Assembly (NCBI RefSeq): GCF_002009175.1
Contig: NZ_CP018047.1
Coordinates: 930,001 to 994,000 of the forward strand
Length of the DNA stretch: 64,000 bases
Source: Streptomyces niveus
GTDB taxonomy: Bacteria > Actinomycetota > Actinomycetes > Streptomycetales > Streptomycetaceae
Direction: 5' to 3'
The translations under genes and the position numbers were made by a program. Each line of letters starts with the position of its first letter. Position 1 is the first letter of the stretch. The notes below the pieces were generated by a model. It ran no database searches. It was not told the origin of the DNA and saw nothing but the letters and a program-made list of their open reading frames with translations. This document shows, one piece after another, positions 1 through 64,000 of this stretch.

Positions 1-250
1 TCTCCCCCTGTGGGCCGCGCAGGCCGGGTGTGCGCCCGCGCCTGAGGAAGCCGGCCAGGGCGTGGAGGTCGTCCGCCGGACCGCTCCCGGAGACAGGACC
101 TGGCTCTTCGCCGTCAACCACACCCGGCACCCGGTGCGCGTGGCCGCGACAGGAGTCGACCTCCTGACGGGCGTCCGCTCATCCGGCACGATCACCCTTC
201 CGGCGGGCGAAGTGGCGGTGGTGGCCGAGGATTCCCCGGTGACTCCTTGA
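1..250 (+). CDS. Beta-galactosidase (GH42), C-terminal fragment cut by window edge
   Basis: The frame is open to the left edge and ends at TGA 248-250, so only the last 82 or so residues are visible. They read GVEVVRR, then WLFAVNHT, then a stretch around LLTG and LPAGEVAVV. That is the pattern of the C-terminal beta-sandwich domain of GH42 beta-galactosidases, which follows the catalytic barrel and the trimerisation domain. The catalytic residues lie outside the window. The enzyme would hydrolyse terminal beta-galactosides. It converges on the tetR gene with only 18 bp between stops. Family assignment rests on a short tail, so the substrate is not certain. Confidence 0.7.
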   Translation, partial: LPLWAAQAGCAPAPEEAGQGVEVVRRTAPGDRTWLFAVNHTRHPVRVAATGVDLLTGVRSSGTITLPAGEVAVVAEDSPVTP

Positions 251-268
251 GCGCCCGAAGGCCCCGCG

Positions 269-1015
269 TCATGTGCGCCGTCCGGGGCGGGCCTTGGCGG
301 CCCGGCGGCGGTGGGTGGTGGTCGGGAGCTGGGCCGCCGCCGCGTCCAGCAGGGTGTCCAGGACCACCGGATAGGCGCTGTGGGTCATGCGGCCGGCCAG
401 CAGTCGTGCGGTGGCGGCGATGTGGGGGTGGGTGTCGGCGGGGAGCCGGGCGTATGTGGAGTTCCACATCTCTTCGTCCGTCTCGCGGGCCTCGTCGGTG
501 AGGGCCAGCGATCCCGCGTCGAGGGCTGCGAAGGCCAGACTCGAGTCGATGAAGGCGTGGTAGACGCGGACAGCCGTGGCGTCGGGGAAGCCCGCGCTGC
601 GCAGCACGCCGAGGATCGCTTCGTCCACCGCGATCTCCCGGGGCCGGCCGGTGACCCGGCTGGCGGTGAGTACGGCGGCCTGCGGATGCGCGAGGTAGGA
701 GGAGTGGATGGCCAGCCCGAGGGCGCGCAGGTCGGCCTGCCAGTGCCCCGTGGCCGTCCAGTCGTCCAGCGCCCGTCCCATGAGTTCCTCGCCGATGGCC
801 CGGGTCAGATCGTCCATGCCCGCGAAGTAGCGGTAGAGGGTGCTCGGGTCGGCACCGAGGGCGGCGCCCAGCCGGCGGGCGGTCAGCCCGGTGGCGCCGT
901 GCTCCTTCAGCACCCGTAGCGCGGTGTGCACGATCAGCGTCTCGGACAGCACGGAGCCCTGCCGGGTCGGACGGCGCCTGCGCCGCGCCCCTTCCGGCAC
1001 CACCTGTTTCGGCAT
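269..1015 (-). CDS. TetR-family transcriptional regulator
   Basis: 248-aa repressor-type protein. After a basic N-terminus (RRRRRPTRQG) residues ~20-65 form the TetR helix-turn-helix: LTARRLGAALGADPSTLYRY is the canonical DNA-recognition region. The C-terminal helical ligand domain is typical in length. ATG at 1015 is chosen because GAGGAGG precedes it at about 6 bp; the frame stays open further upstream but without a better start. The gene is divergent from the saccharopine-dehydrogenase-like gene at 1167, with 151 bp between the starts, the usual arrangement for a TetR protein controlling itself and its neighbour. The ligand is not predictable from sequence. The target is inferred from position only. 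Confidence 0.88.
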   Translation of the reverse strand: MPKQVVPEGARRRRRPTRQGSVLSETLIVHTALRVLKEHGATGLTARRLGAALGADPSTLYRYFAGMDDLTRAIGEELMGRALDDWTATGHWQADLRALGLAIHSSYLAHPQAAVLTASRVTGRPREIAVDEAILGVLRSAGFPDATAVRVYHAFIDSSLAFAALDAGSLALTDEARETDEEMWNSTYARLPADTHPHIAATARLLAGRMTHSAYPVVLDTLLDAAAAQLPTTTHRRRAAKARPGRRT

Positions 1016-1166
1016 CGCGTTCCTCCTCGGTTCCGCGCCGGCCCCCCGCCGTCCCGTCGGCGCCCGGTGGTCCTTATGCCAACACAGTTGACCGTAGCCG
1101 GTGCGATCCCGTTGCATCGGGGCACCCCCGGCAGGCGCCCGCCTGCGGGAACGAAAGGAGTGCGAC

Positions 1167-2390
1167 ATGCGTGTACTGCTCGTGGGCGCGGGCGGCGTAG
1201 GAACCGCCGTCACCCGGATCGCGGCCCGCCGGGACTTCCTCACCCATATGATCGTGGCCGACTACGACCTCTCCCGCGCCGAGGCGGCCGTCGCCGCGCT
1301 CGGGGAGCACGAGGGGCGCTTCAGCGCACGGCGCCTGGACGCCTCCGACGAGGCGGCGGTCCGCCGCGCACTCGTCGAGGAGAGCTGCGACGTCCTGCTC
1401 AACGCCACCGATCCGCGGTTCGTCATGCCGCTGTTCCAGGCCGCCCTCGCGGCGGGCACGCACTATCTGGACATGGCGATGTCCCTCTCCTCGCCGCACG
1501 GCACCCACCCCTACGAGCGCTGCGGTGTGAAACTCGGCGACGGGCAGTTCGAGCTGGCCGCCGAGTGGGAGCGGTCGGACCGCCTGGCTCTCGTCGGCAT
1601 CGGCGTGGAGCCCGGTCTGTCGGACGTCTTCGCACGGTACGCGGCCGACGAACTCTTCGACGAGATCGAGGAGATCGGCATCCGGGACGGCGCCAACCTG
1701 ACCGTCGAGGGCTACGACTTCGCCCCGTCCTTCAGCATCTGGACCACCATCGAGGAGTGCCTCAATCCGCCGGTGGTCTACGAGAAGGAGCGCGGCTGGT
1801 TCACCACCGCGCCGTTCAGCGAGCCGGAGGTCTTCGACTTCCCCGAGGGGATCGGCCCGGTGGAGTGCGTCAACGTGGAGCACGAGGAGGTGCTGCTGAT
1901 CCCTCGCTGGGTCGACGCGCGGCGGGTGACGTTCAAGTACGGCCTCGGCGACGACTTCATCGCCAAGCTCAAGGTCCTCCACGAGCTGGGCCTGGACTCC
2001 ACCGCCGAGGTCACGGTCCCCGGACGGAACGGGCCGGTCCAGGTCTCGCCCCGTGACGTGGTCGCGGCCTGTCTCCCCGACCCGGCCACGCTCGGCGACC
2101 GTATGACCGGCAAGACCTGCGCGGGCACCTGGGTCAAGGGCGTCAAGGACGGCGCCGCGCGTGAGGTGTTCCTCTACCACGTGGTCGACAATCAGTGGAC
2201 GATGCGCGAGTACGGCTCCCAGGCCGTGGTCTGGCAGACCGCGATCAATCCGGTCATCGCCCTCGAACTGATCGCCGGCGGCGTATGGACCGGCAGCGGG
2301 GTCCTCGGCCCCGAGGCCCTGCCGCCCCGCCCGTTCCTGGACCTCCTCAACGCGTACGGCGCCCCCTGGGGCCTGCGGGAGGAGAACTGA
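1167..2390 (+). CDS. Saccharopine dehydrogenase family protein
   Basis: 407 aa. The N-terminus has a Rossmann nucleotide motif (MRVLLVGAGGVGTAV), followed by the DVLLNATDPRF and GTHYLDMAM stretches typical of the LYS9 / carboxynorspermidine dehydrogenase fold. The C-terminal half holds the mixed alpha/beta catalytic domain of the same family. Members act as NAD(P)-dependent dehydrogenases on amino-acid-imine substrates, in lysine or polyamine metabolism; the exact substrate cannot be read here. ATG 1167 is preceded by AAAGGAG with a 6-bp spacer, a strong ribosome site, although the frame is open back to about 1101. Divergent from the TetR gene, which probably regulates it. Confidence 0.82.
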   Translation: MRVLLVGAGGVGTAVTRIAARRDFLTHMIVADYDLSRAEAAVAALGEHEGRFSARRLDASDEAAVRRALVEESCDVLLNATDPRFVMPLFQAALAAGTHYLDMAMSLSSPHGTHPYERCGVKLGDGQFELAAEWERSDRLALVGIGVEPGLSDVFARYAADELFDEIEEIGIRDGANLTVEGYDFAPSFSIWTTIEECLNPPVVYEKERGWFTTAPFSEPEVFDFPEGIGPVECVNVEHEEVLLIPRWVDARRVTFKYGLGDDFIAKLKVLHELGLDSTAEVTVPGRNGPVQVSPRDVVAACLPDPATLGDRMTGKTCAGTWVKGVKDGAAREVFLYHVVDNQWTMREYGSQAVVWQTAINPVIALELIAGGVWTGSGVLGPEALPPRPFLDLLNAYGAPWGLREEN

Positions 2391-2544
2391 CGTCGCTCCG
2401 GGCCCGCGGGCCGGTCGGTGTGACCCCTGCGTGAACGTGGTTCCCGGTGGTGGCGGACAGCCGTGCGAGGTACTTTCGGAAGGCCGGAAACCCTGGGGCG
2501 GGGCCTTCACGACCGGGCGGTTCGCCACCTCATGGGAGGCACTG

Positions 2545-3297
2545 ATGACGACGGACAGCAAGCCGGACCGGAAGCAGGAGCTGGCCGACCAGACCGTCGT
2601 GGTGATCGGCGCGAGCTCGGGAATCGGCCTCGAAACCGCTCGTCAGGTCCGCGCGGCGGGCGGCCAGGTCGTCATGGTCGGGCGGAATCCGGAGCGACTG
2701 GAGCGGGCGGCGGCGGAGATCCGGCCTCTGAGCACCATGGCGTTCGACGTGACCGACACCGACCGGCTCGGACAATTCTTCAGTGACCTGCCCGGCACGG
2801 TCGACCACGTCATTTCGACAGCGGGCGGTCCGTCGTACGCGCCTCTGGCGGACATGGACCTGGCGAAGACCAGCCGGCACTTCGGCGACCGCCTCGCGAT
2901 GACGATCGGGACGGCCAAGTACAGCCGGGGCAGGGTCCGGGACGCGGGAACGCTGCTGTTCATCGGTGGCACCGGCGCCCGGCGCCCGGCCAAGGGCATG
3001 ACCGTCACCTCGGCGCTGACGGCGGCGCTCCCGGCCATCACCGCGAGCCTGGCACTCGAACTGGCGCCGATCCGGGTGAACCTCATCGCCGCCGGATTCG
3101 TCGACACCCCGCTGTCGGCCTCGCTCCTGGGCGACCAGCTCGAAGCACGGCGCGAAGAACTCCGCGCCTCGCTCCCGATCCGACGGGTCGTCGGCCCGCA
3201 GGACGTTGCCGCGCTCGCTCTGCACATCATGCGCAACGAAGCGCTGACGGGCGCGACGTACGACATCGACGGCGGCCAGCAGTTGCTGTCCCACTGA
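2545..3297 (+). CDS. SDR-family protein lacking the catalytic Tyr/Lys
   Basis: 250 aa short-chain dehydrogenase fold. The cofactor loop is intact (VVIGASSGIGLE, residues ~18-29), the STAGG sequence sits where NNAG is expected, and the C-terminal DIDGGQQLL is standard. Counting back from the conserved SLALELAPIRVN, the positions normally occupied by Tyr and Lys of YxxxK are both Thr (TSALT). Classical SDR catalysis therefore looks impossible. Such atypical SDRs exist as a recognised branch and may bind NAD(P) as sensors or scaffolds. ATG 2545 is preceded by GGGAGG; upstream in-frame codons lack a good site. It follows the saccharopine-dehydrogenase-like gene by 154 bp and may be co-regulated. 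Confidence 0.8.
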   Translation: MTTDSKPDRKQELADQTVVVIGASSGIGLETARQVRAAGGQVVMVGRNPERLERAAAEIRPLSTMAFDVTDTDRLGQFFSDLPGTVDHVISTAGGPSYAPLADMDLAKTSRHFGDRLAMTIGTAKYSRGRVRDAGTLLFIGGTGARRPAKGMTVTSALTAALPAITASLALELAPIRVNLIAAGFVDTPLSASLLGDQLEARREELRASLPIRRVVGPQDVAALALHIMRNEALTGATYDIDGGQQLLSH

Positions 3298-3484
3298 TCC
3301 GGCTCCCGGTCCGGGCTTCCACACGTCAAGGTGTCGATCAGAGGGAAACCGAGGGCCGGCGGCTACGATCGAGGTGCCGAAAGCCCTGGGTCTCGCCAGT
3401 TCAGGCCCGTGTCCGAGAGGCCACGTGACTGTCCTGCGTGACGCAGGAACGCGGTCGGCACCCGCTCCGCGCAAGGGGGTTCTC

Positions 3485-3706
3485 GTGACCACCGCCCCGA
3501 CCCCGCCTACTGTTCCCGGATCCGGGGACCCGAAGCCGTTTCTGCCCGTACGTACGGCCATCGTCCTCCAGACGGCCGCCTTCGTAGGGGTGATCGCCGG
3601 GGCCCTCACCTACCTCAGCACCGGCGACACGGCCGGCGCGATCCTCGCAGGCCTCGTCGGCCTCGGCGCGAGCGTGCCGGCCCTGAACGGACTGATCGGC
3701 GACTGA
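3485..3706 (+). CDS. Small membrane protein
   Basis: 73 aa, GTG start at 3485 preceded by AAGGGGG. The sequence begins with a Thr/Pro-rich cytoplasmic-type segment, then one long hydrophobic stretch from about residue 22 (TAIVLQTAAFVGVIAGALTY) and a second Gly/Ala-rich hydrophobic stretch (AGAILAGLVGLGASVPAL). Together they look like two membrane helices joined by a short polar turn. No catalytic motif is visible. Small two-helix proteins of this kind are common in Streptomyces and mostly uncharacterised. It converges with the NACHT gene. Confidence 0.6.
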   Translation: MTTAPTPPTVPGSGDPKPFLPVRTAIVLQTAAFVGVIAGALTYLSTGDTAGAILAGLVGLGASVPALNGLIGD

Positions 3707-3746
3707 GCCCGAGCAGCCCCGCCCGTGTCCAGGAGACCGGGTCAGG

Positions 3747-6518
3747 TCAGCCCGTCTCCACCGACAGGTCCACCCATTCGAAGAAGCTGACCTCACGCCG
3801 GCACCACCGGTCGATTCGCGTCTTGTCGGCGCGCGGAAGGTTGCCGGTTCCTGATGGGAGCTGAGACGGCTCCCGTCTGAGCCGGGCTTCCATGAACTCG
3901 TAAAGCACCCCGGTCCGCTCGGTGATGGCGCCGGGCTGGTAGTGCGCACTCACCTCGCAGAACGCCATGGCCACACTCACGAGACCCACCACCGCATCGG
4001 GGCTGAGCTGCTGATGGCGTGCCAGCGCACGCGAAGTCAGTCTCGCCATAGGGTTGTTCTCGAAGAGCGCATAGGGAGCCTCGGGACCGTCCTCGGTCCG
4101 AATGCCGTACGTACGGATCTGCTCCGCGACGCCTTCCAGGATCCCGACGCAGATGTCCCGGTCGCCCAAGGCGGGCGTCCGACGTCCCTGGAGAGACTTC
4201 ATGAGCCACTCGGCGGAACAGGAGTCCTCCTCGCTGACCATCTTGTGCATGTATCCCTCGAAGAGCCGCCCCACATCGGTGAGGGGGACGACCCCTTCGC
4301 GCAGGCAGATCTCCCACAGCCAGGGCGTCAGATCGCAGATGCGAGCCAGGTCGGCCCGGTCCTCCTGCCACATCTCCCGCAGCGCCTCGCCGATCACGTG
4401 ACGCAGGGCGAGAGGGCTGCGGTAGTCGGACCGTAAGAGGACCGGCAGGGCGTTGAATCCCGTGTCACTGCTCATGTGCCGAAGCACCTTGCGTACCAGC
4501 GCCAGCAGCGCGGTCCGGTTGAGCATGACCAGATTGGCGGTTCTGGACAGAAAGCCGAGCATCGCTCCTTGTGCGCGTGACGGACGTTCGGCGTTCGATC
4601 GCAGGCAGTGCAAATAGACCTGGGTCGGTCCGGAGACGAATTTCTCACCGGACAGGGCCAGACAGATCTGGGAGAAGATCTCCAACTTCTCATCCAGCAC
4701 ACACTTCTCGATCTCCACGGCCAGCTCCGCCGGTGTGTCACACGTAAGCACCAGGCGTCTGGCCGCGAAATACTCCTGGAAGCTCTGGTGGGTGAAGGAG
4801 AAGATCTCGGCGTCAGGCGGTCCGGAGGCGACATCCGTGAACATCCAGGCCCGCCCCCGGCACAGATTGATCATCCTCTTGGCGAGAGCGACCGCCTCGA
4901 ACCGGTCCGACACGGCGTCCCGCAGCAGCACCCGCACCGCGACCTCACGGACCTGGGATTCCGTCATCCCGGCCCGGTGGGCCGGCTCGAAGAGGGTCAG
5001 ATGAGCGATCTCGGCGAGCACGATCTCGAAGACCTCCAGGTCCAAGCGGTGCTCTCCGATTCCCCTGTGCGAGTCCCAGGTCCTCAGCAGCAGCTCGACA
5101 CATTTGCGGTAGATCTTCGGTCTGCTGCGGGGCAATTCGCTGTGCCCGGCGTGCAGAAGACAGATGACAGCCAGCAGCAGGGGATTCTCCCGCAGATCCG
5201 GAATGGATTCACTGGCCCCCATGAAGTCCATCACGGCCTTCTTGAGCTGCTTCTCGGATCCTTCGGAGCGGAAGGTGAACCACTTCCTGGCGTACGACTC
5301 CACCTGACCGGAATCGAACGGCTGGAGGATGTAGTCGTGGAAGATGCTCCGGTCCAGTTGGACCGCGGTGTACCCGAGGCGGCGCGAAGTGACAAGGAAC
5401 CGGGCCAGCGGGTAGGCGAGACTCGCTACCTCGATCGCGTGGCTCACCAGCCTGCCGGAGACGGTCTCCGCCAACTCGTCCAGCCCGTCGAAGACCACCA
5501 GGGCAGAGCCGTCCAGGAGGGATCTGGATATGTTCTGTTCGGACACCTCTTGCTGGAACGTCTCGGAGATCATTTGCCTGATGGATTTGACCAGGTTGAA
5601 CCCACTGCGGGTGAAGTCGATGTGTCTGATCTTCAGGATGTAGCAGATACCGCGCCCCTCGCCGCTCCACCGGCAGCCGATGACCGAACTGGCCGTGGAC
5701 TTACCCGCACCGGGGTCCCCGAGGACAACGGTGTGGCCGACAGAGGTCACCAGCGAGTGGAAGCCGGTCTGGTAGCCGGACCTGCCACGACCGGGACGGC
5801 GGGGCTCGTACGGTTCTTCGTCGAGTTGCAGCATCGCGAAATTCGGCGCCACGAAGATCTTGGAGTAGTGGACACGCTTCCTGAGGTCGAAATCAGGAAG
5901 CTCGATCTTCTCGTAGGTTCTGATGAACGCCGTGACGTATTCCTGACGCCACGTTCCCTTTTCCTCCGTTTCCATCGCGGAGACACTCTGCTCGATCGTC
6001 GCCACCGTCGCCTTGAGCAGTGGCTGGTCTCCCCACGTGTAGGTGGGGTCGGCCTGCTTGAAGGCGGCACGCACCTTCTTCGAAACGTCCGTGCAGCAGA
6101 GATCGAGGAGAGTGAAGAACTGCCCGCAGTAACGTAAGAGATCGGGGCGTTGTGCCGGCGCGAGTGTCCTGAGGAGGAGACCGCGCAGCCCCCTCTCGAT
6201 CCGGTCCTTGTCGGTCCTGGTCCCTCCGCACAGCGCGATGGCAAGGAGTTGTCTGGAGAGGACGCTGAACGTCCTGGATTTGACAGCACGTTGGATATGG
6301 GACGGAGCCACCCCGACGGGCAGGGAACGCAGGAGGTCGAGCGCATCGAACAGACCCACCTCAGGACCCGGCACGGACTGCAGGACGGCGTCCGCCTCGA
6401 CGGGTTTCCTGATCCTCCGTCGGACCAGCTCTCTGCGTCCCTGCTCGATGAGAGGTCTGGCGGCCTCGCGGACGACTTCGCTCGTCACCGCGGTCAGCGT
6501 GCTGGTGAAGGGATCCAC
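3747..6518 (-). CDS. NACHT-domain NTPase (bacterial NLR-like)
   Basis: 923 aa. Residues ~267-275 are the Walker A GDPGAGKST, ~339-350 the Walker B VVFDGLDEL with the extra acidic residue typical of NACHT, and FLVTSRR near 374-380 fits the sensor strand. ENPLLLAVIC (~445) and FTHQSFQEYFAARRLV (~575-590) are the helical and winged-helix signatures of NACHT ATPases. About 250 residues precede the NTPase and about 330 follow it; both are helix-rich and unassigned. No membrane segment is seen. NACHT proteins oligomerise on sensing a trigger, and several bacterial ones defend against phage. Start is GTG 6518 with a weak AGGATGAG; no upstream ATG is in frame. It lies 88 bp behind the pentapeptide-repeat gene on the same strand and probably shares its transcript. 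Confidence 0.85.
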   Translation of the reverse strand: MDPFTSTLTAVTSEVVREAARPLIEQGRRELVRRRIRKPVEADAVLQSVPGPEVGLFDALDLLRSLPVGVAPSHIQRAVKSRTFSVLSRQLLAIALCGGTRTDKDRIERGLRGLLLRTLAPAQRPDLLRYCGQFFTLLDLCCTDVSKKVRAAFKQADPTYTWGDQPLLKATVATIEQSVSAMETEEKGTWRQEYVTAFIRTYEKIELPDFDLRKRVHYSKIFVAPNFAMLQLDEEPYEPRRPGRGRSGYQTGFHSLVTSVGHTVVLGDPGAGKSTASSVIGCRWSGEGRGICYILKIRHIDFTRSGFNLVKSIRQMISETFQQEVSEQNISRSLLDGSALVVFDGLDELAETVSGRLVSHAIEVASLAYPLARFLVTSRRLGYTAVQLDRSIFHDYILQPFDSGQVESYARKWFTFRSEGSEKQLKKAVMDFMGASESIPDLRENPLLLAVICLLHAGHSELPRSRPKIYRKCVELLLRTWDSHRGIGEHRLDLEVFEIVLAEIAHLTLFEPAHRAGMTESQVREVAVRVLLRDAVSDRFEAVALAKRMINLCRGRAWMFTDVASGPPDAEIFSFTHQSFQEYFAARRLVLTCDTPAELAVEIEKCVLDEKLEIFSQICLALSGEKFVSGPTQVYLHCLRSNAERPSRAQGAMLGFLSRTANLVMLNRTALLALVRKVLRHMSSDTGFNALPVLLRSDYRSPLALRHVIGEALREMWQEDRADLARICDLTPWLWEICLREGVVPLTDVGRLFEGYMHKMVSEEDSCSAEWLMKSLQGRRTPALGDRDICVGILEGVAEQIRTYGIRTEDGPEAPYALFENNPMARLTSRALARHQQLSPDAVVGLVSVAMAFCEVSAHYQPGAITERTGVLYEFMEARLRREPSQLPSGTGNLPRADKTRIDRWCRREVSFFEWVDLSVETG

Positions 6519-6606
6519 CGGCTCATCCTGGCAGTTGACGGTCGTGACCGCCTCCCCTTCACCGGGTCGCGGTGTCTGTGGATGCCGACGTACGCGAACA
6601 CCGCGG

Positions 6607-8601
6607 TCAGCGTTTGACGCGGCCTCTCAGGGCGAGGACGGAGAGACCGAGCAGGACCGGTTCACCGATGCGGGCGCTCATCTCGAAGTAGGTGCCCGCC
6701 GTGGTCAGTTCCTGTCCGCCGGAGCGGAAGACGACGGAGTTGATGACGATCCTCAGAGACTTCTCGAAGCGCTCTGTCGACAGCCGCGAGAGCAGTGGGC
6801 CCGCGGGGTTGACGGGATCCGGCGTGTCGGTTCGGAGCTCGACCGCCTGACCCGGTGAAGCCTGTGTACCGGTGGTCAGCGGCTTCGGCTCGTTCCCCGC
6901 GAGACCCCACAGCATCAGCAGCAGGACGGTGGCCGCCATCGCCACCACCAGCCAGCCCAGGGAGCGGGATACTCGCAGACCGTAGCCGGAGACGGCCCAG
7001 TAGAGGGCGAGCAGTCCTCGCTCACCTGGGGGCGTCGACGGGTCGTTGCGGCGCATCTCCATCTCGCCGTAGTAGAAGTCGGCCGCGCCGGGTTCGTTCT
7101 TGCCGTCTTCGAACGCCTTGCGTAACTCGCGGTACTGCGCGGCCAGGGCGGCGGGTTCAACGACCGGCGCGTCACCTTCCGTGCGGTTCCACTCGTGGCG
7201 GCCGGAACGGTGGCGCCAGTGATGTTCCTCCACGAGGGTGCGCCGTGGCGTCCACCGGGCCGGCCGAGGACGCCACTTCATCCCTGCCGGGGCGTCGGCG
7301 AACGTGCACCGGCCCTTCAGACTGAGCTGGTCCAGATGGACGGTGCCGGCGAAACGGCAACCGGACAGATCGATGTCGGTCAGGGAGACGTGGGCCGCGT
7401 CCACACCGCTCAACGAACGGACCTTGACCTTGTCGTCCAGGCCCCGGAGTTCTCTCGGCTCCTGGATCGGCCGCAGGATTCCGCCGTCCTGCGGGTCGGT
7501 GAACCTGCGGGGATGTGTCACCACGGCCAGCGGATACTCCCCGACCGCGTCGGTCAGGTCCACTGTCGCGTAGCGCAGCCGCAGCAGGGCGGTGGCCATC
7601 CACCGGGTGCGCCCGCACACCAGGGTCCGGGCCGCCGCCATCACGGTGACCGGCAGGGAGAACACCGCGCCCGACAGATTCAGTGTGCCCACGCACATCA
7701 AGGGGCCCAGCGTCGAGACACCCTCGAACCTCACCCGGTCGAAATCGGCGTCGCGAGAGAAGACGGCGCCTCCGAACTCGGCTTCGGCCAAGAACACGGA
7801 CTTGCTGAAGTCGGCCCTTGTGGCGGAGAAGACGGCGTGACGGAATTCCACCTGGCCGGAGAAGTTCACCTGCGCGAAGGAGGTCCGTCCCGCGAACTGC
7901 GCACCGTCAAAGGAGCTGCGCTCCGAGAACTCCGCACTGTCGAAGAGCGTCTGGCTGCCCGTAAAATGAGACCCGGAGAACGATACCTGACAAGAGAAAA
8001 CCGAGTGCCGGAAGTCCGTAGGGCCGGATAATTCGGCACCGTCGAATTCCGTCTCGCCGGAGAATACCGTCCGCTCGAAGGCGACCTCGCCCGAGAAGAC
8101 AGCCTGCCGGAAGTCGGCACGCCCGGCAAAGGCTGCCGCCGTGAAATCGGAGCGACCGGAGAAACTGACACGGCGCAATCTCGCCTCCTGGGAGAAGACC
8201 GCCCGCTCAAATGTGGAGTCACATACGAAGTCGGCTCCTTCGAAACAGGCACGGCCGGAGAACGTCACTCCGCCGAAGGACACGGCAGGTCCGGCGAAGA
8301 CCGCATCATCGAAATCCGCGTTGCCGTAGACCGCATGACCGGTTCCCGTTGCCAGCACGGCGGCTGACAGCTCGTCCAGCAGCTCCGTGGAGAAGGTGGT
8401 ACCGCGATGGTCGACGTCGCTGCCTTCTCCGAGAAGGCTCAGGTAATCGTGCCGCTCGGCCGCGTCCAGGTGGGCGAGACAGCGTCGGTAAGGCTCTACG
8501 ATGCGGCCCCGGCAGCCGAAGGGGCCGTCGGCGAAGTCGTCCGCCCTCTGCCCACAGAACGGCCAGGCGGGTCGGTCCGAAACGGAACGGGAAGACGTCA
8601 T
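6607..8601 (-). CDS. Pentapeptide-repeat membrane protein
   Basis: 664 aa. The N-terminus (to ~60) has a Cys-containing module ending in CLAHL. Residues ~65-310 are pentapeptide repeats with Phe at every fifth position (for example VFSGEVAF, TVFSGETEF), predicted to fold as a right-handed quadrilateral beta-helix. A second shorter repeat block follows (LTDIDLSGCRF, ~425). Near 549-568 is a transmembrane helix (LGWLVVAMAATVLLLMLWGL), followed by an extracytoplasmic-type linker and a final hydrophobic segment (PVLLGLSVLALRGRVKR). The frame is open to 8775, but those codons lie in the att/tRNA repeat; ATG 8601 with AGGCGG is the sensible start. It is probably the upstream partner of the NACHT NTPase, perhaps its membrane anchor or effector (inference). 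Confidence 0.82.
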   Translation of the reverse strand: MTSSRSVSDRPAWPFCGQRADDFADGPFGCRGRIVEPYRRCLAHLDAAERHDYLSLLGEGSDVDHRGTTFSTELLDELSAAVLATGTGHAVYGNADFDDAVFAGPAVSFGGVTFSGRACFEGADFVCDSTFERAVFSQEARLRRVSFSGRSDFTAAAFAGRADFRQAVFSGEVAFERTVFSGETEFDGAELSGPTDFRHSVFSCQVSFSGSHFTGSQTLFDSAEFSERSSFDGAQFAGRTSFAQVNFSGQVEFRHAVFSATRADFSKSVFLAEAEFGGAVFSRDADFDRVRFEGVSTLGPLMCVGTLNLSGAVFSLPVTVMAAARTLVCGRTRWMATALLRLRYATVDLTDAVGEYPLAVVTHPRRFTDPQDGGILRPIQEPRELRGLDDKVKVRSLSGVDAAHVSLTDIDLSGCRFAGTVHLDQLSLKGRCTFADAPAGMKWRPRPARWTPRRTLVEEHHWRHRSGRHEWNRTEGDAPVVEPAALAAQYRELRKAFEDGKNEPGAADFYYGEMEMRRNDPSTPPGERGLLALYWAVSGYGLRVSRSLGWLVVAMAATVLLLMLWGLAGNEPKPLTTGTQASPGQAVELRTDTPDPVNPAGPLLSRLSTERFEKSLRIVINSVVFRSGGQELTTAGTYFEMSARIGEPVLLGLSVLALRGRVKR

Positions 8602-8648
8602 GCCGCCTATGACAAGCCGCGCCACCGATGGGTTGTGCCCACCCGACG

Positions 8649-8745
8649 TCAAGAGCCGGTCTCGGATCTCTCCGAAACCGGCTCTGAACCACAACTCTTT
8701 CGAGTCGGGACGACAGGATTTGAACCTGGGACCCCTTGACCCCCA
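8649..8745 (-). repeat. Left att-like repeat: displaced 3' half of tRNA-Pro plus terminator
   Basis: This 97-bp segment matches 28283-28379 in direct orientation with three differences (8653, 8693 and 8729). Positions 8706-8745 correspond to the tRNA-Pro 3' half, from the anticodon loop to the acceptor end; identity stops at 8745 within the anticodon loop, where the crossover probably occurred. 8654-8683 is the copy of the tRNA terminator hairpin. The change at 8729 falls in the T arm, consistent with relaxed selection on a non-functional copy. No 5' half is present, so this is not a tRNA gene. Confidence 0.8.
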
Positions 8746-9581
8746 AGGAGTAAGGGTTATAGGAACTACCTGCACATATAGGGCAGAATCAGGGCGCAGA
8801 AGGTGCGTCCCCGCGCGTGCTGTTCAGGGCCGCGAGCACCGTGTGGTCCCCAAATGGTCCCCAGGACGGTGGTAACAGAGTGCGTATCTGCCTGCCGTAG
8901 ACCAATGGGTTCCGGACGGATCGAGCCATGCACGATGCGTGTCGCGGTCCCGCCAGGTCGCACCCGTCGTTGGTGCTCGCCGGCGTCACTTACGACCAGC
9001 ATCGTTTTCGGCAGCAGCGTGGAACTCGCGACGACTGCACTGCCCCTCAGGACGGGCACCCCTGGCTGCACGGCAGTGGGGACAGAGCCAGAGGATCTTG
9101 TCGCGGTGCCCGGCTTTGAGCGTGGCTCTCAGGTCCCGGTTGCGCGCACTGTTGAGCCACTCTTCTTTGACGCGCAGCAGGCCGACACTCCACCGGCTCA
9201 GTTGATCGTCAGCCCAGACCAGAAGGCAGATGTGACCCAACGTCCCGTAGGGAACGTCCAGCCGCCGAATGTGAGGCTGAAACGGCAGTCAGCATCAACG
9301 CCGACGATGCTGAAGTCCATCGCATGATGGCCGTCATCCAGCGCTACGGCTTCGCCACGATCCCCGACTGCGGCAACATCGGCGCCTTGGGTGAGCGCTG
9401 ATTTCACCGCGCCGGGCCGGACACTACCGCGTGTCCGGCCTCGCCGCTCGGGCCGGGACTGCCGGGAGTTCGGTCCAGTGTCGGCCGCGGTGCGAGCCTC
9501 ACGCCCCCCGGGCAACGCGGCCGTGACCAGGATGGCCATCAGAACGAGTGAGCCGGTCTCCACAGTGACGAATCGGGCGGT
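8746..9581. other. Island left end, no intact gene
   Basis: Apart from the NaeI-like remnant I see no gene with a convincing start, ribosome site and coding pattern. A minus-strand stretch (8766-8900) ending with VLGTIWGPHG near 8860 could be an eroded gene tail reading toward the att site, but it is too short to assign. Confidence 0.5.
8990..9345 (-). pseudogene. NaeI-like type II restriction endonuclease remnant
   Basis: Minus-strand frames join to give GHHAMDFSIVGVDADCRFS, LTFGGWTFP, then after a frameshift GHICLLVWADDQLSRWSVGL and LLRVKEEWLNSARNRDLRAT ending near ILWL. This matches my memory of the C-terminal half of NaeI-family restriction enzymes, where a DCKFS-like strand carries catalytic Asp and Lys and a GHLCLLV-ADD...AGL segment follows. 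Here the Lys position is Arg (DCRFS), and at least one frameshift near 9250 breaks the gene. The N-terminus, and any cognate methylase, are absent. The remnant lies just inside the left att repeat. Assignment is by pattern recall and needs a profile search. Confidence 0.5.
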
Positions 9582-10556
9582 TCAGTATCCGTAGATCATC
9601 TTGTACGCGACTTCCGGGAGGAACTGGCCGGCCACGGAGCCGGCGCCGACTCCGCAGTTGCCGTCGGACTCACCGGGGGTCTTCAGCCACAGCAGCATCT
9701 CGGCTCCACCACCCGTCTGGCTGACGGCCCCGATCCTCCGACCGGCGGGGTTGCACCACTCGCCGTTGGAATCGTTGCCGTTGCGGCTGGTGTCGATGAC
9801 GAAGGGCTTCGTGTAGCCGTAGGACGCCGACAGTGCCGAGTTGATGGCGTTGCCATAGCTGATGTTGCGGCCGTTGCCGTAGTAGTTCGAGATGTTCGAC
9901 GCGAAGCCGTGCGCCTGTCGGGCCCCGGCGCCGTCGAGATGCCGGGCCATGGTGCCCGCGTCGATCCAGGCGGGGTTTCCGGCATCCAGGTACGTCCACG
10001 TGTTGGGCGCGTGCGCGGAGAACTGCGCCAGGGCGTCTCTGAGCATGGCGTTGCGCTCATCGATCTGCTGCTGGGACATACAGCTGAAATCACCGAGGGA
10101 GTCCGGCTCGATCACCACCAGTGCCGGTCGCCCACCGATGGCCGAGGCGAGGGCGGAGATCCAGGTGCGGTACGCCGCCGGAGAACCCGCCCCGCCGCCG
10201 GAGTGGCCTCCACAGGCGTCACGGCCGGGGATGTTGTAGGCGATCAGGACGGGAAGCTTGTCGGCGGCGTCCGCGGCTCCCACGTAGGAGCCCACCGCGG
10301 CCCCGATGTCACCGCTCCAGGAACCGAACCACCGGGCCATGGGGCGCGAGGCGATGTTGTCCCGGATCGCCGACGCCCGTCCGTCGCCGGGGTTCGCCGC
10401 AACCCATGCGGCAGGAGTCGAGTTCGGGTCCGCGTAGAATCCGCTGGTCATGCCGATCGGATCGGCCAGGACGCGGGCGTCGGCCTGTCCGGTGCCGAGG
10501 GGCAGCAGCAGGCACGCGAATGCCGACGTGACGAGCCTACGCATCATCTTTCTCAT
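9582..10556 (-). CDS. Secreted GH6 cellulase (endoglucanase/cellobiohydrolase)
   Basis: 324 aa. Residues 1-27 form a signal peptide (MRKMMRRLVTSAFACLLLPL, then cleavage near ADA). The mature protein starts with GFYADPNS and contains the GH6 hallmarks: NIPGRDACGGHSGGG with the catalytic-loop Asp, LVVIEPDSLGDF with the second active-site Asp, YLDAGNPAWIDAG, SNYYGNG, and the C-terminal EMLLWLKTPGESDG. It hydrolyses beta-1,4-glucan. The length is that of a bare catalytic domain; no carbohydrate-binding module or linker is present, which is short for Streptomyces cellulases. ATG 10556 is preferred over the longer frame, which would run through the CebR operator. A consensus TTGACA lies upstream on the minus strand at 10717-10712. 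Confidence 0.9.
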   Translation of the reverse strand: MRKMMRRLVTSAFACLLLPLGTGQADARVLADPIGMTSGFYADPNSTPAAWVAANPGDGRASAIRDNIASRPMARWFGSWSGDIGAAVGSYVGAADAADKLPVLIAYNIPGRDACGGHSGGGAGSPAAYRTWISALASAIGGRPALVVIEPDSLGDFSCMSQQQIDERNAMLRDALAQFSAHAPNTWTYLDAGNPAWIDAGTMARHLDGAGARQAHGFASNISNYYGNGRNISYGNAINSALSASYGYTKPFVIDTSRNGNDSNGEWCNPAGRRIGAVSQTGGGAEMLLWLKTPGESDGNCGVGAGSVAGQFLPEVAYKMIYGY

Positions 10557-10572
10557 GAGTGCAGGACCTCTC

Positions 10573-10586
10573 TGGGAGCGCTCCCA
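10573..10586. promoter_or_regulatory. CebR operator (perfect 14-bp palindrome)
   Basis: TGGGAGCGCTCCCA, the well-known cellobiose-responsive CebR box of Streptomyces, lies 17 bp upstream of the GH6 start. CebR represses cellulase genes until cello-oligosaccharides bind it, so the island gene is wired into the host cellulose regulon. The cebR gene itself is not in the window. Confidence 0.92.
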
Positions 10587-11049
10587 CATCGGTGGTGACT
10601 CAGCTGCGAGGGAGACGCGGGTGGGGGTGGGGGGCGAGCGGCGCTCCCCCTTGGGGGCTCTCTCCGAGAACTGCCGCTGTCAGACGAGACAGTGACAGGG
10701 GGTCAGTCCGCTGTCAATGAGTTCGGTGAGGATCGGCGGGCGAGACACCTTCGGCGAAGGCGGTCGGGGCCGCCTGTGGCCATATGTCGGTGCCCGGAGC
10801 AGTTCGACAACGAGCGTCGGTATCCGCCCGGCTAACCAGTGGTCAGCTCCGGCCCCGCAGCCGGCCGTACACGCTGCCCACTCGCTCGGTAGAGCGGGGG
10901 AACATAGCGCGGGATCGCCGGTCAGCCAAACCGGCGATCCCGCGCATCATTGATATTCCACCGCCACGACCTGCCCGCACGTCGAAAGGGACCATCCGAC
11001 GACCACCAACCAATAGCGAGACGCTCACGGCCGAGGTGCCGTCATGCGA
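10587..11049. other. Intergenic region with promoter and a 16-bp hairpin
   Basis: About 460 bp without a gene. It holds the presumed cellulase promoter (TTGACA at 10717-10712, minus strand) and the perfect hairpin at 10907-10945. The remainder has no coding pattern that I can recognise. Confidence 0.5.
10907..10945. terminator. Perfect 16-bp stem-loop
   Basis: Arms GCGCGGGATCGCCGGT (10907-10922) and its exact complement (10930-10945) enclose a 7-nt loop. It lies about 105 bp beyond the stop of the minus-strand DUF5655 pseudogene and between it and the cellulase promoter, so it most likely terminates or insulates transcription. No U-tract is obvious, as is common in Streptomyces. Confidence 0.65.
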
Positions 11050-11520
11050 TCACCCTGCCGCGTAGCTCGCGCGGAACAGATCCCGGGCACGCTCCACGTC
11101 TCGCGGCGTGCGGAGCTGCACCTCCGGGTCGCCCGTTCCGTGGTGGCCGAGGCCGGTCACGTTCCGGGTGAACCCGGGAACGACGTCGACGTCCTTCGGG
11201 TCGACGTTCAGGTAGACCAGGAGCTTGCTGCGCTGAGGCGGACACAGGCAGGCGTTGATCGATAACCCCCGCGTCGACGCCCCACTTGTACTCCACGATG
11301 ACCGGCTACCCGTTCTCGTCCAGCCCGAGCGAGTCGATCCGGCCTCCATGGGCCGGTCCCCCGTGCCGTACTCACTCGCCAGGAAACGAACACCCAGCAA
11401 CGTCTCCATGTGCACTTCGACAAGGCCCTGCACATCCGCCTCAACCTGTGCGAGACGCGGCATGATCTCGGTCATGGCACTGCTTGTCGTGTCTGCGCGG
11501 AACAGCCTCAGGCCCAACAC
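11050..11520 (-). pseudogene. DUF91/DUF5655-type nuclease-like protein, frameshifted
   Basis: The N-terminal frame gives LVEVHMETLLGVRFLASEYG then TG..; after a frameshift the next frame reads GRIDSLGLDENG, a TAG stop, then PVIVEYKWGVDAG. The first frame then resumes with KLLVYLNVDPKDVDVVPGFT, NVTGLGHHGTGDPEVQLR and RARDLFRASYAA. This is the order of the PD-(D/E)XK-like (EYK) module and C-terminal DUF5655 domain found in a Streptomyces family of putative nucleases. The segment between the EYK strand and the DUF5655 part is shorter than in intact members. At least one frameshift and one internal stop make it non-functional. Confidence 0.7.
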
Positions 11521-11804
11521 CCCCGATATCGCCTCTGCGGTCGAAACGTCGTGGGAGTGCAGATTTGTTTCCTCGCAGGCGCAGGGGCTGTAAAGAAGGT
11601 ATTTACATGGGCCGGTCTGACAGATTCACTCGCCGGGGCAGGCCGCCGTTCACCAGCCGCCAATGGAGTACGTCCGTATTCAGCACCGCGCAGAATCGCG
11701 GGCCGCGCGCCCAGCCCACACTCACCGTGACGACCAATGCGCGCCGAGTCCGTATCTACGAGCTATGCGGAGCATCTGCGGCGACGTGGTGAGAGGCTGG
11801 GGGT

Positions 11805-12968
11805 GTGCGAGCGCTCTATGGCTCGGCATCTGCAATGAGCCTGATCAGATCCAGCAGGACCCTGTTCACTCTCGCGAGGGCCCTGCCCTTCATGGTGCTC
11901 CTGGCAGTGCTCGGCATCGAACTTTCCCCTGCCCACTTCCTCTACACCGGCCCGCTCCTCTCGCCGGCCCCGGCGCTGGCCGCCGTCACGATGGGCCCCG
12001 CAGGAACCGGTTCCGTGGCCATCATGGCGGGGGTGCTGAGCACTGTCACCGCTACCCAGAACCACGCATGGGGCACCCCGCAGGTCTACAGCAACCTGCT
12101 GGCGCTGCTCGTGGTGTCGGTGGCCAGTCTCGCGACCAGTACCGCCCGAGTACACAGAGAGAAGGAGCTGGAGACAGTCCGCCGGATCGCTCAGGTCTCC
12201 CAGGACGTGGTACTGCGCCCCGTGCCTGCTCGCCTTGAGGGTGTACGGGCCGCAGGCGTGTACCTGGCCGCCGAGGAAGGCGCCCGCATCGGCGGCGACC
12301 TCTACGAGGTGCTGGCCACACCCTTCGGCATCCGGATCATCGTGGGAGACGTCCGTGGCAAAGGACTGCCTGCGGTGCGGTCGGCCGCCGCCGTACTCGG
12401 TGCGTTCCGCGAGGCGGCCGACTACGAACCCGAACTGCCCGACACGGTAACGCGGTGCGAGGCCGCGCTGCGACGGGAGCTGACCCGCACGCAGAGCCAC
12501 GGCGAAACGCCGGAACCCTCCCGGGACCCGGCGGAAGAGTTCGTCACGGTGGTCATCGCCCAGATAACGGGCGCACCCGTCGTCGAACTCGTCAGCCGCG
12601 GCCACCCCCCACCGCTGCTGCTCCGCAGAGGTGAGACCACCTCCCTGGAAACCGCCAGCCCATTGCCACCGCTCGGCCTGGAGGAGTTCCTCAGCAGCCC
12701 CCCCGTACCGGTCGAGAGATACCCTTTCGAACACGGCGACCGGCTGCTGCTCTACACCGACGGCGTACTGGAGGCCCGCGACCCCGCCAGAAACTTCTTC
12801 GACCTGCCCACTCATCTGGCACAGCTCCACGACCTCGCCCCACAAGCGCTGCTGGACCGCCTGCGCGCCTCCCTCCTGCACCATACAAAAGGGCGCCTTG
12901 CAGACGACGCGGCAATGATCATCGTCGAACGGGACACACACCACAGTTCTGCACAGGCTCCCCCTTGA
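11805..12968 (+). CDS. SpoIIE-type PP2C serine phosphatase with N-terminal membrane region
   Basis: 387 aa, GTG start at 11805; an internal ATG at 11835 is an alternative. Residues ~25-110 carry several hydrophobic helices (PFMVLLAVLGIELS, ALAAVTMGPAGTGSVAIMAG, LLALLVVSVASLA), then a short linker leads into a SpoIIE/RsbU phosphatase domain. Metal-binding and fold motifs are GGDLYEV, VGDVRGKG, LLYTDGVLEARD and DDAAMIIVE. Members dephosphorylate anti-sigma-factor antagonists and thereby release alternative sigma factors. No RsbW-like kinase or STAS protein is next to it. It is one of several membrane-bound SpoIIE-like phosphatases typical of streptomycetes. It lies inside the island with pseudogenes on both sides. 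Confidence 0.85.
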   Translation: MRALYGSASAMSLIRSSRTLFTLARALPFMVLLAVLGIELSPAHFLYTGPLLSPAPALAAVTMGPAGTGSVAIMAGVLSTVTATQNHAWGTPQVYSNLLALLVVSVASLATSTARVHREKELETVRRIAQVSQDVVLRPVPARLEGVRAAGVYLAAEEGARIGGDLYEVLATPFGIRIIVGDVRGKGLPAVRSAAAVLGAFREAADYEPELPDTVTRCEAALRRELTRTQSHGETPEPSRDPAEEFVTVVIAQITGAPVVELVSRGHPPPLLLRRGETTSLETASPLPPLGLEEFLSSPPVPVERYPFEHGDRLLLYTDGVLEARDPARNFFDLPTHLAQLHDLAPQALLDRLRASLLHHTKGRLADDAAMIIVERDTHHSSAQAPP

Positions 12969-13059
12969 CCAGATGCGGGGCACTCCGAAGGGCTGATGTG
13001 CACCTCATGACTCCACGCTTGGCCGATCAGCTGTGCGATCCAGGGCTCCGCTTCCCTCG

Positions 13060-13280
13060 CGGAGGGCACGAGCAGATAGGACCGAGCCATCGACGCCGAA
13101 ACGCGAGCCATGGCACGTCCTACGCCATCTCAGCATCGCTGAACGCCGGCAGGCACCCCAGATGCGTACACCCTGCGGGCACGGCGCGGGCCACACCGTC
13201 CGCGTCCCGGTAGACCGCGCAGCACTGTCCGTTGACACATACCACCGCTCCGGCGCCCGGCGGGACCTGAGCGCCCGAGT
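13060..13280 (-). pseudogene. Rieske [2Fe-2S] domain remnant
   Basis: Minus-strand translation around 13270-13130 gives GAGAVVCVNGQCCAVYRDAD, then VARAVPAGCTHLGCLPAFSD and a TAG; in another frame CHGSRFGVDGSVLSA follows. CTHLGC and CHGSRF are the two cluster-binding boxes of a Rieske domain, here as found at the C-terminus of FAD-dependent oxidoreductases. Boxes in different frames and the internal stop mark decay. No flavoprotein part survives upstream. Confidence 0.62.
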
Positions 13281-13513
13281 CCACGTGCGTGGTGCGCAGC
13301 CAGCCGCCGACGAGTGCTGTACCCAGATCTTCAGCGCCGACAGGCTGCGGGCGAGGTCATCGGCCTCGCTCAGCAGGCCCACCAGGTTCACGTCGCCGGG
13401 TCGTGGCCCCAGCGCTGCGTCGGCCACCACATGGCAGCCGGGGCGACCGGTTGAATGTCCAGCGGCTCCACAGGAGTGAGCAGATTAGCCTTTCATTACA
13501 CCATTGGGATTAA

Positions 13514-14697
13514 TCGTCACATCTCATAGGTGCGCCGTAGCCGGCTTCGCTACGGCGAGTCCTTACCGTGGCCCGCGCCGCACAGGGCCGGCGTGCGATC
13601 GACGTGTCCAAGGGCAGGCTTCGCCGGCCCCCGCCGGTGGAATCCGTCTTCAGGGTGCGTCCGGAGGAATCCGTCGTGACCGTGGTCTTGCGTGTACTGC
13701 CGTTCGCGGTGTCCGTCCGACCGCACCCATGCTCTGCCGGACCCCTGCCGACCTGCAGATTTCAGCGAAAGCCCTACTCGTATATTGCGAGCCGTGGTCG
13801 GTGTGCACCACCGCTCCGGTCAGGCTCCCGCGGGTTCGCTCGGCGACCGCCAAGGCGTCGATGACGAGATCGGTGCGCATGTGCTCGGCGATCGCCCAGC
13901 TGGCCAGGCAGCGTGAGGCGAGGTCTATGACGGTGGCCATGTAGAGGAACTTCCCGCCGTCCAGGGGGATAGGTGCTGTCGCCGACGTACTTCGCGTTCA
14001 CCGCGGCCGCGCTGAGGTCACGGCCGATCAGCTCTGGTGCCCTCGACGCCTCCTGGTCCGCGACGGTGGTGCGGTGCCGACGGCGCAGACCGACTCCCTC
14101 AAGCCCGATGGTCCGCATGATCCTCGCGACCCGCTTGTGCTTGACCACCGGGCCGCCCTCGTCACGGAGTTCGGCGGTGGTCCTGGGGGCTCCGTAGGTG
14201 CCGTCGGAGTTCTGGTGAACCGCGCGTATCCGGGCTGCGAGTTCGGCCTCGACCGTCTGCCGGGCCGCCCTTGCGTCTGCGGTGCGGCGCCAGTGGTAGA
14301 AGCTGGAGCGGGAGACCCCGAGAATGTCGCAGCGCCGCTTCACGCCGTGACGGCGCTGGTGGTCGTCAACGAACTGGCATCGGTTCACCAGCGCGTCTCC
14401 GTCGCGAAATACCGGACCGCCTTCCGGAGAATGTCGCGTTCTTCCTCCAGTTCGCGAATCCTCTTCCGGGCAGCGGCCGGCTCCGCCTGAACGTCGTCAC
14501 CGCCCACCTGCGCAGCGGGCAGCGGGCAGCGGTTCGGAGCGGGCGCCGGGGCGGTGCTCATCGGCGGCCCGGATCCAGTTCCGCAGCGTCTCGGTGTTCA
14601 CCCCGAAGTCAGCGGCGACCGACTTGATCGTCGCTCCCGGCCGCGACCGCCACAACGCGACCGCGTCAGCCTTGAACTCGGTCGGGTAGTGCTTCAT
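13514..14697 (-). pseudogene. IS3-family transposase (orfA/orfB), degenerate
   Basis: OrfA begins at ATG 14697 (MKHYPTEFKADAVALWRSRP, helix-turn-helix GVNTETLRNWI). It falls out of frame near 14530, and its leucine-zipper tail (RELEEERDILRKAVRYFATE) appears in another frame. OrfB starts near 14388 with CDILGVSRSSFYHWRR and TYGAPRTTAEL. The first DDE Asp is in YVGDSTY; then a frameshift near 13950 moves to FLYMATVIDLASRCLASWAI and VVHTDHGSQYTS, which has the second Asp. The last part, with the catalytic Glu, is not recognisable; only a possible end (TYEM and stop, ~13530) remains. I could not find clear terminal inverted repeats. A dead copy of a common Streptomyces insertion element. Confidence 0.85.
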
Positions 14698-14894
14698 CCC
14701 CACAGGGACTCCGTTCCCTGAACCACCAAGATCCAAGTCTCTCCGGTGTCCGAAACCCGGGGTCAGGGCCCGACATCCATCGACCCGGGCGCGGCGGCAC
14801 GTTGACCGGCGGATGCCGTCGCAGATGCGGCGAGAGCCGAGGTCATCGCCGCAGCACCATGGGCGACGTCTTTACAGTCGACGGCGATCGCACT

Positions 14895-14919
14895 AACTTG
14901 CAGAAACATTCCGCAAGTT
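14895..14919. promoter_or_regulatory. MalR/Reg1-like inverted repeat
   Basis: AACTTGC, an 11-bp spacer and GCAAGTT form an inverted repeat 68 bp upstream of the isoamylase start. CTTGCAG / GCAAGTT half-sites resemble those described for the MalR (Reg1) repressor upstream of Streptomyces amylase and maltose genes. Maltose-type control of the isoamylase is therefore likely. The match to a published consensus is from memory. Confidence 0.6.
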
Positions 14920-14986
14920 GTTTCCGTCATCGGCACGGCGGACGTCGCCGGGCTCATCCCTGCTCGCCCTCGTTCCGGGAGCCGAA

Positions 14987-17347
14987 ATGACCTCTCTGTC
15001 TCTTGCCGCGCGGCGAATTGGGCGCCACCTCGCCATGATGGTGACTGCGACAGCTCTCGCCATCGGTATGACGGGCTCCCTGGTTCCCGGCACGGCCATG
15101 GCACGGCAAGCGGTGGCCGCCAGTGGCCCGCTGGGCGCCCAGTACGACGCGGGAGGCACGAACATCGACTTCCGTATCCACTCCTCCCGTGCCACCCGGA
15201 TCGACCTCTACCTGTATCGCGTCGCGTCGGGCGGCCAGGAGGCCACCGCTCTCACCCTCGCCAAAGACACCACCACCAACGTCTGGTCGACGCGTGTGGC
15301 GGTGACGACCATTCAGGGGCAGTACGGCATCACCGGCGCGGTCTACTACGGTTACCGGGCCTGGGGTCCCAACTGGCGCTACGACCCGGCCTGGACGAAG
15401 GGTTCGAGCGCGGGATTCGTCTCCGACGTCGACGCGGCGGGCAACCGCTTCAATCCGAACAAGCTCCTCACCGATCCCTACGCCCGCGAACTGAGCCACG
15501 ACCCGGTCACCCCCGCGGGCCCGAGCAGCACCCTCTACGCCACGGGCCCCCAATACCGCACCCTCGACAGCGGAGCCCAGGCTCCCAAAGGCATCGTCCT
15601 GACCGGTCCGGCGACCAACACCGGCACCAAGCCGACCCGCGCCCTGAAGGACGACATCGTCTACGAGGTGCACGTGCGAGGTCTCACCCAGAACGACCCC
15701 ACCGTGCCGTCCGCCTACCGGGGCAGCTACCGGGGCGCCGGCCTGAAGGCACCAGAACTTGCCGCGCTCGGCGTCACCGCCGTGGAGTTCCTGCCCATCC
15801 ATGAGTCACAGAACGACGCCAACGACGTCGACGCGACGTCGACCGCGGGTGACAACTACTGGGGCTACTCGACACTCAACTACTTCGCGCCGGACCGCCG
15901 TTACTCCTCCGACAAGAGTCCGGGAGGTCCCACCCGCGAGTTCGCGGCGATGGTCAAGGCATACCACGACGTCGGCATCAAGGTCTTCGCGGACGTGGTC
16001 TACAACCACACGGCCGAGGGCGGCCCCTGGAGCCAGGGCGACAAGAACACCTACAGCCTGTTCTCCCTGCGCGGCCTCGACAACCCCACCTATTACTCGC
16101 TCACCTCCGACCTGCAGAACCCCTGGGACAACACCGGCGTGGGCGGCAACGTCAACACGTACAACCCTGTCACCCGGAACCTGATCACGGACTCACTCGC
16201 GTACTGGAAGAACACCCTCGGTGTCGACGGCTTCCGCTTCGACCTCGCACCGGTCCTCGGCAACACCTGTCAGCACGGCTGTTTCGGGTACAGCCGCACC
16301 GACGCCGACACCGCCCTCAACCGCATCACCGCCCTGATGCCCGCCCGGCCGGCAGGCGGTGGAACCGGCACCGACTGGATCGCCGAGCCCTGGGCCCTGG
16401 GCAATGGCACCTACCAGGTGGGCAACTTCCCTCCTGGCTGGTCCGAATGGAACGACAAATACCGCGACACCCTTCGGCGCGACCAGAACGCCCTGGGCGT
16501 GGAGAACGTCGTCCCCGGCGACCTCGCCACCCGCTTCGCCGGATCCTCGGACCTCTATCAGGACGACGGGCGGGCCCCCTTCAACTCCGTCAACTTCATC
16601 ACCGCTCACGATGGCTTCACCCTCGCCGATCTCTACCGGTGCAACACCAAGAACAACAACCAGCCCTGGCCGTACGGCCCTTCCGACGGCGGCTCCGACC
16701 ACAACATCTCCTGGGACCAGGGCGGCATCGCGGCCGACCAACGCAAGGCGGCCCGCAACGGCCTCGCCCTCCTGATGCTGTCGGCCGGCACACCGATGAT
16801 GAACGGCGGCGACGAGTACCTGCGCTCCCTCAGGTGCAACAACAACCCGTACAACCTGGACTCCTCCGCCAACTGGCTTTCCACGGAACGGAGTACGGAC
16901 CAGAGCACCTTCCGGACCTACGCCCAGCGGCTGATCGCTTTCCGCAAGGCCCACCCGGCTCTGCGCCCCGCCAGCTTCTACACAGCCTCCGACGCCAATG
17001 GCAACGGCATGGGCATGCTCCAGTGGTTCACCCCCGCCGGCGCGGCCCCGGACAACGCGTACTGGTCCAGCGCGAACAACCACGCCCTGGCCTGGCGCAT
17101 CGACGGCACGGAACTCTCGGATCCCAGCAGCGCCTTGTACGTCGGATACAACGGCTGGTCCGGTGACGTCGACTTCACCCTGCCCTCCCCGGGCGCCGGT
17201 AAGAGCTGGTACCGCGTCACCGACACCTCCACATGGGCCGAGGGCACCGACCAGGTCGCCCAACCCGGCTCTGAGAGCCATATCGGCGGAGCCGGAACGG
17301 TCTACCGCCTCAACGGGCGCAGCACGCTGCTGCTGATCGCCAAGTAG
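14987..17347 (+). CDS. Secreted isoamylase / glycogen-debranching enzyme (GH13)
   Basis: 786 aa. Signal peptide in residues 1-~40 (a basic start, then MMVTATALAIGMTGSLVPGT, with cleavage near AMA). An N-terminal CBM48-like domain (residues ~50-190) precedes the GH13 barrel. The four conserved regions are VFADVVYNHT, GVDGFRFDLA (nucleophile Asp), DWIAEPW (acid/base Glu) and FITAHDGF. Bacterial isoamylases (GH13_11) cleave alpha-1,6 branches in glycogen and amylopectin; the length agrees with secreted Pseudomonas-type isoamylase rather than intracellular GlgX. ATG 14987 with GGGAG is chosen because it opens a signal peptide; the frame extends back to 14918. A MalR-like operator lies upstream and a hairpin downstream. 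Confidence 0.9.
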   Translation: MTSLSLAARRIGRHLAMMVTATALAIGMTGSLVPGTAMARQAVAASGPLGAQYDAGGTNIDFRIHSSRATRIDLYLYRVASGGQEATALTLAKDTTTNVWSTRVAVTTIQGQYGITGAVYYGYRAWGPNWRYDPAWTKGSSAGFVSDVDAAGNRFNPNKLLTDPYARELSHDPVTPAGPSSTLYATGPQYRTLDSGAQAPKGIVLTGPATNTGTKPTRALKDDIVYEVHVRGLTQNDPTVPSAYRGSYRGAGLKAPELAALGVTAVEFLPIHESQNDANDVDATSTAGDNYWGYSTLNYFAPDRRYSSDKSPGGPTREFAAMVKAYHDVGIKVFADVVYNHTAEGGPWSQGDKNTYSLFSLRGLDNPTYYSLTSDLQNPWDNTGVGGNVNTYNPVTRNLITDSLAYWKNTLGVDGFRFDLAPVLGNTCQHGCFGYSRTDADTALNRITALMPARPAGGGTGTDWIAEPWALGNGTYQVGNFPPGWSEWNDKYRDTLRRDQNALGVENVVPGDLATRFAGSSDLYQDDGRAPFNSVNFITAHDGFTLADLYRCNTKNNNQPWPYGPSDGGSDHNISWDQGGIAADQRKAARNGLALLMLSAGTPMMNGGDEYLRSLRCNNNPYNLDSSANWLSTERSTDQSTFRTYAQRLIAFRKAHPALRPASFYTASDANGNGMGMLQWFTPAGAAPDNAYWSSANNHALAWRIDGTELSDPSSALYVGYNGWSGDVDFTLPSPGAGKSWYRVTDTSTWAEGTDQVAQPGSESHIGGAGTVYRLNGRSTLLLIAK

Positions 17348-17373
17348 CGCAGCGTCTGCGCGGAGTTCGACAT

Positions 17374-17402
17374 GCCCAGGCCGGCTTCCCGCCGGTCTGG
17401 GC
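17374..17402 (+). terminator. 12-bp stem-loop after isoamylase gene
   Basis: GCCCAGGCCGGC and GCCGGTCTGGGC (one G-U pair) enclose TTCCC, 26 bp after the isoamylase stop. Position and strength fit a rho-independent-type terminator without U-tract. Confidence 0.65.
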
Positions 17403-17544
17403 TCCGGCCCGCGAGAAGGCGACGAGTACCGGTGGCACCGCTCCGACCGGTCCACGAACGCCGCCCGAGCCAACCGGGTCTACGGACTCCGACTGCCCAC
17501 GATGAAGCCCGCAGCGCCTCGGCCGGAGTCACGGGGTATCTGGT

Positions 17545-18003
17545 TCACAGGCAAGTAGGCGGCGTACGCAGCTCCCGTGCCGTCCCGTTCGCTGAGTGTG
17601 GATCGCATGAAACGAGCCCGGCCCTGACCACGAGTTCGGCGATACGGTCGGGCGGCAGCCGATGGAAGTCGAGGGCTGTTTCGTGGCCGTGTCCCTGCTC
17701 CTTGCGCCGCCGTTCGTCACCGGCGCGGAAGCCGAGAAGGAGATGACGGCCGGGGCTCAGGACCCGATGGAACTCCTCGAAGACCGCCGGCAGCACCTCC
17801 GGCGGTGTGTGGATGATGGAGTACCAGGCCACGATGCCGCCGAGTTCGCCGTCGGACGACTCCAAGGCTGTCACCGCCCCGACATCGAAGCGGAGATCAG
17901 GGTGGTCCTGCCGGTCGCCAGGTCGAATACGAACGCGGGCCGCACAATCTTGGCGTAGTCGTCTGCGACGGTGTCGTACGACGTACGGGTCTCTCGTATG
18001 CAG
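17545..18003 (-). pseudogene. SAM-dependent methyltransferase, internally deleted
   Basis: At the 5' end the minus strand reads TRTSYDTVADDYAKIV, the usual opening of small class I methyltransferases. Then, in another frame, GELGGIVAWYSIIHTPPE, FEEFHRVLSPGRHLLLGF and RLPPDRIAELVVRAGLVSCD follow, which are post-motif I regions through the C-terminus. The glycine-rich SAM-binding motif I and about 60-70 residues are missing between them, and the frame is shifted near 17875. No start codon remains at the expected place. The gene cannot encode an active enzyme. Confidence 0.75.
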
Positions 18004-18130
18004 GACGGCTCAATCACGCCGCAGACCCTGCCGCCGGAGTTCCGACGCATTCGCGCCCATGGGCCTCCCCACGCGGGCCAACCGGCGAGGCCGACCAGTC
18101 GTCGCGCGGCGACCCGCCGCGAGCACGCCC

Positions 18131-18159
18131 GCGTCGGGCCGCGGTGTGCGGCCCGACGC
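18131..18159 (-). terminator. 12-bp perfect stem-loop after the Ig-repeat gene
   Basis: GCGTCGGGCCGC and its exact complement flank a 5-nt loop, 20 bp beyond the TAA of the giant minus-strand gene. A strong GC-rich terminator-like hairpin. Confidence 0.75.
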
Positions 18160-18179
18160 GGTTTGCGCGGTCGGGTGGG

Positions 18180-21100
18180 TTACGGGACCGGCGGAATCGG
18201 GACGAAGGTCAGGCCCGCCGTGACCGAGGACCGTGCGAAGCAGGCCGCCGCGGCGAACGACGCCGTGTAGCTGCTCGCCGTCACGATGGTGCTGGGAACG
18301 GTGACGGTGGGCGGGGCGAGGGTCGCCACGCCGCTGGCGTTGGTGACGGCCGTGCCGATCAGGATCGGTCCGCTCACTGCGTTGGCGGTGAAGGTCACCG
18401 TCATGCCGGGGATCGGTGCGTTGGTCGCGGCGTTCCTCAGCGTCGCGTTCATGGTCTGGATGACGAAGGTGCCGTTGAGCCGCAGCCGGACCTGCTGGGG
18501 TGCGGCCGTGAGAGTGGTGGCCACGCTTGTCGCGTTGATGACCACGGAACCCGTCGACGCCCCGAAGCACGGTGCGCCGTTGTAGTGGGCGGTGATGGTG
18601 CCGGAGGACAGGCTGGTGGAGCTGAAGCAGGCCTGGCCGCTGGCGTTCAGCGGGACTGTCTGGTTGAGCCCGCCAGGACCCGTGAACGTCACCGTCCCGG
18701 TGGGCGTGCCCGAACCCGGCGCGGTGGTGGTGACCGTCGCACACACCGTCACCGACTGCCCGCACACGGACGGGTTGGGTGTCGCCGTGACCGTCGTGGT
18801 GGTCGTCGCCGGGTTGACCGTGGCGGTGGCCGTGCCGGTGGAACCGGTAAAGCACGGTGCGCCGTTGTAGTGGGCGGTGATGGTGCCGGAGGACAGGCTG
18901 GTGGAGCTGAAGCAGGCCTGGCCGGCGGCGTTGACGGCGACCGTCTGGTTGAGACCACCAGGACCCGTGAACGTCACCGTGCCCGTCGGCGTACCCGAAC
19001 CCGGCGCGTTCGTCGTAACCGTCGCACACACCGTCACCGACTGCCCGCACACCGACGGATTCGGCGTGAGCGAGACCGCGGTGCTGGTCGTCGCCGGGTT
19101 GACCGTGACAGCGACGGTGCCGGACGAGCCGGCGAAGCACGGGCCCTCGCCGTTGTACGTGGCGGTGACCGTGCCGGAGGACAGCGACGTCGTGGTGAAG
19201 CACGCCTGACCACTCGCGTTCAACGGCACCGTCTGGTTGAGCCCGCCCGGGCCCGTGAACGTCACCGTACCCGTGGGCGTACCCGAACCCGGCGCGTTGG
19301 TGGTGACCATGGCGCAGACCGTCACCGACTGACCGCAGACGGACGTGGCGGGGGTCGCCGTGACGGTCGTCGTGGTCGCCGCCTCGTTCACGGTAACGGC
19401 GACGGACCCGCTGGAGCCGCCGGCGCAGCTGGTGCCGTTGTACGTGGCGGTGACCGTGCCGGAGGACAGCGACGTCGTGGTGATGCAGGCCTGACCACTC
19501 GCGTTCAGCGGGACTGTCTGGTTGAGCCCGCCGGGGCCGGTGAACGTCACCGTCCCGGTGGGTGTGCCCGAACCCGGTGGGGTGATGGTGACCGTCGCGC
19601 AGAGTGTGACCGACTGGCCGCACACCGATGTCGCCGGTGTCGCCGTCACGGTCGTGGTGGTGGCGGCCGGATTGACCGTGAGGGAGGCGGCGCCGGTGGA
19701 CGGCAGGAAGCAGCTGCTGCCGTTGTACACGGCGGTGACGGTGCCGGTGATCAGCGAGGTGCTGGAGAAGCACGCCTGTCCGGCGGCGTTCAGCGGCACC
19801 GTCACGTTCAGGCCGCCGGGTGCGGTGAAGGTGACGGAGCCGGTCGGCGTGCCGGAGCCCGGCGCGTTGGCGGTGACGGTTGCGCAGAGCGTGACCGACT
19901 GGCCGCAGACGGACGGGTTCGGCGTGGCTGTCACGGTCGTGGTGGTGGCGGCCGGATTGACGGCGAGGGCGACGGAGCCCGAAGAGGCCGCGAAGCAAGG
20001 GCCCTCACCGTTGTACGTGGCGGTGACCGTGCCGGAGGACAGGGACGTGCTGCTCAGGCACGCCTGGCCGCCGGCGTTCAGCGGCACCGTGACGTTCAGG
20101 CCGCCGGGGCCGGTGAACGTCACCGTCCCGGTGGGCGTACCCGAACCGGGCGCGTTGGTGGTAACCGTCGCACACACCGTCACCGACTGCCCGCACACCG
20201 ACGGGTTGGGGGCCGCCGTGACCGTCGTGGTGGTCGTCGCCGGGTTGACCGTGACGGTGGCCGTGCCGGTGGAACCTGTGAAGCACGGTGCGCCGTTGTA
20301 CGTGGCGGTGACCGTGCCGGAGGACAGCGACGTCGTGGTGAAGCACGCCTGACCACTCGCGTTCAACGGCACCGTCTGGTTCAGCCCACCCGGGCCCGTG
20401 AACGTCACCGTCCCCGTGGGCGTACCCGAACCCGGAGCGTTCGTCGACACCGTCGCACACACCGTCACCGACTGCCCGCACACCGACGGATTCGGCGTGA
20501 GCGAGACCGCGGTGCTGGTCGAGGCCGGGTTGACCGTGACGGAGGCGGTGCCGCTAGACGTGGTGAAGCAGGCTGCGCCGTTGTATGTGGCGGTGACCGT
20601 GCCGGAGGACAGCGACGTCGTGGTGAAGCACGCCTGACCACTCGCGTTCAGCGGGACTGTCTGGTTGAGCCCGCCGGGACCGGTGAACGTCACCGTCCCG
20701 GTCGGCGTACCCGAACCCGGAGCGTTCGTCGACACCGTCGCACACACCGTCACCGACTGCCCGCACACCGACGGGTCGGGGGCCGCCGTCACCGTCGTGG
20801 TCGTCGTCGCCGGGTTGACTGTGACCGTGACGGTATCGCTGGACGCGGCGAAGCACGGGCCCTCGCCGTTGTAGACGGCGGTGACGGTACCCGAGGCCAG
20901 GGTGGTAGTCGTCAGGCAGGCCTCACCGCTCGGGTCCAGGCTTACCGTCTGGTTGAGCCCGCCCGGACCGGTGAACGTCACCGTGCCCGTGGGCGTACCC
21001 GAACCCGGCGCGTTCGTGGTCACCGTCGCACACACCGTCACCAACTGCCCGCACACCGACGGGTCGGGGGCCGCCGTGACCACCGTGGTCGTCGACGCCT

Positions 21101-23684
21101 CGTTCACCGTCACGTCGACCGTGCCGGTGGACGGCGCGGCACAGTCGTCACCGTTGTAGGTGGCCGTGACGGTGCCGGAGAGCGTGGCGGGGGCGGTGAA
21201 GCAGGCCTCGCCGGCCGCGTTCAACGGCACCGTCTGGTTCAGCCCGCCCGGGCCGGTGAACGTCACCGTACCCGTCGGCGTACCCGAACCGGGCGGGTCG
21301 ATGGTGACGCTCGCGCAGAACGTGACCGTCTGGCCGCACACCGACGGGTCGGGGGTCGCGGTCACGGTCGTGGTGGTCGTCGCCGGGTTGACCGTGACGT
21401 CGACGGTGCCGGCGGACGGGTTGGCGCAGGAACTGCCGTTGTAGGTGGCCGTGATCGTGCCGGTCTCCAGCGCGGTGGTGGTCAGGCAGGCCCCGCCCGT
21501 GGCGTCCAGGGTGACGGTCTGGTTGAGCCCGCCGGGACCGGTGAACGTCACCGTGCCCGTGGGCGTACCCGAACCGGGCGGGTCGACGGTGACGCTCGCG
21601 CACACCGTCACCAGCTCACCGCAGACCGAGGGGCCGGGCACTGCCGTCACCGTGGTGGTGGTGTCGGCGGGGCCGACCGTGACGGCGACGGTACCGGACG
21701 AGCCGGCGAAGCAGGGGCCCTCACCGTTGTACGTGGCGGTGACCGTGCCGGTGGCCAGGGAGGTCGCCGTGAGGCAGGCCTGGCCTGCGCCGTTCAGAGC
21801 CACCGTCTGGTTGAGCCCGCCGGGCCCGGTGAAGGTGACGGTGCCGGTCGGGGTGCCCGAACCTGGCGGGTCGGTCGTCACCGTGGCGCACAGGCTCACC
21901 GTCTGGCCGCAGACGGACGGGTTGGGGGTGGCGGTGACCACCGTGGTCGTCGACGCCTCGTTCACCGTCACATCTGCTGTGCCGGTGGACGGGTTGAAGC
22001 ACGCCGCGCCGTTGTAGAGGACCGTGACCGTCCCGGTGGTCAGCGTGGTGGTGGTCACGCAGGCCTGTCCGGTGGGGCCCAGCACGGCGGTCTGGCTGAA
22101 ACCGCCCGGAGCCGTGAACGTCACCGTGCCCGTCGGAACGCCCGAACCGGGCGCGTCGGTGGTGACCGTCGCGCAGAACGTCACCGGCTGGCCGCACACC
22201 GACGGATCCGGGGTGACGGCAAGGGTGGTCGTGGTGTCTGCCGGGTTGACCGTCACGTCCGTGCTGCCGGTCGAACTCAGTGCGCAGCTGTCGCCGTTGT
22301 AGGTGGCCGTGATCGTGCCGGTGGCCAGCGCGGTGGTCGTGATGCACGCCTCGCCGGTGGCGTCCAGGGTGACGGTCTGGTTCAGCCCGCCGGGACCGGT
22401 GAACGTCACCGTACCCGTGGGCGCACCCGAGCCGGGCGGGTCGATGGTGACCGTCGCACAGACCGTCACCAGCTCGCCGCAGACCGACGGATCGGGGATG
22501 GCGGTGACCAAGGTGGTGGTCGTGGCCTGGTCGACCGTGACCGCGACTGCTTCCGCGGAGCCCGCGAAGCACGGGCCCTCGCCGTTGTAGACGGCGGAGA
22601 CCTCTCCGGTGACCAGTGTGGTGGTGGTGACACAGGCCTGGCCACCGGCGTCGAGGGGGACGGTCTGGTTGAGACCGCCATCGGCCGTGAAGGTCACCGA
22701 GCCCGTCGGTGTGCCCGAACCCGGTGACTGGGTGGTGACCGTCGCGCAGACGGTGACGCTCTGTCCGCACACGGACGGGTCGGGGGTGACCGTGACGTCG
22801 ATGTTCGTCAGTGCCTCGTTCACCGTCACGTCGACCGTGCCGTTGGACGGCGCGGCACAGGAGTCGCCGTTGTAGGCGGCGGTCACCGTGCCGGTGACCA
22901 GTGAGCCGGTCGTCACGCAGACCTGGCCGGCGGGGTCCAGCACGGCGGTCTGGCTGAAGCCGCCGGGACCGGTGAAGGTCACCGTGCCCGTGGGGACGCC
23001 GGCGCCGGGCGGCTCGATGGTGACCGTCGCGCAGAGGGTGACCGGCTGGCCACAGACCGACGATTCGGGGCTGGCCGTCACCACCGTCGTCGTATCCGCC
23101 TGGTTGACCGTCACGTCGACGCTGCCCGTGGAGCTCGCGGCGCAGTCGTCGCCGCTGTAGGTGACCGTGACGGTGCCGGTGCTCAGCACCGTCGTCGTCA
23201 CACAGGCGTGGCCGCTGCCGTCGAGCATGGCGGTCTGATTCAGCCCGCCGGGACCGGTGAAGGTGACGGTGCCGGTCGGGGTACCTGTGCCGGGCGGGTC
23301 GATGGTGACGGTTACGCAGAGGGTGACGGTCTCGCCGCAGACCGAGGGGCTCGGGCTGGCCGTCACGACGGTGGTGGTGTCCGCGGCGTTGACGACCTGG
23401 TTCAGGAGGCCGGACGACGACGGGTCGAAGGTGCTGTCGCCGCTGTAGGCGGCGATCGCCTGGTGGGTGCCGACGCTCAGGTCGTCGATGGTGACCTGGG
23501 TCTGGCCGGCGGCGTCCAGGGTGCCGACGAGCGTGGGCCCGTCGTCGCTGATGATGACGCTGACGGTGCCGGTCGGGGTGGTGGTCTCCGGCGGTACCGG
23601 GGAGACCTGGACGGTAAAGGTGACCGGCTCCCCGCAGACCGATGGATTGGGAGACGATGTCAGCGTGGTGGTGGAACTGGCCAT
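18180..23684 (-). CDS. Giant Ig-like domain repeat protein with 18 Cys-patterned repeats
   Basis: 1834 aa made of 18 tandem bacterial Ig-like (Big_3-type) repeats of about 92 residues and one divergent C-terminal domain. Each repeat has the order PSVCGxxVTxCATVT, GSGTPTGTVTFTGPGGLNQT, GQACxTTTxLxxGTVTATYN, then a last Cys. That gives four Cys in nearly every unit (fewer in the first), probably two disulfides. The protein begins MASSTTTLTSSPNPSVCG with no signal peptide and no membrane segment or sorting signal, although repeated disulfide-rich Ig domains suggest an extracellular or phage-tail role. ATG 23684 follows a perfect AAAGGAGG. The DNA forms ~276-285-bp direct repeats over 5.4 kb. Next to it lie two phage-like small genes. 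Adhesin or virion decoration are guesses. Confidence 0.85.
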   Translation of the reverse strand: MASSTTTLTSSPNPSVCGEPVTFTVQVSPVPPETTTPTGTVSVIISDDGPTLVGTLDAAGQTQVTIDDLSVGTHQAIAAYSGDSTFDPSSSGLLNQVVNAADTTTVVTASPSPSVCGETVTLCVTVTIDPPGTGTPTGTVTFTGPGGLNQTAMLDGSGHACVTTTVLSTGTVTVTYSGDDCAASSTGSVDVTVNQADTTTVVTASPESSVCGQPVTLCATVTIEPPGAGVPTGTVTFTGPGGFSQTAVLDPAGQVCVTTGSLVTGTVTAAYNGDSCAAPSNGTVDVTVNEALTNIDVTVTPDPSVCGQSVTVCATVTTQSPGSGTPTGSVTFTADGGLNQTVPLDAGGQACVTTTTLVTGEVSAVYNGEGPCFAGSAEAVAVTVDQATTTTLVTAIPDPSVCGELVTVCATVTIDPPGSGAPTGTVTFTGPGGLNQTVTLDATGEACITTTALATGTITATYNGDSCALSSTGSTDVTVNPADTTTTLAVTPDPSVCGQPVTFCATVTTDAPGSGVPTGTVTFTAPGGFSQTAVLGPTGQACVTTTTLTTGTVTVLYNGAACFNPSTGTADVTVNEASTTTVVTATPNPSVCGQTVSLCATVTTDPPGSGTPTGTVTFTGPGGLNQTVALNGAGQACLTATSLATGTVTATYNGEGPCFAGSSGTVAVTVGPADTTTTVTAVPGPSVCGELVTVCASVTVDPPGSGTPTGTVTFTGPGGLNQTVTLDATGGACLTTTALETGTITATYNGSSCANPSAGTVDVTVNPATTTTTVTATPDPSVCGQTVTFCASVTIDPPGSGTPTGTVTFTGPGGLNQTVPLNAAGEACFTAPATLSGTVTATYNGDDCAAPSTGTVDVTVNEASTTTVVTAAPDPSVCGQLVTVCATVTTNAPGSGTPTGTVTFTGPGGLNQTVSLDPSGEACLTTTTLASGTVTAVYNGEGPCFAASSDTVTVTVNPATTTTTVTAAPDPSVCGQSVTVCATVSTNAPGSGTPTGTVTFTGPGGLNQTVPLNASGQACFTTTSLSSGTVTATYNGAACFTTSSGTASVTVNPASTSTAVSLTPNPSVCGQSVTVCATVSTNAPGSGTPTGTVTFTGPGGLNQTVPLNASGQACFTTTSLSSGTVTATYNGAPCFTGSTGTATVTVNPATTTTTVTAAPNPSVCGQSVTVCATVTTNAPGSGTPTGTVTFTGPGGLNVTVPLNAGGQACLSSTSLSSGTVTATYNGEGPCFAASSGSVALAVNPAATTTTVTATPNPSVCGQSVTLCATVTANAPGSGTPTGSVTFTAPGGLNVTVPLNAAGQACFSSTSLITGTVTAVYNGSSCFLPSTGAASLTVNPAATTTTVTATPATSVCGQSVTLCATVTITPPGSGTPTGTVTFTGPGGLNQTVPLNASGQACITTTSLSSGTVTATYNGTSCAGGSSGSVAVTVNEAATTTTVTATPATSVCGQSVTVCAMVTTNAPGSGTPTGTVTFTGPGGLNQTVPLNASGQACFTTTSLSSGTVTATYNGEGPCFAGSSGTVAVTVNPATTSTAVSLTPNPSVCGQSVTVCATVTTNAPGSGTPTGTVTFTGPGGLNQTVAVNAAGQACFSSTSLSSGTITAHYNGAPCFTGSTGTATATVNPATTTTTVTATPNPSVCGQSVTVCATVTTTAPGSGTPTGTVTFTGPGGLNQTVPLNASGQACFSSTSLSSGTITAHYNGAPCFGASTGSVVINATSVATTLTAAPQQVRLRLNGTFVIQTMNATLRNAATNAPIPGMTVTFTANAVSGPILIGTAVTNASGVATLAPPTVTVPSTIVTASSYTASFAAAACFARSSVTAGLTFVPIPPVP
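18400..23650 (-). repeat. Tandem ~276-285-bp direct repeats encoding Ig-like domains
   Basis: Eighteen related units recur through the gene. The central and downstream ones (about 18.6-21.1 kb) are more alike than those near the 5' end, as expected if units were added or homogenised by recombination. The array is a likely site of unit-number change and of assembly error. Confidence 0.85.
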
Positions 23685-24014
23685 GTTGCGGCCTCCTTTG
23701 GGAGTGTACGCGGCCAGAGCGACCCGACGCCCTTTCAGGTGACAGCGGAAATGGCACGCCGGAAGGAAACAGGCTGTGCCGGCGCATTACTCGCCCGGTC
23801 ACACAAGCGGGCGCCGGGGATTCGCTCTCCGACGATTCCCAGTAGGCGCCCGGGTCCCGTTCATCCGCCATACGGGTGCACGCAATAGCACCCGTACGGC
23901 GGAGCGCCCAGGGAGGGTGAGGGCGTAATTCGGATATTCTCCGGTACCCACCGGCGCGGGACCGCCCATAGGCCGTCCGCCCCGCTCACGAAAAGCACAC
24001 CGGCGGTACGGCGC
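23685..24014. other. Intergenic region with hairpin
   Basis: Holds the promoter region of the Ig-repeat gene and the stem-loop at 23865-23902. No coding sequence is supported here. Confidence 0.5.
23865..23902 (-). terminator. 15-bp stem-loop downstream of phage-like genes
   Basis: CCGCCATACGGGTGC and GCACCCGTACGGCGG pair with one mismatch around an 8-nt loop. It lies 112 bp past the stop of the 50-aa gene and upstream of the Ig-repeat gene, so it may separate the two transcripts. Confidence 0.6.
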
Positions 24015-24167
24015 CTACTGGTTGACGACGATGACAGTGCCGCCGCCGCGGCGCCGCGCGGCCTCGGCCTCCTGGCGGGTGGGGTAGTCGCGCATGACGC
24101 CGTTCGGCAGGACCAGCCGGTAGATGGTCGCTCGTCGGCCGGCACGTGCACCGCAGTTGCATCCCAT
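24015..24167 (-). CDS. Small phage-like Cys protein (DUF7196-like)
   Basis: 50 aa, starting MGCNCGARAGRRATIYRLVL and ending VIVVNQ. ATG 24167 is preceded by AAGGAGGAG at a proper distance. The MGCNCG opening followed by a short beta-rich segment (PNGVMRDYPTRQEAEAARRR) recalls small proteins of unknown function in Streptomyces phage genomes, placed near tail or structural genes. It lies 34 bp downstream of the small membrane-protein gene and is probably co-transcribed with it. No known activity. Confidence 0.6.
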   Translation of the reverse strand: MGCNCGARAGRRATIYRLVLPNGVMRDYPTRQEAEAARRRGGGTVIVVNQ

Positions 24168-24201
24168 GGGAACTCCTCCTTCGTACTCCGTCGTACTTCC
24201 T

Positions 24202-24519
24202 TCAGTCGAGCCAGGTGGACGCCAGGCCCGCCAGGTAGGACAGCGTCAGGACCATGGCGACCGCCTGAAAGACGGTGGTGTCGCCGGCCAGGTAGGCGAG
24301 CGGCACGACCGATGCGGCGGCCCAGAGCCCCGTGCACCAACCGCAGGTGACCAGATAGGCGGGACGGGATTCGTCCCCGAAGCGATCGGCCACCCACGTG
24401 CGCAACCCGGCGGCCAGTACGTCCTTGGTTATAAATCTGGTGATACGACAAATCGCGCCGAGAGATAAGAGAAACACCACCGGATCCATGCAATTCATCG
24501 TAAGCCGAGCCATATTCAT
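24202..24519 (-). CDS. Phage-like membrane protein (DUF1360-like)
   Basis: 105 aa. Hydrophobic helices are FLLSLGAICRITRFI near the start, AYLVTCGWCTGLWAAASVVP in the middle and VFQAVAMVLTLSYLAGL at the end. The pattern RITRFITKD, then a CGWCTGLW box, is that of DUF1360-type membrane proteins common in actinophages and some Bacillus genomes; function unknown. The start is uncertain: ATG at 24519, 24513, 24498 or 24489 are all in frame with weak ribosome sites. Together with the 50-aa gene and the Ig-repeat gene it looks like a small captured phage segment (inference). Confidence 0.6.
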   Translation of the reverse strand: MNMARLTMNCMDPVVFLLSLGAICRITRFITKDVLAAGLRTWVADRFGDESRPAYLVTCGWCTGLWAAASVVPLAYLAGDTTVFQAVAMVLTLSYLAGLASTWLD

Positions 24520-24994
24520 GCGGTAGGCCCTTGCGCAAGCATTTCGATGACAGGAATACGCAAGGAAATCATGTGCTGTTGTGGTGCTTATGGGGCGCAC
24601 TCCTTCGGGGCGCGGGCACGGACGCGCGTGATCGCTGTCTTCCAGGCCAAGGTCCGCACCACCCTGCGCTCCTCCTGCACCTGCTGGCCTGATCGGTTCA
24701 CCGGGCAGCCACCGCCGTGTGCCGAGCGGGCTGCCGTGACCCCGGGACCACGGCCGCTGTCCCTGCTGCCCGTATTGCTCGTTCCGTACGGGCACGGCGC
24801 AAAGCCGCCTCGCGAGCGGCGTCGGCGTCGCGGCGGCGCTGCACAAGAGTCGCCTCGATCGAGGTTGACGCATCGACTGGCCGTGGTATGTCGGCAGACC
24901 CGGCGTCGGCCTTCCCGATCGCCCCAACCCATAGCCCCCGCAGCACCGCCCGCCACCTGAGGACGGACTCACCCATCAGTGCGGAGCGGAGTGC
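24520..24994. other. 475 bp without an assignable gene
   Basis: Both strands have open frames (for example minus 24698-25198, rich in Arg and Ala), but none has a credible ribosome site or family resemblance. I see nothing definite here. Confidence 0.4.
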
Positions 24995-25117
24995 GTGATC
25001 TACGGGAAACCGGCCGGGTTCCGGCAGGAGTTGTACCGGGTGCCGGATGAGTGGGACTGCTGGAACTGCGACGCCGTCAACATCACCCACGACCCGCCAT
25101 GGACCCCAGCCGCATGA
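24995..25117 (+). CDS. Small CxxC protein, possibly N-terminally truncated
   Basis: From GTG 24995 the frame encodes 40 aa: VIYGKPAGFRQELYRVPDEW, then DCWNCDAVNITHDPPWTPAA. The preceding in-frame codons read HQCGAEC, so the original protein may have had CGxxC and CWNC as a zinc ribbon. A TAG at 24932-24934 closes the frame upstream without an ATG. Amino-acid composition looks natural (not a shadow frame). Either it starts at the GTG or it is the remnant of a slightly longer zinc-ribbon protein. Confidence 0.4.
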   Translation: MIYGKPAGFRQELYRVPDEWDCWNCDAVNITHDPPWTPAA

Positions 25118-25223
25118 CTCCCAGCTCTTCATGCCAGTGTGACCAGCCGCCCTGGGCGGGCACGAACGCTGACTACAGAACTGCCTGTTCGGGAACAACT
25201 TGCCTTCGGACCAGCAGAGTTAC

Positions 25224-25316
25224 ATGGGCATCGAGCATGGAGGTCACAAATACAGGGGGTGGATGCACTACATGGTGTCGGCAGGTAAAAGGGTCACCGC
25301 CGAGGGAGGCAGGTAG
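25224..25316 (+). CDS. Short ORF coupled to the sigma operon
   Basis: 30 aa from ATG 25224 (MGIEHGGHKYRGWMHYMVSA and ten more). TTG 25200 could add eight residues. Its TAG overlaps the GTG that can start the next gene (25316), an arrangement of translational coupling, which is the main reason to believe it. No family is recognised. Confidence 0.4.
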   Translation: MGIEHGGHKYRGWMHYMVSAGKRVTAEGGR

Positions 25317-25543
25317 TGATGGATCCCGTCCTCGGGGGAGGGCTGCTGATGCTGTGCGGCTGGCTGTGTCGGCTGGCGTACCTGTGGGTGAACAGCCGTA
25401 CAGAACTCCGCAGGGTCGAGTTACAACAGCGAGGCCTCAGCGAGCGAGTGCGCCATCTGCCGCCCAGTAGTCGCCTACTCGAACGGCCCGACTGGGTCGA
25501 AGTTGTGACCGGTCCCGAGACCAAGAGGTCGCTCCGTGGCTGA
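25316..25543 (+). CDS. Small membrane protein upstream of ECF sigma gene
   Basis: 75 aa (or 74 from ATG 25319). A ribosome site GGGAGG precedes it. The N-terminus is one membrane helix (VLGGGLLMLCGWLCRLAYLW), followed by a charged, partly helical cytoplasmic-type tail (RTELRRVELQQRGLSERVRH). The stop overlaps the GTG start of the sigma-factor gene by 8 bp, so the two are translated together. Its place in front of an ECF sigma factor suggests a membrane-bound regulator, but it does not match a known anti-sigma family. Confidence 0.6.
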   Translation: MMDPVLGGGLLMLCGWLCRLAYLWVNSRTELRRVELQQRGLSERVRHLPPSSRLLERPDWVEVVTGPETKRSLRG

Positions 25544-26099
25544 GTCAGTGTCACCCATGACGAGGAAGCCAACGCAGGCGACTTCACGCATAGGCTTCGA
25601 GAAACCCGCGTTAACCTCCAGCGGTTTTGAGGATCTCTACCGTGTCGAGATGCCGCAATTGACGCGATTCCTGATCCGCCTCGGTGCGTCACCATACGAA
25701 GCAGCCGATGCCTCGCATGAAGCTTTTGCCGTTGCCCTGGAGAAGTGGGTGACCATTCGGGAACCACGGGCCTGGCTGCGCACGGTCGCACACCGCTGCT
25801 ACCTGCGTCAGGCGAGCCGAAGAGATACTCCACATGACCCTGTGCCTGATCGCCCCGGCGGCACATGCCCCATCGGACAGATATTCCTACACGAAGGAAA
25901 TCAGCGGGTCCTCGCCGCATTGACGCAGCTTCCGCCGTTGCAGCGGCACGTTATGGCATGGACGCAGGATGGTTTCGCTGATGCGGAAATCGCATCGGCA
26001 CTCGGCATGAACGAACCCGCAGTCAGGAAAAATCGAAGCCGCGCACGCCTCCGATTGCAAGAGATCCTCGTTGGAGAGGTGAGCAGCAGCGATGAGTGA
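25536..26099 (+). CDS. ECF-type RNA polymerase sigma factor
   Basis: 187 aa, GTG start at 25536. Region 2 lies at residues ~32-95 (FEDLYRVEMPQLTRFLIRLG, DASHEAFAVALEKW, REPRAWLRTVAHRCY). Region 4 lies at ~127-180, with helix-turn-helix around DAEIASALGMNEPAVRKNRS. The two are joined by a short linker as in ECF factors, without region 3. It directs RNA polymerase to a specific promoter set under some stimulus. It is embedded in a tight operon: 8-bp overlap with the small membrane protein before it and ATGA-type overlap with the coiled-coil protein after it. Its base composition is noticeably less GC-rich than that of the flanking chromosome, which suggests acquisition with the island. Confidence 0.85.
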   Translation: MAESVSPMTRKPTQATSRIGFEKPALTSSGFEDLYRVEMPQLTRFLIRLGASPYEAADASHEAFAVALEKWVTIREPRAWLRTVAHRCYLRQASRRDTPHDPVPDRPGGTCPIGQIFLHEGNQRVLAALTQLPPLQRHVMAWTQDGFADAEIASALGMNEPAVRKNRSRARLRLQEILVGEVSSSDE

Positions 26100-26799
26100 G
26101 CACACCAATTCCCGGGATCGAGTCATGCCCGACACTGAAGGCATCCCCGAGGAGGGACATCCTCTTGCAGCCAGCGTGCGTCTGGATCAGCTTCTCTCCA
26201 CCGCAGAGGCCGAACTCTCCCATTCTCTTGAACAAGTCCTTGATTTGGATGGAGGAATTCAGCTGCTTGCCGCTCTGCCTGAATTTCCTAGCCCATCTCG
26301 GTGGACTGATATATCGATCCCCGGAACGGAGGCTGCAACCTCTTCCGATCGCCTCGTAAAACAGTCGGGCGAGGAGATCCCCACAGACATCAATGGCCAA
26401 CTGCAGCAGGCCCTTGATCTTCTACAGCACGTCAGGGAGCAGTGCCACGATCTTGTGCGGATGATGGACGAAAGTTCATCAGTGCTGGAATCCGCCCGTT
26501 CCAAGCTGGCCAACGCTCAACTGAAGGTTACCCATCTCATTGCCGAAGCGCTCAGCAGGACGCTCACTCGCAGCCAGAACACTATGGTGTTCGACGAAAT
26601 CCATCACTGCGTCAGTGCTGCCTGGACCACGATCGCCAGAGCACTTGGAAGCCCAGCTGGCGATCATCAGGCCGTGCTTCTCGACGACGCGCTCGACACC
26701 TTGGACGCCACAACACAACGCCTCACACTGGCGCACCACATCCTCGATCGCCTTCTCGACCAGATAGGAGAAGATCTCGGTCAGCCGCTGCCCGCCTGA
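26092..26799 (+). CDS. Helical protein coupled to the ECF sigma factor
   Basis: 235 aa, ATG 26092 overlapping the end of the sigma gene by 8 bp. The protein is predicted mostly helical: residues ~100-150 (INGQLQQALDLLQHVREQCH, VLESARSKLANAQLKVTHLI) look like coiled coil, and a second helical block ends the chain. No zinc-binding anti-sigma motif (HxxxCxxC) and no membrane helix are visible, so it is not a classical ZAS anti-sigma. By position it is the prime candidate to modulate the sigma factor, or else the effector of the operon. Base composition is lower in GC, like the sigma gene. Confidence 0.65.
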   Translation: MSEHTNSRDRVMPDTEGIPEEGHPLAASVRLDQLLSTAEAELSHSLEQVLDLDGGIQLLAALPEFPSPSRWTDISIPGTEAATSSDRLVKQSGEEIPTDINGQLQQALDLLQHVREQCHDLVRMMDESSSVLESARSKLANAQLKVTHLIAEALSRTLTRSQNTMVFDEIHHCVSAAWTTIARALGSPAGDHQAVLLDDALDTLDATTQRLTLAHHILDRLLDQIGEDLGQPLPA

Positions 26800-26916
26800 G
26801 CGGGTGAGGCGAACCACCACCGAGTTGGCCCTTCGTGCGTCACGAAGCGAGTTGAGCAGCAGGGAGGCCGGTGGCCGCAGTCCCTCTGGAGCGGGGCTGC
26901 GGCCACCGGTGCCGGG

Positions 26917-27366
26917 TCAGCGGCGGTGGCCCCAGGACTTGGTGTCGATGACGCGGTCGCGGTCGTTGCGCAGGGTCGCGGTGTCGGACACGTTGGACCA
27001 GATGTAGCGGCGGCTGTCCTGGTAGACGTCCGCGCGGGTGTCCCGGCCGGCGCCCGTGTGGACCCGGACGGTGGAACGGCCCGCGAGGCGCAGGTCGAAG
27101 GTGTAGCGGTTACCGTCACGGTCCGAGAGGGTCCAGTCCCTCAGGTTCACGGCGTGGCGGCCGGTGTTGGTGACGTCGACCCACTCTCCGTTGAGGCTGC
27201 GGTTGCTGCCGTTGTCGCGGCCGGGGCTGTCGTACTGGATCTTGCCCAGGACCACCGCGGAGCGGGCCGGAGCCCTGTGGTCCACGGCCGAGGCCGGCAG
27301 CGCCGCGGCGCTCACCAGTGCACCGGCGACCAGGACGCCGGCGATGAGACTGCGGGAAGAAGACAT
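26917..27366 (-). CDS. Secreted lamin-tail domain protein
   Basis: 149 aa. Signal peptide MSSSRSLIAGVLVAGALVSA with cleavage near ASA-VDH. The mature part is one lamin-tail (LTD) Ig-like domain: VVLGKIQYDSPG, NRSLNGEWVDVTNTGRHAVN, LRDWTLSDRDGNRYTFD, then VRVHTGAGRDT and ATLRNDRDRVIDTKSWG. Bacterial LTDs are extracellular and often accompany nucleases or surface proteins, apparently as binding modules. Here the domain stands alone, a frequent situation in Streptomyces. ATG 27366 is preferred over the longer frame because it begins the signal peptide. Single gene, no operon. Confidence 0.8.
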   Translation of the reverse strand: MSSSRSLIAGVLVAGALVSAAALPASAVDHRAPARSAVVLGKIQYDSPGRDNGSNRSLNGEWVDVTNTGRHAVNLRDWTLSDRDGNRYTFDLRLAGRSTVRVHTGAGRDTRADVYQDSRRYIWSNVSDTATLRNDRDRVIDTKSWGHRR

Positions 27367-27877
27367 GAAGCCCCCTGAAGGACAGGCACCCGGCGGGTTG
27401 AGGCCGGTGTGCGAACAGGTCCCGGCCCAACCGGCCGAGACCCCACACACTCCCGGACACACGACCTTCACAACTGGGGGAAATAATTCACGTTACTAAA
27501 CGCGGACATATCGGTAACAGTCGCCTGTAGGGGGCAACATTTGAAATGGCCATGCCTCCGAGCGATAGATGCACCGCACACCGACCCGCCCGGCGCCCAC
27601 GATCCACAGAATTCCGCCACCCAGGGCCACCCCGCACCCACCCCCTCACGCCACCACAGAACGGGCCCGAACTTCCGTAACAGGCAGCCGTAAAGCCCGG
27701 AAGCGGAAGCCCGTCCTGAGCCCGCAGACGATGTACGGCGCCAACCCGACTCGGCCCCGCCAGCCCCGCTCGGCATGCAGGCGGCGGCGAGCCTGACCAC
27801 ATGCAGCGCGCGTTTCGCCGCGCGTTGGGACCATCCCCGCGGCGCGGGGAGCAACAACCTGGGTAAGGAGCACCGCT
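27367..27877. other. Intergenic region, about 510 bp
   Basis: Contains the upstream region of the lamin-tail gene. The rest shows only Pro/Arg-rich shadow frames. I recognise no gene, repeat or RNA here. Confidence 0.45.
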
Positions 27878-27904
27878 GTGCCCCTGGGGACCGCTCCCGC
27901 GCCC

Positions 27905-28205
27905 GGCGGGCTAACCGACAAAGGCACCAAGGGCAAACGCGCCCGGAAGGTACCCATCATCGAGGAGATACGGCCGCTCGTCGCCCAGCGCATTCTCTCC
28001 GCCGGCCCCGAACCCGACCGGCCCTTGCGGCGGACGCATCTCCACGGCAGTCGTGCGCGACGCCACCCACTGGGACACCGTGGTCACCATCGCCGACCAC
28101 GGATCACTCACCACCACCCAGCGCTAACTGCACCCGGACATCCACAAGATCACAGCCGTCGGCACGGCACTCACCGCGTACCCGAGCGCACTCCGAGCCC
28201 CACGC
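27905..28205 (+). pseudogene. Tyrosine-recombinase integrase remnant
   Basis: KGTKGKRARKVPIIEEIRPL followed by VAQRI is the strand and helix that lead to the box I region of Streptomyces integrases. After a frameshift near 28025, GGRISTAVVRDATHWDTVV appears, then after a deletion IADHGSLTTTQR, stop, LHPDIHKITAVGTALTAY. In family members the last block is HGSLTTTQRYLHPD with the nucleophilic Tyr. Here that codon is TAA (28125-28127). The RHxxRH region is deleted and the N-terminal half is missing. The remnant reads toward tRNA-Pro, 135 bp away, as expected for the integrase of this island. Confidence 0.82.
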
Positions 28206-28282
28206 CACCTGCCAGCTCCCGGTGTCATCACCCGCTGACACCGGTCAAGGAACCCTGGTCCCCGCCTGCTCCCCAAGAAAGA

Positions 28283-28412
<130 letters not shown>

Positions 28413-28513
28413 CTGTTCTGCCGCCCGGCGGATCTCCCGGCGGCCACAGTCGAGAACTTTACCCCACGCGGGGTGGGCGGCGGGCCGGAGGCGGGTGGGG
28501 AGACAATCGGGGC

Positions 28514-28999
28514 ATGACGGAGAAGCGGCGGGATCGGGACGTCGAAGGGCGGGCGCGGAACGCGCGGCCGAGGGATGGGCTGGGGCGGCCGTTGCCGTAC
28601 GGGGAGTCCGGGGTCGAGCGTCAGCCCGAGGGGGTGGTGCGGGGGCCCGACGAGACGTTGCGGGAGGCTCAGCGGCTGCTCGACGCGGGGATGCCGTTCC
28701 ACGCGCACGAGGTGTTCGAGGACGCGTGGAAATCGGGCCCCGCCGAGGAGGAGGCGCTGTGGCGCGGGATGGCGCAGCTCGCGGTGGGGCTGACGCATGC
28801 CGCGCGGGGCAATCTGACGGGCGGGGCGCGGCTGCTGCTGCGGGGCGCCGAGCGGATTTCGGGGTACGGGGCGCCGTACGGGATCGATGTCCCCGGGCTG
28901 ACCTCGTGGGCCGGCGATCTGGCAGCACGGATCGAGGACGCCCCGGTGGACGCCGCCACCGAGGCGCCGCGCCTGACGCGGCCGCCGGGCGGTGGGTGA
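28514..28999 (+). CDS. DUF309-family protein
   Basis: 161 aa. Residues ~1-45 are basic and probably disordered. Residues ~48-115 form the DUF309 helical domain: GMPFHAHEVFEDAWKSGPAE followed by LWRGMAQLAVGLTHAARGNL. The HxHExxExxW-type arrangement (HAHEVFEDAW) is the family hallmark and may bind metal. Biochemical role unknown; the gene is conserved across actinobacteria. ATG 28514 is chosen at the junction where coding bias begins, although the ribosome site is weak. It flanks the intact tRNA-Pro and marks the chromosomal side of the island. Confidence 0.8.
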   Translation: MTEKRRDRDVEGRARNARPRDGLGRPLPYGESGVERQPEGVVRGPDETLREAQRLLDAGMPFHAHEVFEDAWKSGPAEEEALWRGMAQLAVGLTHAARGNLTGGARLLLRGAERISGYGAPYGIDVPGLTSWAGDLAARIEDAPVDAATEAPRLTRPPGGG

Positions 29000-29032
29000 A
29001 CTCCCGTAGACAGGGCCCGGGCCCCGGTCGGG

Positions 29033-29698
29033 TCAGTCCTCGACCAGGACGACCTCCAGGGTGCGGGGGCCGTGCACCCCCTCGACCCGGTCCAGCTCGA
29101 TGTCGCTCGTGGCCGAAGGGCCCGAGATCCAGGTCAGCGGGCGGGTCGGGTCGAGTCGCGGCATCGCCTGCGGTACGGAGGCGACGACCTGCTCCGGCGC
29201 CCGGACCACGCAGATGTGGTGGTCCGGTACGAGTGAGATACGGCGCCGGCCCTGATCGGGGCTGCCGTCCAGGACGATCGTGCCGGTCTCCGCGATGGCC
29301 ACGGCGCAGGCGGTGACGACGCTGTCGACCTCGTCCAACTCCTGGGCGGTGGACGCCTCCCGGTCCTGGATCCGGGTCGGATCGGCGGAGGCGAGCCACG
29401 ACGGTGGGAGGCCCGGCGGCACCAGCACCGTACGGGAGCCGTGCTCGGCCAGCAGGCGCATCAGCAGTTCCGCGAGCCCGGCGGAGTCGGTGCGGTGGAC
29501 GACGGCGCGGTAGTCGGCGAGGTTCTCGGCCAGCAGGTCGACCATGGCGGAGTCGGGGGTGTGCGTGTCGAGGTAGTCGCGGGTGACCTCCGGGGCGTCG
29601 GGCGCGTCGGCTACGGCCGCGCGGACCCGGGCCAGGATGCGCTCGCGCGAGCTGTTTCCCGGAGCGGCTGATGGGTCGGTTGCCGGATCGGTGGTCAT
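29033..29698 (-). CDS. lutC: L-lactate utilisation protein LutC
   Basis: 221 aa LUD-domain protein. Typical stretches are RERILARVRAAV near the N-terminus, VVTACAVAIAETGTIVLDGS and RISLVPDHHICVV in the middle, and LTWISGPSATSDIELDRVEG at the end; the GPSATSDIE block is the LutC signature. With LutA and LutB it forms the iron-sulfur L-lactate dehydrogenase that turns L-lactate into pyruvate. The ATG overlaps the LutB stop (TAATG), so the three genes are translationally coupled in the order lutA-lutB-lutC. Confidence 0.93.
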   Translation of the reverse strand: MTTDPATDPSAAPGNSSRERILARVRAAVADAPDAPEVTRDYLDTHTPDSAMVDLLAENLADYRAVVHRTDSAGLAELLMRLLAEHGSRTVLVPPGLPPSWLASADPTRIQDREASTAQELDEVDSVVTACAVAIAETGTIVLDGSPDQGRRRISLVPDHHICVVRAPEQVVASVPQAMPRLDPTRPLTWISGPSATSDIELDRVEGVHGPRTLEVVLVED

Positions 29699-31140
29699 TA
29701 CGGCTTCTTCCCGTCCGTCTTCGGCTTCCGGTTCTTCTTCCACCAGTCCCGGAACGGCTCCGCCGGCATCTCCGGCAGCTCTCTGCTCCGCGTCCACGCG
29801 CCCGCGCCGGGCAGCTTCGACGGGTGCAGCTTGCGGGTCCTGGACGCGACTCGCTCCCCCGTCCCCAGTACGCCGGGATGGTCGAGCACCCAGCCCGCCG
29901 CCTTCATGGCGGCCTTTTCGAGCCGGTGGCCCTTGCCGCCCTGGTCGGCGACCCGCTCGCGCAGATGGACCAGCACCTCGGGGATGTCGATCGCGACCGG
30001 GCACACCTCGTAGCAGGCGCCGCAGAGCGACGAGGCGTACGGCAGTGAGGCGTCGATCTCGCTCTGGGTGCCCCGGAGTTGGGGGCTGAGGATCGCGCCG
30101 ATCGGGCCGGGATAGACGGAGCCGTACGCGTGTCCGCCGGCCCGCTCGTACACCGGGCAGACGTTGAGACACGCGGAGCAGCGGATGCAGCGCAGCGCCT
30201 GGCGGCCGACCTCGTCGGCGAGCGTGTCGGTGCGGCCGTTGTCGAGGAGGACGAGGTGGAAGGTCCGCGGCCCGTCGCCGTCGGTGGTGCCCGTCCAGGT
30301 CGAGGTGTACGGGTTCATCCGCTCGGCCGTCGACGAGCGGGGCAGCGTCTGGAGGAACACCTCAAGGTCCCGCCAGGTCGGCACCACTTTCTCGATGCCG
30401 ACCACGGAGATCAGCGTCTCGGGCAGGGTCAGACACATCCGGCCGTTGCCCTCGGACTCGAAGACGACGAGCGTGCCGGTCTCCGCGACCATGAAGTTGG
30501 CGCCGGAGATGCCGACCTTCGCGCGCAGGAACTTCTCGCGGAGGTGGAGCCGTGCGGCCTCGGCGAGGTCCGCCGGGGTGTCGGAGAGCCCGTGGGGTGC
30601 GGCGCGCCCCCAACTGGCCATCTTCTCGCGGAAGATGTCGCGGATCTCGCCGCGGTTGCGGTGGATGGCGGGGACGAGGATGTGCGAGGGCCGGTCGTCG
30701 CCGAGCTGGACGATCAGTTCGGCGAGGTCGGTCTCGTACGCCGCGATGCCTTCGGCCTCCAGGGCCTCGTTGAGCCCGATCTCCTGCGTGGCCATCGACT
30801 TGACCTTGACGACCTCGCTCTCGCCGGTGGCCTTGACCAGGTCGGCGACGATCCGGTTGGCCTCGTCTGCGTCGGCGGCCCAGTGGACGGTGCCGCCCGC
30901 CTCGGTGACGCGGGTCTCCAACTGGACGAGGTAGCGGTCGAGATGGCGCAGCGTGTGGTCCTTGATCTGCTTCCCGGCCTCGCGCAGCTCGGCCCAGTCG
31001 GCGAGTTCGGCCACCGCCTTGGCGCGCTTGTCGCGGATGGTGTGGGTGGCGTGGCGCAGATTGTCGCGGAGGGTCTTGTTGTGCACGGCCTCCTTGGCCG
31101 CCCGGGGGAAGGACGGCATGCCGACGAACGTCCCGCTCAT
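29698..31140 (-). CDS. lutB: L-lactate utilisation iron-sulfur protein LutB
   Basis: 480 aa. The N-terminal ~300 residues are the LUD domain (VVKVKSMATQEIGLNEALEA, FMVAETGTLVVFESEGNGRM). Two [4Fe-4S] motifs follow: CIRCSACLNVCPVY (~318) and CGACYEVCPVAIDIP (~368). The C-terminal tail (DWWKKNRKPKTDGKKP) is very basic. LutB passes electrons between the lactate-oxidising partners. ATG 31140 overlaps the LutA TGA by the ATGA arrangement, which fixes the start although the frame is open far upstream through the lutA gene. Confidence 0.94.
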   Translation of the reverse strand: MSGTFVGMPSFPRAAKEAVHNKTLRDNLRHATHTIRDKRAKAVAELADWAELREAGKQIKDHTLRHLDRYLVQLETRVTEAGGTVHWAADADEANRIVADLVKATGESEVVKVKSMATQEIGLNEALEAEGIAAYETDLAELIVQLGDDRPSHILVPAIHRNRGEIRDIFREKMASWGRAAPHGLSDTPADLAEAARLHLREKFLRAKVGISGANFMVAETGTLVVFESEGNGRMCLTLPETLISVVGIEKVVPTWRDLEVFLQTLPRSSTAERMNPYTSTWTGTTDGDGPRTFHLVLLDNGRTDTLADEVGRQALRCIRCSACLNVCPVYERAGGHAYGSVYPGPIGAILSPQLRGTQSEIDASLPYASSLCGACYEVCPVAIDIPEVLVHLRERVADQGGKGHRLEKAAMKAAGWVLDHPGVLGTGERVASRTRKLHPSKLPGAGAWTRSRELPEMPAEPFRDWWKKNRKPKTDGKKP

Positions 31141-31856
31141 ACGAGGGGCTCCTCTCGGGTGCTCGCCAGGATGTCGGCGAGATGCAGGGCGCGCAGCGGA
31201 GCCTCTTCCCGGCGCAGGACGCCGCCGATGTGCATCAGGCAGGAGTTGTCGGCGCCGCACAGGACATCGGCGCCGGTGGAGACGGCGTTGTTGACCTTGT
31301 CCTGGCCCATGGCGGTCGATACATCGGAGTTCTTGAGGGCGAAAGTGCCGCCAAATCCGCAGCATTCGTCGGCGCCCGGCAGCTCGCGCAGCTCCAGTCC
31401 GTCGACGGCCTCGAGGAGTCGGCGGGGTCTGTCCCCGAGCCCGAGCATGCGCAGTCCGTGGCAGGACGGGTGGTAGGTCACGGTGTGCGGGAAGTAGGCC
31501 CCGACGTCCGTCACCTGGAGGACGTCGACGAGGAATTCGGTCAGCTCGTAGGTGCGGGAGGCGAGGGAGGCGGCCGAGGCGTCGCCGATCTTCGGGTAGT
31601 GCTGCCGGACCATGGCGGCACAGGATCCCGAAGGGGTCACCACATACTCGTAACCCTCGAAGACGGCGGCCGTGCGGCGCACGAGCGGCTCGGTCTGCGC
31701 GCGGTAGCCGGTGTTGAACTGGGGCTGGCCGCAACAGGTCTGCGCCTCGGGGAAATCGACCTCCACTCCGAGGCGTTCGAGGAGCCGCACGGTCGCGATC
31801 CCGGTGGACGGATACACCGCGTCGTTGACGCAGGTGACGAAGAGAGCGACACGCAT
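31137..31856 (-). CDS. lutA: L-lactate utilisation protein LutA
   Basis: 239 aa. Two CCG (cysteine-rich) domains are clear: TCCGQPQFNTGYR followed by TPSGSCAAMVRQHY, and TYHPSCHGLR followed by ECCGFGGTFA. Such domains bind iron-sulfur or heterodisulfide-reductase-type cofactors. First gene of the lutABC operon. ATG 31856 starts the conserved RVALFVTCVNDAVYP; upstream codons in the open frame have no family counterpart. No GntR-type lut regulator is adjacent. Confidence 0.94.
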   Translation of the reverse strand: MRVALFVTCVNDAVYPSTGIATVRLLERLGVEVDFPEAQTCCGQPQFNTGYRAQTEPLVRRTAAVFEGYEYVVTPSGSCAAMVRQHYPKIGDASAASLASRTYELTEFLVDVLQVTDVGAYFPHTVTYHPSCHGLRMLGLGDRPRRLLEAVDGLELRELPGADECCGFGGTFALKNSDVSTAMGQDKVNNAVSTGADVLCGADNSCLMHIGGVLRREEAPLRALHLADILASTREEPLV

Positions 31857-31963
31857 GGCCGGAGCATATGCGGTGACCTGTGGCGAACGTAAGACCCGCG
31901 CAGTCATCCGATGTATCCATGCGGGCGGTGGAGCGTCCCGTGTCATGAGGCAGACTCGGCCCG

Positions 31964-32740
31964 GTGAGACAGATCTATGTGATCGGCATCGGCGCGGGCG
32001 ACCCGGACCAGCTGACCCTCCAGGCGGTCAAGGCGCTGAACCGGGTGGACGTGTTCTTCCTCCTCGACAAGGGCGAGGCGAAAGCGGACCTGATCGGGCT
32101 GCGGCACGCCATCCTCGCCGAGCACATCGCCGAGGGCCGCCAGTACCGGCTGGTCGAGGCGCGTGACCCCGACCGCGACCGGACGGCGGGCGGCGCCGAC
32201 TACTCCCCGGCGGTCGGCGACTGGCGCAGCCGCCGGGCCGACATCTACGAGCGGATGATTACCGACGAGCTGGGCGAGGACCAGGTCGGGGCGTTCCTGG
32301 TGTGGGGCGATCCCGCGCTGTACGACTCCACGCTCGGCATCCTGGACGAGATCCTGGCGCGCGGCACGGTCGGCTTCGAGCACGAGGTGATCCCCGGCAT
32401 CAGCAGCGTCTCGGCGCTGCTCGCCAAGCACCGCACGGGGCTGAACCGGGTGGCGCGCCCGGTGCAGATCACCACCGGCCGGCGGCTGGCGGAGGCGTGG
32501 CCGGAGGGGGTGGACGATGTGGTGGTGATGCTGGACGGGCACCAGTCGTTCCGCCACTACCTGGCGGAGGACCCGGTCATCCACTGGGGGGCGTACGTCG
32601 GGACGGCGGACGAGATCCTGGTGTCGGGGCGGCTGTCCGAGGTCGCTGACCGGATCGTGGAGCTACGGGCGGAGGCCCGCGCCCGCAAGGGCTGGATCAT
32701 GGACACGTATCTGCTGCGGCGGGACACGTCCCGGGACTGA
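31964..32740 (+). CDS. cobF: Precorrin-6A synthase (deacetylating)
   Basis: 258 aa tetrapyrrole methylase. GIGAGDPDQLTLQAVKAL is the N-terminal glycine loop, FLVWGDPALYDSTL the second SAM-binding motif, and VIPGISSVSALLAKHR the third. It methylates precorrin-5 at C-1 and releases acetate in aerobic cobalamin synthesis. GTG 31964 starts directly at VRQIYVIGIGAG. The stop overlaps that of cobK by 44 bp on the opposite strand. Upstream, the gene is divergent from lutA (107 bp between starts). Confidence 0.93.
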   Translation: MRQIYVIGIGAGDPDQLTLQAVKALNRVDVFFLLDKGEAKADLIGLRHAILAEHIAEGRQYRLVEARDPDRDRTAGGADYSPAVGDWRSRRADIYERMITDELGEDQVGAFLVWGDPALYDSTLGILDEILARGTVGFEHEVIPGISSVSALLAKHRTGLNRVARPVQITTGRRLAEAWPEGVDDVVVMLDGHQSFRHYLAEDPVIHWGAYVGTADEILVSGRLSEVADRIVELRAEARARKGWIMDTYLLRRDTSRD

Positions 32741-33500
32741 GCCCGAGCCGGGCGAGTGCGGCCCGTACGTCGGGGACTTCCGGTACGCCCTCGGGCGCGG
32801 GCGGCCGTTCGACCATCACCACGGGCAGGCCGAGTTCGCGGGCGGCGGTGAGTTTCGCGGCGGTGGCGGGTCCGCCGCTGTCCTTGGTGACCAGGACGTC
32901 GACGCGGTGTGCCAGCAGGAGCGCGGTCTCGCCTTCGAGGGTGTAGGGGCCCCGGTCGAGCAGGATGTGTGCGCTGCGGGGCAGGGGCGGCTCGGGCGGT
33001 TCCACGGTGCGTACGACGAAGTGCAGCCCGTCCAGTTCGGGGGCCGCGAAGGCGGCGAGGCCCTGGCGGCCGGTGGTGAGGAGGACTCGGCGCGCGCCGA
33101 GGGCCGGGAGCAGCGCGGCGGCGTCCGCGAGGGAGCGGGCGGGGTGTCGGCGGTCGCGCGGGTCGGCCGGCCAGCCGGGGCGGCGCAGAGCGAAGTGGTC
33201 GGTGCCGGAGGCGGCTGCCGCCCGGGCTGCGTGGGCGCTGATGGTGGCGGCGAAGGGGTGCGTGGCGTCCACGAGTACGTCGATACGGTGCGCGAGCAGC
33301 CACGCGGCGAGGGCGTCGGGCCCGCCGAATCCGCCGACGCGGACCTCACCGGCGGGGCGGGTGGGGTTGGTGACGCGCCCGGCGAGGGAGCTGGTGACGT
33401 GTACGTGCGGGGCTTCGGCCGCGAGCACGTCGGCGAGGCGACGGGCTTCGGTGGTACCGCCGAGGATCAGCACGCGCAGGTCACAGGGGTCGTCGGGCAT
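32697..33500 (-). CDS. cobK: Precorrin-6A reductase
   Basis: 267 aa. LRVLILGGTTEARRLADVLA is the N-terminal nucleotide fold, then DVLVDATHPFAATISAHAAR, the family hallmark, then RVLLTTGRQGLAAF and VDVLVTKDSGGPATAAKL near the C-terminus. It reduces precorrin-6A to precorrin-6B with NADPH in the aerobic B12 pathway, the step next after CobF. The final ~15 residues overlap the 3' end of cobF on the other strand. Start ATG 33500. Confidence 0.93.
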   Translation of the reverse strand: MPDDPCDLRVLILGGTTEARRLADVLAAEAPHVHVTSSLAGRVTNPTRPAGEVRVGGFGGPDALAAWLLAHRIDVLVDATHPFAATISAHAARAAAASGTDHFALRRPGWPADPRDRRHPARSLADAAALLPALGARRVLLTTGRQGLAAFAAPELDGLHFVVRTVEPPEPPLPRSAHILLDRGPYTLEGETALLLAHRVDVLVTKDSGGPATAAKLTAARELGLPVVMVERPPAPEGVPEVPDVRAALARLGLSPGTCPAAADTCP

Positions 33501-33869
33501 ACGGCCGAGGCTACGGGGCTGGTACGGGGGCGAGGGCGCGGGCCCCGGCGCGTACGGCGACCCAGTCGGTGTCGCGCGTACGGTCCGGCGCGCCGCTGAG
33601 CCGGTTCGCCCGGCCCTCCGTCGTTGCGACGAGGGCGCGGTCCGGGCGGTCGCCGCTCGACGAGGACGGGCGTAGGGACCGTGACGCGGGTCGGTGGGGG
33701 GCAGGTGAACTCGTAGACATCGGAGGGGTCTTGGGCCCGGATGACGCTCATGAGGCCGCCTGGACTCGTTTCCCTCGGTCCGCCCGGATCAGCCGTGGGA
33801 TTATGTTCGGATCGCGAACGACGGTCCTGGGGAGGAACCGGTCGCGCGGCAGAGGGGTGGGAGAACGTC
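33501..33869. other. Region upstream of cobK; possible frameshifted short ORF
   Basis: On the minus strand ATG 33751 opens VIRAQDPSDVYEFTCPPPTR, and a second frame continues DRALVATTEGRANRLSGAPD and VAVRAGARALAPVPAP, stopping at 33511, just before cobK. The two parts look as if they were once one ~80-aa frame interrupted near 33650. I do not recognise a family, and neither part alone has a strong ribosome site. It may be non-coding. Confidence 0.3.
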
Positions 33870-34922
33870 ATGTCCAAGGATGGGCCGTCCATACCGGACG
33901 AGGAGTGGGAGCGCTTCCTCCGGGATGCCGAGGCCGGTACGCGGAGCGCGCCCGTGGAGCCGTCGGCGCGGGCCCGGATGGTCGGGCGGCGACTGCGGGA
34001 GGAGACCGGACCTCCCCCGGGATGGCGGACTCACCAACCACCCAGGCGCGGACGGGGCAAGGCGTGGTACGTGGTCGGACTGCTGCTCGCCGTCGCTGTG
34101 TTGGCCGTGGCGCTCGATCCGGGGCGGGTCGTCGGATGGTTCGGGGACGACAAAAGTGCGTCACCCGCCGTGGAATCGACGCCCCAACTGCCCACGCCGG
34201 AGGAGCCTTTCAGGGGATCGCCGGCGGCGGAATGGTTCGACGGCGCGGCCGGGATCAGCGTGCCCGAGGCGCGGGCGACCGGTTGGATGACGAAGGAAGA
34301 GGTCGCGCGGGCGCTCGACAGCACCCTGGACTTCCTCACGGCGTCCAGCATGGATCCCGATGTGCTGCGCGGGGAGCGCCCGAAAGAAGCGATCGCGCTG
34401 ATCAATCCGCATCAGCGCGATGTCCAGGACTACCTGGCGGCCGCCTTTCGCGAGCCCGGCCGGGAGAACGACCCGCTTCTGCTGTTCAGCCGCTTCGAGC
34501 AGACGAAGGTGCGGCTGGTGGGTGATGTGGTCAAGACGCGGGGACAGCTCACGTTCCGTGAGGGCGAGCGTGGTGCGGTCGAGGTGACCAGCGATGTCAC
34601 CTATGTCTACCCGGTCGTCCGCGCCGGGACGGACGGCGGCGAGGTCGCGCGCACCATCGCGCGCCGCGAGACGGTGATGAGCTGGGACGACCCGGCGAAG
34701 GTGATCACCGAGGCGGGCACGTTCTCCCTCGTCTCCTACAAGGTGGACTCCACCAACGGCGGTTGCGACAACTTCTCGGGCTTCTTCCGTCCCGAGTTCA
34801 CGGCCGAACGTGCGGCCAAGGGTTCGGGGAAGGGCCCCGCGGTGGACCCGTACGACCGCGACACATCGATGGACGCGCGCATGGCCGACAAGGAGGACTG
34901 CGGAACCGCCACACGATCGTGA
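33870..34922 (+). CDS. Single-pass membrane protein of unknown function
   Basis: 350 aa. Cytoplasmic-type N-terminus (residues 1-~64) rich in charged residues, one transmembrane helix (WYVVGLLLAVAVLAVAL, ~66-82), then an extracytoplasmic domain of ~265 residues. That domain contains WMTKEEVARALDSTLDFLTA, HQRDVQDYLAAAFREPGREN and a C-terminal beta-rich part with FSLVSYKVDSTNGGCDNFSG. One Cys near 305 and one near 343 could form a disulfide outside. I recognise it only as a conserved Streptomyces hypothetical. ATG 33870 follows GGTGGGAG. It converges on rhaI. Confidence 0.75.
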   Translation: MSKDGPSIPDEEWERFLRDAEAGTRSAPVEPSARARMVGRRLREETGPPPGWRTHQPPRRGRGKAWYVVGLLLAVAVLAVALDPGRVVGWFGDDKSASPAVESTPQLPTPEEPFRGSPAAEWFDGAAGISVPEARATGWMTKEEVARALDSTLDFLTASSMDPDVLRGERPKEAIALINPHQRDVQDYLAAAFREPGRENDPLLLFSRFEQTKVRLVGDVVKTRGQLTFREGERGAVEVTSDVTYVYPVVRAGTDGGEVARTIARRETVMSWDDPAKVITEAGTFSLVSYKVDSTNGGCDNFSGFFRPEFTAERAAKGSGKGPAVDPYDRDTSMDARMADKEDCGTATRS

Positions 34923-34977
34923 ACGGGCGGCCCCGCCGTCATCTCCGCCTTCGGTACGGGCCGTTGGGCCGGGGTGC

Positions 34978-36147
34978 CTACGCGCCCCACCCCGCCTGCT
35001 CCCCGCCCACCCGCTCCCCCACGATCCTCTTGCCGTAGCCCGACGCGTGGTACGCCGCCACCGGGTCGGCGTCCGCGCCCAGTTCGGCGCGGACCTCGGC
35101 CACCAGCGGGCGTACGTCGGTGTTGTAGGCGTCCATCAGGGCCGCGTTCGCCGCCAGGACGTCGCCGTCCCGCTGGGCGGCGGCCAGGGCCTCGGCGTCC
35201 ACCAACAGCGCCTTGGCCGTGGCTTCCTGAACGTTCATCACCGAGCGGATGACGGCGGGGACCTTCTCCTCGATGTTGTGGCACTGGTCGAGCATGAAGG
35301 CGATGTCCGGGGTGAAGCCGCCGCCCCGGATCACCTCGTACATGATCCGGAACAGCTGGAACGGGTCGGCGGCGCCGGCCATCAGGTCGTCGTCCGCGTA
35401 GAAGCGGGAGTTGAAGTCGAAGCCGCCGAGCTTCCCCTCCCGCAGCAGGATCGCGACGATGAACTCGATGTTCGTGCCGGGCGCGTGGTGTCCGGTGTCC
35501 ACGACGACCTGGGCCTTCTCGCCGAGGCGCAGACAGTGCGCGTAGGCCGTTCCCCAGTCGGGGACGTCGGTGGCGTAGAACGCGGGCTCGAAGAGTTTGT
35601 ACTCCAGCAGCATCCGCTGGTCGTCGCCGAGCCGTTCGTACACGGCCGCCAGCGCCTCGGAGAGCCGGTCCTGGCGGGCCCGGATGTCGTCCTGGCCGGG
35701 GTAGTTGGTGCCGTCGGAGAACCAGAGCTTGAGGTCCCGTGACCCCGTCGCGTCCATGATGTCGACGCACTCCATGAGGTGCCCGAGCGCCTTGCGGCGC
35801 ACGGCCGCGTCCGGGTGACAGACGCTGCCGAGTTTGTAGTCGTCGTCCTGGAACACATTGGCGTTCACCGTGCCGAGGCGTACGCCGCGCTCGCGGGCAT
35901 ACGCGGCGAGTGCGCCGTAGTCGTCGACCTTGTCCCAGGGGATATGGAGCGCGACGGTGGGCGCGACGCCGGTATGGGCGTGTACGCGGGCCGCGTCGTC
36001 CAGTTTCTCCTCGGGGGTACGGGGGACGCCGGGCCGGGCGAAGACCTTGAACCGGGTACCGCTGTTGCCGTACGCCCAGGACGGCGTCTCGACGGCCTGA
36101 GTCGCGAGGGCCGCCCGCACGGCGGAGATGTCGGATCGGCTCGTCAT
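34978..36147 (-). CDS. rhaI: L-rhamnose isomerase (actinobacterial/Rhizobium type)
   Basis: 389 aa TIM-barrel isomerase. Recognisable stretches are APTVALHIPWDKVDDYGALA, LKLWFSDGTNYPGQDDIRAR, LEYKLFEPAFYATDVPDWG, VVVDTGHHAPGTNIEFIVAI and FDFNSRFYADDDLMAGAADP. The acidic and His residues in them match the divalent-metal ligands of the Pseudomonas stutzeri/Streptomyces RhaI group rather than E. coli RhaA. It converts L-rhamnose to L-rhamnulose. Divergent from the transporter operon. The palindrome TGAATCGATTCA lies 27 bp upstream of its start. Confidence 0.92.
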   Translation of the reverse strand: MTSRSDISAVRAALATQAVETPSWAYGNSGTRFKVFARPGVPRTPEEKLDDAARVHAHTGVAPTVALHIPWDKVDDYGALAAYARERGVRLGTVNANVFQDDDYKLGSVCHPDAAVRRKALGHLMECVDIMDATGSRDLKLWFSDGTNYPGQDDIRARQDRLSEALAAVYERLGDDQRMLLEYKLFEPAFYATDVPDWGTAYAHCLRLGEKAQVVVDTGHHAPGTNIEFIVAILLREGKLGGFDFNSRFYADDDLMAGAADPFQLFRIMYEVIRGGGFTPDIAFMLDQCHNIEEKVPAVIRSVMNVQEATAKALLVDAEALAAAQRDGDVLAANAALMDAYNTDVRPLVAEVRAELGADADPVAAYHASGYGKRIVGERVGGEQAGWGA

Positions 36148-36173
36148 CTCTCAACGCTCCATTCGGCAGACCA

Positions 36174-36185
36174 TGAATCGATTCA
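36174..36185. promoter_or_regulatory. Rhamnose LacI-type operator, rhaI side
   Basis: TGAATCGATTCA, a perfect palindrome (14 bp if the flanking A and T are counted). One of three copies of TGAATCNNTTCA in the locus, 27 bp upstream of the rhaI start. Probably bound by the LacI protein encoded at 43058. Confidence 0.82.
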
Positions 36186-36295
36186 TCAAGGGCGATGATG
36201 AGCTGGGCCGACCGGCCTGTCAAGGCCCCGACCCGCCCACGGCGGAGGCGCCGTCTCTTCACAAGGAAAAGGCGAGGGTTTCCGGTGCACGCCCA

Positions 36296-36325
36296 TTGAC
36301 GCGAACCGCTCCGCCCGTCTAGCTT
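36296..36325 (+). promoter_or_regulatory. Predicted promoter of the rhamnose transporter operon
   Basis: TTGACG (36296-36301) and TAGCTT (36320-36325) with an 18-bp spacer, 11 bp before the operator at 36336. A repressor bound there would cover the transcription start. Confidence 0.55.
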
Positions 36326-36335
36326 CCGGAAAAGT

Positions 36336-36347
36336 TGAATCCTTTCA
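36336..36347. promoter_or_regulatory. Rhamnose LacI-type operator, transporter side
   Basis: TGAATCCTTTCA, second copy of TGAATCNNTTCA, 53 bp upstream of the ABC-ATPase start and just downstream of a good -10 sequence. Confidence 0.8.
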
Positions 36348-36399
36348 TGAGTGAGAGTCGCCGACACCACCGAACACGAGCCCCGCCGAGGAGCCCGCC

Positions 36400-38055
36400 A
36401 TGGAAAAGCCCGACAAGGGCCCGGCCCCTGTCCTGGCGTTGAGGGGAGTCTCCAAATCCTTCGGAGCCGTACGGGCCCTGCACGACGTCTCGCTGGATCT
36501 GCGGCCCGGTGAGATCCACGCCCTGGCCGGTGAGAACGGTGCGGGCAAGTCCACCCTCATCAAGACCCTCGCCGGAGTCCACCGCCCCGACGAGGGAGAC
36601 GTCCTGCTCGCCGGCGCGCCCGTCGTCTTCCACGGCCCCGCCGACGCACGGGACGCCGGAATCGCCGTCATCTACCAGGAGCCGACGCTCTTCCCCGACC
36701 TCTCCATCGCCGAGAACATCTTCATGGGCCGTCAGCCCCGGCGCTCCGCCGGGCGTATCGACCGCAAGGCCGTACACCGCGCGACGGCCGGCCTGATGAG
36801 CAGGCTCGGGGTCGCGCTCGACCCGCAGCGCCCCGCACGGGGACTGTCCATCGCGGACCAGCAGATCGTCGAGATCGCCAAGGCGCTCTCCTTCGACGCG
36901 CGTGTCCTGATCATGGACGAGCCCACGGCCGCGCTGACCGGCGGCGAGACAGCCCGGCTGTTCTCAGTCGTGCGGACGTTGCGGGCGGAGGGCGCCGCGG
37001 TGCTGTTCATCTCGCACCGGCTGGAGGAGATCTTCGGTCTCTGCTCGCACGTCACGACACTGCGCGACGGCCGCCACGTCGCCTCCGAACCGCTCGACGG
37101 GCTCACCGAGGACGACCTCGTGCGCCGTATGGTCGGCCGCGATCTGGACGACCTGTATCCCAAGCAGACGGCAGAGCCCGGTTCGACGGCGCTGTCCGTG
37201 AGCCGGCTGACCCGCGAAGGTGTCTTCAGGGACGTCTCGTTCGAGGTAAGGCGGGGTGAGATCGTCGCCCTGGCCGGGCTGGTGGGCGCGGGGCGCAGCG
37301 AGGTCGCGCAGGCCGTCTTCGGTGTGGACCGCGCGGACGCGGGTGAGGTGCGGGTCGACGGCCGTGTCCTGCCCGCCGGTTCACCGACCGCGGCGATGGA
37401 CGCCGGGCTCGCCCTCGTCCCCGAGGACCGGCGGCTGCGCGGACTGGTCATGGAGATGTCCATCGAGCGGAACATCGGTCTGACCGGACTGCGCGGTGTG
37501 CGGCGCCGCGGGCTGGTCAGCCGGGCGCTCGAACAGGGGCGCGCCGCCGACTGGGCGGTGAAGCTCCAGCTCAAGTACAGCAAGCTGACCGATCCGGTGT
37601 CCGTCCTGTCCGGTGGCAACCAGCAGAAGGTCGTCCTCGCGAAGTGGCTGGCGACCGATCCGGCCGTACTCATCGTCGACGAGCCCACCCGCGGCATCGA
37701 CGTCGGTACGAAGGCCGAGGTCCACAGGCTGCTGTCGTCCCTGGCCGCGGACGGACTCGCCGTCCTGATGGTTTCGTCCGATCTCCCCGAGGTGCTGCGC
37801 ATGGCCGACCGGATCCTCGTGATGCACGAGGGACGGCTCACCGCCGAGATACCGCGTGAGCGGGCGACGGAGGAGAGCGTGATGGCCGCGGCGACCGGTC
37901 GTACGCCGGGCGGCACGCCATCCGACTCCGGCGACGCGCCCACAGCACCCGCCGGCACCGGAGGCGGCGCGGCGCCGGAACGTACGGCCACCGACAGCGC
38001 GGCGACCGGAGGCACGGCCACCGGAGGCACGGCGGCAAAGGAGCCGACCCCATGA
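36400..38055 (+). CDS. rhaT: Rhamnose ABC importer, ATP-binding protein
   Basis: 551 aa with two ABC cassettes, the form used by sugar importers of the RbsA/XylG class. In cassette 1 the Walker A is GENGAGKST (~45) and Walker [12 protein letters not shown] (~170). In cassette 2 the P-loop is degenerate ([10 protein letters not shown]), the signature is [15 protein letters not shown] and Walker [13 protein letters not shown]. The C-terminal ~45 residues are Gly/Ala/Thr-rich and low in complexity. ATG 36400 follows GAGGAG. First gene of the operon rhaT-rhaP-rhaQ-rhaS-rhaM; its stop overlaps the rhaP ATG. Rhamnose specificity is inferred from rhaI, the mutarotase and the GH78 gene around it. Confidence 0.9.
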
Positions 38056-39092
38056 CCACCACGCTCGACAAGCCCACCCCGGAGACCGGGGCCGAGGAAG
38101 GCCGGTCGGCCCGGTCACTCGTCGACGCGGTCTTCCGCGCCCGGGAGATCGCGATCGGCGGGGCGCTCGCGCTGCTCGTCCTCGGCACCTGGATCGCCAA
38201 CCCCGGCTTCCTCGACGACCAGGGCATCAAGGACCTGCTGCTCAACTCCTCGATCCTGGTGCTGCTCGCCGTCGGTCAGTCCGTCGTCGTGATCACCCGC
38301 AACATCGACCTGTCGGTCGGCTCCGTCGTGGGTCTGACCGCTTTCGCCTGCGGCCACTTCGTCTCCGGCACCGACCACAGCGCGCCGACGGTCGTGCTGC
38401 TCGGCATCGCGCTCGGCACCGTCTGCGGACTGGTCAGCGGCGCGCTCGTCAGCTTCGGCCGGGTGCCCGCGCTCGTCGTGACGCTCGGCATGCTCTACAT
38501 CATCCAGGGCATCGACCACGCGTGGGCGCACGGCGAGCAGATCAACGCCGTCAACGTCCCCGACGGGGTGCTCGCCCTCGGCTCGGGCAGCGTCCTCGGC
38601 ATTCCCTATCTGCCGCTGATCTCGGCCGCCGTACTCGCCGCGACCGGCTACTTCCTGCGCACGTACCGCAGCGGTCGTGAGCTGTACGCGATCGGGTCGA
38701 GCCCGGACGCCGCGCGGCTGGCGGGGATTCCCGTACGGCGCCGGATCCTGGCCGCGTACGCGTTCTCCGGCGCGATCGCGGGCTTCGCCGGCGCACTGTG
38801 GCTCGCCCGCTTCGGCACCGTCGTCGCGGACGCGGCCAACGGCTGGGAGCTGACCGTCGTCAGCGCCGTCGTCGTCGGCGGCGTCGCCATCACGGGCGGC
38901 ACGGGCAGCGTCTGGGGCGCGGCGCTCGGCGCGCTGCTGCTCACCACCATCGGCAGCGCGCTGGTCGTCCTCAAGGTCGACTCCTTCTGGCAGCAGGCCA
39001 TCACCGGCGTACTGCTGCTCGCGGCCATCACCACCGACCGCGTCTTGCAGGTGCGTACCACCAGCGCGCTCAGGAAGAGGAGCCGGCGATGA
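38052..39092 (+). CDS. rhaP: Rhamnose ABC importer, permease 1
   Basis: 346 aa integral membrane protein with 8-10 hydrophobic helices. The BPD_transp_2 motif is present ([20 protein letters not shown] at ~75-95, [15 protein letters not shown] and [20 protein letters not shown] at ~270). It is the RbsC-like subunit that forms half of the translocation pore with RhaQ. Start ATG 38052 overlaps rhaT by 4 bp, and its stop overlaps rhaQ (ATGA). The N-terminal ~25 residues are polar and cytoplasmic. Confidence 0.9.
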
Positions 39093-40096
39093 CCGCACTC
39101 ACGAAGTATCTGCGCTGGGACACGGCGGTCGGCATCCTGCTGATCGCGGTCTTCCTCGCCGGCAGTGGCACCACGGAGGGGTTCGCCAACACGGACAACC
39201 TCTCGGCCGCGCTCGGTGACGTCTCGGAGATCGCGCTGATCGCGCTGCCGATGACCCTGCTGGTGGTCGCCGGGCAGGTCGATCTCTCGGTCGCCTCGAT
39301 GCTGGGGCTGTCCAGCGCGCTCGCCGGTTCGCTCTGGCAGGCGGGCTTCGCGTTCGAACTGATCGTGCCCCTGTGCCTGTTGGCGGGCGCCGTGGGCGGG
39401 TTGCTGAACGGCTGGCTCGTCACCAGGGTCGGGCTGCCCTCGCTGGCCGTCACCATCGGCACGCTCACGCTCTACCGCGGGCTGGCGTCCGTCATCCTCG
39501 GCGACGAGGCGGTGGCCGACTTCCCGGAGACGTACGCCCGGTACGCGGCGTACACGGAGACGGTGCCCGGCACCTTCGTCCCGTACCCGGTCGCGCTGTT
39601 CGCCGTGCTCGCCGTCGGTACGGCGATCGCCCTGCACTGCACGGGCTTCGGCCGTTCGCTGTTCGCGATCGGCGCCCAGGAGGACGCCGCGTGGTTCGCG
39701 GGCATCCGCGTCAAGCGGCTCAAGCTGGTGCTGTTCGTGGTGTCGGGTCTCGTCGCGTCGTTCGCCGGGATCGTCTACACCCTGCGCTACGGCAGCGCCC
39801 GCGCCGACAACGGGCTGGGTCTCGAACTGGTCGTCATCGCCTCGGTGTTGCTCGGCGGCGTCGACTTCGACGGCGGCAAGGGCACGCTCGGCGGCGCCGT
39901 CGCCGGTGTGCTGCTGATCGGGCTCCTCACGAATCTGCTGACCCTCAACGACATCTCCAACGAGATCCAGGTGATCGTCACCGGCCTGCTGCTCGTCGCG
40001 TCCGTGCTGACGCCCCGGCTCATCGCCGTGCTGGCGGAGCGCCGGCACCGCCGCAAGGCGGCCGAGGAATCCGTCCCGGTCTCCGCCGCGATCTGA
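39089..40096 (+). CDS. rhaQ: Rhamnose ABC importer, permease 2
   Basis: 335 aa, second RbsC-like permease. LPMTLLVVAGQVDLSVASML is the conserved loop, LVIASVLLGGVDFDGGKGTL its counterpart near the C-terminus. Eight or more membrane helices, basic C-terminal tail (AERRHRRKAAEE). ATG 39089 overlaps the rhaP stop. The two-permease arrangement is that of Rhizobium rhaPQ, which supports rhamnose as the transported sugar. Confidence 0.9.
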   Translation: MTALTKYLRWDTAVGILLIAVFLAGSGTTEGFANTDNLSAALGDVSEIALIALPMTLLVVAGQVDLSVASMLGLSSALAGSLWQAGFAFELIVPLCLLAGAVGGLLNGWLVTRVGLPSLAVTIGTLTLYRGLASVILGDEAVADFPETYARYAAYTETVPGTFVPYPVALFAVLAVGTAIALHCTGFGRSLFAIGAQEDAAWFAGIRVKRLKLVLFVVSGLVASFAGIVYTLRYGSARADNGLGLELVVIASVLLGGVDFDGGKGTLGGAVAGVLLIGLLTNLLTLNDISNEIQVIVTGLLLVASVLTPRLIAVLAERRHRRKAAEESVPVSAAI

Positions 40097-40131
40097 CTTC
40101 CCCGTTCCGACCCTCCCGAAAGGCACCCACC

Positions 40132-41229
40132 GTGACACCCACCTCGCTGTCGCAGCCGCGCACCCGGCGCCGCGCCGTCGCCGCCTCCGCCGCGCTCTGT
40201 GCCCTGACGCTCGCCGTGACCGGCTGCTCGGGCACCACCAAGGACTCCGTCAAGGACGACGGCCCGGCCAAGGCTGCCGACGCCAAGGCGAATCCGGACG
40301 CCCCGCTCAAGAAGGGCCTGAAGATCGCCTTCCTGCCCAAGCAGATCAACAACCCGTACGAGAAGATCGTCGACGACGCGGGCATCGCGGCGGCCGCGGA
40401 CATCGGCTCCACGGGCAAGGAGGTCGGCCCGTCCACCGCGAACGCCTCCTCGCAGGTGTCGTACATCAACACGCTCATCCAGCAGAAGCAGGACGCGATC
40501 CTGATCGCGGCGAACGACCCCAACGCGGTGTGCGGCCCGCTCAAGCAGGCCATGAAGCAGAACATCAAGGTCGTCGCGTACGACTCCGACACCGCCAAGG
40601 ACTGCCGTCAGCTCTTCATCAACCAGGCCAGCTCCGAGGAGATCGGCCGCAGCCAGGTCCGCAACATCGCCAAGCAGCTCGGCAACAAGGGCGAGATCGC
40701 GATCCTGTCGGCGACGCAGAACGCGACGAACCAGAACACCTGGATCAAGTTCATGAAGGACGAGCTGACGAAGCCCGCCTACAAGGACATGAAGCTCGTC
40801 AAGGTCGCGTACGGGGACGACGACGACCAGAAGTCGTTCCAGGAGACCCAGGGCCTGCTCAAGGCGTACCCGAACCTGAAGGGCATCATCTCGCCCACGA
40901 CGGTCGGCATCGCGGCGGCGGCGCGCTACATCGGCGACTCCTCCTACAAGGGAAAGGTCGTCCTCAACGGCCTCGGCACGCCCAACCAGATGCGCAAGTA
41001 CATAGAGAACGGCACCCTCGAACAGTTCTCGCTGTGGAACCCGAAGGAGCTGGGCTACCTCGGTACGTACGCGGCGGCGGCGCTGGCGTCCGGGCAGATC
41101 ACCGGGGCCGAGGGCGAGAAGTTCAAGGCCGGCGACCTGGGCGAGTACACGGTCGGCAAGGACGGCGAGATCATCCTCGGCCCGCCGACGGTCTTCGACG
41201 AGAAGAACATCGGCGACTTCGACTTCTGA
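40132..41229 (+). CDS. rhaS: Rhamnose ABC importer, substrate-binding lipoprotein
   Basis: 365 aa, GTG start at 40132 after GAAAGG. Lipoprotein signal: basic RTRRR, hydrophobic core ALCALTLAVTG and lipobox Cys (LAVTGC, ~34). The mature protein is a periplasmic-binding-protein type I fold (Peripla_BP_4): KIAFLPKQINNPYEKIVDDA, DAILIAANDPNAVCGPLKQA, VVAYDSDTAKDCRQLFINQA and LKGIISPTTVGIAAAARYIG. It captures the sugar outside the cell and hands it to RhaPQ. It lies 35 bp after rhaQ in the operon. Confidence 0.9.
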   Translation: MTPTSLSQPRTRRRAVAASAALCALTLAVTGCSGTTKDSVKDDGPAKAADAKANPDAPLKKGLKIAFLPKQINNPYEKIVDDAGIAAAADIGSTGKEVGPSTANASSQVSYINTLIQQKQDAILIAANDPNAVCGPLKQAMKQNIKVVAYDSDTAKDCRQLFINQASSEEIGRSQVRNIAKQLGNKGEIAILSATQNATNQNTWIKFMKDELTKPAYKDMKLVKVAYGDDDDQKSFQETQGLLKAYPNLKGIISPTTVGIAAAARYIGDSSYKGKVVLNGLGTPNQMRKYIENGTLEQFSLWNPKELGYLGTYAAAALASGQITGAEGEKFKAGDLGEYTVGKDGEIILGPPTVFDEKNIGDFDF

Positions 41230-41236
41230 GGTCCCC

Positions 41237-41557
41237 GTGGAGCGTGTGTGCTTCGTACTGAAGGTCAGACAGGAGCGGCTGACCGAGTACCGCGAGCGTC
41301 ACCGGGCCGTCTGGCCCGAGATGCTCGCGGCGCTCGGCGCCGCGGGCTGGCGCGACTACTCGCTCTTCCTGCGCGACGACGGGCTGTTGGTCGGCTACCT
41401 GGAGACCGAGGACTTCGCGGCGGCCCGCGCCGCGATGGCGGCGACGGGCGTCAACGCCCGCTGGCAGGCGGAGATGGCGCCGTACTTCGAGTCGCTGAAC
41501 GGAGCGGGACCGGACGACGCGATGGCGCCGCTCACCGAGATCTTCCATCTCGACTGA
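41237..41557 (+). CDS. rhaM: L-rhamnose mutarotase
   Basis: 106 aa, the usual length of RhaM/RhaU. GTG 41237 is 7 bp behind rhaS. ERVCFVLKVRQERLTEYRER followed by HRAVWPEML and then WRDYSLFLRDDGLLVGYLET are the family signature, with Tyr, His and Trp residues of the active site. The enzyme interconverts alpha and beta anomers of L-rhamnose so that isomerase can use both. Strong functional support for the rhamnose assignment of the whole operon. Confidence 0.92.
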   Translation: MERVCFVLKVRQERLTEYRERHRAVWPEMLAALGAAGWRDYSLFLRDDGLLVGYLETEDFAAARAAMAATGVNARWQAEMAPYFESLNGAGPDDAMAPLTEIFHLD

Positions 41558-41606
41558 GGCAGGCGATCACCGCACGACAGAGTCAGCAAGAGGGAGAGCA
41601 GCGCCC

Positions 41607-43058
41607 ATGAACGCACCGATCACGCCCCGCCGTACCCGGATCGGCCTCGTCTCCGGCGGACTCGGCGCGTACTGGCCCCAGTTCCCCGATCTGCTTCCCC
41701 AACTCAAGCTCTCCGCAGGGCGGGTGACGGATCGTCTGAGTCAGCTCGACGCCGAGGTGGTGGACGTCGGTTTCATCTCCGACGCCGAGGTGGTGGACGT
41801 CGGTTTCATCTCCGACGCCGAGGAGGGTGCGGCGGCGGCCGAGAAGCTGCGGGCCGCCGACTGCGATCTGATCGTCGGCTTCCTCACCACCTACATGACG
41901 GCGACCATGCTGGTGCCCGTCGCCCAGCGCAGCGGCGCGCCGGTACTGCTCATCAATCTCCAGCCCACCGAGGCGATGGACCACGCGACGTTCGGCACCG
42001 GCGAGTGGCTGGCGTACTGCGGCGCCTGTCCCCTGCCGGAGATGGCGAACGCCTTCGAACGGGTCGGGGTGCCCTTCCGCTCCGTCTCCGGGTATCTGGA
42101 GGACGAGCGGGCGTGGGAGCGGATCGGCCGGTGGATCAGGGCGGCCGGGGTGCGCGGGGTGCTGCGTACGGGCCGGCACGGACTGATGGGCCATCTGTAT
42201 CCCGGCATGTACGACGTGTCGACGGATCTGACGATGGTGCCGGCGAACCTCGGCGGCCATGTGGAGGTCCTGGAGTTCGACGATCTGCGGGTACGCGCTC
42301 CGAAGGCCGACGACACGGCGGTGACGGCGAAGCTGGCCGAGACACGCGCCGCGTTCGAGATCGCGGACTCCGTGGTCGAGGAGGACCTGGTGTGGGCGGC
42401 CAGGGTGTCGGTCGGTCTCGACCGGCTGGTGGACGATTTCGGGCTGGACTCGCTCGCGTACTACCACCGGGGTCTGGAGGGCGAGATCCATGAGCGCCTG
42501 GGCGCGGGCATGATCCTCGGCTCCTCGCTGCTGACGGCGCGTGGCGTCCCAGCCTGTGGGGAGTACGAGCTGCGCACGTCACTCGCGATGCTGATCACGG
42601 ACCGGCTGGGCGCGGGCGGCACCTTCACCGAACTCCAGGCGCTGAATTTCCGGGACGGCGTGGTCGAGATGGGCCACGACGGGCCGGCCAACCTCACCGT
42701 CTGCGAGCGCCGCCCGGTGCTGCGCGGTCTCGGTGTCTACCACGGCAAGCGCGGCTGGGGCGTGTCCGTCGAGTGCGACGTACGGCGGGGGCCGGTGACA
42801 CTGGTGGGACTCGGCCAGTCCAGGGACGGTCGCTACAGGCTGGTCGCCGCGGTGGGTAAAGTGGTCGAAGGCCCGCTGCTGGAAATCGGCAACACCACCT
42901 CGCGTGTCGACTTCGGCCGCGACCCGGGCGAGTGGACCGACGCGTGGAGTGCGAGCGGAGTGGGGCACCACTGGGCGCTCGCCACCGGCGACATCATTCC
43001 GGAGCTGCGCGCATTGGGCGGTCTGAGCGGTCTGGAGCTGGTGGAGGTCACTGACTGA
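41607..43058 (+). CDS. L-arabinose/L-fucose isomerase family protein with an 11-residue duplication
   Basis: 483 aa, ATG 41607 after GAGGGAG. The N-terminal half has the isomerase fold (IGLVSGGLGAYWPQFPDLLP, DLIVGFLTTYMTATMLVPVA, NLQPTEAMDHATFGTGEWLA). The C-terminal half carries GMILGSSLLTARGVPACGEY and GHDGPANLTVCERRPVLRGL. The family includes L-arabinose and L-fucose isomerases and sugar isomerases of unclear specificity. Near residues 48-69 DAEVVDVGFIS occurs twice in tandem, encoded by a perfect 33-bp duplication, which lengthens a surface-type strand or loop and could affect function. The stop overlaps the lacI ATG (TGATG). It may act on another 6-deoxyhexose. Confidence 0.82.
   Translation: MNAPITPRRTRIGLVSGGLGAYWPQFPDLLPQLKLSAGRVTDRLSQLDAEVVDVGFISDAEVVDVGFISDAEEGAAAAEKLRAADCDLIVGFLTTYMTATMLVPVAQRSGAPVLLINLQPTEAMDHATFGTGEWLAYCGACPLPEMANAFERVGVPFRSVSGYLEDERAWERIGRWIRAAGVRGVLRTGRHGLMGHLYPGMYDVSTDLTMVPANLGGHVEVLEFDDLRVRAPKADDTAVTAKLAETRAAFEIADSVVEEDLVWAARVSVGLDRLVDDFGLDSLAYYHRGLEGEIHERLGAGMILGSSLLTARGVPACGEYELRTSLAMLITDRLGAGGTFTELQALNFRDGVVEMGHDGPANLTVCERRPVLRGLGVYHGKRGWGVSVECDVRRGPVTLVGLGQSRDGRYRLVAAVGKVVEGPLLEIGNTTSRVDFGRDPGEWTDAWSASGVGHHWALATGDIIPELRALGGLSGLELVEVTD
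41748..41813 (+). repeat. Perfect 33-bp tandem duplication
   Basis: Two identical 33-bp units (41748-41780 and 41781-41813), followed by a further 10-bp partial match, inside the isomerase-like gene. In frame; adds 11 residues. Zero divergence indicates a very recent event or an assembly artefact. Confidence 0.95.
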
Positions 43059-44095
43059 TGGCGCAAGCGGTGGGTATCAAGGACGTCGCCCGGGTGGCGG
43101 GCGTGTCCGTCGGCACGGTGTCCAACGTGATCAACCGGCCGGACTCGGTGGCCGAGGAGACACGGGCGAGAGTGCTGTCCACCATCGAGCGGCTGGGCTA
43201 CGTACGCAGTGAGTCGGCCCGCCATCTGCGCGCGGGCCGCAGCCGCATCATCGCGCTGCTGGTGCTCGACATGGCCAACCCGTTCTTCGTGGATGTCGCC
43301 ACCGGCGCCGAGCGGGTGGCGCGGGGGTCCGGACTCGGGGTGATGCTCTGCAACAGCGCGCAGAGCAGCAGCGAGGAGGCCGAGTATCTGGGGCTCTTCA
43401 GCGAGCAGCGGGTGCGCGGCGTGCTGATCACACCGACCGACGAGACCGGCCGGAATCTGGAGAGCTTCCGGCGTCAGGACATCCCGTTCGTCTTCGTGGA
43501 CCGGGTGGTGTCGAGCGACGAGGGCTGTTCGGTGTCCGTGGACGATGTCACCGGCGGGGCGCTCGCGATGCGCCATCTCCTCGCCCAGGGGCACACCGAC
43601 ATCGCGTACGTGTGCGGGCCGCTGCATCTCTCTCAGTGCCGTGACCGGCGGGCGGGCGCGCTGCTGGCGCTGGAGGAGGCCGGGCTGCCGGCCGACCGGC
43701 TGCGGGTGGTGGAGGCGGAGCGGCTGGACGTCTCGGCGGGGCGCGACTCGGGCGCGCGGCTGCTGGGGATGCACAGCCGGCCGAGCGCGGTGTTCTGCGC
43801 GAACGATCTGCTGGCTCTGGGGGTGCTCCAGTCGATGTACGGGGCGGGGGTCGCGGTCCCGGACGAGATGGCGCTCGTGGGGTACGACGACATCGAGTTC
43901 GCGTCGGCCGCCGCGGTGCCGCTGACATCGGTGCGGCAGCCGGCCTCGCAGATGGGGCGGCTCGCGGCCGAGCTGCTGATCGAGGAGACGGGTGAGTCGG
44001 CGGCCGAACACCGGCATCAACGGATCGTGTTGCAGCCGGAGTTGGTGGTGCGGGAGTCGTCGATGCCGCGCGCCGGCGGCGGGCACCGGAGCTGA
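43058..44095 (+). CDS. LacI-family repressor of the rhamnose locus
   Basis: 345 aa. N-terminal helix-turn-helix and hinge: IKDVARVAGVSVGTVSNVIN, then ARVLSTIERLGYVRSESARH. The effector domain follows (ALLVLDMANPFFVDVATGAE, GVLITPTDETGRN, VFVDRVVSSDEG, AVFCANDLLALGVLQSMYGA, MALVGYDDIEFASAAAVPLT). It is the last gene of the transporter operon and overlaps the isomerase-like gene. It is the only LacI protein in the locus and thus the natural ligand of the three TGAATCNNTTCA palindromes; rhamnose or rhamnulose would be the inducer (inference). Confidence 0.9.
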   Translation: MAQAVGIKDVARVAGVSVGTVSNVINRPDSVAEETRARVLSTIERLGYVRSESARHLRAGRSRIIALLVLDMANPFFVDVATGAERVARGSGLGVMLCNSAQSSSEEAEYLGLFSEQRVRGVLITPTDETGRNLESFRRQDIPFVFVDRVVSSDEGCSVSVDDVTGGALAMRHLLAQGHTDIAYVCGPLHLSQCRDRRAGALLALEEAGLPADRLRVVEAERLDVSAGRDSGARLLGMHSRPSAVFCANDLLALGVLQSMYGAGVAVPDEMALVGYDDIEFASAAAVPLTSVRQPASQMGRLAAELLIEETGESAAEHRHQRIVLQPELVVRESSMPRAGGGHRS

Positions 44096-44140
44096 CGCTC
44101 CGGCACCACGCTTGTCCTCGGTCGCCGGACGGCTCTTCTG

Positions 44141-44185
44141 TCCTCGATCGCCGGACGGGCTTGAAGCCCGTCCGGCGATCGAGGA
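44141..44185. terminator. Perfect 21-bp stem-loop between convergent genes
   Basis: The arms (44141-44161 and 44165-44185) are exact complements with a TGA loop. Bidirectional position between lacI and the rhamnosidase gene. The CCGGACGGGCTTGAAGCCCG core is a repeat seen many times in Streptomyces chromosomes at gene ends. Confidence 0.85.
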
Positions 44186-44211
44186 CCCGGCGGTCAGCCG
44201 GGTGGGCCGGG

Positions 44212-47200
44212 TCAGCCGCGGGAGACGAAGTCCCACGCACCGTGGTCGGCGCGGTAGATCTGGAAGCCGGGCTCCGTACGGACGTAACGGGCACCCTTCG
44301 GCGCCGTCACCTGGTCCTTCCGGTCGGCCGGCACATGGATCTCCGCGCTCGATCCGACCGGCACCCTCACCGTCAGCCGCAGATCACGGCCGACCTTGGA
44401 CCAGGCGACCGAGGCATGCCCGCGCACCGTACGGATCGAGGTGCGCGCCCAGCTGACCCCGGTGCGGGCGTCCGGGCGCACGGTGAAGGTGCGGTAGCCG
44501 TCGTCGCCGGGGCGCAGACCGGCGACGTTCTCGTACAGCCACTGGGCGACGGTGCCCTGGAAGTAGTGGTCGCGCGAGCGGGAGTCGAGCTGCCACATCT
44601 CCCACATGGTGTCGGCGCCGTTGTCGAACCAGTACCCCCAGCTCGGATAAGTGCGCTGCGTGGCGATGGCGTGCGCGACGTCCGGGTGGCCGTGCGCCGA
44701 CAGGACGCGCAGCAGCACGCTGGTGCCAAGCGCCCCGGTGTTGAGGTGGTTGCCGCGTTTCTCGATGTCCGCGACGAGGCTGTCCACGACGGACGCGCGG
44801 GCCCCGGCGGGGACGAGGCCGAAGGCGAGCGGGATCGCGTTGGACGTCTGCCGGTAGTCCGGGTCCTTCGCGGTGCTGTAGTGCCCGGCGTCGTTCAGGA
44901 ACTCCGCGTTCAGCGCGTCCTTGAGCCCCGCGGCTGCCGTGCGGTAGCGCCCGGCCACCTCGTCGTGGCCCAGCAGTTCGCCCATCTCGGCGGTGTCCAC
45001 CAGGGCGCGGTGCAGATAGGCGGTCGCCGTCAGCCGGGTGTCCTCGGGCGGGTTGCCGCCGTAACCGGGCGGCAGATAGTCCCCGAGAGCGGTGATGGCC
45101 AGGCCGTCCACGAGACGGTCCAGCTCCCAGTCCAGATACCGGGTCAGCACCGGCCAGTGCTGCCGGGCGACGCGGTCGTCGCCGTACACGCGGTACATCT
45201 CCCGCACCAGGAACGGATAGACGGTGGTCCACTCGGGTGACGGGCCGAGGTCGCCGTAACCCCAGCCGCCGCTCGGGACGATCACCGGCAGTTGCCCGTC
45301 GCCGTTCTGACTGTCCTTCAGGTCGTCCAGCCACTTGGCGAGGAAGCGGTGGACGCCGAAGCCGTACATGAGGGTGGGCGCGCCGAGCTGCGCGTCGCCG
45401 GTCCAGCCGTTCTTCTCGTACATGGGGGTGTCGGTCGGGATGCCGTGCAGGTTGTTCAGGAGGGTGCGGCGCATGGCCTTGTCGAGCGTCTCGTAGAAGG
45501 GCTCGGAGCAGGAGAACGCGCTGACCTCGTCGACCTTGGTGTGGACGGTCCGGCCGAGCACGTCGGCCGGCTCGGGCCGGGCGGGCAGACCCTCGATCTG
45601 TACGTAGCGGAAGCCCTTGTACGAGAACGACGGCTCCCACACCTCGGGCTCCGCACCGCCCGCGCAGATGTATTCGTCCCGCTGGAAGCGGCCGGGGACA
45701 TGTCCGGTCTCGGCGTGGACGCTGCCGTCGTCCTTGAGCTTCTCGCCGTGGATGAGCGAAATCGTCGTGCCCGCCGGCGCCTTGACGGTCAGCCGGGTCC
45801 AGCCGGCGGTGGTGCGACCCATGTCGACCACGTACACACCGGAACGCAGTTCGCTGATCCCGGTGGGAGTGATGGTGTCGATGATCTCGATCGGGTCGTG
45901 CGGCTGGGCCCGCAGCGCGCCCTTCGGGGCCTGCTGGGCGCCCGGGGCGCGCCATGCGCGGTCGTCGAAGCCCGGTCGTGTCCAGCCGATGGGGGCCAGG
46001 CGGGCGTCGTAGGTCTCCCCGGCGTAGAGGGAGTTGGTGAGGGTGGGTCCCTCGGTCATGCGCCAGTCGGTGTCGGAGACGACGGTGGTGCGGGAGCCGT
46101 CCGGGTGCTCGGCCTCAAGCCGGCACAGCAGGCGGGGCTCGCCGTGCCACGGCGGCCGGTGCCAGTTCCAGACATTGGGGGTGGTCATGCCGTAGAAGCC
46201 GCGGCCGAGGGTGACGCCGATGGCGTTGTCGCCCCGGCGCAGGAGGGATGTCACATCGTGCACGGCGTACATGACGGTCTCGTCGTAGTCGGTGAAGGCC
46301 GGGTCGAGTACCTGCTCCCCGACGGGCCTGCCGTTCAACTCGGCGACGTAGTAGGCGAGTCCGCTGATGTAGAGACGGGCGCGGGTGACGGGCTTGCGTA
46401 CGGCGAACTCACGGCGCAGCAGCGGCGCGGGCGCCTCGGGCAGCGAGACGGACACACCGTCGCCCCAGGGGCCTTCGCCGTACGGGGCCAGGACGGTGGC
46501 AGGCGTCCAGCCGCTGTCGTCGAAGTCCGGTCGCTGCCAGCCCTGTTGTTCGCTCTTGAAGGTCAGCCAGTCGCCGGAGGTGACGAGTTCACGGGTCTGC
46601 CCGTCGGTGGTCTCCACGACGAGACGGACGAGAAGTCCGCCCGGGTTGACCGAGGCGCCGCCGCGGTTGGTGGCGACGGCGGCGAGGACGACGCGCCGCC
46701 CGGCCGCCTTGACCGCCTCGGTGACGTCCGCGGTCCTGCCGGTGCGCCAGCCGTCCTGCTGCTGCGGGGCGTGCGCCACCTGAGCGCCGCCGAGGTGCAG
46801 GGTGAAGTCGTCGTCGGCGGTGGCGACGACGGTCGCGCGTGCGACGGCGGCTCCGGCGGGGAGATCGAGGGCGGCGCGGAACCACGCGGGTCCGGCGGGG
46901 GCGTCGCCGGTGGTCGCGCCCTCGGACCAGATCCAGGAGGCGCCGTCGAAGCCGGGGGGCGCGGCGGGGGCGTCGGCGCCGATCCAGCGGGCGCCCCACT
47001 TCTCACCGCCGAGGGCGGTCTCCCACCAGCCGGCCGTGCTCCAGCGCGACACGTCGCCGTCGCCGTCCCAGACGCGCACCTGCCAGTGGCAGCGGGTACG
47101 GGGCGGCAGCGCGGGCCCGGCGTAGGGGACGGCGACGCCGCGCCCGGAGGTCACCTTGCCGGTGTCCCAGAGGAGTTGGCGGCCCTTGGCGAGGTCGCGC

Positions 47201-47481
47201 GGGTCGGTGGCGGCCCTGATCTGGTACGCGCTCTGCCTGGCGCCGTGGCCGTCGGCCGTCAGCTCCCAGGAGAGCAGCGGGGTGGGGTTGTCGGTGCCGA
47301 GGACGTGTTCCGCGTACTCGACCTTCGGGGCGACGACGCGCAGCCCGCCGTCGGCGCGGTCGGCGGCCTTTGCGGGTGTGGCGGCCGAGGCCGCCGGACC
47401 CGCGGCGAGCGAGACGATTCCGGCGCCCGCGCCCACCACGGATGTGCCCAGGAGACCTCTGCGTGTCCAGCCCATGCCCAT
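44212..47481 (-). CDS. Secreted alpha-L-rhamnosidase (GH78)
   Basis: 1089 aa. Twin-arginine-like signal (WTRRGLLGTSVVGAGAG, cleavage near ASA at ~35). Domain order follows GH78: an FN3-like N-terminal part with PLLSWELTADG, a Bac_rhamnosid_N domain (LYISGLAYYVAELNGRPVGE, GDNAIGVTLGRGFYG), a beta-sandwich, and the (alpha/alpha)6 barrel beginning near CSEPFYETLDKAMRRTLLNN with DTPMYEKNGWTGDAQL. The last carries the acidic residues expected at the catalytic site. A C-terminal beta domain ends the protein. It releases L-rhamnose from plant glycosides and polysaccharides, feeding the RhaTPQS importer. ATG 47481 is chosen because it opens the signal peptide. An operator lies 17 bp upstream. Confidence 0.93.
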   Translation of the reverse strand: MGMGWTRRGLLGTSVVGAGAGIVSLAAGPAASAATPAKAADRADGGLRVVAPKVEYAEHVLGTDNPTPLLSWELTADGHGARQSAYQIRAATDPRDLAKGRQLLWDTGKVTSGRGVAVPYAGPALPPRTRCHWQVRVWDGDGDVSRWSTAGWWETALGGEKWGARWIGADAPAAPPGFDGASWIWSEGATTGDAPAGPAWFRAALDLPAGAAVARATVVATADDDFTLHLGGAQVAHAPQQQDGWRTGRTADVTEAVKAAGRRVVLAAVATNRGGASVNPGGLLVRLVVETTDGQTRELVTSGDWLTFKSEQQGWQRPDFDDSGWTPATVLAPYGEGPWGDGVSVSLPEAPAPLLRREFAVRKPVTRARLYISGLAYYVAELNGRPVGEQVLDPAFTDYDETVMYAVHDVTSLLRRGDNAIGVTLGRGFYGMTTPNVWNWHRPPWHGEPRLLCRLEAEHPDGSRTTVVSDTDWRMTEGPTLTNSLYAGETYDARLAPIGWTRPGFDDRAWRAPGAQQAPKGALRAQPHDPIEIIDTITPTGISELRSGVYVVDMGRTTAGWTRLTVKAPAGTTISLIHGEKLKDDGSVHAETGHVPGRFQRDEYICAGGAEPEVWEPSFSYKGFRYVQIEGLPARPEPADVLGRTVHTKVDEVSAFSCSEPFYETLDKAMRRTLLNNLHGIPTDTPMYEKNGWTGDAQLGAPTLMYGFGVHRFLAKWLDDLKDSQNGDGQLPVIVPSGGWGYGDLGPSPEWTTVYPFLVREMYRVYGDDRVARQHWPVLTRYLDWELDRLVDGLAITALGDYLPPGYGGNPPEDTRLTATAYLHRALVDTAEMGELLGHDEVAGRYRTAAAGLKDALNAEFLNDAGHYSTAKDPDYRQTSNAIPLAFGLVPAGARASVVDSLVADIEKRGNHLNTGALGTSVLLRVLSAHGHPDVAHAIATQRTYPSWGYWFDNGADTMWEMWQLDSRSRDHYFQGTVAQWLYENVAGLRPGDDGYRTFTVRPDARTGVSWARTSIRTVRGHASVAWSKVGRDLRLTVRVPVGSSAEIHVPADRKDQVTAPKGARYVRTEPGFQIYRADHGAWDFVSRG

Positions 47482-47854
47482 GCCCGCCCCTTTTGATTGA
47501 ATCGTTTCATGTCCCGTGTCAAGAATCGTAGAGCCGACCACGGAGGGCTCACAAGAGGCGCGCAAGGGGTCGGTGCGGGAGTTCGCCACAACATCGATTC
47601 TTGCTGCGATCGGGGAGAGTTTTGCAGATGAAGTGTGATCACCAATCTCGCGAAGTGCGTCCGCGATCACGGCCGTTGACCCTGCAGGAGATCAACTCCA
47701 CGACCAACTTGCGGTCATATAGCGGTACTTCGACGTGTCGGAGCGCACGGGAATTCTGACTGAACATTCATTTCTTGCGCGGATTCATAGACTTCCTGCG
47801 GAACCACTTCTACCCTTTTCGCGTCCGCAGAGTCCCCACGAGCCGCAAGGACGT
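47482..47854. other. Divergent intergenic region of rhamnosidase and beta-helix protein
   Basis: About 370 bp. Holds the rhamnose operator at 47498-47509. At 47761-47770 TGAACATTCA has half-sites like the operator but a shorter centre. No gene is seen. Confidence 0.5.
47498..47509. promoter_or_regulatory. Rhamnose LacI-type operator, rhamnosidase side
   Basis: TGAATCGTTTCA, third copy of TGAATCNNTTCA, 16 bp from the GH78 start codon. Confidence 0.82.
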
Positions 47855-50227
47855 ATGTCTGTGACACCTCCCCCAAGACGCCGCCTGCTCCGCCGCGGTG
47901 TGTCCGCCTCACTCTCCGCCTCCCTGGCCTTCGCGACGGCGGTGGCCGGGACGGCCGCCGTCGTCGTCATGTCCGCCGCCCCGGCAGCCGTCGCCGCCGG
48001 GGTCCCCGCTCCCTCACCCGTCGGCATCCCCGGCCGTGGCGCCACCGTGCCCTTCGTGGAGCACGAGGCCGAGTACGCGGCCACCAACGGCACCCTGATA
48101 GGCCCCAACCGGCTGTACGGATCGCTCCCCTCCGAGGCCTCCGGACGGCAGGCCGTGACGCTCGACGCGGTCGGTGAGTACGTGGAGTTCACCCTCACCA
48201 AGCCGGCCAACGCCATGACCTTCCGCTACTCGCTGCCCGACAACTCCGCGGGCACCGGGCGGGACGCCGGGATCGACGTGCGGGTCAACGGCAATCAGCT
48301 CAAGAACGTGCCGGTGACCTCCAAGTACGGCTGGTACTACGGCGGTTACCCGTTCAACAACAACCCCGGCGACACCAACCCCCACCACTTCTACGACGAG
48401 ACACGCACCATGTTCGGCTCGACCCTGGCGACCGGCACCAAGGTCCGCCTCCAGGTGTCCTCGACCGCGCAGTCACCGACGTTCACCATCGACCTCGCCG
48501 ACTTCGAGCTGGTGGACGCGCCGAAGGCGAAACCGGCCGGCGCCCTGGACGTCGTGGCCGACTTCGGCGCCGACCCGTCCGGCGCCGCCGACTCGACGGC
48601 CAAGTTCCAGGCGGCGGTGGCCGCCGGGCAGGCCCAGAACAGAACCGTCTACATCCCACAGGGCGACTTCGAGATCCGCGACCACATCGTGGTCGACAAG
48701 GTGACGCTCGCCGGAGCCGGACCCTGGTACAGCGTCCTGAAGGGCCGTCACCCCACCGACCGCAGCAAGGCGGTGGGTGTCTACGGCAAGTACGCGAACC
48801 AGGGCGGCAGCAGTAACGTCACCCTGAAGGACTTCGCCATCATCGGCGACATCCGGGAGCGCGTGGACAACGATCAGGTCAACGCCATCGGCGGGGCGCT
48901 GTCGAACTCCGTCATCGACAACATCTGGATGCAGCACACCAAGTGCGGTGTCTGGGTGGACGGTCCGATGAACAACCTCACCATCAAGAACAGCCGCATC
49001 CTGGACCAGACGGCCGACGGTGTGAACTTCCACTACGGCGTCACGAACTCCACCGTCACCAACACCTTCGTCCGCAACACCGGTGACGACGGTCTGGCCA
49101 TGTGGGCGGAGAACATCCCGAACGTCAACAACAAGTTCACCTTCAACACGGTGATCCTGCCGATCCTGGCGAACAACATCGTCACGTACGGCGGCAAGGA
49201 CATCACCATCTCCGACAACGTCATGTCGGACACCATCACCAACGGCGGCGGCCTGCACATCGCCAACCGCTATCCGGGAGTCAACTCCGGTCAGGGGACG
49301 GCCGTTTCGGGCACCCACACCGCCGCGCGCAACACCCTGATCCGGGCCGGGAACAACGACTTCAACTGGCAGTTCGGCGTCGGCGCCGTGTGGTTCAGCG
49401 GGCTCAACGAACCGATCAACAACGCCACGATCAACATCATCGACACCGAGATACTGGACAGCTCGTACGCCGCGATCCATCTGATCGAGGGCGCGACGAA
49501 CGGGCTGAACTTCAAGAACATCAGGATCGACGGCGCGGGCACCTACGCGCTCCAGATCCAGGCGCCGGGCAAGGCCACGTTCGAGAACGTCAAGGCCACC
49601 AACATCGCCCAGTCCAACAAGATCCACAACTGTGTGGGTGCCGGATTCCAGATCACCCAGATCGGCAGCGGCAACTCCGGCTGGTACTCCAACCCGCCAG
49701 CCTGCACCGGTGTGTGGCCCGCGCCGCAGTGGACCAACGGCGGTGTGCCCGGCGGCCCGTCCGACCCCGGGGACCCGACGGACCCGCCGACCGACCCGCC
49801 GGGTGACGAGGGCAACCTCGCCGAGGGCCGTCCGGTCACCGCGACCGGCCAGGCACAGACGTACGGCCCCGGCAACGCCGTGGACGGCAACGCGAACACC
49901 TACTGGGAGAGCACCAACAACGCCTTCCCGCAGTCCATCACCGTGGATCTCGGCGCGGCGAAGAACGTCGACCGGCTGGTGCTGAAGCTGCCGCCGGCCG
50001 CCGCCTGGCAGACCCGTACGCAGACACTCGGCGTCTCGGGCAGCACCGACAACTCGACGTACACCTCACTCAAGGCGTCGGCGGGCGTCACCTTCAACCC
50101 GTCGAGCGCCAACACCGCGACCGTCACCCTGCCGGGGACGGCGACCCGTTACGTACGGGTCACCGTCACCGCCAACACCGGCTGGCCGGCGGCGCAGCTC
50201 TCCGAACTGGAGGTCTACGCCGACTGA
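47855..50227 (+). CDS. Secreted beta-helix glycosidase-like protein with C-terminal F5/8C domain
   Basis: 790 aa. Signal peptide with many Arg (PPPRRRLLRRGVSASLSASL, cleavage near VAA at ~48). Residues ~60-210 are a CBM-like beta-sandwich (FVEHEAEYAATNGTLIGPNR, VTLDAVGEYVEFTLTKPANA). Residues ~222-640 form a right-handed parallel beta-helix (pectate-lyase superfamily: VADFGADPSGAADSTAKFQA, QTADGVNFHYGVTNS, VRNTGDDGLAMW). A Pro/Asp linker leads to a discoidin (F5/8C) module (EGRPVTATGQAQTYGPGNAV). The order resembles GH87 alpha-1,3-glucanases (mycodextranase/mutanase) in my memory, but a GH28/GH55-like role is possible. It sits beside the rhamnosidase, suggesting polysaccharide attack. Confidence 0.75.
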   Translation: MSVTPPPRRRLLRRGVSASLSASLAFATAVAGTAAVVVMSAAPAAVAAGVPAPSPVGIPGRGATVPFVEHEAEYAATNGTLIGPNRLYGSLPSEASGRQAVTLDAVGEYVEFTLTKPANAMTFRYSLPDNSAGTGRDAGIDVRVNGNQLKNVPVTSKYGWYYGGYPFNNNPGDTNPHHFYDETRTMFGSTLATGTKVRLQVSSTAQSPTFTIDLADFELVDAPKAKPAGALDVVADFGADPSGAADSTAKFQAAVAAGQAQNRTVYIPQGDFEIRDHIVVDKVTLAGAGPWYSVLKGRHPTDRSKAVGVYGKYANQGGSSNVTLKDFAIIGDIRERVDNDQVNAIGGALSNSVIDNIWMQHTKCGVWVDGPMNNLTIKNSRILDQTADGVNFHYGVTNSTVTNTFVRNTGDDGLAMWAENIPNVNNKFTFNTVILPILANNIVTYGGKDITISDNVMSDTITNGGGLHIANRYPGVNSGQGTAVSGTHTAARNTLIRAGNNDFNWQFGVGAVWFSGLNEPINNATINIIDTEILDSSYAAIHLIEGATNGLNFKNIRIDGAGTYALQIQAPGKATFENVKATNIAQSNKIHNCVGAGFQITQIGSGNSGWYSNPPACTGVWPAPQWTNGGVPGGPSDPGDPTDPPTDPPGDEGNLAEGRPVTATGQAQTYGPGNAVDGNANTYWESTNNAFPQSITVDLGAAKNVDRLVLKLPPAAAWQTRTQTLGVSGSTDNSTYTSLKASAGVTFNPSSANTATVTLPGTATRYVRVTVTANTGWPAAQLSELEVYAD

Positions 50228-50289
50228 TACGGCACGGGGTGGTGCGCCGGCCGTACCCGGCGCACCGCCCCGATCCGCTCACCCGCGCC

Positions 50290-51048
50290 TCACACCGCGT
50301 AGGTGTCGAGCCGCCCGCACATCCCGAACTTCCCTCGCGCGTGGGGCAGTCGGGCATGGACCCGCGCGTCGGCGAGATGCGCCGCGTCCCCCTCGGTGAG
50401 CCGGTCGAGCTGCGCGCCGGTCTGCCGCGAGGCCTCCGCCGCACCGGACTCCCAGCGTGCCCGCCAGTCCGCGAGCCGCGGCGCCACCAGCGCACCGGCC
50501 GCCCGGTGGAAGTCCAGCAGCGGCTTCTCGTCCCCCGCGTCCCACGCCGCGCGCAGCGCCGCGAACCCCTCGACCGCCAGGTCCCGTCTGCGCCGGGCGA
50601 AGGCCGCCTGTTCGGCCTCGGTGCCCTCGGGGACACGGACCAGGCGTCCGTAGGTCTCGGGGTCGGTCAGATGTTCAGGCGGCAGGGTCAGCACGGCGTC
50701 CCCGGCCTCGGGGAGTCCGGTGTTCTGCATGAGTACGACGATCCGCAGTCCGTCCTCGTTCACGAGCCGGTGGATCGTGCCCGGTGTGAACCACACCAGG
50801 GCTCCCGGCTCCAGCGGTGTGCTCTCGAACCCCTCGGCCGTGAGGGTCTGCACCGCGCCGCGCCCCGCGGTCACGACATACCCTTCCGAGCAGGTCAGAT
50901 GGAGATGCGGGGTGCCGCCCCGGAGGCCGTCGGCCGCCTCCCAGTCGTACACGGTCAGGTGCGACACCGCGACGGCGCCGGGCAGTCCGGCGAACCCCGA
51001 CGCCGTGCCCGTGCTGGTGGATGAGCCTGTGCGGGACGTCGTCAACAC
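50290..51048 (-). CDS. Cupin-domain protein
   Basis: 252 aa from GTG 51048, which follows CCAGGGGGA. Cupin motifs lie at ~40-120: GTPHLHLTCSEGYVVTAGRG (motif 1 with HxH and E), then GALVWFTPGTIHRLVNEDGL (motif 2 with the last His), so a metal site is complete. The C-terminal half is helical (DLAVEGFAALRAAWDAGDEK, DFHRAAGALVAPRLADWRAR). Single-domain cupins with such tails are often sugar-related enzymes, but the reaction is unknown. Promoter TTGACA (51131-51126) and TACGTT (51108-51103) with 17-bp spacing precede it, and a LacI-type operator lies between promoter and start. Confidence 0.75.
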   Translation of the reverse strand: MLTTSRTGSSTSTGTASGFAGLPGAVAVSHLTVYDWEAADGLRGGTPHLHLTCSEGYVVTAGRGAVQTLTAEGFESTPLEPGALVWFTPGTIHRLVNEDGLRIVVLMQNTGLPEAGDAVLTLPPEHLTDPETYGRLVRVPEGTEAEQAAFARRRRDLAVEGFAALRAAWDAGDEKPLLDFHRAAGALVAPRLADWRARWESGAAEASRQTGAQLDRLTEGDAAHLADARVHARLPHARGKFGMCGRLDTYAV

Positions 51049-51362
51049 TCCCCCTGGGACCGGCAAAGTAGTCGAGTAAGCGCTTTCTGAACCTTCTGTC
51101 AGAACGTAGATCCACCCCGTCCCCCTGTCAACGACAGGTGCGAGGGAAACGTGGCATGGCGGCGGCGCCACCTGTGGCATCCTCAACTCGGCCCGGGCGA
51201 CACGCTTTCCCGGCGACACGCTTTCGCAACGACCGGAGCACGACGCGAGGAACCACCGCGATCCAGGGGGCGTCCCCCCATAAGGTCGCGGCGAGGTGGG
51301 CGACCGGGCCGCGACTCACGGTGCACGGTCACGGGGAACACCCGATTCAGGGGGAAACAGGG
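51049..51362. other. Divergent intergenic region
   Basis: Carries the cupin promoter and operator. The plus-strand frame of the next gene is open from 51138, but its codons up to 51362 are Arg/Thr-rich and unlike the rest of that protein, so I treat them as leader. Confidence 0.4.
51078..51085. promoter_or_regulatory. LacI-type operator AAGCGCTT with promoter upstream of cupin gene
   Basis: The palindrome AAGCGCTT (in TAAGCGCTTTC) is the core preferred by many LacI-family repressors of sugar genes. It lies just downstream of a near-consensus minus-strand promoter (-35 51131-51126, -10 51108-51103), where a repressor would block initiation. The site differs from the rhamnose operator, so another regulator is implied. 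Confidence 0.6.
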
Positions 51363-52928
51363 TTGGCACAGGTATCACCCAACACGGCGCAGGCGGACCC
51401 GCGGCAGAAGAAACTGGCAGGGGAACTGAGGCTCCTCGCCGCCGAGCCCGCCTTCGAACTGCGTCGTGCGGAACTCATCGATCTCGCCCATGACCTGGAG
51501 CAGCACACACGTCTCGACCGATGGGCCGACGTGGATCTGGTGCAGGCGTACGTACGTCCGGAGAGCCTGGCCCAGCCGCCACCGGCCCCCCGCGCGCCGC
51601 TCCGCTCACAGCTAAGGGTGGCGCTGGCGGCCAAGGCGGGCACCGGGGCGCTGGTACGCGTGGTGCGTGACGAGATGCGGCAACGCCCCGTGCGGGAAGG
51701 GGCGTTGGAGGCGTCGCTGGGCGTGCTGGTGTTCGTCCCGCTGCTCATCACCTGGTTCGGACTGCGGGAAGCGGTGCGTGCGTACGGGGAGTTGAGCCAG
51801 GAGAACCCGAAGGAGGCGACCCGGCCGTTCCTCCAGCTGTGGCAGTCGGGCTTCGGCGGTCATCTCTCGTCGTCGGGCCGCTTCGAGAACGTGGCGCTGA
51901 TGGCGGTCGTACTGATCAGCCTTCTGGTGGTGCTCTCGGTCTGGCACGCGCGCGCCCGCTCACGCGCGGACCGGATGGAGGCGAAGCTGAACGCGGAGCA
52001 GGAGTACCTGCTCGGTCGGCTGGCGTCCCTGCTCACCCGGATCCAGCTGGCGCTGGTGCCTCATCGCGCGGCCTCTCCACAGCAGTTCACCGCCGGTCTG
52101 AGCAAGGCCGCCACCCGGATGGAGTCGCTGGCGTCCCGCGCCGACCGTAGTCACAGTTCGCTGGTCAGCTCGGCGAAGGCGCTGGAGGACGCGACCACCT
52201 CGCTGGAGAACGCCGCCCTGGCGCTGACCGGCGAGCTGCCGAAGCTCGGCACGGCGGCGGACCGTATCGAGGCGGCCGTACGCGGCGGGCAGGCGGCGAC
52301 CGCGCAGGCGGGCGCGGAGAATCAGGCCGCGGCGGGCCGGATCGCCGACCGCATCAAGTCGGCGGGCGACACGGTGGAGGCGTCGCTGAAGGCGCTCGCC
52401 GCCGCTCAGCAGACGCTGGCGACGAAGTCGGAGACGGTGGCGCAGGCCACGGAGCGCGCGTCCAAGGCCCTGGTGGACAGCGCCGGGCGCACGAACGACG
52501 CCGTCGACGGGATGCGGGACGCCACGGAGCGCTGGGACGCGGCGGCGGCGCACTGGCAGGACGCGGCGGCCCGGCTGGAGACCGGGCTTCGCGGGCTGAC
52601 GGTGCCTCAGACCCGTTCCGGGGCCGGGGGCTTCGCGGCGCCGGAGGCCGACTACGGCGTGACGCCCGTTCCGGCCGTCCACCCCGTGCCCGAGTCGGCG
52701 TCCGCGCCGACGCTTGCCGGCGGGCGCGCGTACGGGGCCGGGTTCGAGTACGACACGCCCACGGAACGGCTCTCGCTGAGCGGTGCGAACGGCGGGGCGA
52801 ACAGCGGCGCGAACGGGAGTCCGAACGGCGGGGCGGGCACCGGACCCGACGCGCCGGCCACGCCCGGCATCCCCGAGCAGGGCCCGGCCCGTCCGCCGTA
52901 TCCGCCGCAGGACGGGGTGGGCTCGTGA
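51363..52928 (+). CDS. Two-helix membrane protein with long coiled coil
   Basis: 521 aa from TTG 51363 (preceded by GGGGGAAACAGGG); ATG/GTG codons further up are possible but less likely. Residues ~1-110 are cytoplasmic and helical. Two hydrophobic helices follow (LEASLGVLVFVPLLITWFGL ~115-134 and VALMAVVLISLLVVLSVW ~177-194). A helical, Ala-rich stretch of ~280 residues then shows coiled-coil periodicity (MEAKLNAEQEYLLGRLASLL, KALEDATTSLENAALAL), and the tail is Pro/Gly-rich. The layout (membrane helices, long cytoplasmic coiled coil, overlap with a MotB-like gene) resembles ExbB/MotA-type channel subunits such as ZorA in outline only. GTGA overlap with the next gene. Confidence 0.65.
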   Translation: MAQVSPNTAQADPRQKKLAGELRLLAAEPAFELRRAELIDLAHDLEQHTRLDRWADVDLVQAYVRPESLAQPPPAPRAPLRSQLRVALAAKAGTGALVRVVRDEMRQRPVREGALEASLGVLVFVPLLITWFGLREAVRAYGELSQENPKEATRPFLQLWQSGFGGHLSSSGRFENVALMAVVLISLLVVLSVWHARARSRADRMEAKLNAEQEYLLGRLASLLTRIQLALVPHRAASPQQFTAGLSKAATRMESLASRADRSHSSLVSSAKALEDATTSLENAALALTGELPKLGTAADRIEAAVRGGQAATAQAGAENQAAAGRIADRIKSAGDTVEASLKALAAAQQTLATKSETVAQATERASKALVDSAGRTNDAVDGMRDATERWDAAAAHWQDAAARLETGLRGLTVPQTRSGAGGFAAPEADYGVTPVPAVHPVPESASAPTLAGGRAYGAGFEYDTPTERLSLSGANGGANSGANGSPNGGAGTGPDAPATPGIPEQGPARPPYPPQDGVGS

Positions 52929-53449
52929 GCCGTCCCGTACGCCGCGTGGGCCAACTGGCCGGACGGGTACGGCGCGGTGGGCGGCCCGGTGTCGTCATGC
53001 TGGCCGGCTGGCTCTTCGCCGACCTCGTGCTGGTGCTGGCGCTGGTGTCGATGGCGGACCGGCCGGACCCACTGGCCGCCCGCCCGGCGGCGAGGCCGTC
53101 GCCGTCCGGCTCCCCTTCCCCGTCGCCCTCGCCGACGCCGTCTCCCGTCGGTCCGAGGTCGGTGGAGCTGAAGCCGCAGCAGATCCGGGTGAAGGGCGGC
53201 GCGAGCGAGGACATCGTCGCCCAGATCAACAAGGGCACGAAGAAGTGGCCGGGGCGCACGGCCGCGCTGGTGCTGACCTTCGGCGGCAGCCAGGGCGGTA
53301 CGGAGTACGCGCACCGCGTCAACTCGCTGCTCAGCAAGGCCCGTCCGGAGATGTTCTCCAAGAAGACGGCGACGGACGACTTCCACGATCTCGGTGAACC
53401 GTCGAACACGGCGATCATCCGGATCTACTTCTACACCTCGCCCCGCTGA
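52925..53449 (+). CDS. MotB/ExbD-like single-pass membrane protein
   Basis: 174 aa. Basic N-terminus, then one membrane helix with a buried Asp: GWLFADLVLVLALVSM (~28-43, Asp 33). The placement of FADL at the start of the helix is that of the proton-carrying Asp in MotB, ExbD and TolR. A Pro/Ser-rich linker (~58-75) leads to a compact ~100-residue extracytoplasmic domain (KPQQIRVKGGASEDIVAQIN, LVLTFGGSQGGTEYAHRVNS, IIRIYFYTSPR), whose order distantly suggests an OmpA/MotB peptidoglycan-binding fold. Its start overlaps the stop of the coiled-coil membrane protein, so the two likely form one complex. Confidence 0.6.
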   Translation: MSRPVRRVGQLAGRVRRGGRPGVVMLAGWLFADLVLVLALVSMADRPDPLAARPAARPSPSGSPSPSPSPTPSPVGPRSVELKPQQIRVKGGASEDIVAQINKGTKKWPGRTAALVLTFGGSQGGTEYAHRVNSLLSKARPEMFSKKTATDDFHDLGEPSNTAIIRIYFYTSPR

Positions 53450-53533
53450 GCCCCGACCCCCGAGCCCCGACCCCTGATTCCCGACCGCTGACCGGGCGGC
53501 CCTGGCGCCGCGACGAACGAGAGGACCCACGGC

Positions 53534-55750
53534 GTGGAGCGGTGGCGGCCCGGCGCACGGGTGGCAGGCGCGAGTGGCGGTACGGACGTGCGGCGGCTGC
53601 CGCCGCCCGTCCTGCCGCAGTTCCCCGGTATGCGCGGCTTCGCGGAACTCGACTCGGTGATCCGCCGGTTGGGTTTCCGGCATGCCGCCGATCTGCTGCG
53701 GGGCCCGGCCGTCGAGGCCGGGACGAGCGTGTTCGCGACTCTGCCGAAGGCGACGACGGACGACGGCTTCCGGATCCTGGACGGCCTCTGGTTCCCCGCC
53801 CGGGGGCGTGCGTGGACGCGGGTGGATCTGCGGCACATCCAGGAGACCGCCGAGCGGTGGCGCACGTCCACCGATCCGCGCGGCGGTACGGCGGCGGCGC
53901 TGATGGACACCATGGAGACCGTCGTGCGCGACGATCCGATGGGGCCTCGGCGCATCGTGCTCTGGCAGGTGTGCCGTGAGCTGAAGGACCGGTCCGGCGG
54001 GCCGTCCGCCGAGGCGGCGGAGGCGCTGGGTGTGCACAGTACGGACGCCGCGCCGCTGGCGGCAGCCGTCGCGGCGGGCTTTGCGGGCCGCGGGCCGGTG
54101 CGTGACGCTGCCGAGTCGATCAACGAGGTCTGGCCCGGTGATCGGCTGCGGGAGGCCCTGCGGATCGCCGAACTGCTGCCCCCGCACGCCACCGACCATG
54201 TGCTGGCGAACTTCCTGACCCGGCTGAACGACCGGGCGGCGGCCGTGGACCGGCTGATGGAGGAGGCACGGCGGCTCGGGCAGCTCGGTGAGCTGCGGGC
54301 GGCGACGGTCTCCTGGCTCGCGGCCGTACGGCGCGCCACCGACGACGACCGGGCGCTCGCGGGCCTGCTCGGCGCCGCCGCGCTGCTGGCCGACGAGCGG
54401 CACTCCCCCGACGCGCCGTCGCCCGTCGACTCGACGGTACGGGTGAGTGTCGAGCGGCGGGCCGTCACCCTGAGGTGGACGGCGGCGCGCCTGCCGCGTG
54501 ACACGGCCAGGGCCGGGAAGGACCGGGGAGCGCCGGTGTCGTACCGGGTGCTGCGCTTCCCGGACGGCGCCCCCGAGCAGGCCGCCGAGGTGCCGTACAC
54601 GGACAGCTCGCTGTCGGTGTTCGACCCGGGCGCCCCGATCGGCAGGCGGGTGCGGTACGCCGTACTGCCGCTGCGCCGGGGCCAGTTGGCGGGGGTGCCG
54701 CGGGTCACCGGCGCCGTGCTGCTGGTGCCGGACGTGGAGGAGGTCCGTGCGATGCCGGTGCCCGACGGCGTACGGCTTCAGTGGCGCGCGCACCCGGCGG
54801 CGAGAGGGTTCAGGGCGGTCCGCTCGACCGCCCGCCGGGCCGGGGGGCCGGACCGGGCCGGGCAGCCGACGGACGGTGTGCCGGTGGACGGACTGCCGGT
54901 GCCGGCCGGGCGGAAGGGGTTCGTGGACCGCCCGCTGCTGCCGGGAACGTATCTGTACGAGATCTCCTGCGGCTATCCGGCGGTGCCCGATCTGCCGGGC
55001 GACGAGGGTGAGTTGGTGTGGTCGCCGGGGCTGCGGGTGGCCGCCACGTCCGTGGAGTGGCCGTCGCCGGTGGAGGACGTCACCGTACGGAGCCTCGAAG
55101 GCGGCACTGTGACGATCGACTGGCGTCCCCCGGCGCGCGGGAACGGGCGTCTGGTGGAGTGGCCCGGCCTGCCCATGGCGCCGGGTGACGATGTGTCGGG
55201 TACACCGGCCGCGCGGTCGGCGCCGGGCGAGGGACCGGTGAGCGTCGTGCCCGGGGCGCGGTCCCGGATCCGGGTGACGGCGGTCAGTGTGCTCGGCGAC
55301 CGGGCGGTGGCCGGGCCGAGCGTGCTGGTCGAACGGCCGGGCGCCGTCGAGGACTTGACGGCGCTGCGCCTCGCGCCCGGTACGGCGGAGCTGCGGTTCC
55401 GCTGGCCCGAGCCCGCCGTCCTGGTGCTGGTGGCGTGGGAGCAGGAGGGCCTGCGGCGGGAGACGCGGGTGGCGCGCAGCCGCTATCTGGCCGAGCGGCG
55501 GGTCGAGATCCCGCTGACCGGGCGCCCGTGCCGTATCGAGGTGAGCGCGGTGCCCCGCCCCGACGCGGTGTCGATCCCCACGGTCCCGGCCACGACGTCC
55601 CTGCCGCATGTCCCCGAACCGCCGCCGCAGCCGCCCCGCAACAGCCGCGCCCTGGCCCTGCTGACGTTCCCGTGGACGCCCTGGGGCAACGGCGGCGCGC
55701 CGCGCGGCCGCCCGTGGTGGCGCCGTTGGCGCCCGCGCTCCGGCAGCTGA
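53534..55750 (+). CDS. Large protein with C-terminal FN3-like repeats
   Basis: 738 aa, GTG 53534 after GAGGA. Residues ~1-290 are helical and unassigned (LPQFPGMRGFAELDSVIRRL, ALREALRIAELLPPHATD-like segments). Residues ~300-690 contain about four fibronectin-III-like domains, visible as repeated strand patterns: VTLRWTAARL / VSYRVLRFPDG, VRLQWRAHPAARGFRAVRS, VEDVTVRSLEGGTVTIDWRP and VEDLTALRLAPGTAELRFRW. The C-terminus is Pro/Arg-rich. No signal peptide or membrane helix, so it should be cytoplasmic, which is unusual for FN3 repeats except in conflict and signalling systems. Third gene of the plus-strand group facing the kinase operon. Confidence 0.7.
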   Translation: MERWRPGARVAGASGGTDVRRLPPPVLPQFPGMRGFAELDSVIRRLGFRHAADLLRGPAVEAGTSVFATLPKATTDDGFRILDGLWFPARGRAWTRVDLRHIQETAERWRTSTDPRGGTAAALMDTMETVVRDDPMGPRRIVLWQVCRELKDRSGGPSAEAAEALGVHSTDAAPLAAAVAAGFAGRGPVRDAAESINEVWPGDRLREALRIAELLPPHATDHVLANFLTRLNDRAAAVDRLMEEARRLGQLGELRAATVSWLAAVRRATDDDRALAGLLGAAALLADERHSPDAPSPVDSTVRVSVERRAVTLRWTAARLPRDTARAGKDRGAPVSYRVLRFPDGAPEQAAEVPYTDSSLSVFDPGAPIGRRVRYAVLPLRRGQLAGVPRVTGAVLLVPDVEEVRAMPVPDGVRLQWRAHPAARGFRAVRSTARRAGGPDRAGQPTDGVPVDGLPVPAGRKGFVDRPLLPGTYLYEISCGYPAVPDLPGDEGELVWSPGLRVAATSVEWPSPVEDVTVRSLEGGTVTIDWRPPARGNGRLVEWPGLPMAPGDDVSGTPAARSAPGEGPVSVVPGARSRIRVTAVSVLGDRAVAGPSVLVERPGAVEDLTALRLAPGTAELRFRWPEPAVLVLVAWEQEGLRRETRVARSRYLAERRVEIPLTGRPCRIEVSAVPRPDAVSIPTVPATTSLPHVPEPPPQPPRNSRALALLTFPWTPWGNGGAPRGRPWWRRWRPRSGS

Positions 55751-55810
55751 GACGCCCCGGCACGGGTGGGGCGGCCGGACTCCGTGTCACGGCCGTCCCG
55801 CCCGCGGTGC

Positions 55811-57160
55811 CTACGCGTGCACCTGCGCCTCCGTCCCGCCGCCGAACTCCAGCAGCAGGCCGGGGCGCAGTGCCACCGTGCGGCCGGGGCCGACGTCCTG
55901 GACCGTGCCGTCGTCGCGGCGGACGGTCCAGCCGGACGCCGTACGGTTGGTGAGCCCGAACCGGCCGCGCTGCTGCGGGTGTTCGGTCATCTCCCCCACC
56001 ACGGCGGTGAAGTCGTGCCTCTCCGGGTCGTCTTCCAGGTGGTGCGCGTACACGCGCGCCTTCGGGTCGAGCCGGATGCCGCGGCGGGTACGGAGCGTGC
56101 CGCGGCCGGTGACGATTTCGAGCTTCGGGGGCAGCAGTACGGTGTTGCCGCACTTCCAGCAGTCGGGTGCTGGGCCGTCGGGCTGCGTCATGTTCTGCCT
56201 GCCGCAGGAGGCGCACACCGTGATGGCGTCGAGGACCCGGCTCAGCGCGTCCCGCCACTGGGACTCGCGGACCCGTGCCGACGGTGTGTTGAGCCCGTGG
56301 GTGAAGGTCTTGACGAACAGGTCGCGCAGGATCTTCGGCAGCGCGCCCCAGGTGGCGATGACGGTCGGGTGTTCGCCGGGCACGGGCCTGTTGCCGGTGT
56401 CGGCGGGGTCGTAGATGAACAGCGGATGGGTGCCGTACATCTTGCGCTTGGCCGCCTCGTCCATGCAGCGGATCTGCAACGCCTGTGCTCCGTCAAGCGG
56501 GTGATGGTTCATCAGCAGCAGGAACAGCAGGACGGCGAGTGAGTGCAGGTCGCTCTGGATGCCGGGGAGCGCGCCCTTGTCTCCGCGTACCAGCTCGGGC
56601 GCCATGAAGTCCATCGTCCCGGCGACGGCGGCGGCTTCGCCGTCCACCACCGCGTTGTCGTTGTCGCACACCAGCACGTCGCCGGTGACCGGGTCGAAGA
56701 AGATGTTGCCCCAGTTGATGTCGCGGTAGGCGATGCCCTTGGAGTGCAGGGTGAAGTACGCCTCGACGGTGTGCAGCGCGGCGGCGACGAGCGTACGCAG
56801 TGTGGTCGCCGCCACCGACGCGTCACGGCGGAAGAGGGCGGGCAGGTCGTGGAAGCGCTGGGGCCGTACGTCCATGAGGTAGCCGAAGCCCGGGTAGGAG
56901 GCGTCCGGGTCCATCACGACCGTCTGCGGCCACAGGAACCGGTCGTCGCCCCAGCCGCGGTGGATGAGCCCTTCGAGGATCTGCCGCTGCCGGGCGTCGG
57001 CCAGTTGCGGATAGTACCACTTCACGGCCCGGTCGCCGTGCGGTGTCCGTACCCGGTAGACCTCGCCCTGGCCGCCCGAGCCGAAGAGCTCGGCGACCGT
57101 GACCCGGTCCCCGGATTCGGTGACCAGGATCTGTCCGGCTGCGAGCATGCCGTTGGCCAT
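55811..57160 (-). CDS. Ser/Thr kinase with zinc ribbon and FHA-like tail (TerY-P triad kinase)
   Basis: 449 aa. The kinase domain spans ~15-300: glycine loop LFGSGGQGEVYRV, Lys in RAVKWYY, catalytic loop GIAYRDINWGNIFFD (Y/R/D with N), metal-binding CDNDNAV in place of DFG, and TMDFMAPELV in the activation region. A zinc ribbon follows at ~325-350 (VCASCGRQNM and CWKCGNTV). The last ~100 residues are beta-rich (RFGLTNRTASGWTVRRDDGT) and resemble an FHA domain. No membrane helix. Kinases of this form are companions of PP2C and vWA proteins in the TerY-phosphorylation triad; here it is 17 bp downstream of the PP2C gene. The altered DFG motif leaves activity open. Confidence 0.8.
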   Translation of the reverse strand: MANGMLAAGQILVTESGDRVTVAELFGSGGQGEVYRVRTPHGDRAVKWYYPQLADARQRQILEGLIHRGWGDDRFLWPQTVVMDPDASYPGFGYLMDVRPQRFHDLPALFRRDASVAATTLRTLVAAALHTVEAYFTLHSKGIAYRDINWGNIFFDPVTGDVLVCDNDNAVVDGEAAAVAGTMDFMAPELVRGDKGALPGIQSDLHSLAVLLFLLLMNHHPLDGAQALQIRCMDEAAKRKMYGTHPLFIYDPADTGNRPVPGEHPTVIATWGALPKILRDLFVKTFTHGLNTPSARVRESQWRDALSRVLDAITVCASCGRQNMTQPDGPAPDCWKCGNTVLLPPKLEIVTGRGTLRTRRGIRLDPKARVYAHHLEDDPERHDFTAVVGEMTEHPQQRGRFGLTNRTASGWTVRRDDGTVQDVGPGRTVALRPGLLLEFGGGTEAQVHA

Positions 57161-57176
57161 GCTGTTCCTCTCTGCG

Positions 57177-58106
57177 TCAGTGCGTGTCTGTGTGGGGGTG
57201 GGACGGCGCGGCGCCTGGGCCGACGACGGCCGGGATGGCGCCCGCGAGTGTCGCGTCGTCCCCGGAGTACTTGGCCGCGTGGCCGAGCCAGTCGGGGAGC
57301 TGCGCCTGAACGGCCGCGACGCCGTGGGACGCGGCGCGCGACCGGACCCCGGAGGCGAAGGCGAGGAATCCCTCGTGGTCGGCGAAGGACTTGGAGAGTC
57401 CGTCGGTGGAGATCAGTACGCCGGGGGGCGGACCGCCGGTGAGGGGCTGCCAGTGCAGCCGGGCCTTGCGCCAGGCTTCGGGCTCGCAGAGCGATTCCGT
57501 CTCGTCGCCCATGTCGGGGCCGGTGTAGAACGGCATGCGGGTCGTGCCGTCCGGGTCGACGAGGACGATGTCGCCGTCACCCAACTGCCAGCAGACCAGC
57601 AGTCGTTCGGTGACGACGGCGCCGACGAGCGTGCTGCCGTAGACGGCGAGGTCTGCGTCGGGCGCGGATCCGGCGGTGGGCCGGACGGCGGTTCCGGCGG
57701 TGGCTCCTGCCGGACCGCCCGGCGCGGCGCCCGGCTTCCTCCCGTGTGCCGGGGAGTTGGCCTCGTGTATCTGGACGCGGCGGCGCCAGGCGTGCACGAC
57801 CTGCTGCGGGAGCGAGCGGGCCTCGGCGAGCAGCCGGGGCCAGTTCGCCGCGTCCTGCCCGCGTCGTACGACCTCGTGCGCGTAGATCCGGGCGCCGGCC
57901 GTGAACGCCTCCACGGCCCAGCGCGCGCCGAGTTCACTGCGGAAGTGCGCGCGTGACCCGTGCCCGTCGGCGACCGCCAGCACGACGGCGCGGCCGTCCG
58001 CCGTGGTGAGCGCCCTGCCCCGGTCCTGGCTGTACTTCTTGGCTACTCCCTTGACTCCTCCGTCGAGGAGTTCCCACGCCACGGTGGATGTCCCGGTCGT
58101 GTTCAC
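57177..58106 (-). CDS. PP2C-family protein phosphatase (TerY-P triad)
   Basis: 309 aa, GTG 58106 overlapping the vWA stop (GTGA). PP2C motifs are in order: KKYSQDRG, VVLAVADGHGSRAHF (metal Asp), CWQLGDGDIVLV, LISTDGLSKSFADHEG and SGDDATLAG. Between ~115 and 155 is a Gly/Ala/Pro-rich insertion (GAAPGGPAGATAG). Soluble enzyme that should remove phosphate placed by the adjacent kinase. The order vWA-PP2C-kinase, with overlapping or nearly touching genes, is the described TerY-P triad arrangement. Confidence 0.85.
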   Translation of the reverse strand: MNTTGTSTVAWELLDGGVKGVAKKYSQDRGRALTTADGRAVVLAVADGHGSRAHFRSELGARWAVEAFTAGARIYAHEVVRRGQDAANWPRLLAEARSLPQQVVHAWRRRVQIHEANSPAHGRKPGAAPGGPAGATAGTAVRPTAGSAPDADLAVYGSTLVGAVVTERLLVCWQLGDGDIVLVDPDGTTRMPFYTGPDMGDETESLCEPEAWRKARLHWQPLTGGPPPGVLISTDGLSKSFADHEGFLAFASGVRSRAASHGVAAVQAQLPDWLGHAAKYSGDDATLAGAIPAVVGPGAAPSHPHTDTH

Positions 58107-58792
58107 CAGATGTCGGTCTCGTCCTTGGCGAGCGGCACGACGGGCGAGACGTTGGCGGGTGTGGCGTCCTCGATCTTCGGCGCCGACGCCTCCTTCACCA
58201 CCGCGGTGGACATCCAGCGGATCGCGGCGGCCAGTTGGCGGGGGTTCTTGGCCAGCAGCGGTTCGAGTTCGGGATTGCCCAGGAACTCCTTGAGCATGCT
58301 CTTGTCCGCGTCGTCGCCGATCGCCACGGCGACCCGCACGGCGCGCTTGCCCCACGGGGTGTCGTCGATGGCGCGCAGTCCGGAGCGCCAGTCGTCGGTC
58401 GGCTGGCCGTCGGAGACCAGGGCCAGGACGGGCGGCAGGGCACGCTGCGGCATGGGCGGGGTCTGGAGCGCGGCGGCGGCCATGCGGAAGGCGGCGCCCA
58501 TGTCCGTGGCGCCGTAGGTGTGTACGTCCTCCCAGGTGAACCGGTCCACCGGGGTGGGTTCCTGGATGTGCCAACTCGCGCCGCTCGCGAAGGAGATGGC
58601 GCGCACGAGCAGTGAGGCGGCCGGGTTGGACTGGGCGGCCTGCTGCATCTCCGGGATGGCCTCACGGATGGCGAAGTTCAACTCGCCGATCTTGCCGTTC
58701 ACTCCCATGGAGCCCGAGCAGTCGAGCATCCAGATGAAGTGCGCCGGGCGGCTGGCCATACTGCCGCCGGGAACGTCGAGAATGATGGTCAC
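58103..58792 (-). CDS. vWA-domain protein (TerY-like)
   Basis: 229 aa, GTG 58792 after GGGAGAGGA. A single von Willebrand A domain with complete MIDAS: MLDCSGSMG (DxSxS, ~22), YGATDMGAAF (Thr, ~93) and LALVSDGQPTDDW (Asp, ~127). Thus it can bind Mg2+ and a partner. TerY proteins of Ter and conflict systems have this size and are phosphorylation targets or scaffolds of the linked kinase and phosphatase. Its C-terminal extension (PKIEDATPANVSPVVPLAKD) is short and Pro-rich. It follows the GAP1-like gene by 165 bp. Confidence 0.85.
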   Translation of the reverse strand: MTIILDVPGGSMASRPAHFIWMLDCSGSMGVNGKIGELNFAIREAIPEMQQAAQSNPAASLLVRAISFASGASWHIQEPTPVDRFTWEDVHTYGATDMGAAFRMAAAALQTPPMPQRALPPVLALVSDGQPTDDWRSGLRAIDDTPWGKRAVRVAVAIGDDADKSMLKEFLGNPELEPLLAKNPRQLAAAIRWMSTAVVKEASAPKIEDATPANVSPVVPLAKDETDIW

Positions 58793-58957
58793 GCTGGTCC
58801 TCTCCCCCGAGGCGCCCGTTCGCGCACGCCTGGTTCTAGCTGGGTGGTGCTGGTGTTGGGTGTGGTGATGCGGCCCGATGCCGCCGAAAGCGGTGGTGGA
58901 AAGCCTAGTTGAGGGCCCCTCAGTTGATTCGCCGAGCGGGGATATTGAGGCCCCGGT

Positions 58958-61558
58958 TCAGCGCGGCGGATGCGACGGCGAGTATCCGGACGGATATTCG
59001 GGCGGGTACGTGGGCAGTTCGCCGGGGCGCGGCGGCGGTGGCTGACCGGGGACATGGCCGCCGCCCTCCGGGCGCCCCTGTCCCGGGGGGTGCGGGGCGG
59101 GGCTGCCGGGGATCCGGGTGTCCGGGCCGTCGCCGACGCCGTTCGTCCATCGCAGCCAGTTCCGGACCAGGTTGTTCGACCGTCTCGCCAGCCGGGTGGC
59201 GACCGCGCCGCGCTGTTCGTCGTTCATCCGGCGCACCACGACGCCCACCGTGTGCCGTAGCAACTCGTCGACCACGAAGGGCCAGTCGCGGGAGGTCCGG
59301 TTGAGTTCCCGGCGCCAGACGTAGAAGAGATCGGCGACGGCCTCCGGCTGCGCGGCCATACGGTTCACCTTGGCGTCGTCGGCGAACTCGGCCACCACGG
59401 CGGCGCGGTAGTGCCGCTGCAACGCCGGTTCGGCGGTGGCGAGGAACGACAGCGCGCCCGACTTGTAGAGGTCGTGCGGCGAGAGCCCGGCGAGGCCGCG
59501 GGCGAGCAGGTACTGGACGCCGTCCCACAGCGGCACGTCCAGCGGCGACGCGGCGCGGCGCAGCTCGTCGACCCGGTCCACGACATCCCCGGGCGCGTGG
59601 CTGGTCCGGGCGAAGTCGTCGGCGAGGACGAGCAGTTGGGCGATGGCGCGCTCCCGCTTGGTCAGCTCAGCCCGGCGGTGGACCGCGCTGGCGAAGTCCA
59701 CCAGCTCCTGGTCGAACCGTCCGGGCGAGGTGAGCCACGCCAGGAACCGGGTGCCGAGGCCGGCGTCGAGAACGGCCTCCGCGCCGCAGATGCGGACGAT
59801 ACGGGGGAAGTCCGGCCGCTCGGGCTGGTCGGACCCCCAGACGAGTCCCCACAGGGTTTCCAGTGTCGGCGGGTCCGCGGCGGGCGACACGGCCGCGCCG
59901 GGGGCCGGTTCGGCGAGTTTCACGAACAGGTCGATCCCGCGCAGGTGGTGCGGTGAGCCGCCCCACCACACGGCCTGCTCGACGAGGCGTACGGAGGGCG
60001 GCGCGATGTCGCGGTGGGCCCTCACCCACTCGCCGTGGGGCGATCTCAGCAGCTCCAGCAGGAGGCGGCTGCGCCGGCCGGTCGTCTCGACGGCGATCCG
60101 TGCGAGGACCAGCCGGTTCAGCCCCTGGTGACCGACGGTCTTGAGGACGGTGACGGCGTCGGCACACTCCCGGCCGCGCGGCTGGAGCAGTACGCGTACG
60201 AGCTTGTTCACGGCGTCCTCGACACCGGGGCCCTGGTCACCGTGCAGGACAAGCGCGAGGTGCAGTGGTCCCGCCCAGGTTGCGACCGGGCCGCGGATCC
60301 TGTGCACGAGCCCCTTGTCGAAGTCGAGTCCGAACTCGGAGCGCAGCGAGCCTCTGGCCGCCTCCCCGAGTGGCAGACCGACGAGCGGGTCCTGTCCGAG
60401 TGCGCCGTCCTGGTCGAGGGCGGCGGCGAGCCGCCGGCGGACGAGGGCCAGTGCCAGGGGGTCGGTGACGCTCTCGGTGCAGTGCTTGCCGAGTTCCTGG
60501 CAGACGCGGGTCAACTCCTCGATGGCCGGGGAGCCCTGGGTCTGGTCCCGGGCGGCTTGGGCGAGTGTGTCGACGACCGCGCGCAGCGAGTCCCTGTGGA
60601 GTGTGGTGAGCCCGTCCCCCGACGCCGTTCCCGTCCGCAGGAGTTGACGTACGAGCGTGGCGGGGGCGAACGGGTCGCCGGCCTCCGCCGTACCGGGCGC
60701 CGCAGGGGTCGGCGGGGTGCCCGCCTGCCATAGCGCTGCCGCCAACTCGGCCCAGGTGTCGGGGACATACGGGCTCCCCTGCCCTCCGAGCCCGTCGTGG
60801 ACGCGGTAGAGGTGCTCGACGAGCAGCGGGTCGGCGCGGTCGAACGACGCGTCCGGGCCGATTCCGACGATCTGCTGCGGCGCTTCGTGCGGCTCGTCGG
60901 TACGGGTGACGAACGTCAGCTCCCTGGCGTGCTGTTCGGGCAGTGACGCGCAGGCGAGCGCGATCCAGCGGACGACCGTCTCCGGGTCCTCCTCGGCGAT
61001 GACGATCTGCCGCCCGGCGGGGTCGGCCCACAGGCACCGTACGTCGGCGAGGAACGGTGCGACACGCGGTCCCCGCTCCTGGGCGAAGCGGACGAGCAGC
61101 GGGAGGTCGAGGTGCCCTTCGGGCGCGGGGAGCAGGTCCCCGCCCCCTTCGGCCGGGCCGGAGTCGTCCCAGGACCGGGAGCGCCATGTGTCGATCGGCC
61201 ACACCTGGTCGAACCCGGCGGCGCCCGTCGGAAGGTGGACGACGTCGATGAACTGCCGTCGCTCGCCGGGCTGTTCACCGTCCGCGCGGCCGTTGCACAG
61301 GACACTGCCGCCGTCCGGGAGCCGACTGCAGCTCAGGACTCCGTGCGGGGTCCAGCGATGGGTCAGCGTGATGACCTGCTCGACCTGCGCGAGCAGATCG
61401 TCCGGGGCTCCGGACCCGGCGCCGCCGTGGACAACGCCGCCGCCCCCGCCCCCGGACCGCGGAGGCTCGGGCGACCGGAGCGGCTGCAGCGGCTGGAGGC
61501 GGACGCTGCCGGTGTCCGGCTCCCGGTCGAGCAGGTAGCTGAGACGGCGGATGACCAT
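58958..61558 (-). CDS. GAP1-like (GTPase-associated protein 1) large protein
   Basis: 866 aa, ATG 61558 with a weak ribosome site. It starts MVIRRLSYLLDREPDTGSVR, then a Gly-rich linker. A central part reads EEDPETVVRWIALACASLPE, ELTFVTRTDEPHEAPQQIVG and IGPDASFDRADP, which recalls the middle region of GAP1 proteins. The C-terminal ~500 residues are helical repeats (LVRQLLRTGTASGDGLTTLH, LARRSNNLVRNWLRWTNGVG) and the tail is Pro-rich. GAP1 proteins occur with GTPases, vWA, kinase and phosphatase genes in predicted NTP-dependent conflict systems of actinobacteria. Here it is first gene of the minus-strand unit GAP1-vWA-PP2C-kinase; the usual GTPase gene is not in the window. Assignment is from memory of the family. 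Confidence 0.55.
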   Translation of the reverse strand: MVIRRLSYLLDREPDTGSVRLQPLQPLRSPEPPRSGGGGGGVVHGGAGSGAPDDLLAQVEQVITLTHRWTPHGVLSCSRLPDGGSVLCNGRADGEQPGERRQFIDVVHLPTGAAGFDQVWPIDTWRSRSWDDSGPAEGGGDLLPAPEGHLDLPLLVRFAQERGPRVAPFLADVRCLWADPAGRQIVIAEEDPETVVRWIALACASLPEQHARELTFVTRTDEPHEAPQQIVGIGPDASFDRADPLLVEHLYRVHDGLGGQGSPYVPDTWAELAAALWQAGTPPTPAAPGTAEAGDPFAPATLVRQLLRTGTASGDGLTTLHRDSLRAVVDTLAQAARDQTQGSPAIEELTRVCQELGKHCTESVTDPLALALVRRRLAAALDQDGALGQDPLVGLPLGEAARGSLRSEFGLDFDKGLVHRIRGPVATWAGPLHLALVLHGDQGPGVEDAVNKLVRVLLQPRGRECADAVTVLKTVGHQGLNRLVLARIAVETTGRRSRLLLELLRSPHGEWVRAHRDIAPPSVRLVEQAVWWGGSPHHLRGIDLFVKLAEPAPGAAVSPAADPPTLETLWGLVWGSDQPERPDFPRIVRICGAEAVLDAGLGTRFLAWLTSPGRFDQELVDFASAVHRRAELTKRERAIAQLLVLADDFARTSHAPGDVVDRVDELRRAASPLDVPLWDGVQYLLARGLAGLSPHDLYKSGALSFLATAEPALQRHYRAAVVAEFADDAKVNRMAAQPEAVADLFYVWRRELNRTSRDWPFVVDELLRHTVGVVVRRMNDEQRGAVATRLARRSNNLVRNWLRWTNGVGDGPDTRIPGSPAPHPPGQGRPEGGGHVPGQPPPPRPGELPTYPPEYPSGYSPSHPPR

Positions 61559-61613
61559 GTCACATTCTGACCAGCCGTCCGGCCCGATCGCAGGCGGTCA
61601 CGCGAAGTTTGAC

Positions 61614-62564
61614 CTATTCCTTGACCGCCCCCGAGTTGGCGCTGCGCACGAAGTGGCGCTGGAAGGTGAAGAAGAGCACCGCGACGGGGATGGTCGCCAG
61701 CAGGGCCGCCGTCAGCTTGAGCGGATACTGCGTTCCGCTGCTGAGGCTTCCGGAGACGAAGGACGCGAGACCGGTGGTCAGCGTCTGGTACTGCGGTGAC
61801 TGGGTCGCGACCAGGAAGTGGGTGAACTCGTTCCACGATCCCTGGAAGGAGAGGATCGTCAGGGTGATCAGCGCGGGTTTGGCCATCGGCAGCACGACCG
61901 ACCAGAAGGTCCGGAAGACACTGGCGCCGTCGATCCTGGCCGCCTCCTCCACCTCTCTCGGGATGGAGAGGAAGAACTGCCGCATGATGAACACCCCGGC
62001 CGCGTCGACCATCAGCGGAATGATCATGGCCGAGTACGTGTCGAAGATGCCGAGTTGGTTGAGGACCAGGAACTTCGGGATCAGCAGCACCACGCCGGGC
62101 ACCGCCATGATCGTCAGCAGACCGTTGAAGAGCAGGTTGCGCCCGCGGAAGTCGAGGCGGGCCAGCGCGTAGCCGGCCAGCGAGTCGAAGAAGACCCGTC
62201 CGGCGGTGATGAACAGGGTGACGAGGACCGAGTTGCTCAGCCAGGTGCTGAACGGCACGGCGTCACCGGAGTTCCCGAGCCCGAACAGCCGCCGGTAGGA
62301 CTCCAGCGAGAACGGGTTCGGCAGCAGGCCCAGCGGATTGCCCGCCGCGTCCGGGTCGGTCTTGAACGACGTGACGATCTGGATGACGAACGGCAGGATA
62401 TAGATCAGCCCGACCGCGGTGAGCACCAGATACACGAAGGCGAGCAGGATCCGCCGCCCGGTTCCGCCCTGGGCCCGGGGCCCGGCGGAACCGCTGCCGG
62501 AGGTCCGCGGCTGCCAGGTCGCCTGCGTCTTCCGCACCGGTGGGGTCGTCGGTAGCGTACTCAT
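61614..62564 (-). CDS. Carbohydrate ABC transporter permease (MalG-like)
   Basis: 316 aa, ATG 62564 overlapping the stop of the upstream permease (ATGA). Six membrane helices: one near LAFVYLVLTAVGLIYILPFV, then helices through LVTLFITAGRVFFDSLAGYA, GLLTIMAVPGVVLLIPKFLV, MIIPLMVDAAGVFIMRQFFL and others. The EAA loop is REVEEAARIDGASVFRTFWS, which docks on the ATPase. No ATPase gene is nearby; these CUT1 systems usually share the MsiK ATPase in Streptomyces. Substrate unknown. Confidence 0.9.
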   Translation of the reverse strand: MSTLPTTPPVRKTQATWQPRTSGSGSAGPRAQGGTGRRILLAFVYLVLTAVGLIYILPFVIQIVTSFKTDPDAAGNPLGLLPNPFSLESYRRLFGLGNSGDAVPFSTWLSNSVLVTLFITAGRVFFDSLAGYALARLDFRGRNLLFNGLLTIMAVPGVVLLIPKFLVLNQLGIFDTYSAMIIPLMVDAAGVFIMRQFFLSIPREVEEAARIDGASVFRTFWSVVLPMAKPALITLTILSFQGSWNEFTHFLVATQSPQYQTLTTGLASFVSGSLSSGTQYPLKLTAALLATIPVAVLFFTFQRHFVRSANSGAVKE

Positions 62565-63718
62565 GAAGTCCTCCGGCGAAGGGCGCCGAACCGGCCGGCC
62601 GTCCTGGCGGGTCTGTCCCGGTCGCGCAGCAGGACGCGCTGGATCAGGGTCATCACCATGATGATCGCCAGCAGGATGAAGGCGATGGCCGCGGCACGGC
62701 CGTATTCGGAGTCCTGGAATCCCGCGGTGTAGGAGAGGAAGGCGGGGGTGAGGGTGGTGTTGCCGGGGGCGCCCTGGCTCATCACGTAGACGGCGTCGAA
62801 GATCTGCCAGCTGCCGATCAGGCCGAGTGTGAGGACCAGGAAGATCACCGGCCGGAGCGCGGGGATGGTGACGTTGCGGAACGACTGCCAGCGGTTGGCG
62901 CCGTCCAGCAGGGCGGCCTCCTCCAGTTCGGCGGGCACGTCCTGCAACGCGGCGAGGAAGATCAGCATGTACGTGCCGGACGAGGTCCACACGATCAGCG
63001 CGATGATGGTGCACATCGCGATGGAGGGGCCGGAGAGCCAGTCCCACCAGGACAGTCCGAGGAACCCGTTGGACGCGAGCGCCGCCGTCGGCTTGTCGGG
63101 GTCGACGATGCCGAGTCCGCCGAGCACCGTCCAGACCAGTCCGTCGGCGTCGGTGAACCACTTCGGTCCGGTGATACCGACCCACTTCAGCAGCGCGTTG
63201 ACGGCGCCGCTGCCCTGGAACAGGAAGAGGAAGACGGTGGAGATGGCGATGGAGCTGGTCACCGAGGGGAAGTAGAAGATCGTCCGGAAGAGGCTCTTGC
63301 CTTTTATTCGGCGGCTGTTGACCGCGACGGCCAGCGCGAGGGCGAGGATCGTCTGGAGCGGTACGACCAGCAGGACGAAGTAGAGGTTGTTGCGGACCGA
63401 GGTCATGAACAGCGTGCGGTCGAGGCCGTCGTTGGTCAGGACGTTGGAGTAGTTGTCGAGACCGACGAAGTCGGCGGCGCCGGTGAAGGGGTTGGACTGC
63501 CCGTCCCAGTTCAGCAGGCTGACCCACAGGGCCATCCCGATGGGCAGCAGCAGGAACAGTCCGAGGACCAGCACCATCGGGCTGACGAAGAGCCAGCCCC
63601 ACAGTCCCTGCCGGCCCTTGATGCGGGACGCCGGCTCACGGCGGCGGCGCCGCCCATCGCCTCCGGCCGCGGCGGGCGGCGCCGCGACAGAGCCGCTGCC
63701 GCTGCCGTACTGACTCAT
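62561..63718 (-). CDS. Carbohydrate ABC transporter permease (MalF-like)
   Basis: 385 aa. Basic Gly/Ser-rich cytoplasmic start, then six to eight helices (WGWLFVSPMVLVLGLFLLLP, NNLYFVLLVVPLQTILALAL, IAMCTIIALIVWTSSGTYML, IFLVLTLGLIGSWQIFDAVY). EAA loop is PAELEEAALLDGANRWQSFR. Compared with typical MalF-like permeases of ~300 residues it has an insertion of ~60 residues (~155-215) between helices 3 and 4. Partner of the MalG-like permease and the binding protein that precedes it. Confidence 0.9.
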   Translation of the reverse strand: MSQYGSGSGSVAAPPAAAGGDGRRRRREPASRIKGRQGLWGWLFVSPMVLVLGLFLLLPIGMALWVSLLNWDGQSNPFTGAADFVGLDNYSNVLTNDGLDRTLFMTSVRNNLYFVLLVVPLQTILALALAVAVNSRRIKGKSLFRTIFYFPSVTSSIAISTVFLFLFQGSGAVNALLKWVGITGPKWFTDADGLVWTVLGGLGIVDPDKPTAALASNGFLGLSWWDWLSGPSIAMCTIIALIVWTSSGTYMLIFLAALQDVPAELEEAALLDGANRWQSFRNVTIPALRPVIFLVLTLGLIGSWQIFDAVYVMSQGAPGNTTLTPAFLSYTAGFQDSEYGRAAAIAFILLAIIMVMTLIQRVLLRDRDRPARTAGRFGALRRRTS

Positions 63719-63789
63719 TCTCTTTCTCTTTCCTCCCGCACCCGCCGGGATCGTCCTCCCGGCGGGTGTCGTACGGGGTGGGACCGGCC

Positions 63790-64000
63790 TCAGCCGTTGT
63801 TCTTCAGGACCTGCTCGCCGTTGGTCTGAAGATCACCGAGGATCTTCTTCGGGTCGGCCTTCGCCAGCCCGGCCAGGTCCGTGTCGAACTGTTCGAGCAC
63901 CTTGGTGAAGCCGGGCAGGGTGACCGGGCCCTGCGCGTAGGCGGATCCGTCCACGAACGCCTTGTCCTGCGGGTGCTTCCGCGCGTACGTGTCCAGTGCG
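63790..64000 (-). CDS. Sugar-binding protein of ABC transporter, C-terminal fragment
   Basis: Only the last 70 residues are inside the window: ALDTYARKHPQDKAFVDGSA, then YAQGPVTLPGFTKVLEQFDT, then ADPKKILGDLQTNGEQVLKN. The stop is TGA at 63792-63790. The closing helix with ADPKKILGDLQ is the usual end of CUT1 extracellular solute-binding proteins. It lies 72 bp before the MalF-like gene, in the normal order binding protein, MalF, MalG. Confidence 0.85.
   Translation of the reverse strand, partial: ALDTYARKHPQDKAFVDGSAYAQGPVTLPGFTKVLEQFDTDLAGLAKADPKKILGDLQTNGEQVLKNNG

What the first reader, a model, noticed from the sequence alone, without database searches (positions are those of the whole stretch)
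51363..61558. Inward-facing cluster joining a TerY-P phosphorylation triad, a GAP1-like protein and a possible MotA/MotB-type channel pair
Seen: minus-strand genes GAP1-like, vWA, PP2C and kinase with tight spacing, and three plus-strand genes (coiled-coil membrane protein, single-pass protein with a buried Asp, FN3-like repeat protein) converging on them. Known: vWA-PP2C-kinase triads and GAP1 proteins belong to predicted conflict systems of multicellular bacteria, and MotA/MotB-like pairs serve as effectors in Zorya phage defence. Inference: phospho-signalling through vWA and FN3 proteins could gate a proton or ion channel, a combination I do not know as a described system. The GTPase usually found with GAP1 is missing here.
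Basis: partly seen in the sequence, partly recalled or inferred. Interest (0 to 1): 0.75.

Follow-up and report, generated by a model that had tools for sequence, protein, structure and literature searches.

The report
Kinase-linked membrane motor-like pair in Streptomyces
A conserved seven-gene cassette in Streptomyces couples a kinase/phosphatase signalling trio and a suspected conflict-system sensor to a two-protein membrane unit built like bacterial ion-driven motors, which stands where related cassettes carry two GTPases.

Summary
The seven genes are real and form one conserved unit: of 80 GTDB loci with the 174-aa protein (ZB), 22 are of the FN3 type, and 17 of the 18 not cut by a contig end carry all seven genes in this inward-facing order. 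The 521-aa protein (ZA) precedes ZB in 80 of 80. GAP1 + FN3 + vWA + PP2C + kinase is already described in actinobacteria (eLife 2020). New is ZA-ZB. Related GAP1-triad loci without it carry two DO-GTPases (7 of 8), one with membrane helices; the five with it carry none. ZA-ZB also precedes a different vWA-PP2C-kinase triad in 46 of 80 loci; BrxD and a helicase adjoin ZA-ZB in 10 of 80. ZB has one membrane helix with an invariant Asp (84 of 84 readable) and an outer domain compatible with OmpA/MotB; ZA has two membrane segments with a near-invariant Thr and a coiled-coil tail. No profile shows MotA, ExbB, ZorA, ZorB or MotB homology of the membrane parts, so only the architecture is motor-like. 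Best reading, moderate confidence: a phospho-controlled, ion-driven membrane effector or transducer of a conflict system, replacing a GTPase switch.

The parts
51363..52928 (+). ZA: 521 aa, helical N-terminal domain, two membrane segments (about 114-132 and 177-195, inside predicted helices 112-147 and 174-234), long coiled-coil tail to about residue 413, disordered C-terminus; MotA/ZorA-like by architecture only
   Evidence: TM1 motif FxPxxx[TS]W in 87 of 88 de-duplicated ZA; no MotA_ExbB hit; PADLOC ZorA matches only residues 200-405, the coiled coil
52925..53449 (+). ZB: 174 aa, one membrane helix (22-43) with invariant Asp33, Pro/Ser linker, predicted beta-alpha-beta-alpha-beta-beta domain (85-170) compatible with OmpA/MotB
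   Evidence: start overlaps the ZA stop
53534..55750 (+). FN3-like protein, 738 aa, homologue of the FNIII component of GAP1-N2 systems
   Evidence: Pfam fn3 below cut-off; its profile hits the corresponding gene of the GTPase-type loci at 175-499 bits
55811..57160 (-). Ser/Thr kinase with two CxxC pairs (zinc-ribbon-like) and beta-rich C-terminus (TerY-P type; the label is from papers and recall)
   Evidence: Pkinase E 3.8e-14; RDINWGN and CDND motifs; CxxC seen
57177..58106 (-). PP2C-family phosphatase, 309 aa
   Evidence: PP2C_2 E 2e-29; start from the GTGA overlap with vWA
58103..58759 (-). stand-alone vWA protein (TerY-like) with DxSxS MIDAS, no TM-like segment
   Evidence: VWA_2 E 2e-4, below cut-off; MIDAS
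58958..61558 (-). GAP1 protein (GAP1-M and GAP1-C; N-terminal domain resembles GAP1-N2 weakly)
   Evidence: GAP1-C 3.5e-61, GAP1-M 9.8e-18, GAP1-N2 17.9 bits of 24

Best explanation
A conflict-system (probably anti-phage) cassette in which a phospho-signalling triad and a GAP1/FN3 sensor-scaffold control a membrane complex of ZA and ZB that works like ZorAB/MotAB: several ZA subunits around a ZB pair, ions moving past the ZB Asp and a ring of ZA Thr, ZB held on the cell wall by its outer domain, and the ZA coiled-coil tail passing motion or signal into the cytoplasm. Shown: gene conservation, invariant Asp, near-invariant Thr, predicted folds, presence in place of the DO-GTPases, recurrent link to vWA-PP2C-kinase triads. 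Inferred: ion conduction, stoichiometry, wall binding, kinase control of the pair, and defence as the purpose.
Confidence: 0.5

Rival explanations
1. ZA-ZB is a wall-anchored sensor or scaffold without ion conduction: ZB senses cell-wall or envelope damage and ZA passes this to the kinase triad, the effector lying elsewhere.
For: The absent GTPase (GTPa) carries TM-like segments in 7 of 7 loci, and related GTPases may carry wall-binding domains (PMC7159879), so only a membrane/wall anchor may have been swapped. No homology to motors.
Against: An Asp in mid-membrane, invariant across the gene contexts seen, is costly without an ionic role; it is paired with a near-invariant TM Thr in ZA.
Confidence: 0.3
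2. The cassette serves hyphal physiology (envelope stress, septation, development) rather than defence.
For: Seen here mainly in Streptomycetaceae, Streptosporangiaceae and Thermomonosporaceae (a weak ZA match in Kineococcus); HSP70 genes join it in 11 of 22 FN3-type loci; no phage evidence.
Against: Patchy presence: 15 of 150 family genomes; some sister loci carry BrxD-helicase or lie near restriction-type genes; the GAP1-triad type was proposed as a conflict system.
Confidence: 0.17
3. The two facing gene groups are unrelated neighbours.
For: They are on opposite strands; ZA-ZB-FN3 occurs alone in L068 and L049.
Against: Convergent order conserved in 17 of 18 testable loci; FN3 and GAP1 lie in one co-directional run in the DO-GTPase relatives.
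Confidence: 0.03

Closest known systems
GAP1-N2 GTPase-centric conflict systems, third theme (PMC7159879)
   Same: GAP1, FNIII protein, kinase with zinc ribbon and beta-rich domain, PP2C, stand-alone vWA, in actinobacteria
   Different: No DO-GTPase2; ZA-ZB present instead; FN3 on a convergent strand; 11 of 22 relatives add HSP70 genes, which that paper places in a separate, non-overlapping theme
Zorya (ZorA-ZorB with ZorC/D or ZorE)
   Same: Adjacent A-B membrane pair, A with long coiled-coil tail, B with one Asp-bearing helix and an outer domain compatible with OmpA; some relatives add a helicase
   Different: No ZorA match over the membrane part, no ZorB match, none of ZorC/D/E among the seven proteins; triad, GAP1 and FN3 instead
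vWA proteins paired with TolQ-like motors (PMC12204202, passages)
   Same: A vWA protein beside a 5:2-type motor; an Asp-bearing transpore helix with a Thr ring
   Different: There the vWA is membrane-tethered, itself the axle or transducer, with true TolQ homologues, and reported from other phyla (such as Proteobacteria and Verrucomicrobia); here the vWA has no TM segment, comes with PP2C and kinase, and ZA has no TolQ homology
TerY-P triad (vWA-PP2C-kinase)
   Same: Same three genes, tightly spaced, kinase with CxxC pairs
   Different: Tied here to GAP1/FN3 and a membrane pair; no Ter or CoCoNuT gene among the seven
GldLM and other 5:2 ion-driven motors
   Same: Two-gene unit with wheel-like and axle-like candidates; GldLM is likewise without obvious MotAB homology
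   Different: Stoichiometry and conduction untested; different outer domain and partners

Membership tests
GAP1-N2 GTPase-centric system | GAP1 with N, M and C domains | tested here: inconclusive
   M and C above cut-off, N2 17.9 of 24 bits
GAP1-N2 GTPase-centric system | DO-GTPase gene | tested here: not met
   0 PF19993 matches in the whole genome; no hit of the GTPase profiles in the window or in any of 94 ZA-ZB loci. PF19975 search without a working control
GAP1-N2 GTPase-centric system | FNIII-repeat component | tested here: inconclusive
   Pfam fn3 below cut-off; profile links it to the FN3 gene of DO-GTPase loci
TerY-P triad | Adjacent vWA, PP2C and kinase with zinc ribbon | tested here: met
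   vWA below the Pfam cut-off but with MIDAS; the ribbon is judged from CxxC pairs only
Zorya | ZorA homologue including the MotA/ExbB membrane core | tested here: not met
   PADLOC ZorA matches only coiled-coil residues 200-405 of ZA; in five relatives likewise tail stretches
Zorya | ZorB homologue and ZorC/D or ZorE | tested here: not met
   No PADLOC match to these among the seven proteins
MotAB/ExbBD/TolQR family | Sequence membership (MotA_ExbB and partner families) | tested here: not met
   hhalign against 11 MotA and 8 MotB rows, no signal (a weak test with few rows picked by rule)
5:2 ion-driven motor (works like) | B subunit: single helix with mid-membrane Asp | tested here: met
   D33 in helix 22-43, 84 of 84 readable
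5:2 ion-driven motor (works like) | B subunit: wall-binding OmpA-like domain | tested here: inconclusive
   Fold compatible, but unrelated folds score equally
5:2 ion-driven motor (works like) | A-subunit helices with conserved Ser/Thr next to the Asp | tested here: inconclusive
   Thr/Ser in ZA TM1 in 87 of 88; contact with the Asp not shown
5:2 ion-driven motor (works like) | Five A and two B subunits, ion flow | not testable with these tools
   only single chains can be modelled

The most novel reading that the evidence does not exclude
ZA-ZB is an undescribed, highly diverged ion-driven motor or channel family, mainly of filamentous actinomycetes, that is placed under Ser/Thr-phosphorylation control and stands in GAP1-FN3 conflict systems in place of two GTPases, so that ion-motive force replaces GTP as the energy source of the switch.
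Probability: 0.4. Interest if true: 0.82.

Novelty: new variant of a known kind. Interest (0 to 1): 0.62.

Why it matters
If true, it adds a possible ion-driven membrane effector family to bacterial conflict systems, links it to Ser/Thr kinase-phosphatase control, and offers a natural exchange between GTPase and ion-driven modules in otherwise the same cassette, so that the role of the GTPase in these untested systems can be studied by comparison. It would also mean that ZorAB-like units occur in an organism with no recognisable MotA/ExbB gene (0 PF01618 matches in the window's genome; 8 of 14 control genomes rang).

Tried and rejected
ZA as a Zorya member: PADLOC ZorA hits (E 8.6e-4 for the window, down to 3.5e-6 in the five relatives tried) lie in the coiled-coil tail, as do SMC and dynactin hits; rejected as homology evidence. 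PHROGs gives nothing for ZA or ZB.

hhalign of ZA against 11 MotA and of ZB against 8 MotB rows from actinobacterial genomes: no signal, no better than the crossed controls. Profile search of ZB against PDB sequences: nothing better than E 0.82.

Search of 296 phylum genomes with the ZB profile at E 1e-8 found only the window's own genome (1 of 296), so it said little about spread; the GTDB contig scan did (120 loci found, 80 kept and examined, 40 not seen).

Family search with ZB: 31 of 150 genomes at E 1e-3. Kept: 15 with ZA adjacent. Dropped: 16 with weak hits (best 9.9e-6); in the 15 of these held as loci no ZA was found in about 3 kb, one (G030) was not held.

Insertion as a unit: the flanking ABC permease (11 of 61 genomes, own included) and glucanase-like gene (31 of 61, own included) were not close together in any relative that has both, so no conclusion.

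Trees: the kinase tree splits fully by label, but support is weak (ZA-ZB side 51/0, GTPase side 88/70). In the ZA tree the FN3 type is one clade (SH-aLRT 90, no bootstrap). Roots are not inferred, so the direction of change is not shown.

DO-GTPase1 (PF19975) in the own genome: 0, but no control rang, so not informative. Promoter/terminator scan: nothing above shuffles.

Papers: searches combining TerY, TerY-P, GAP1, DO-GTPase, BrxD, MotA, MotB, Zorya, ZorA, vWA and PP2C, judged from their listings and from passages of seven papers (one of them also read in one full section), showed no vWA-PP2C-kinase triad coupled to a MotAB-like pair. One paper does couple vWA proteins to TolQ-like motors (PMC12204202, passages). 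Subscription journals are mostly not covered.

Full report
Observation. The window is 930001-994000 of an 8.0-Mb single-contig genome; the best ZA relative is 96% identical and comes from Streptomyces niveus. Seven genes stand at 51363-61558 as described: ZA, ZB and an FN3-like gene on the plus strand; kinase, PP2C, vWA and GAP1 on the minus strand, meeting tail to tail with a 60-base gap. ZA/ZB and vWA/PP2C overlap by GTGA. No promoter or terminator stands out from shuffles.

Conservation. In 150 genomes of the family, ZB with ZA beside it occurs in 15: 5 with the full seven-gene inward-facing cassette (own, G008, G095, G106, G135), 2 with ZA-ZB-FN3 only (G012, G025), 6 with ZA-ZB followed by another vWA-PP2C-kinase triad, 2 with a dynamin-like gene (types). 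A scan of GTDB contigs with the ZB alignment found 120 loci, of which 80 were kept. Own profiles run over six-frame ORFs give: ZA before ZB in 80 of 80, the hits at most 1.6 kb apart; FN3 type in 22 of 80. Of these 22, four end at a contig edge (L056, L058, L059, L065); of the other 18, 17 have all seven genes and one (L068) has ZA-ZB-FN3 only. The rest of the 80: 46 with the other complete triad, 3 cut by a contig end after its vWA (L082, L100, L127), 2 with a dynamin-like gene (L125, L130), 7 that fit none fully (L107, L112, L120, L121, L128, L131, L132).

Second context. The 46 loci carry ZA-ZB-vWA-PP2C-kinase in one direction, with no GAP1 or FN3 hit. This triad is a different one: in the examples printed its kinase has GD-x-S..N and LDCDG motifs and its vWA DESGS. 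In 10 of 80 loci BrxD (PF10923, E 2.8e-132 in L120) and a DEAD helicase are added, downstream of the kinase in nine and upstream of ZA in L102; eight of the ten are among the 46, and L120 and L121 show the kinase but no vWA or PP2C hit. BrxD and BrxHI are a linked dyad of type-2 BREX (PMC12839542, passages); that this helicase is BrxHI itself was not tested. A dynamin-like gene lies beside ZA-ZB in L050, L051 and L125 and on the other strand upstream in L130 (Pfam Dynamin_N E 2e-7 in L050). L112 has an N6-methylase near by and L107 a restriction-type helicase.

The GTPase swap. Kinases close to the window's (E at most 1e-60) occur in 16 of 150 family genomes, GAP1-C in 21 of 150, DO-GTPase2 in 25 of 150. 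Thirteen genomes have both kinase and GAP1, close together: five with ZA-ZB, eight without. Of those without, seven have a co-directional run FN3-GTPb-GAP1-GTPa-vWA-PP2C-kinase with two DO-GTPases (L133, L135-L140); L134 (G056) shows neither GTPase nor PP2C. Left out of the count: G081 (L143), which has GTPases and no ZA-ZB but broken reading frames and no GAP1-C hit, and G037 and G046, whose triads have no GAP1 nearby. Of the five with ZA-ZB, none has a GTPase in the cassette; G135 has one match below cut-off 3.1 Mb away. Fisher p is 0.005, without correction for kinship. Profiles made from the seven runs also hit L143, which was not used to build them, and hit none of 94 ZA-ZB loci nor the window. 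GTPa has TM-like segments in 7 of 7, GTPb in 0 of 7, while ZA and ZB are the only clear TM proteins of the window cassette (the kinase has one borderline segment inside its catalytic domain). Inference: the membrane arm and the GTPases were exchanged together. The kinase tree agrees with one change, with weak support.

Extended form. 11 of the 22 FN3-type GTDB loci (L056, L057, L059-L064, L066, L067, L071) add an HSP70, an HSP70-like ATPase and a large weakly TPR-like protein upstream of ZA, GrpE being detected in five of them; two more (L058, L065) show the HSP70-like gene at the contig edge. The 2020 paper puts HSP70/GrpE and kinase/PP2C/vWA in non-overlapping themes; here they meet. The window has the compact form.

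What ZA-ZB is. ZB: one TM-like segment in 84 of 88 de-duplicated sequences, Asp after GWLFA in 84 of 84 readable (the other four have a broken, masked or cut helix region), positively charged N-terminus in 81 of 84. AlphaFold gives helix 22-43 and a confident outer domain. Foldseek has no hit at E 1e-3; rank 2 is the SiiA peptidoglycan-binding domain, the other top ranks being mainly FtsZ. VIA-align gives CagT 7.8 (rank 1, in an outer-membrane complex entry), chorismate mutase 7.4, OmpA-like 7.3, MotB 6.2 (that the rank-1 chain is CagT is inferred from the named CagT rows): compatible with an OmpA/MotB fold, not specific for it. ZA: two TM-like segments in 85 of 88, motif FxPxxx[TS]W in 87 of 88; model with long helices into the cytoplasm, mean pLDDT 72.5; structure searches unspecific. 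Pfam, PADLOC, NCBIfam and PHROGs name neither protein of the window.

Mechanism. I think it most likely (about 0.5) that ZA and ZB form an ion-driven complex like ZorAB, anchored on the wall by ZB, with a ZA tail that acts on cytoplasmic partners, switched by the kinase/phosphatase/vWA triad after sensing by GAP1/FN3. Shown are the gene links, the invariant residues and the predicted folds; conduction, 5:2 make-up, wall binding, phosphorylation of the pair and the defence role are inferred. The main rival is a non-conducting wall-anchored sensor.

Literature. The GAP1-FN3-kinase-PP2C-vWA part is known in print (PMC7159879: passages and section 29). Its main text holds MotA, MotB and Zorya 0 times (the one 'zora' is an author's name). 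Papers on MotAB evolution and 5:2 motors (PMC12505986, PMC9389320: passages) name no streptomycete pair in the passages seen; 'Streptomyces' and 'Actino' occur 0 times in the first. PMC12204202 (passages) reports vWA proteins with TolQ-like motors in other phyla, a different arrangement. The CoCoNuT paper (PMC11090510, passages) describes TerY-P triads in another context. Our searches found no description of the pair (listed under Tried and rejected).

Noticed in passing
L108, L109, L110, L111, L113, L116, L118; L120, L121; L102: ZA-ZB operons with kinase (and in all but L120/L121 vWA and PP2C) adjoin BrxD and a DEAD helicase, downstream in nine and upstream of ZA in L102: a possible BREX-related defence system not found in our paper searches.
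   Followed up: partly
L050, L051, L125, L130: ZA-ZB near a dynamin-like GTPase and a large protein (1187 aa in L050, with only very weak actin/HSP70-like matches).
   Followed up: partly
L056, L057, L059-L064, L066, L067, L071 upstream of ZA: HSP70, HSP70-like ATPase and a large weakly TPR-like protein precede ZA (GrpE detected in five), joining two themes that the 2020 paper calls non-overlapping.
   Followed up: partly
L134 (G056): GAP1, FN3, vWA and kinase without DO-GTPase, ZA-ZB or PP2C hit; possibly decaying or a third solution.
   Followed up: no
L078 and L099: Two different ZA-ZB-triad loci in one genome (Streptomyces populi A249).
   Followed up: no
window 44212-50227: An alpha-L-rhamnosidase and an alpha-1,3-glucanase-like protein next to the cassette; four more glucanase-like matches elsewhere in the genome.
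   Followed up: partly
window 50290-51219 (-): 309-aa ORF with a cupin match just below cut-off (26.2 of 27.2 bits), divergent from ZA and overlapping the longer ZA starts, which favours the ZA start at 51363 or 51321.
   Followed up: partly
window 18180-23684 (-): 1834-aa protein with 18 stretches of bacterial Ig-like domain Big_3_5.
   Followed up: no
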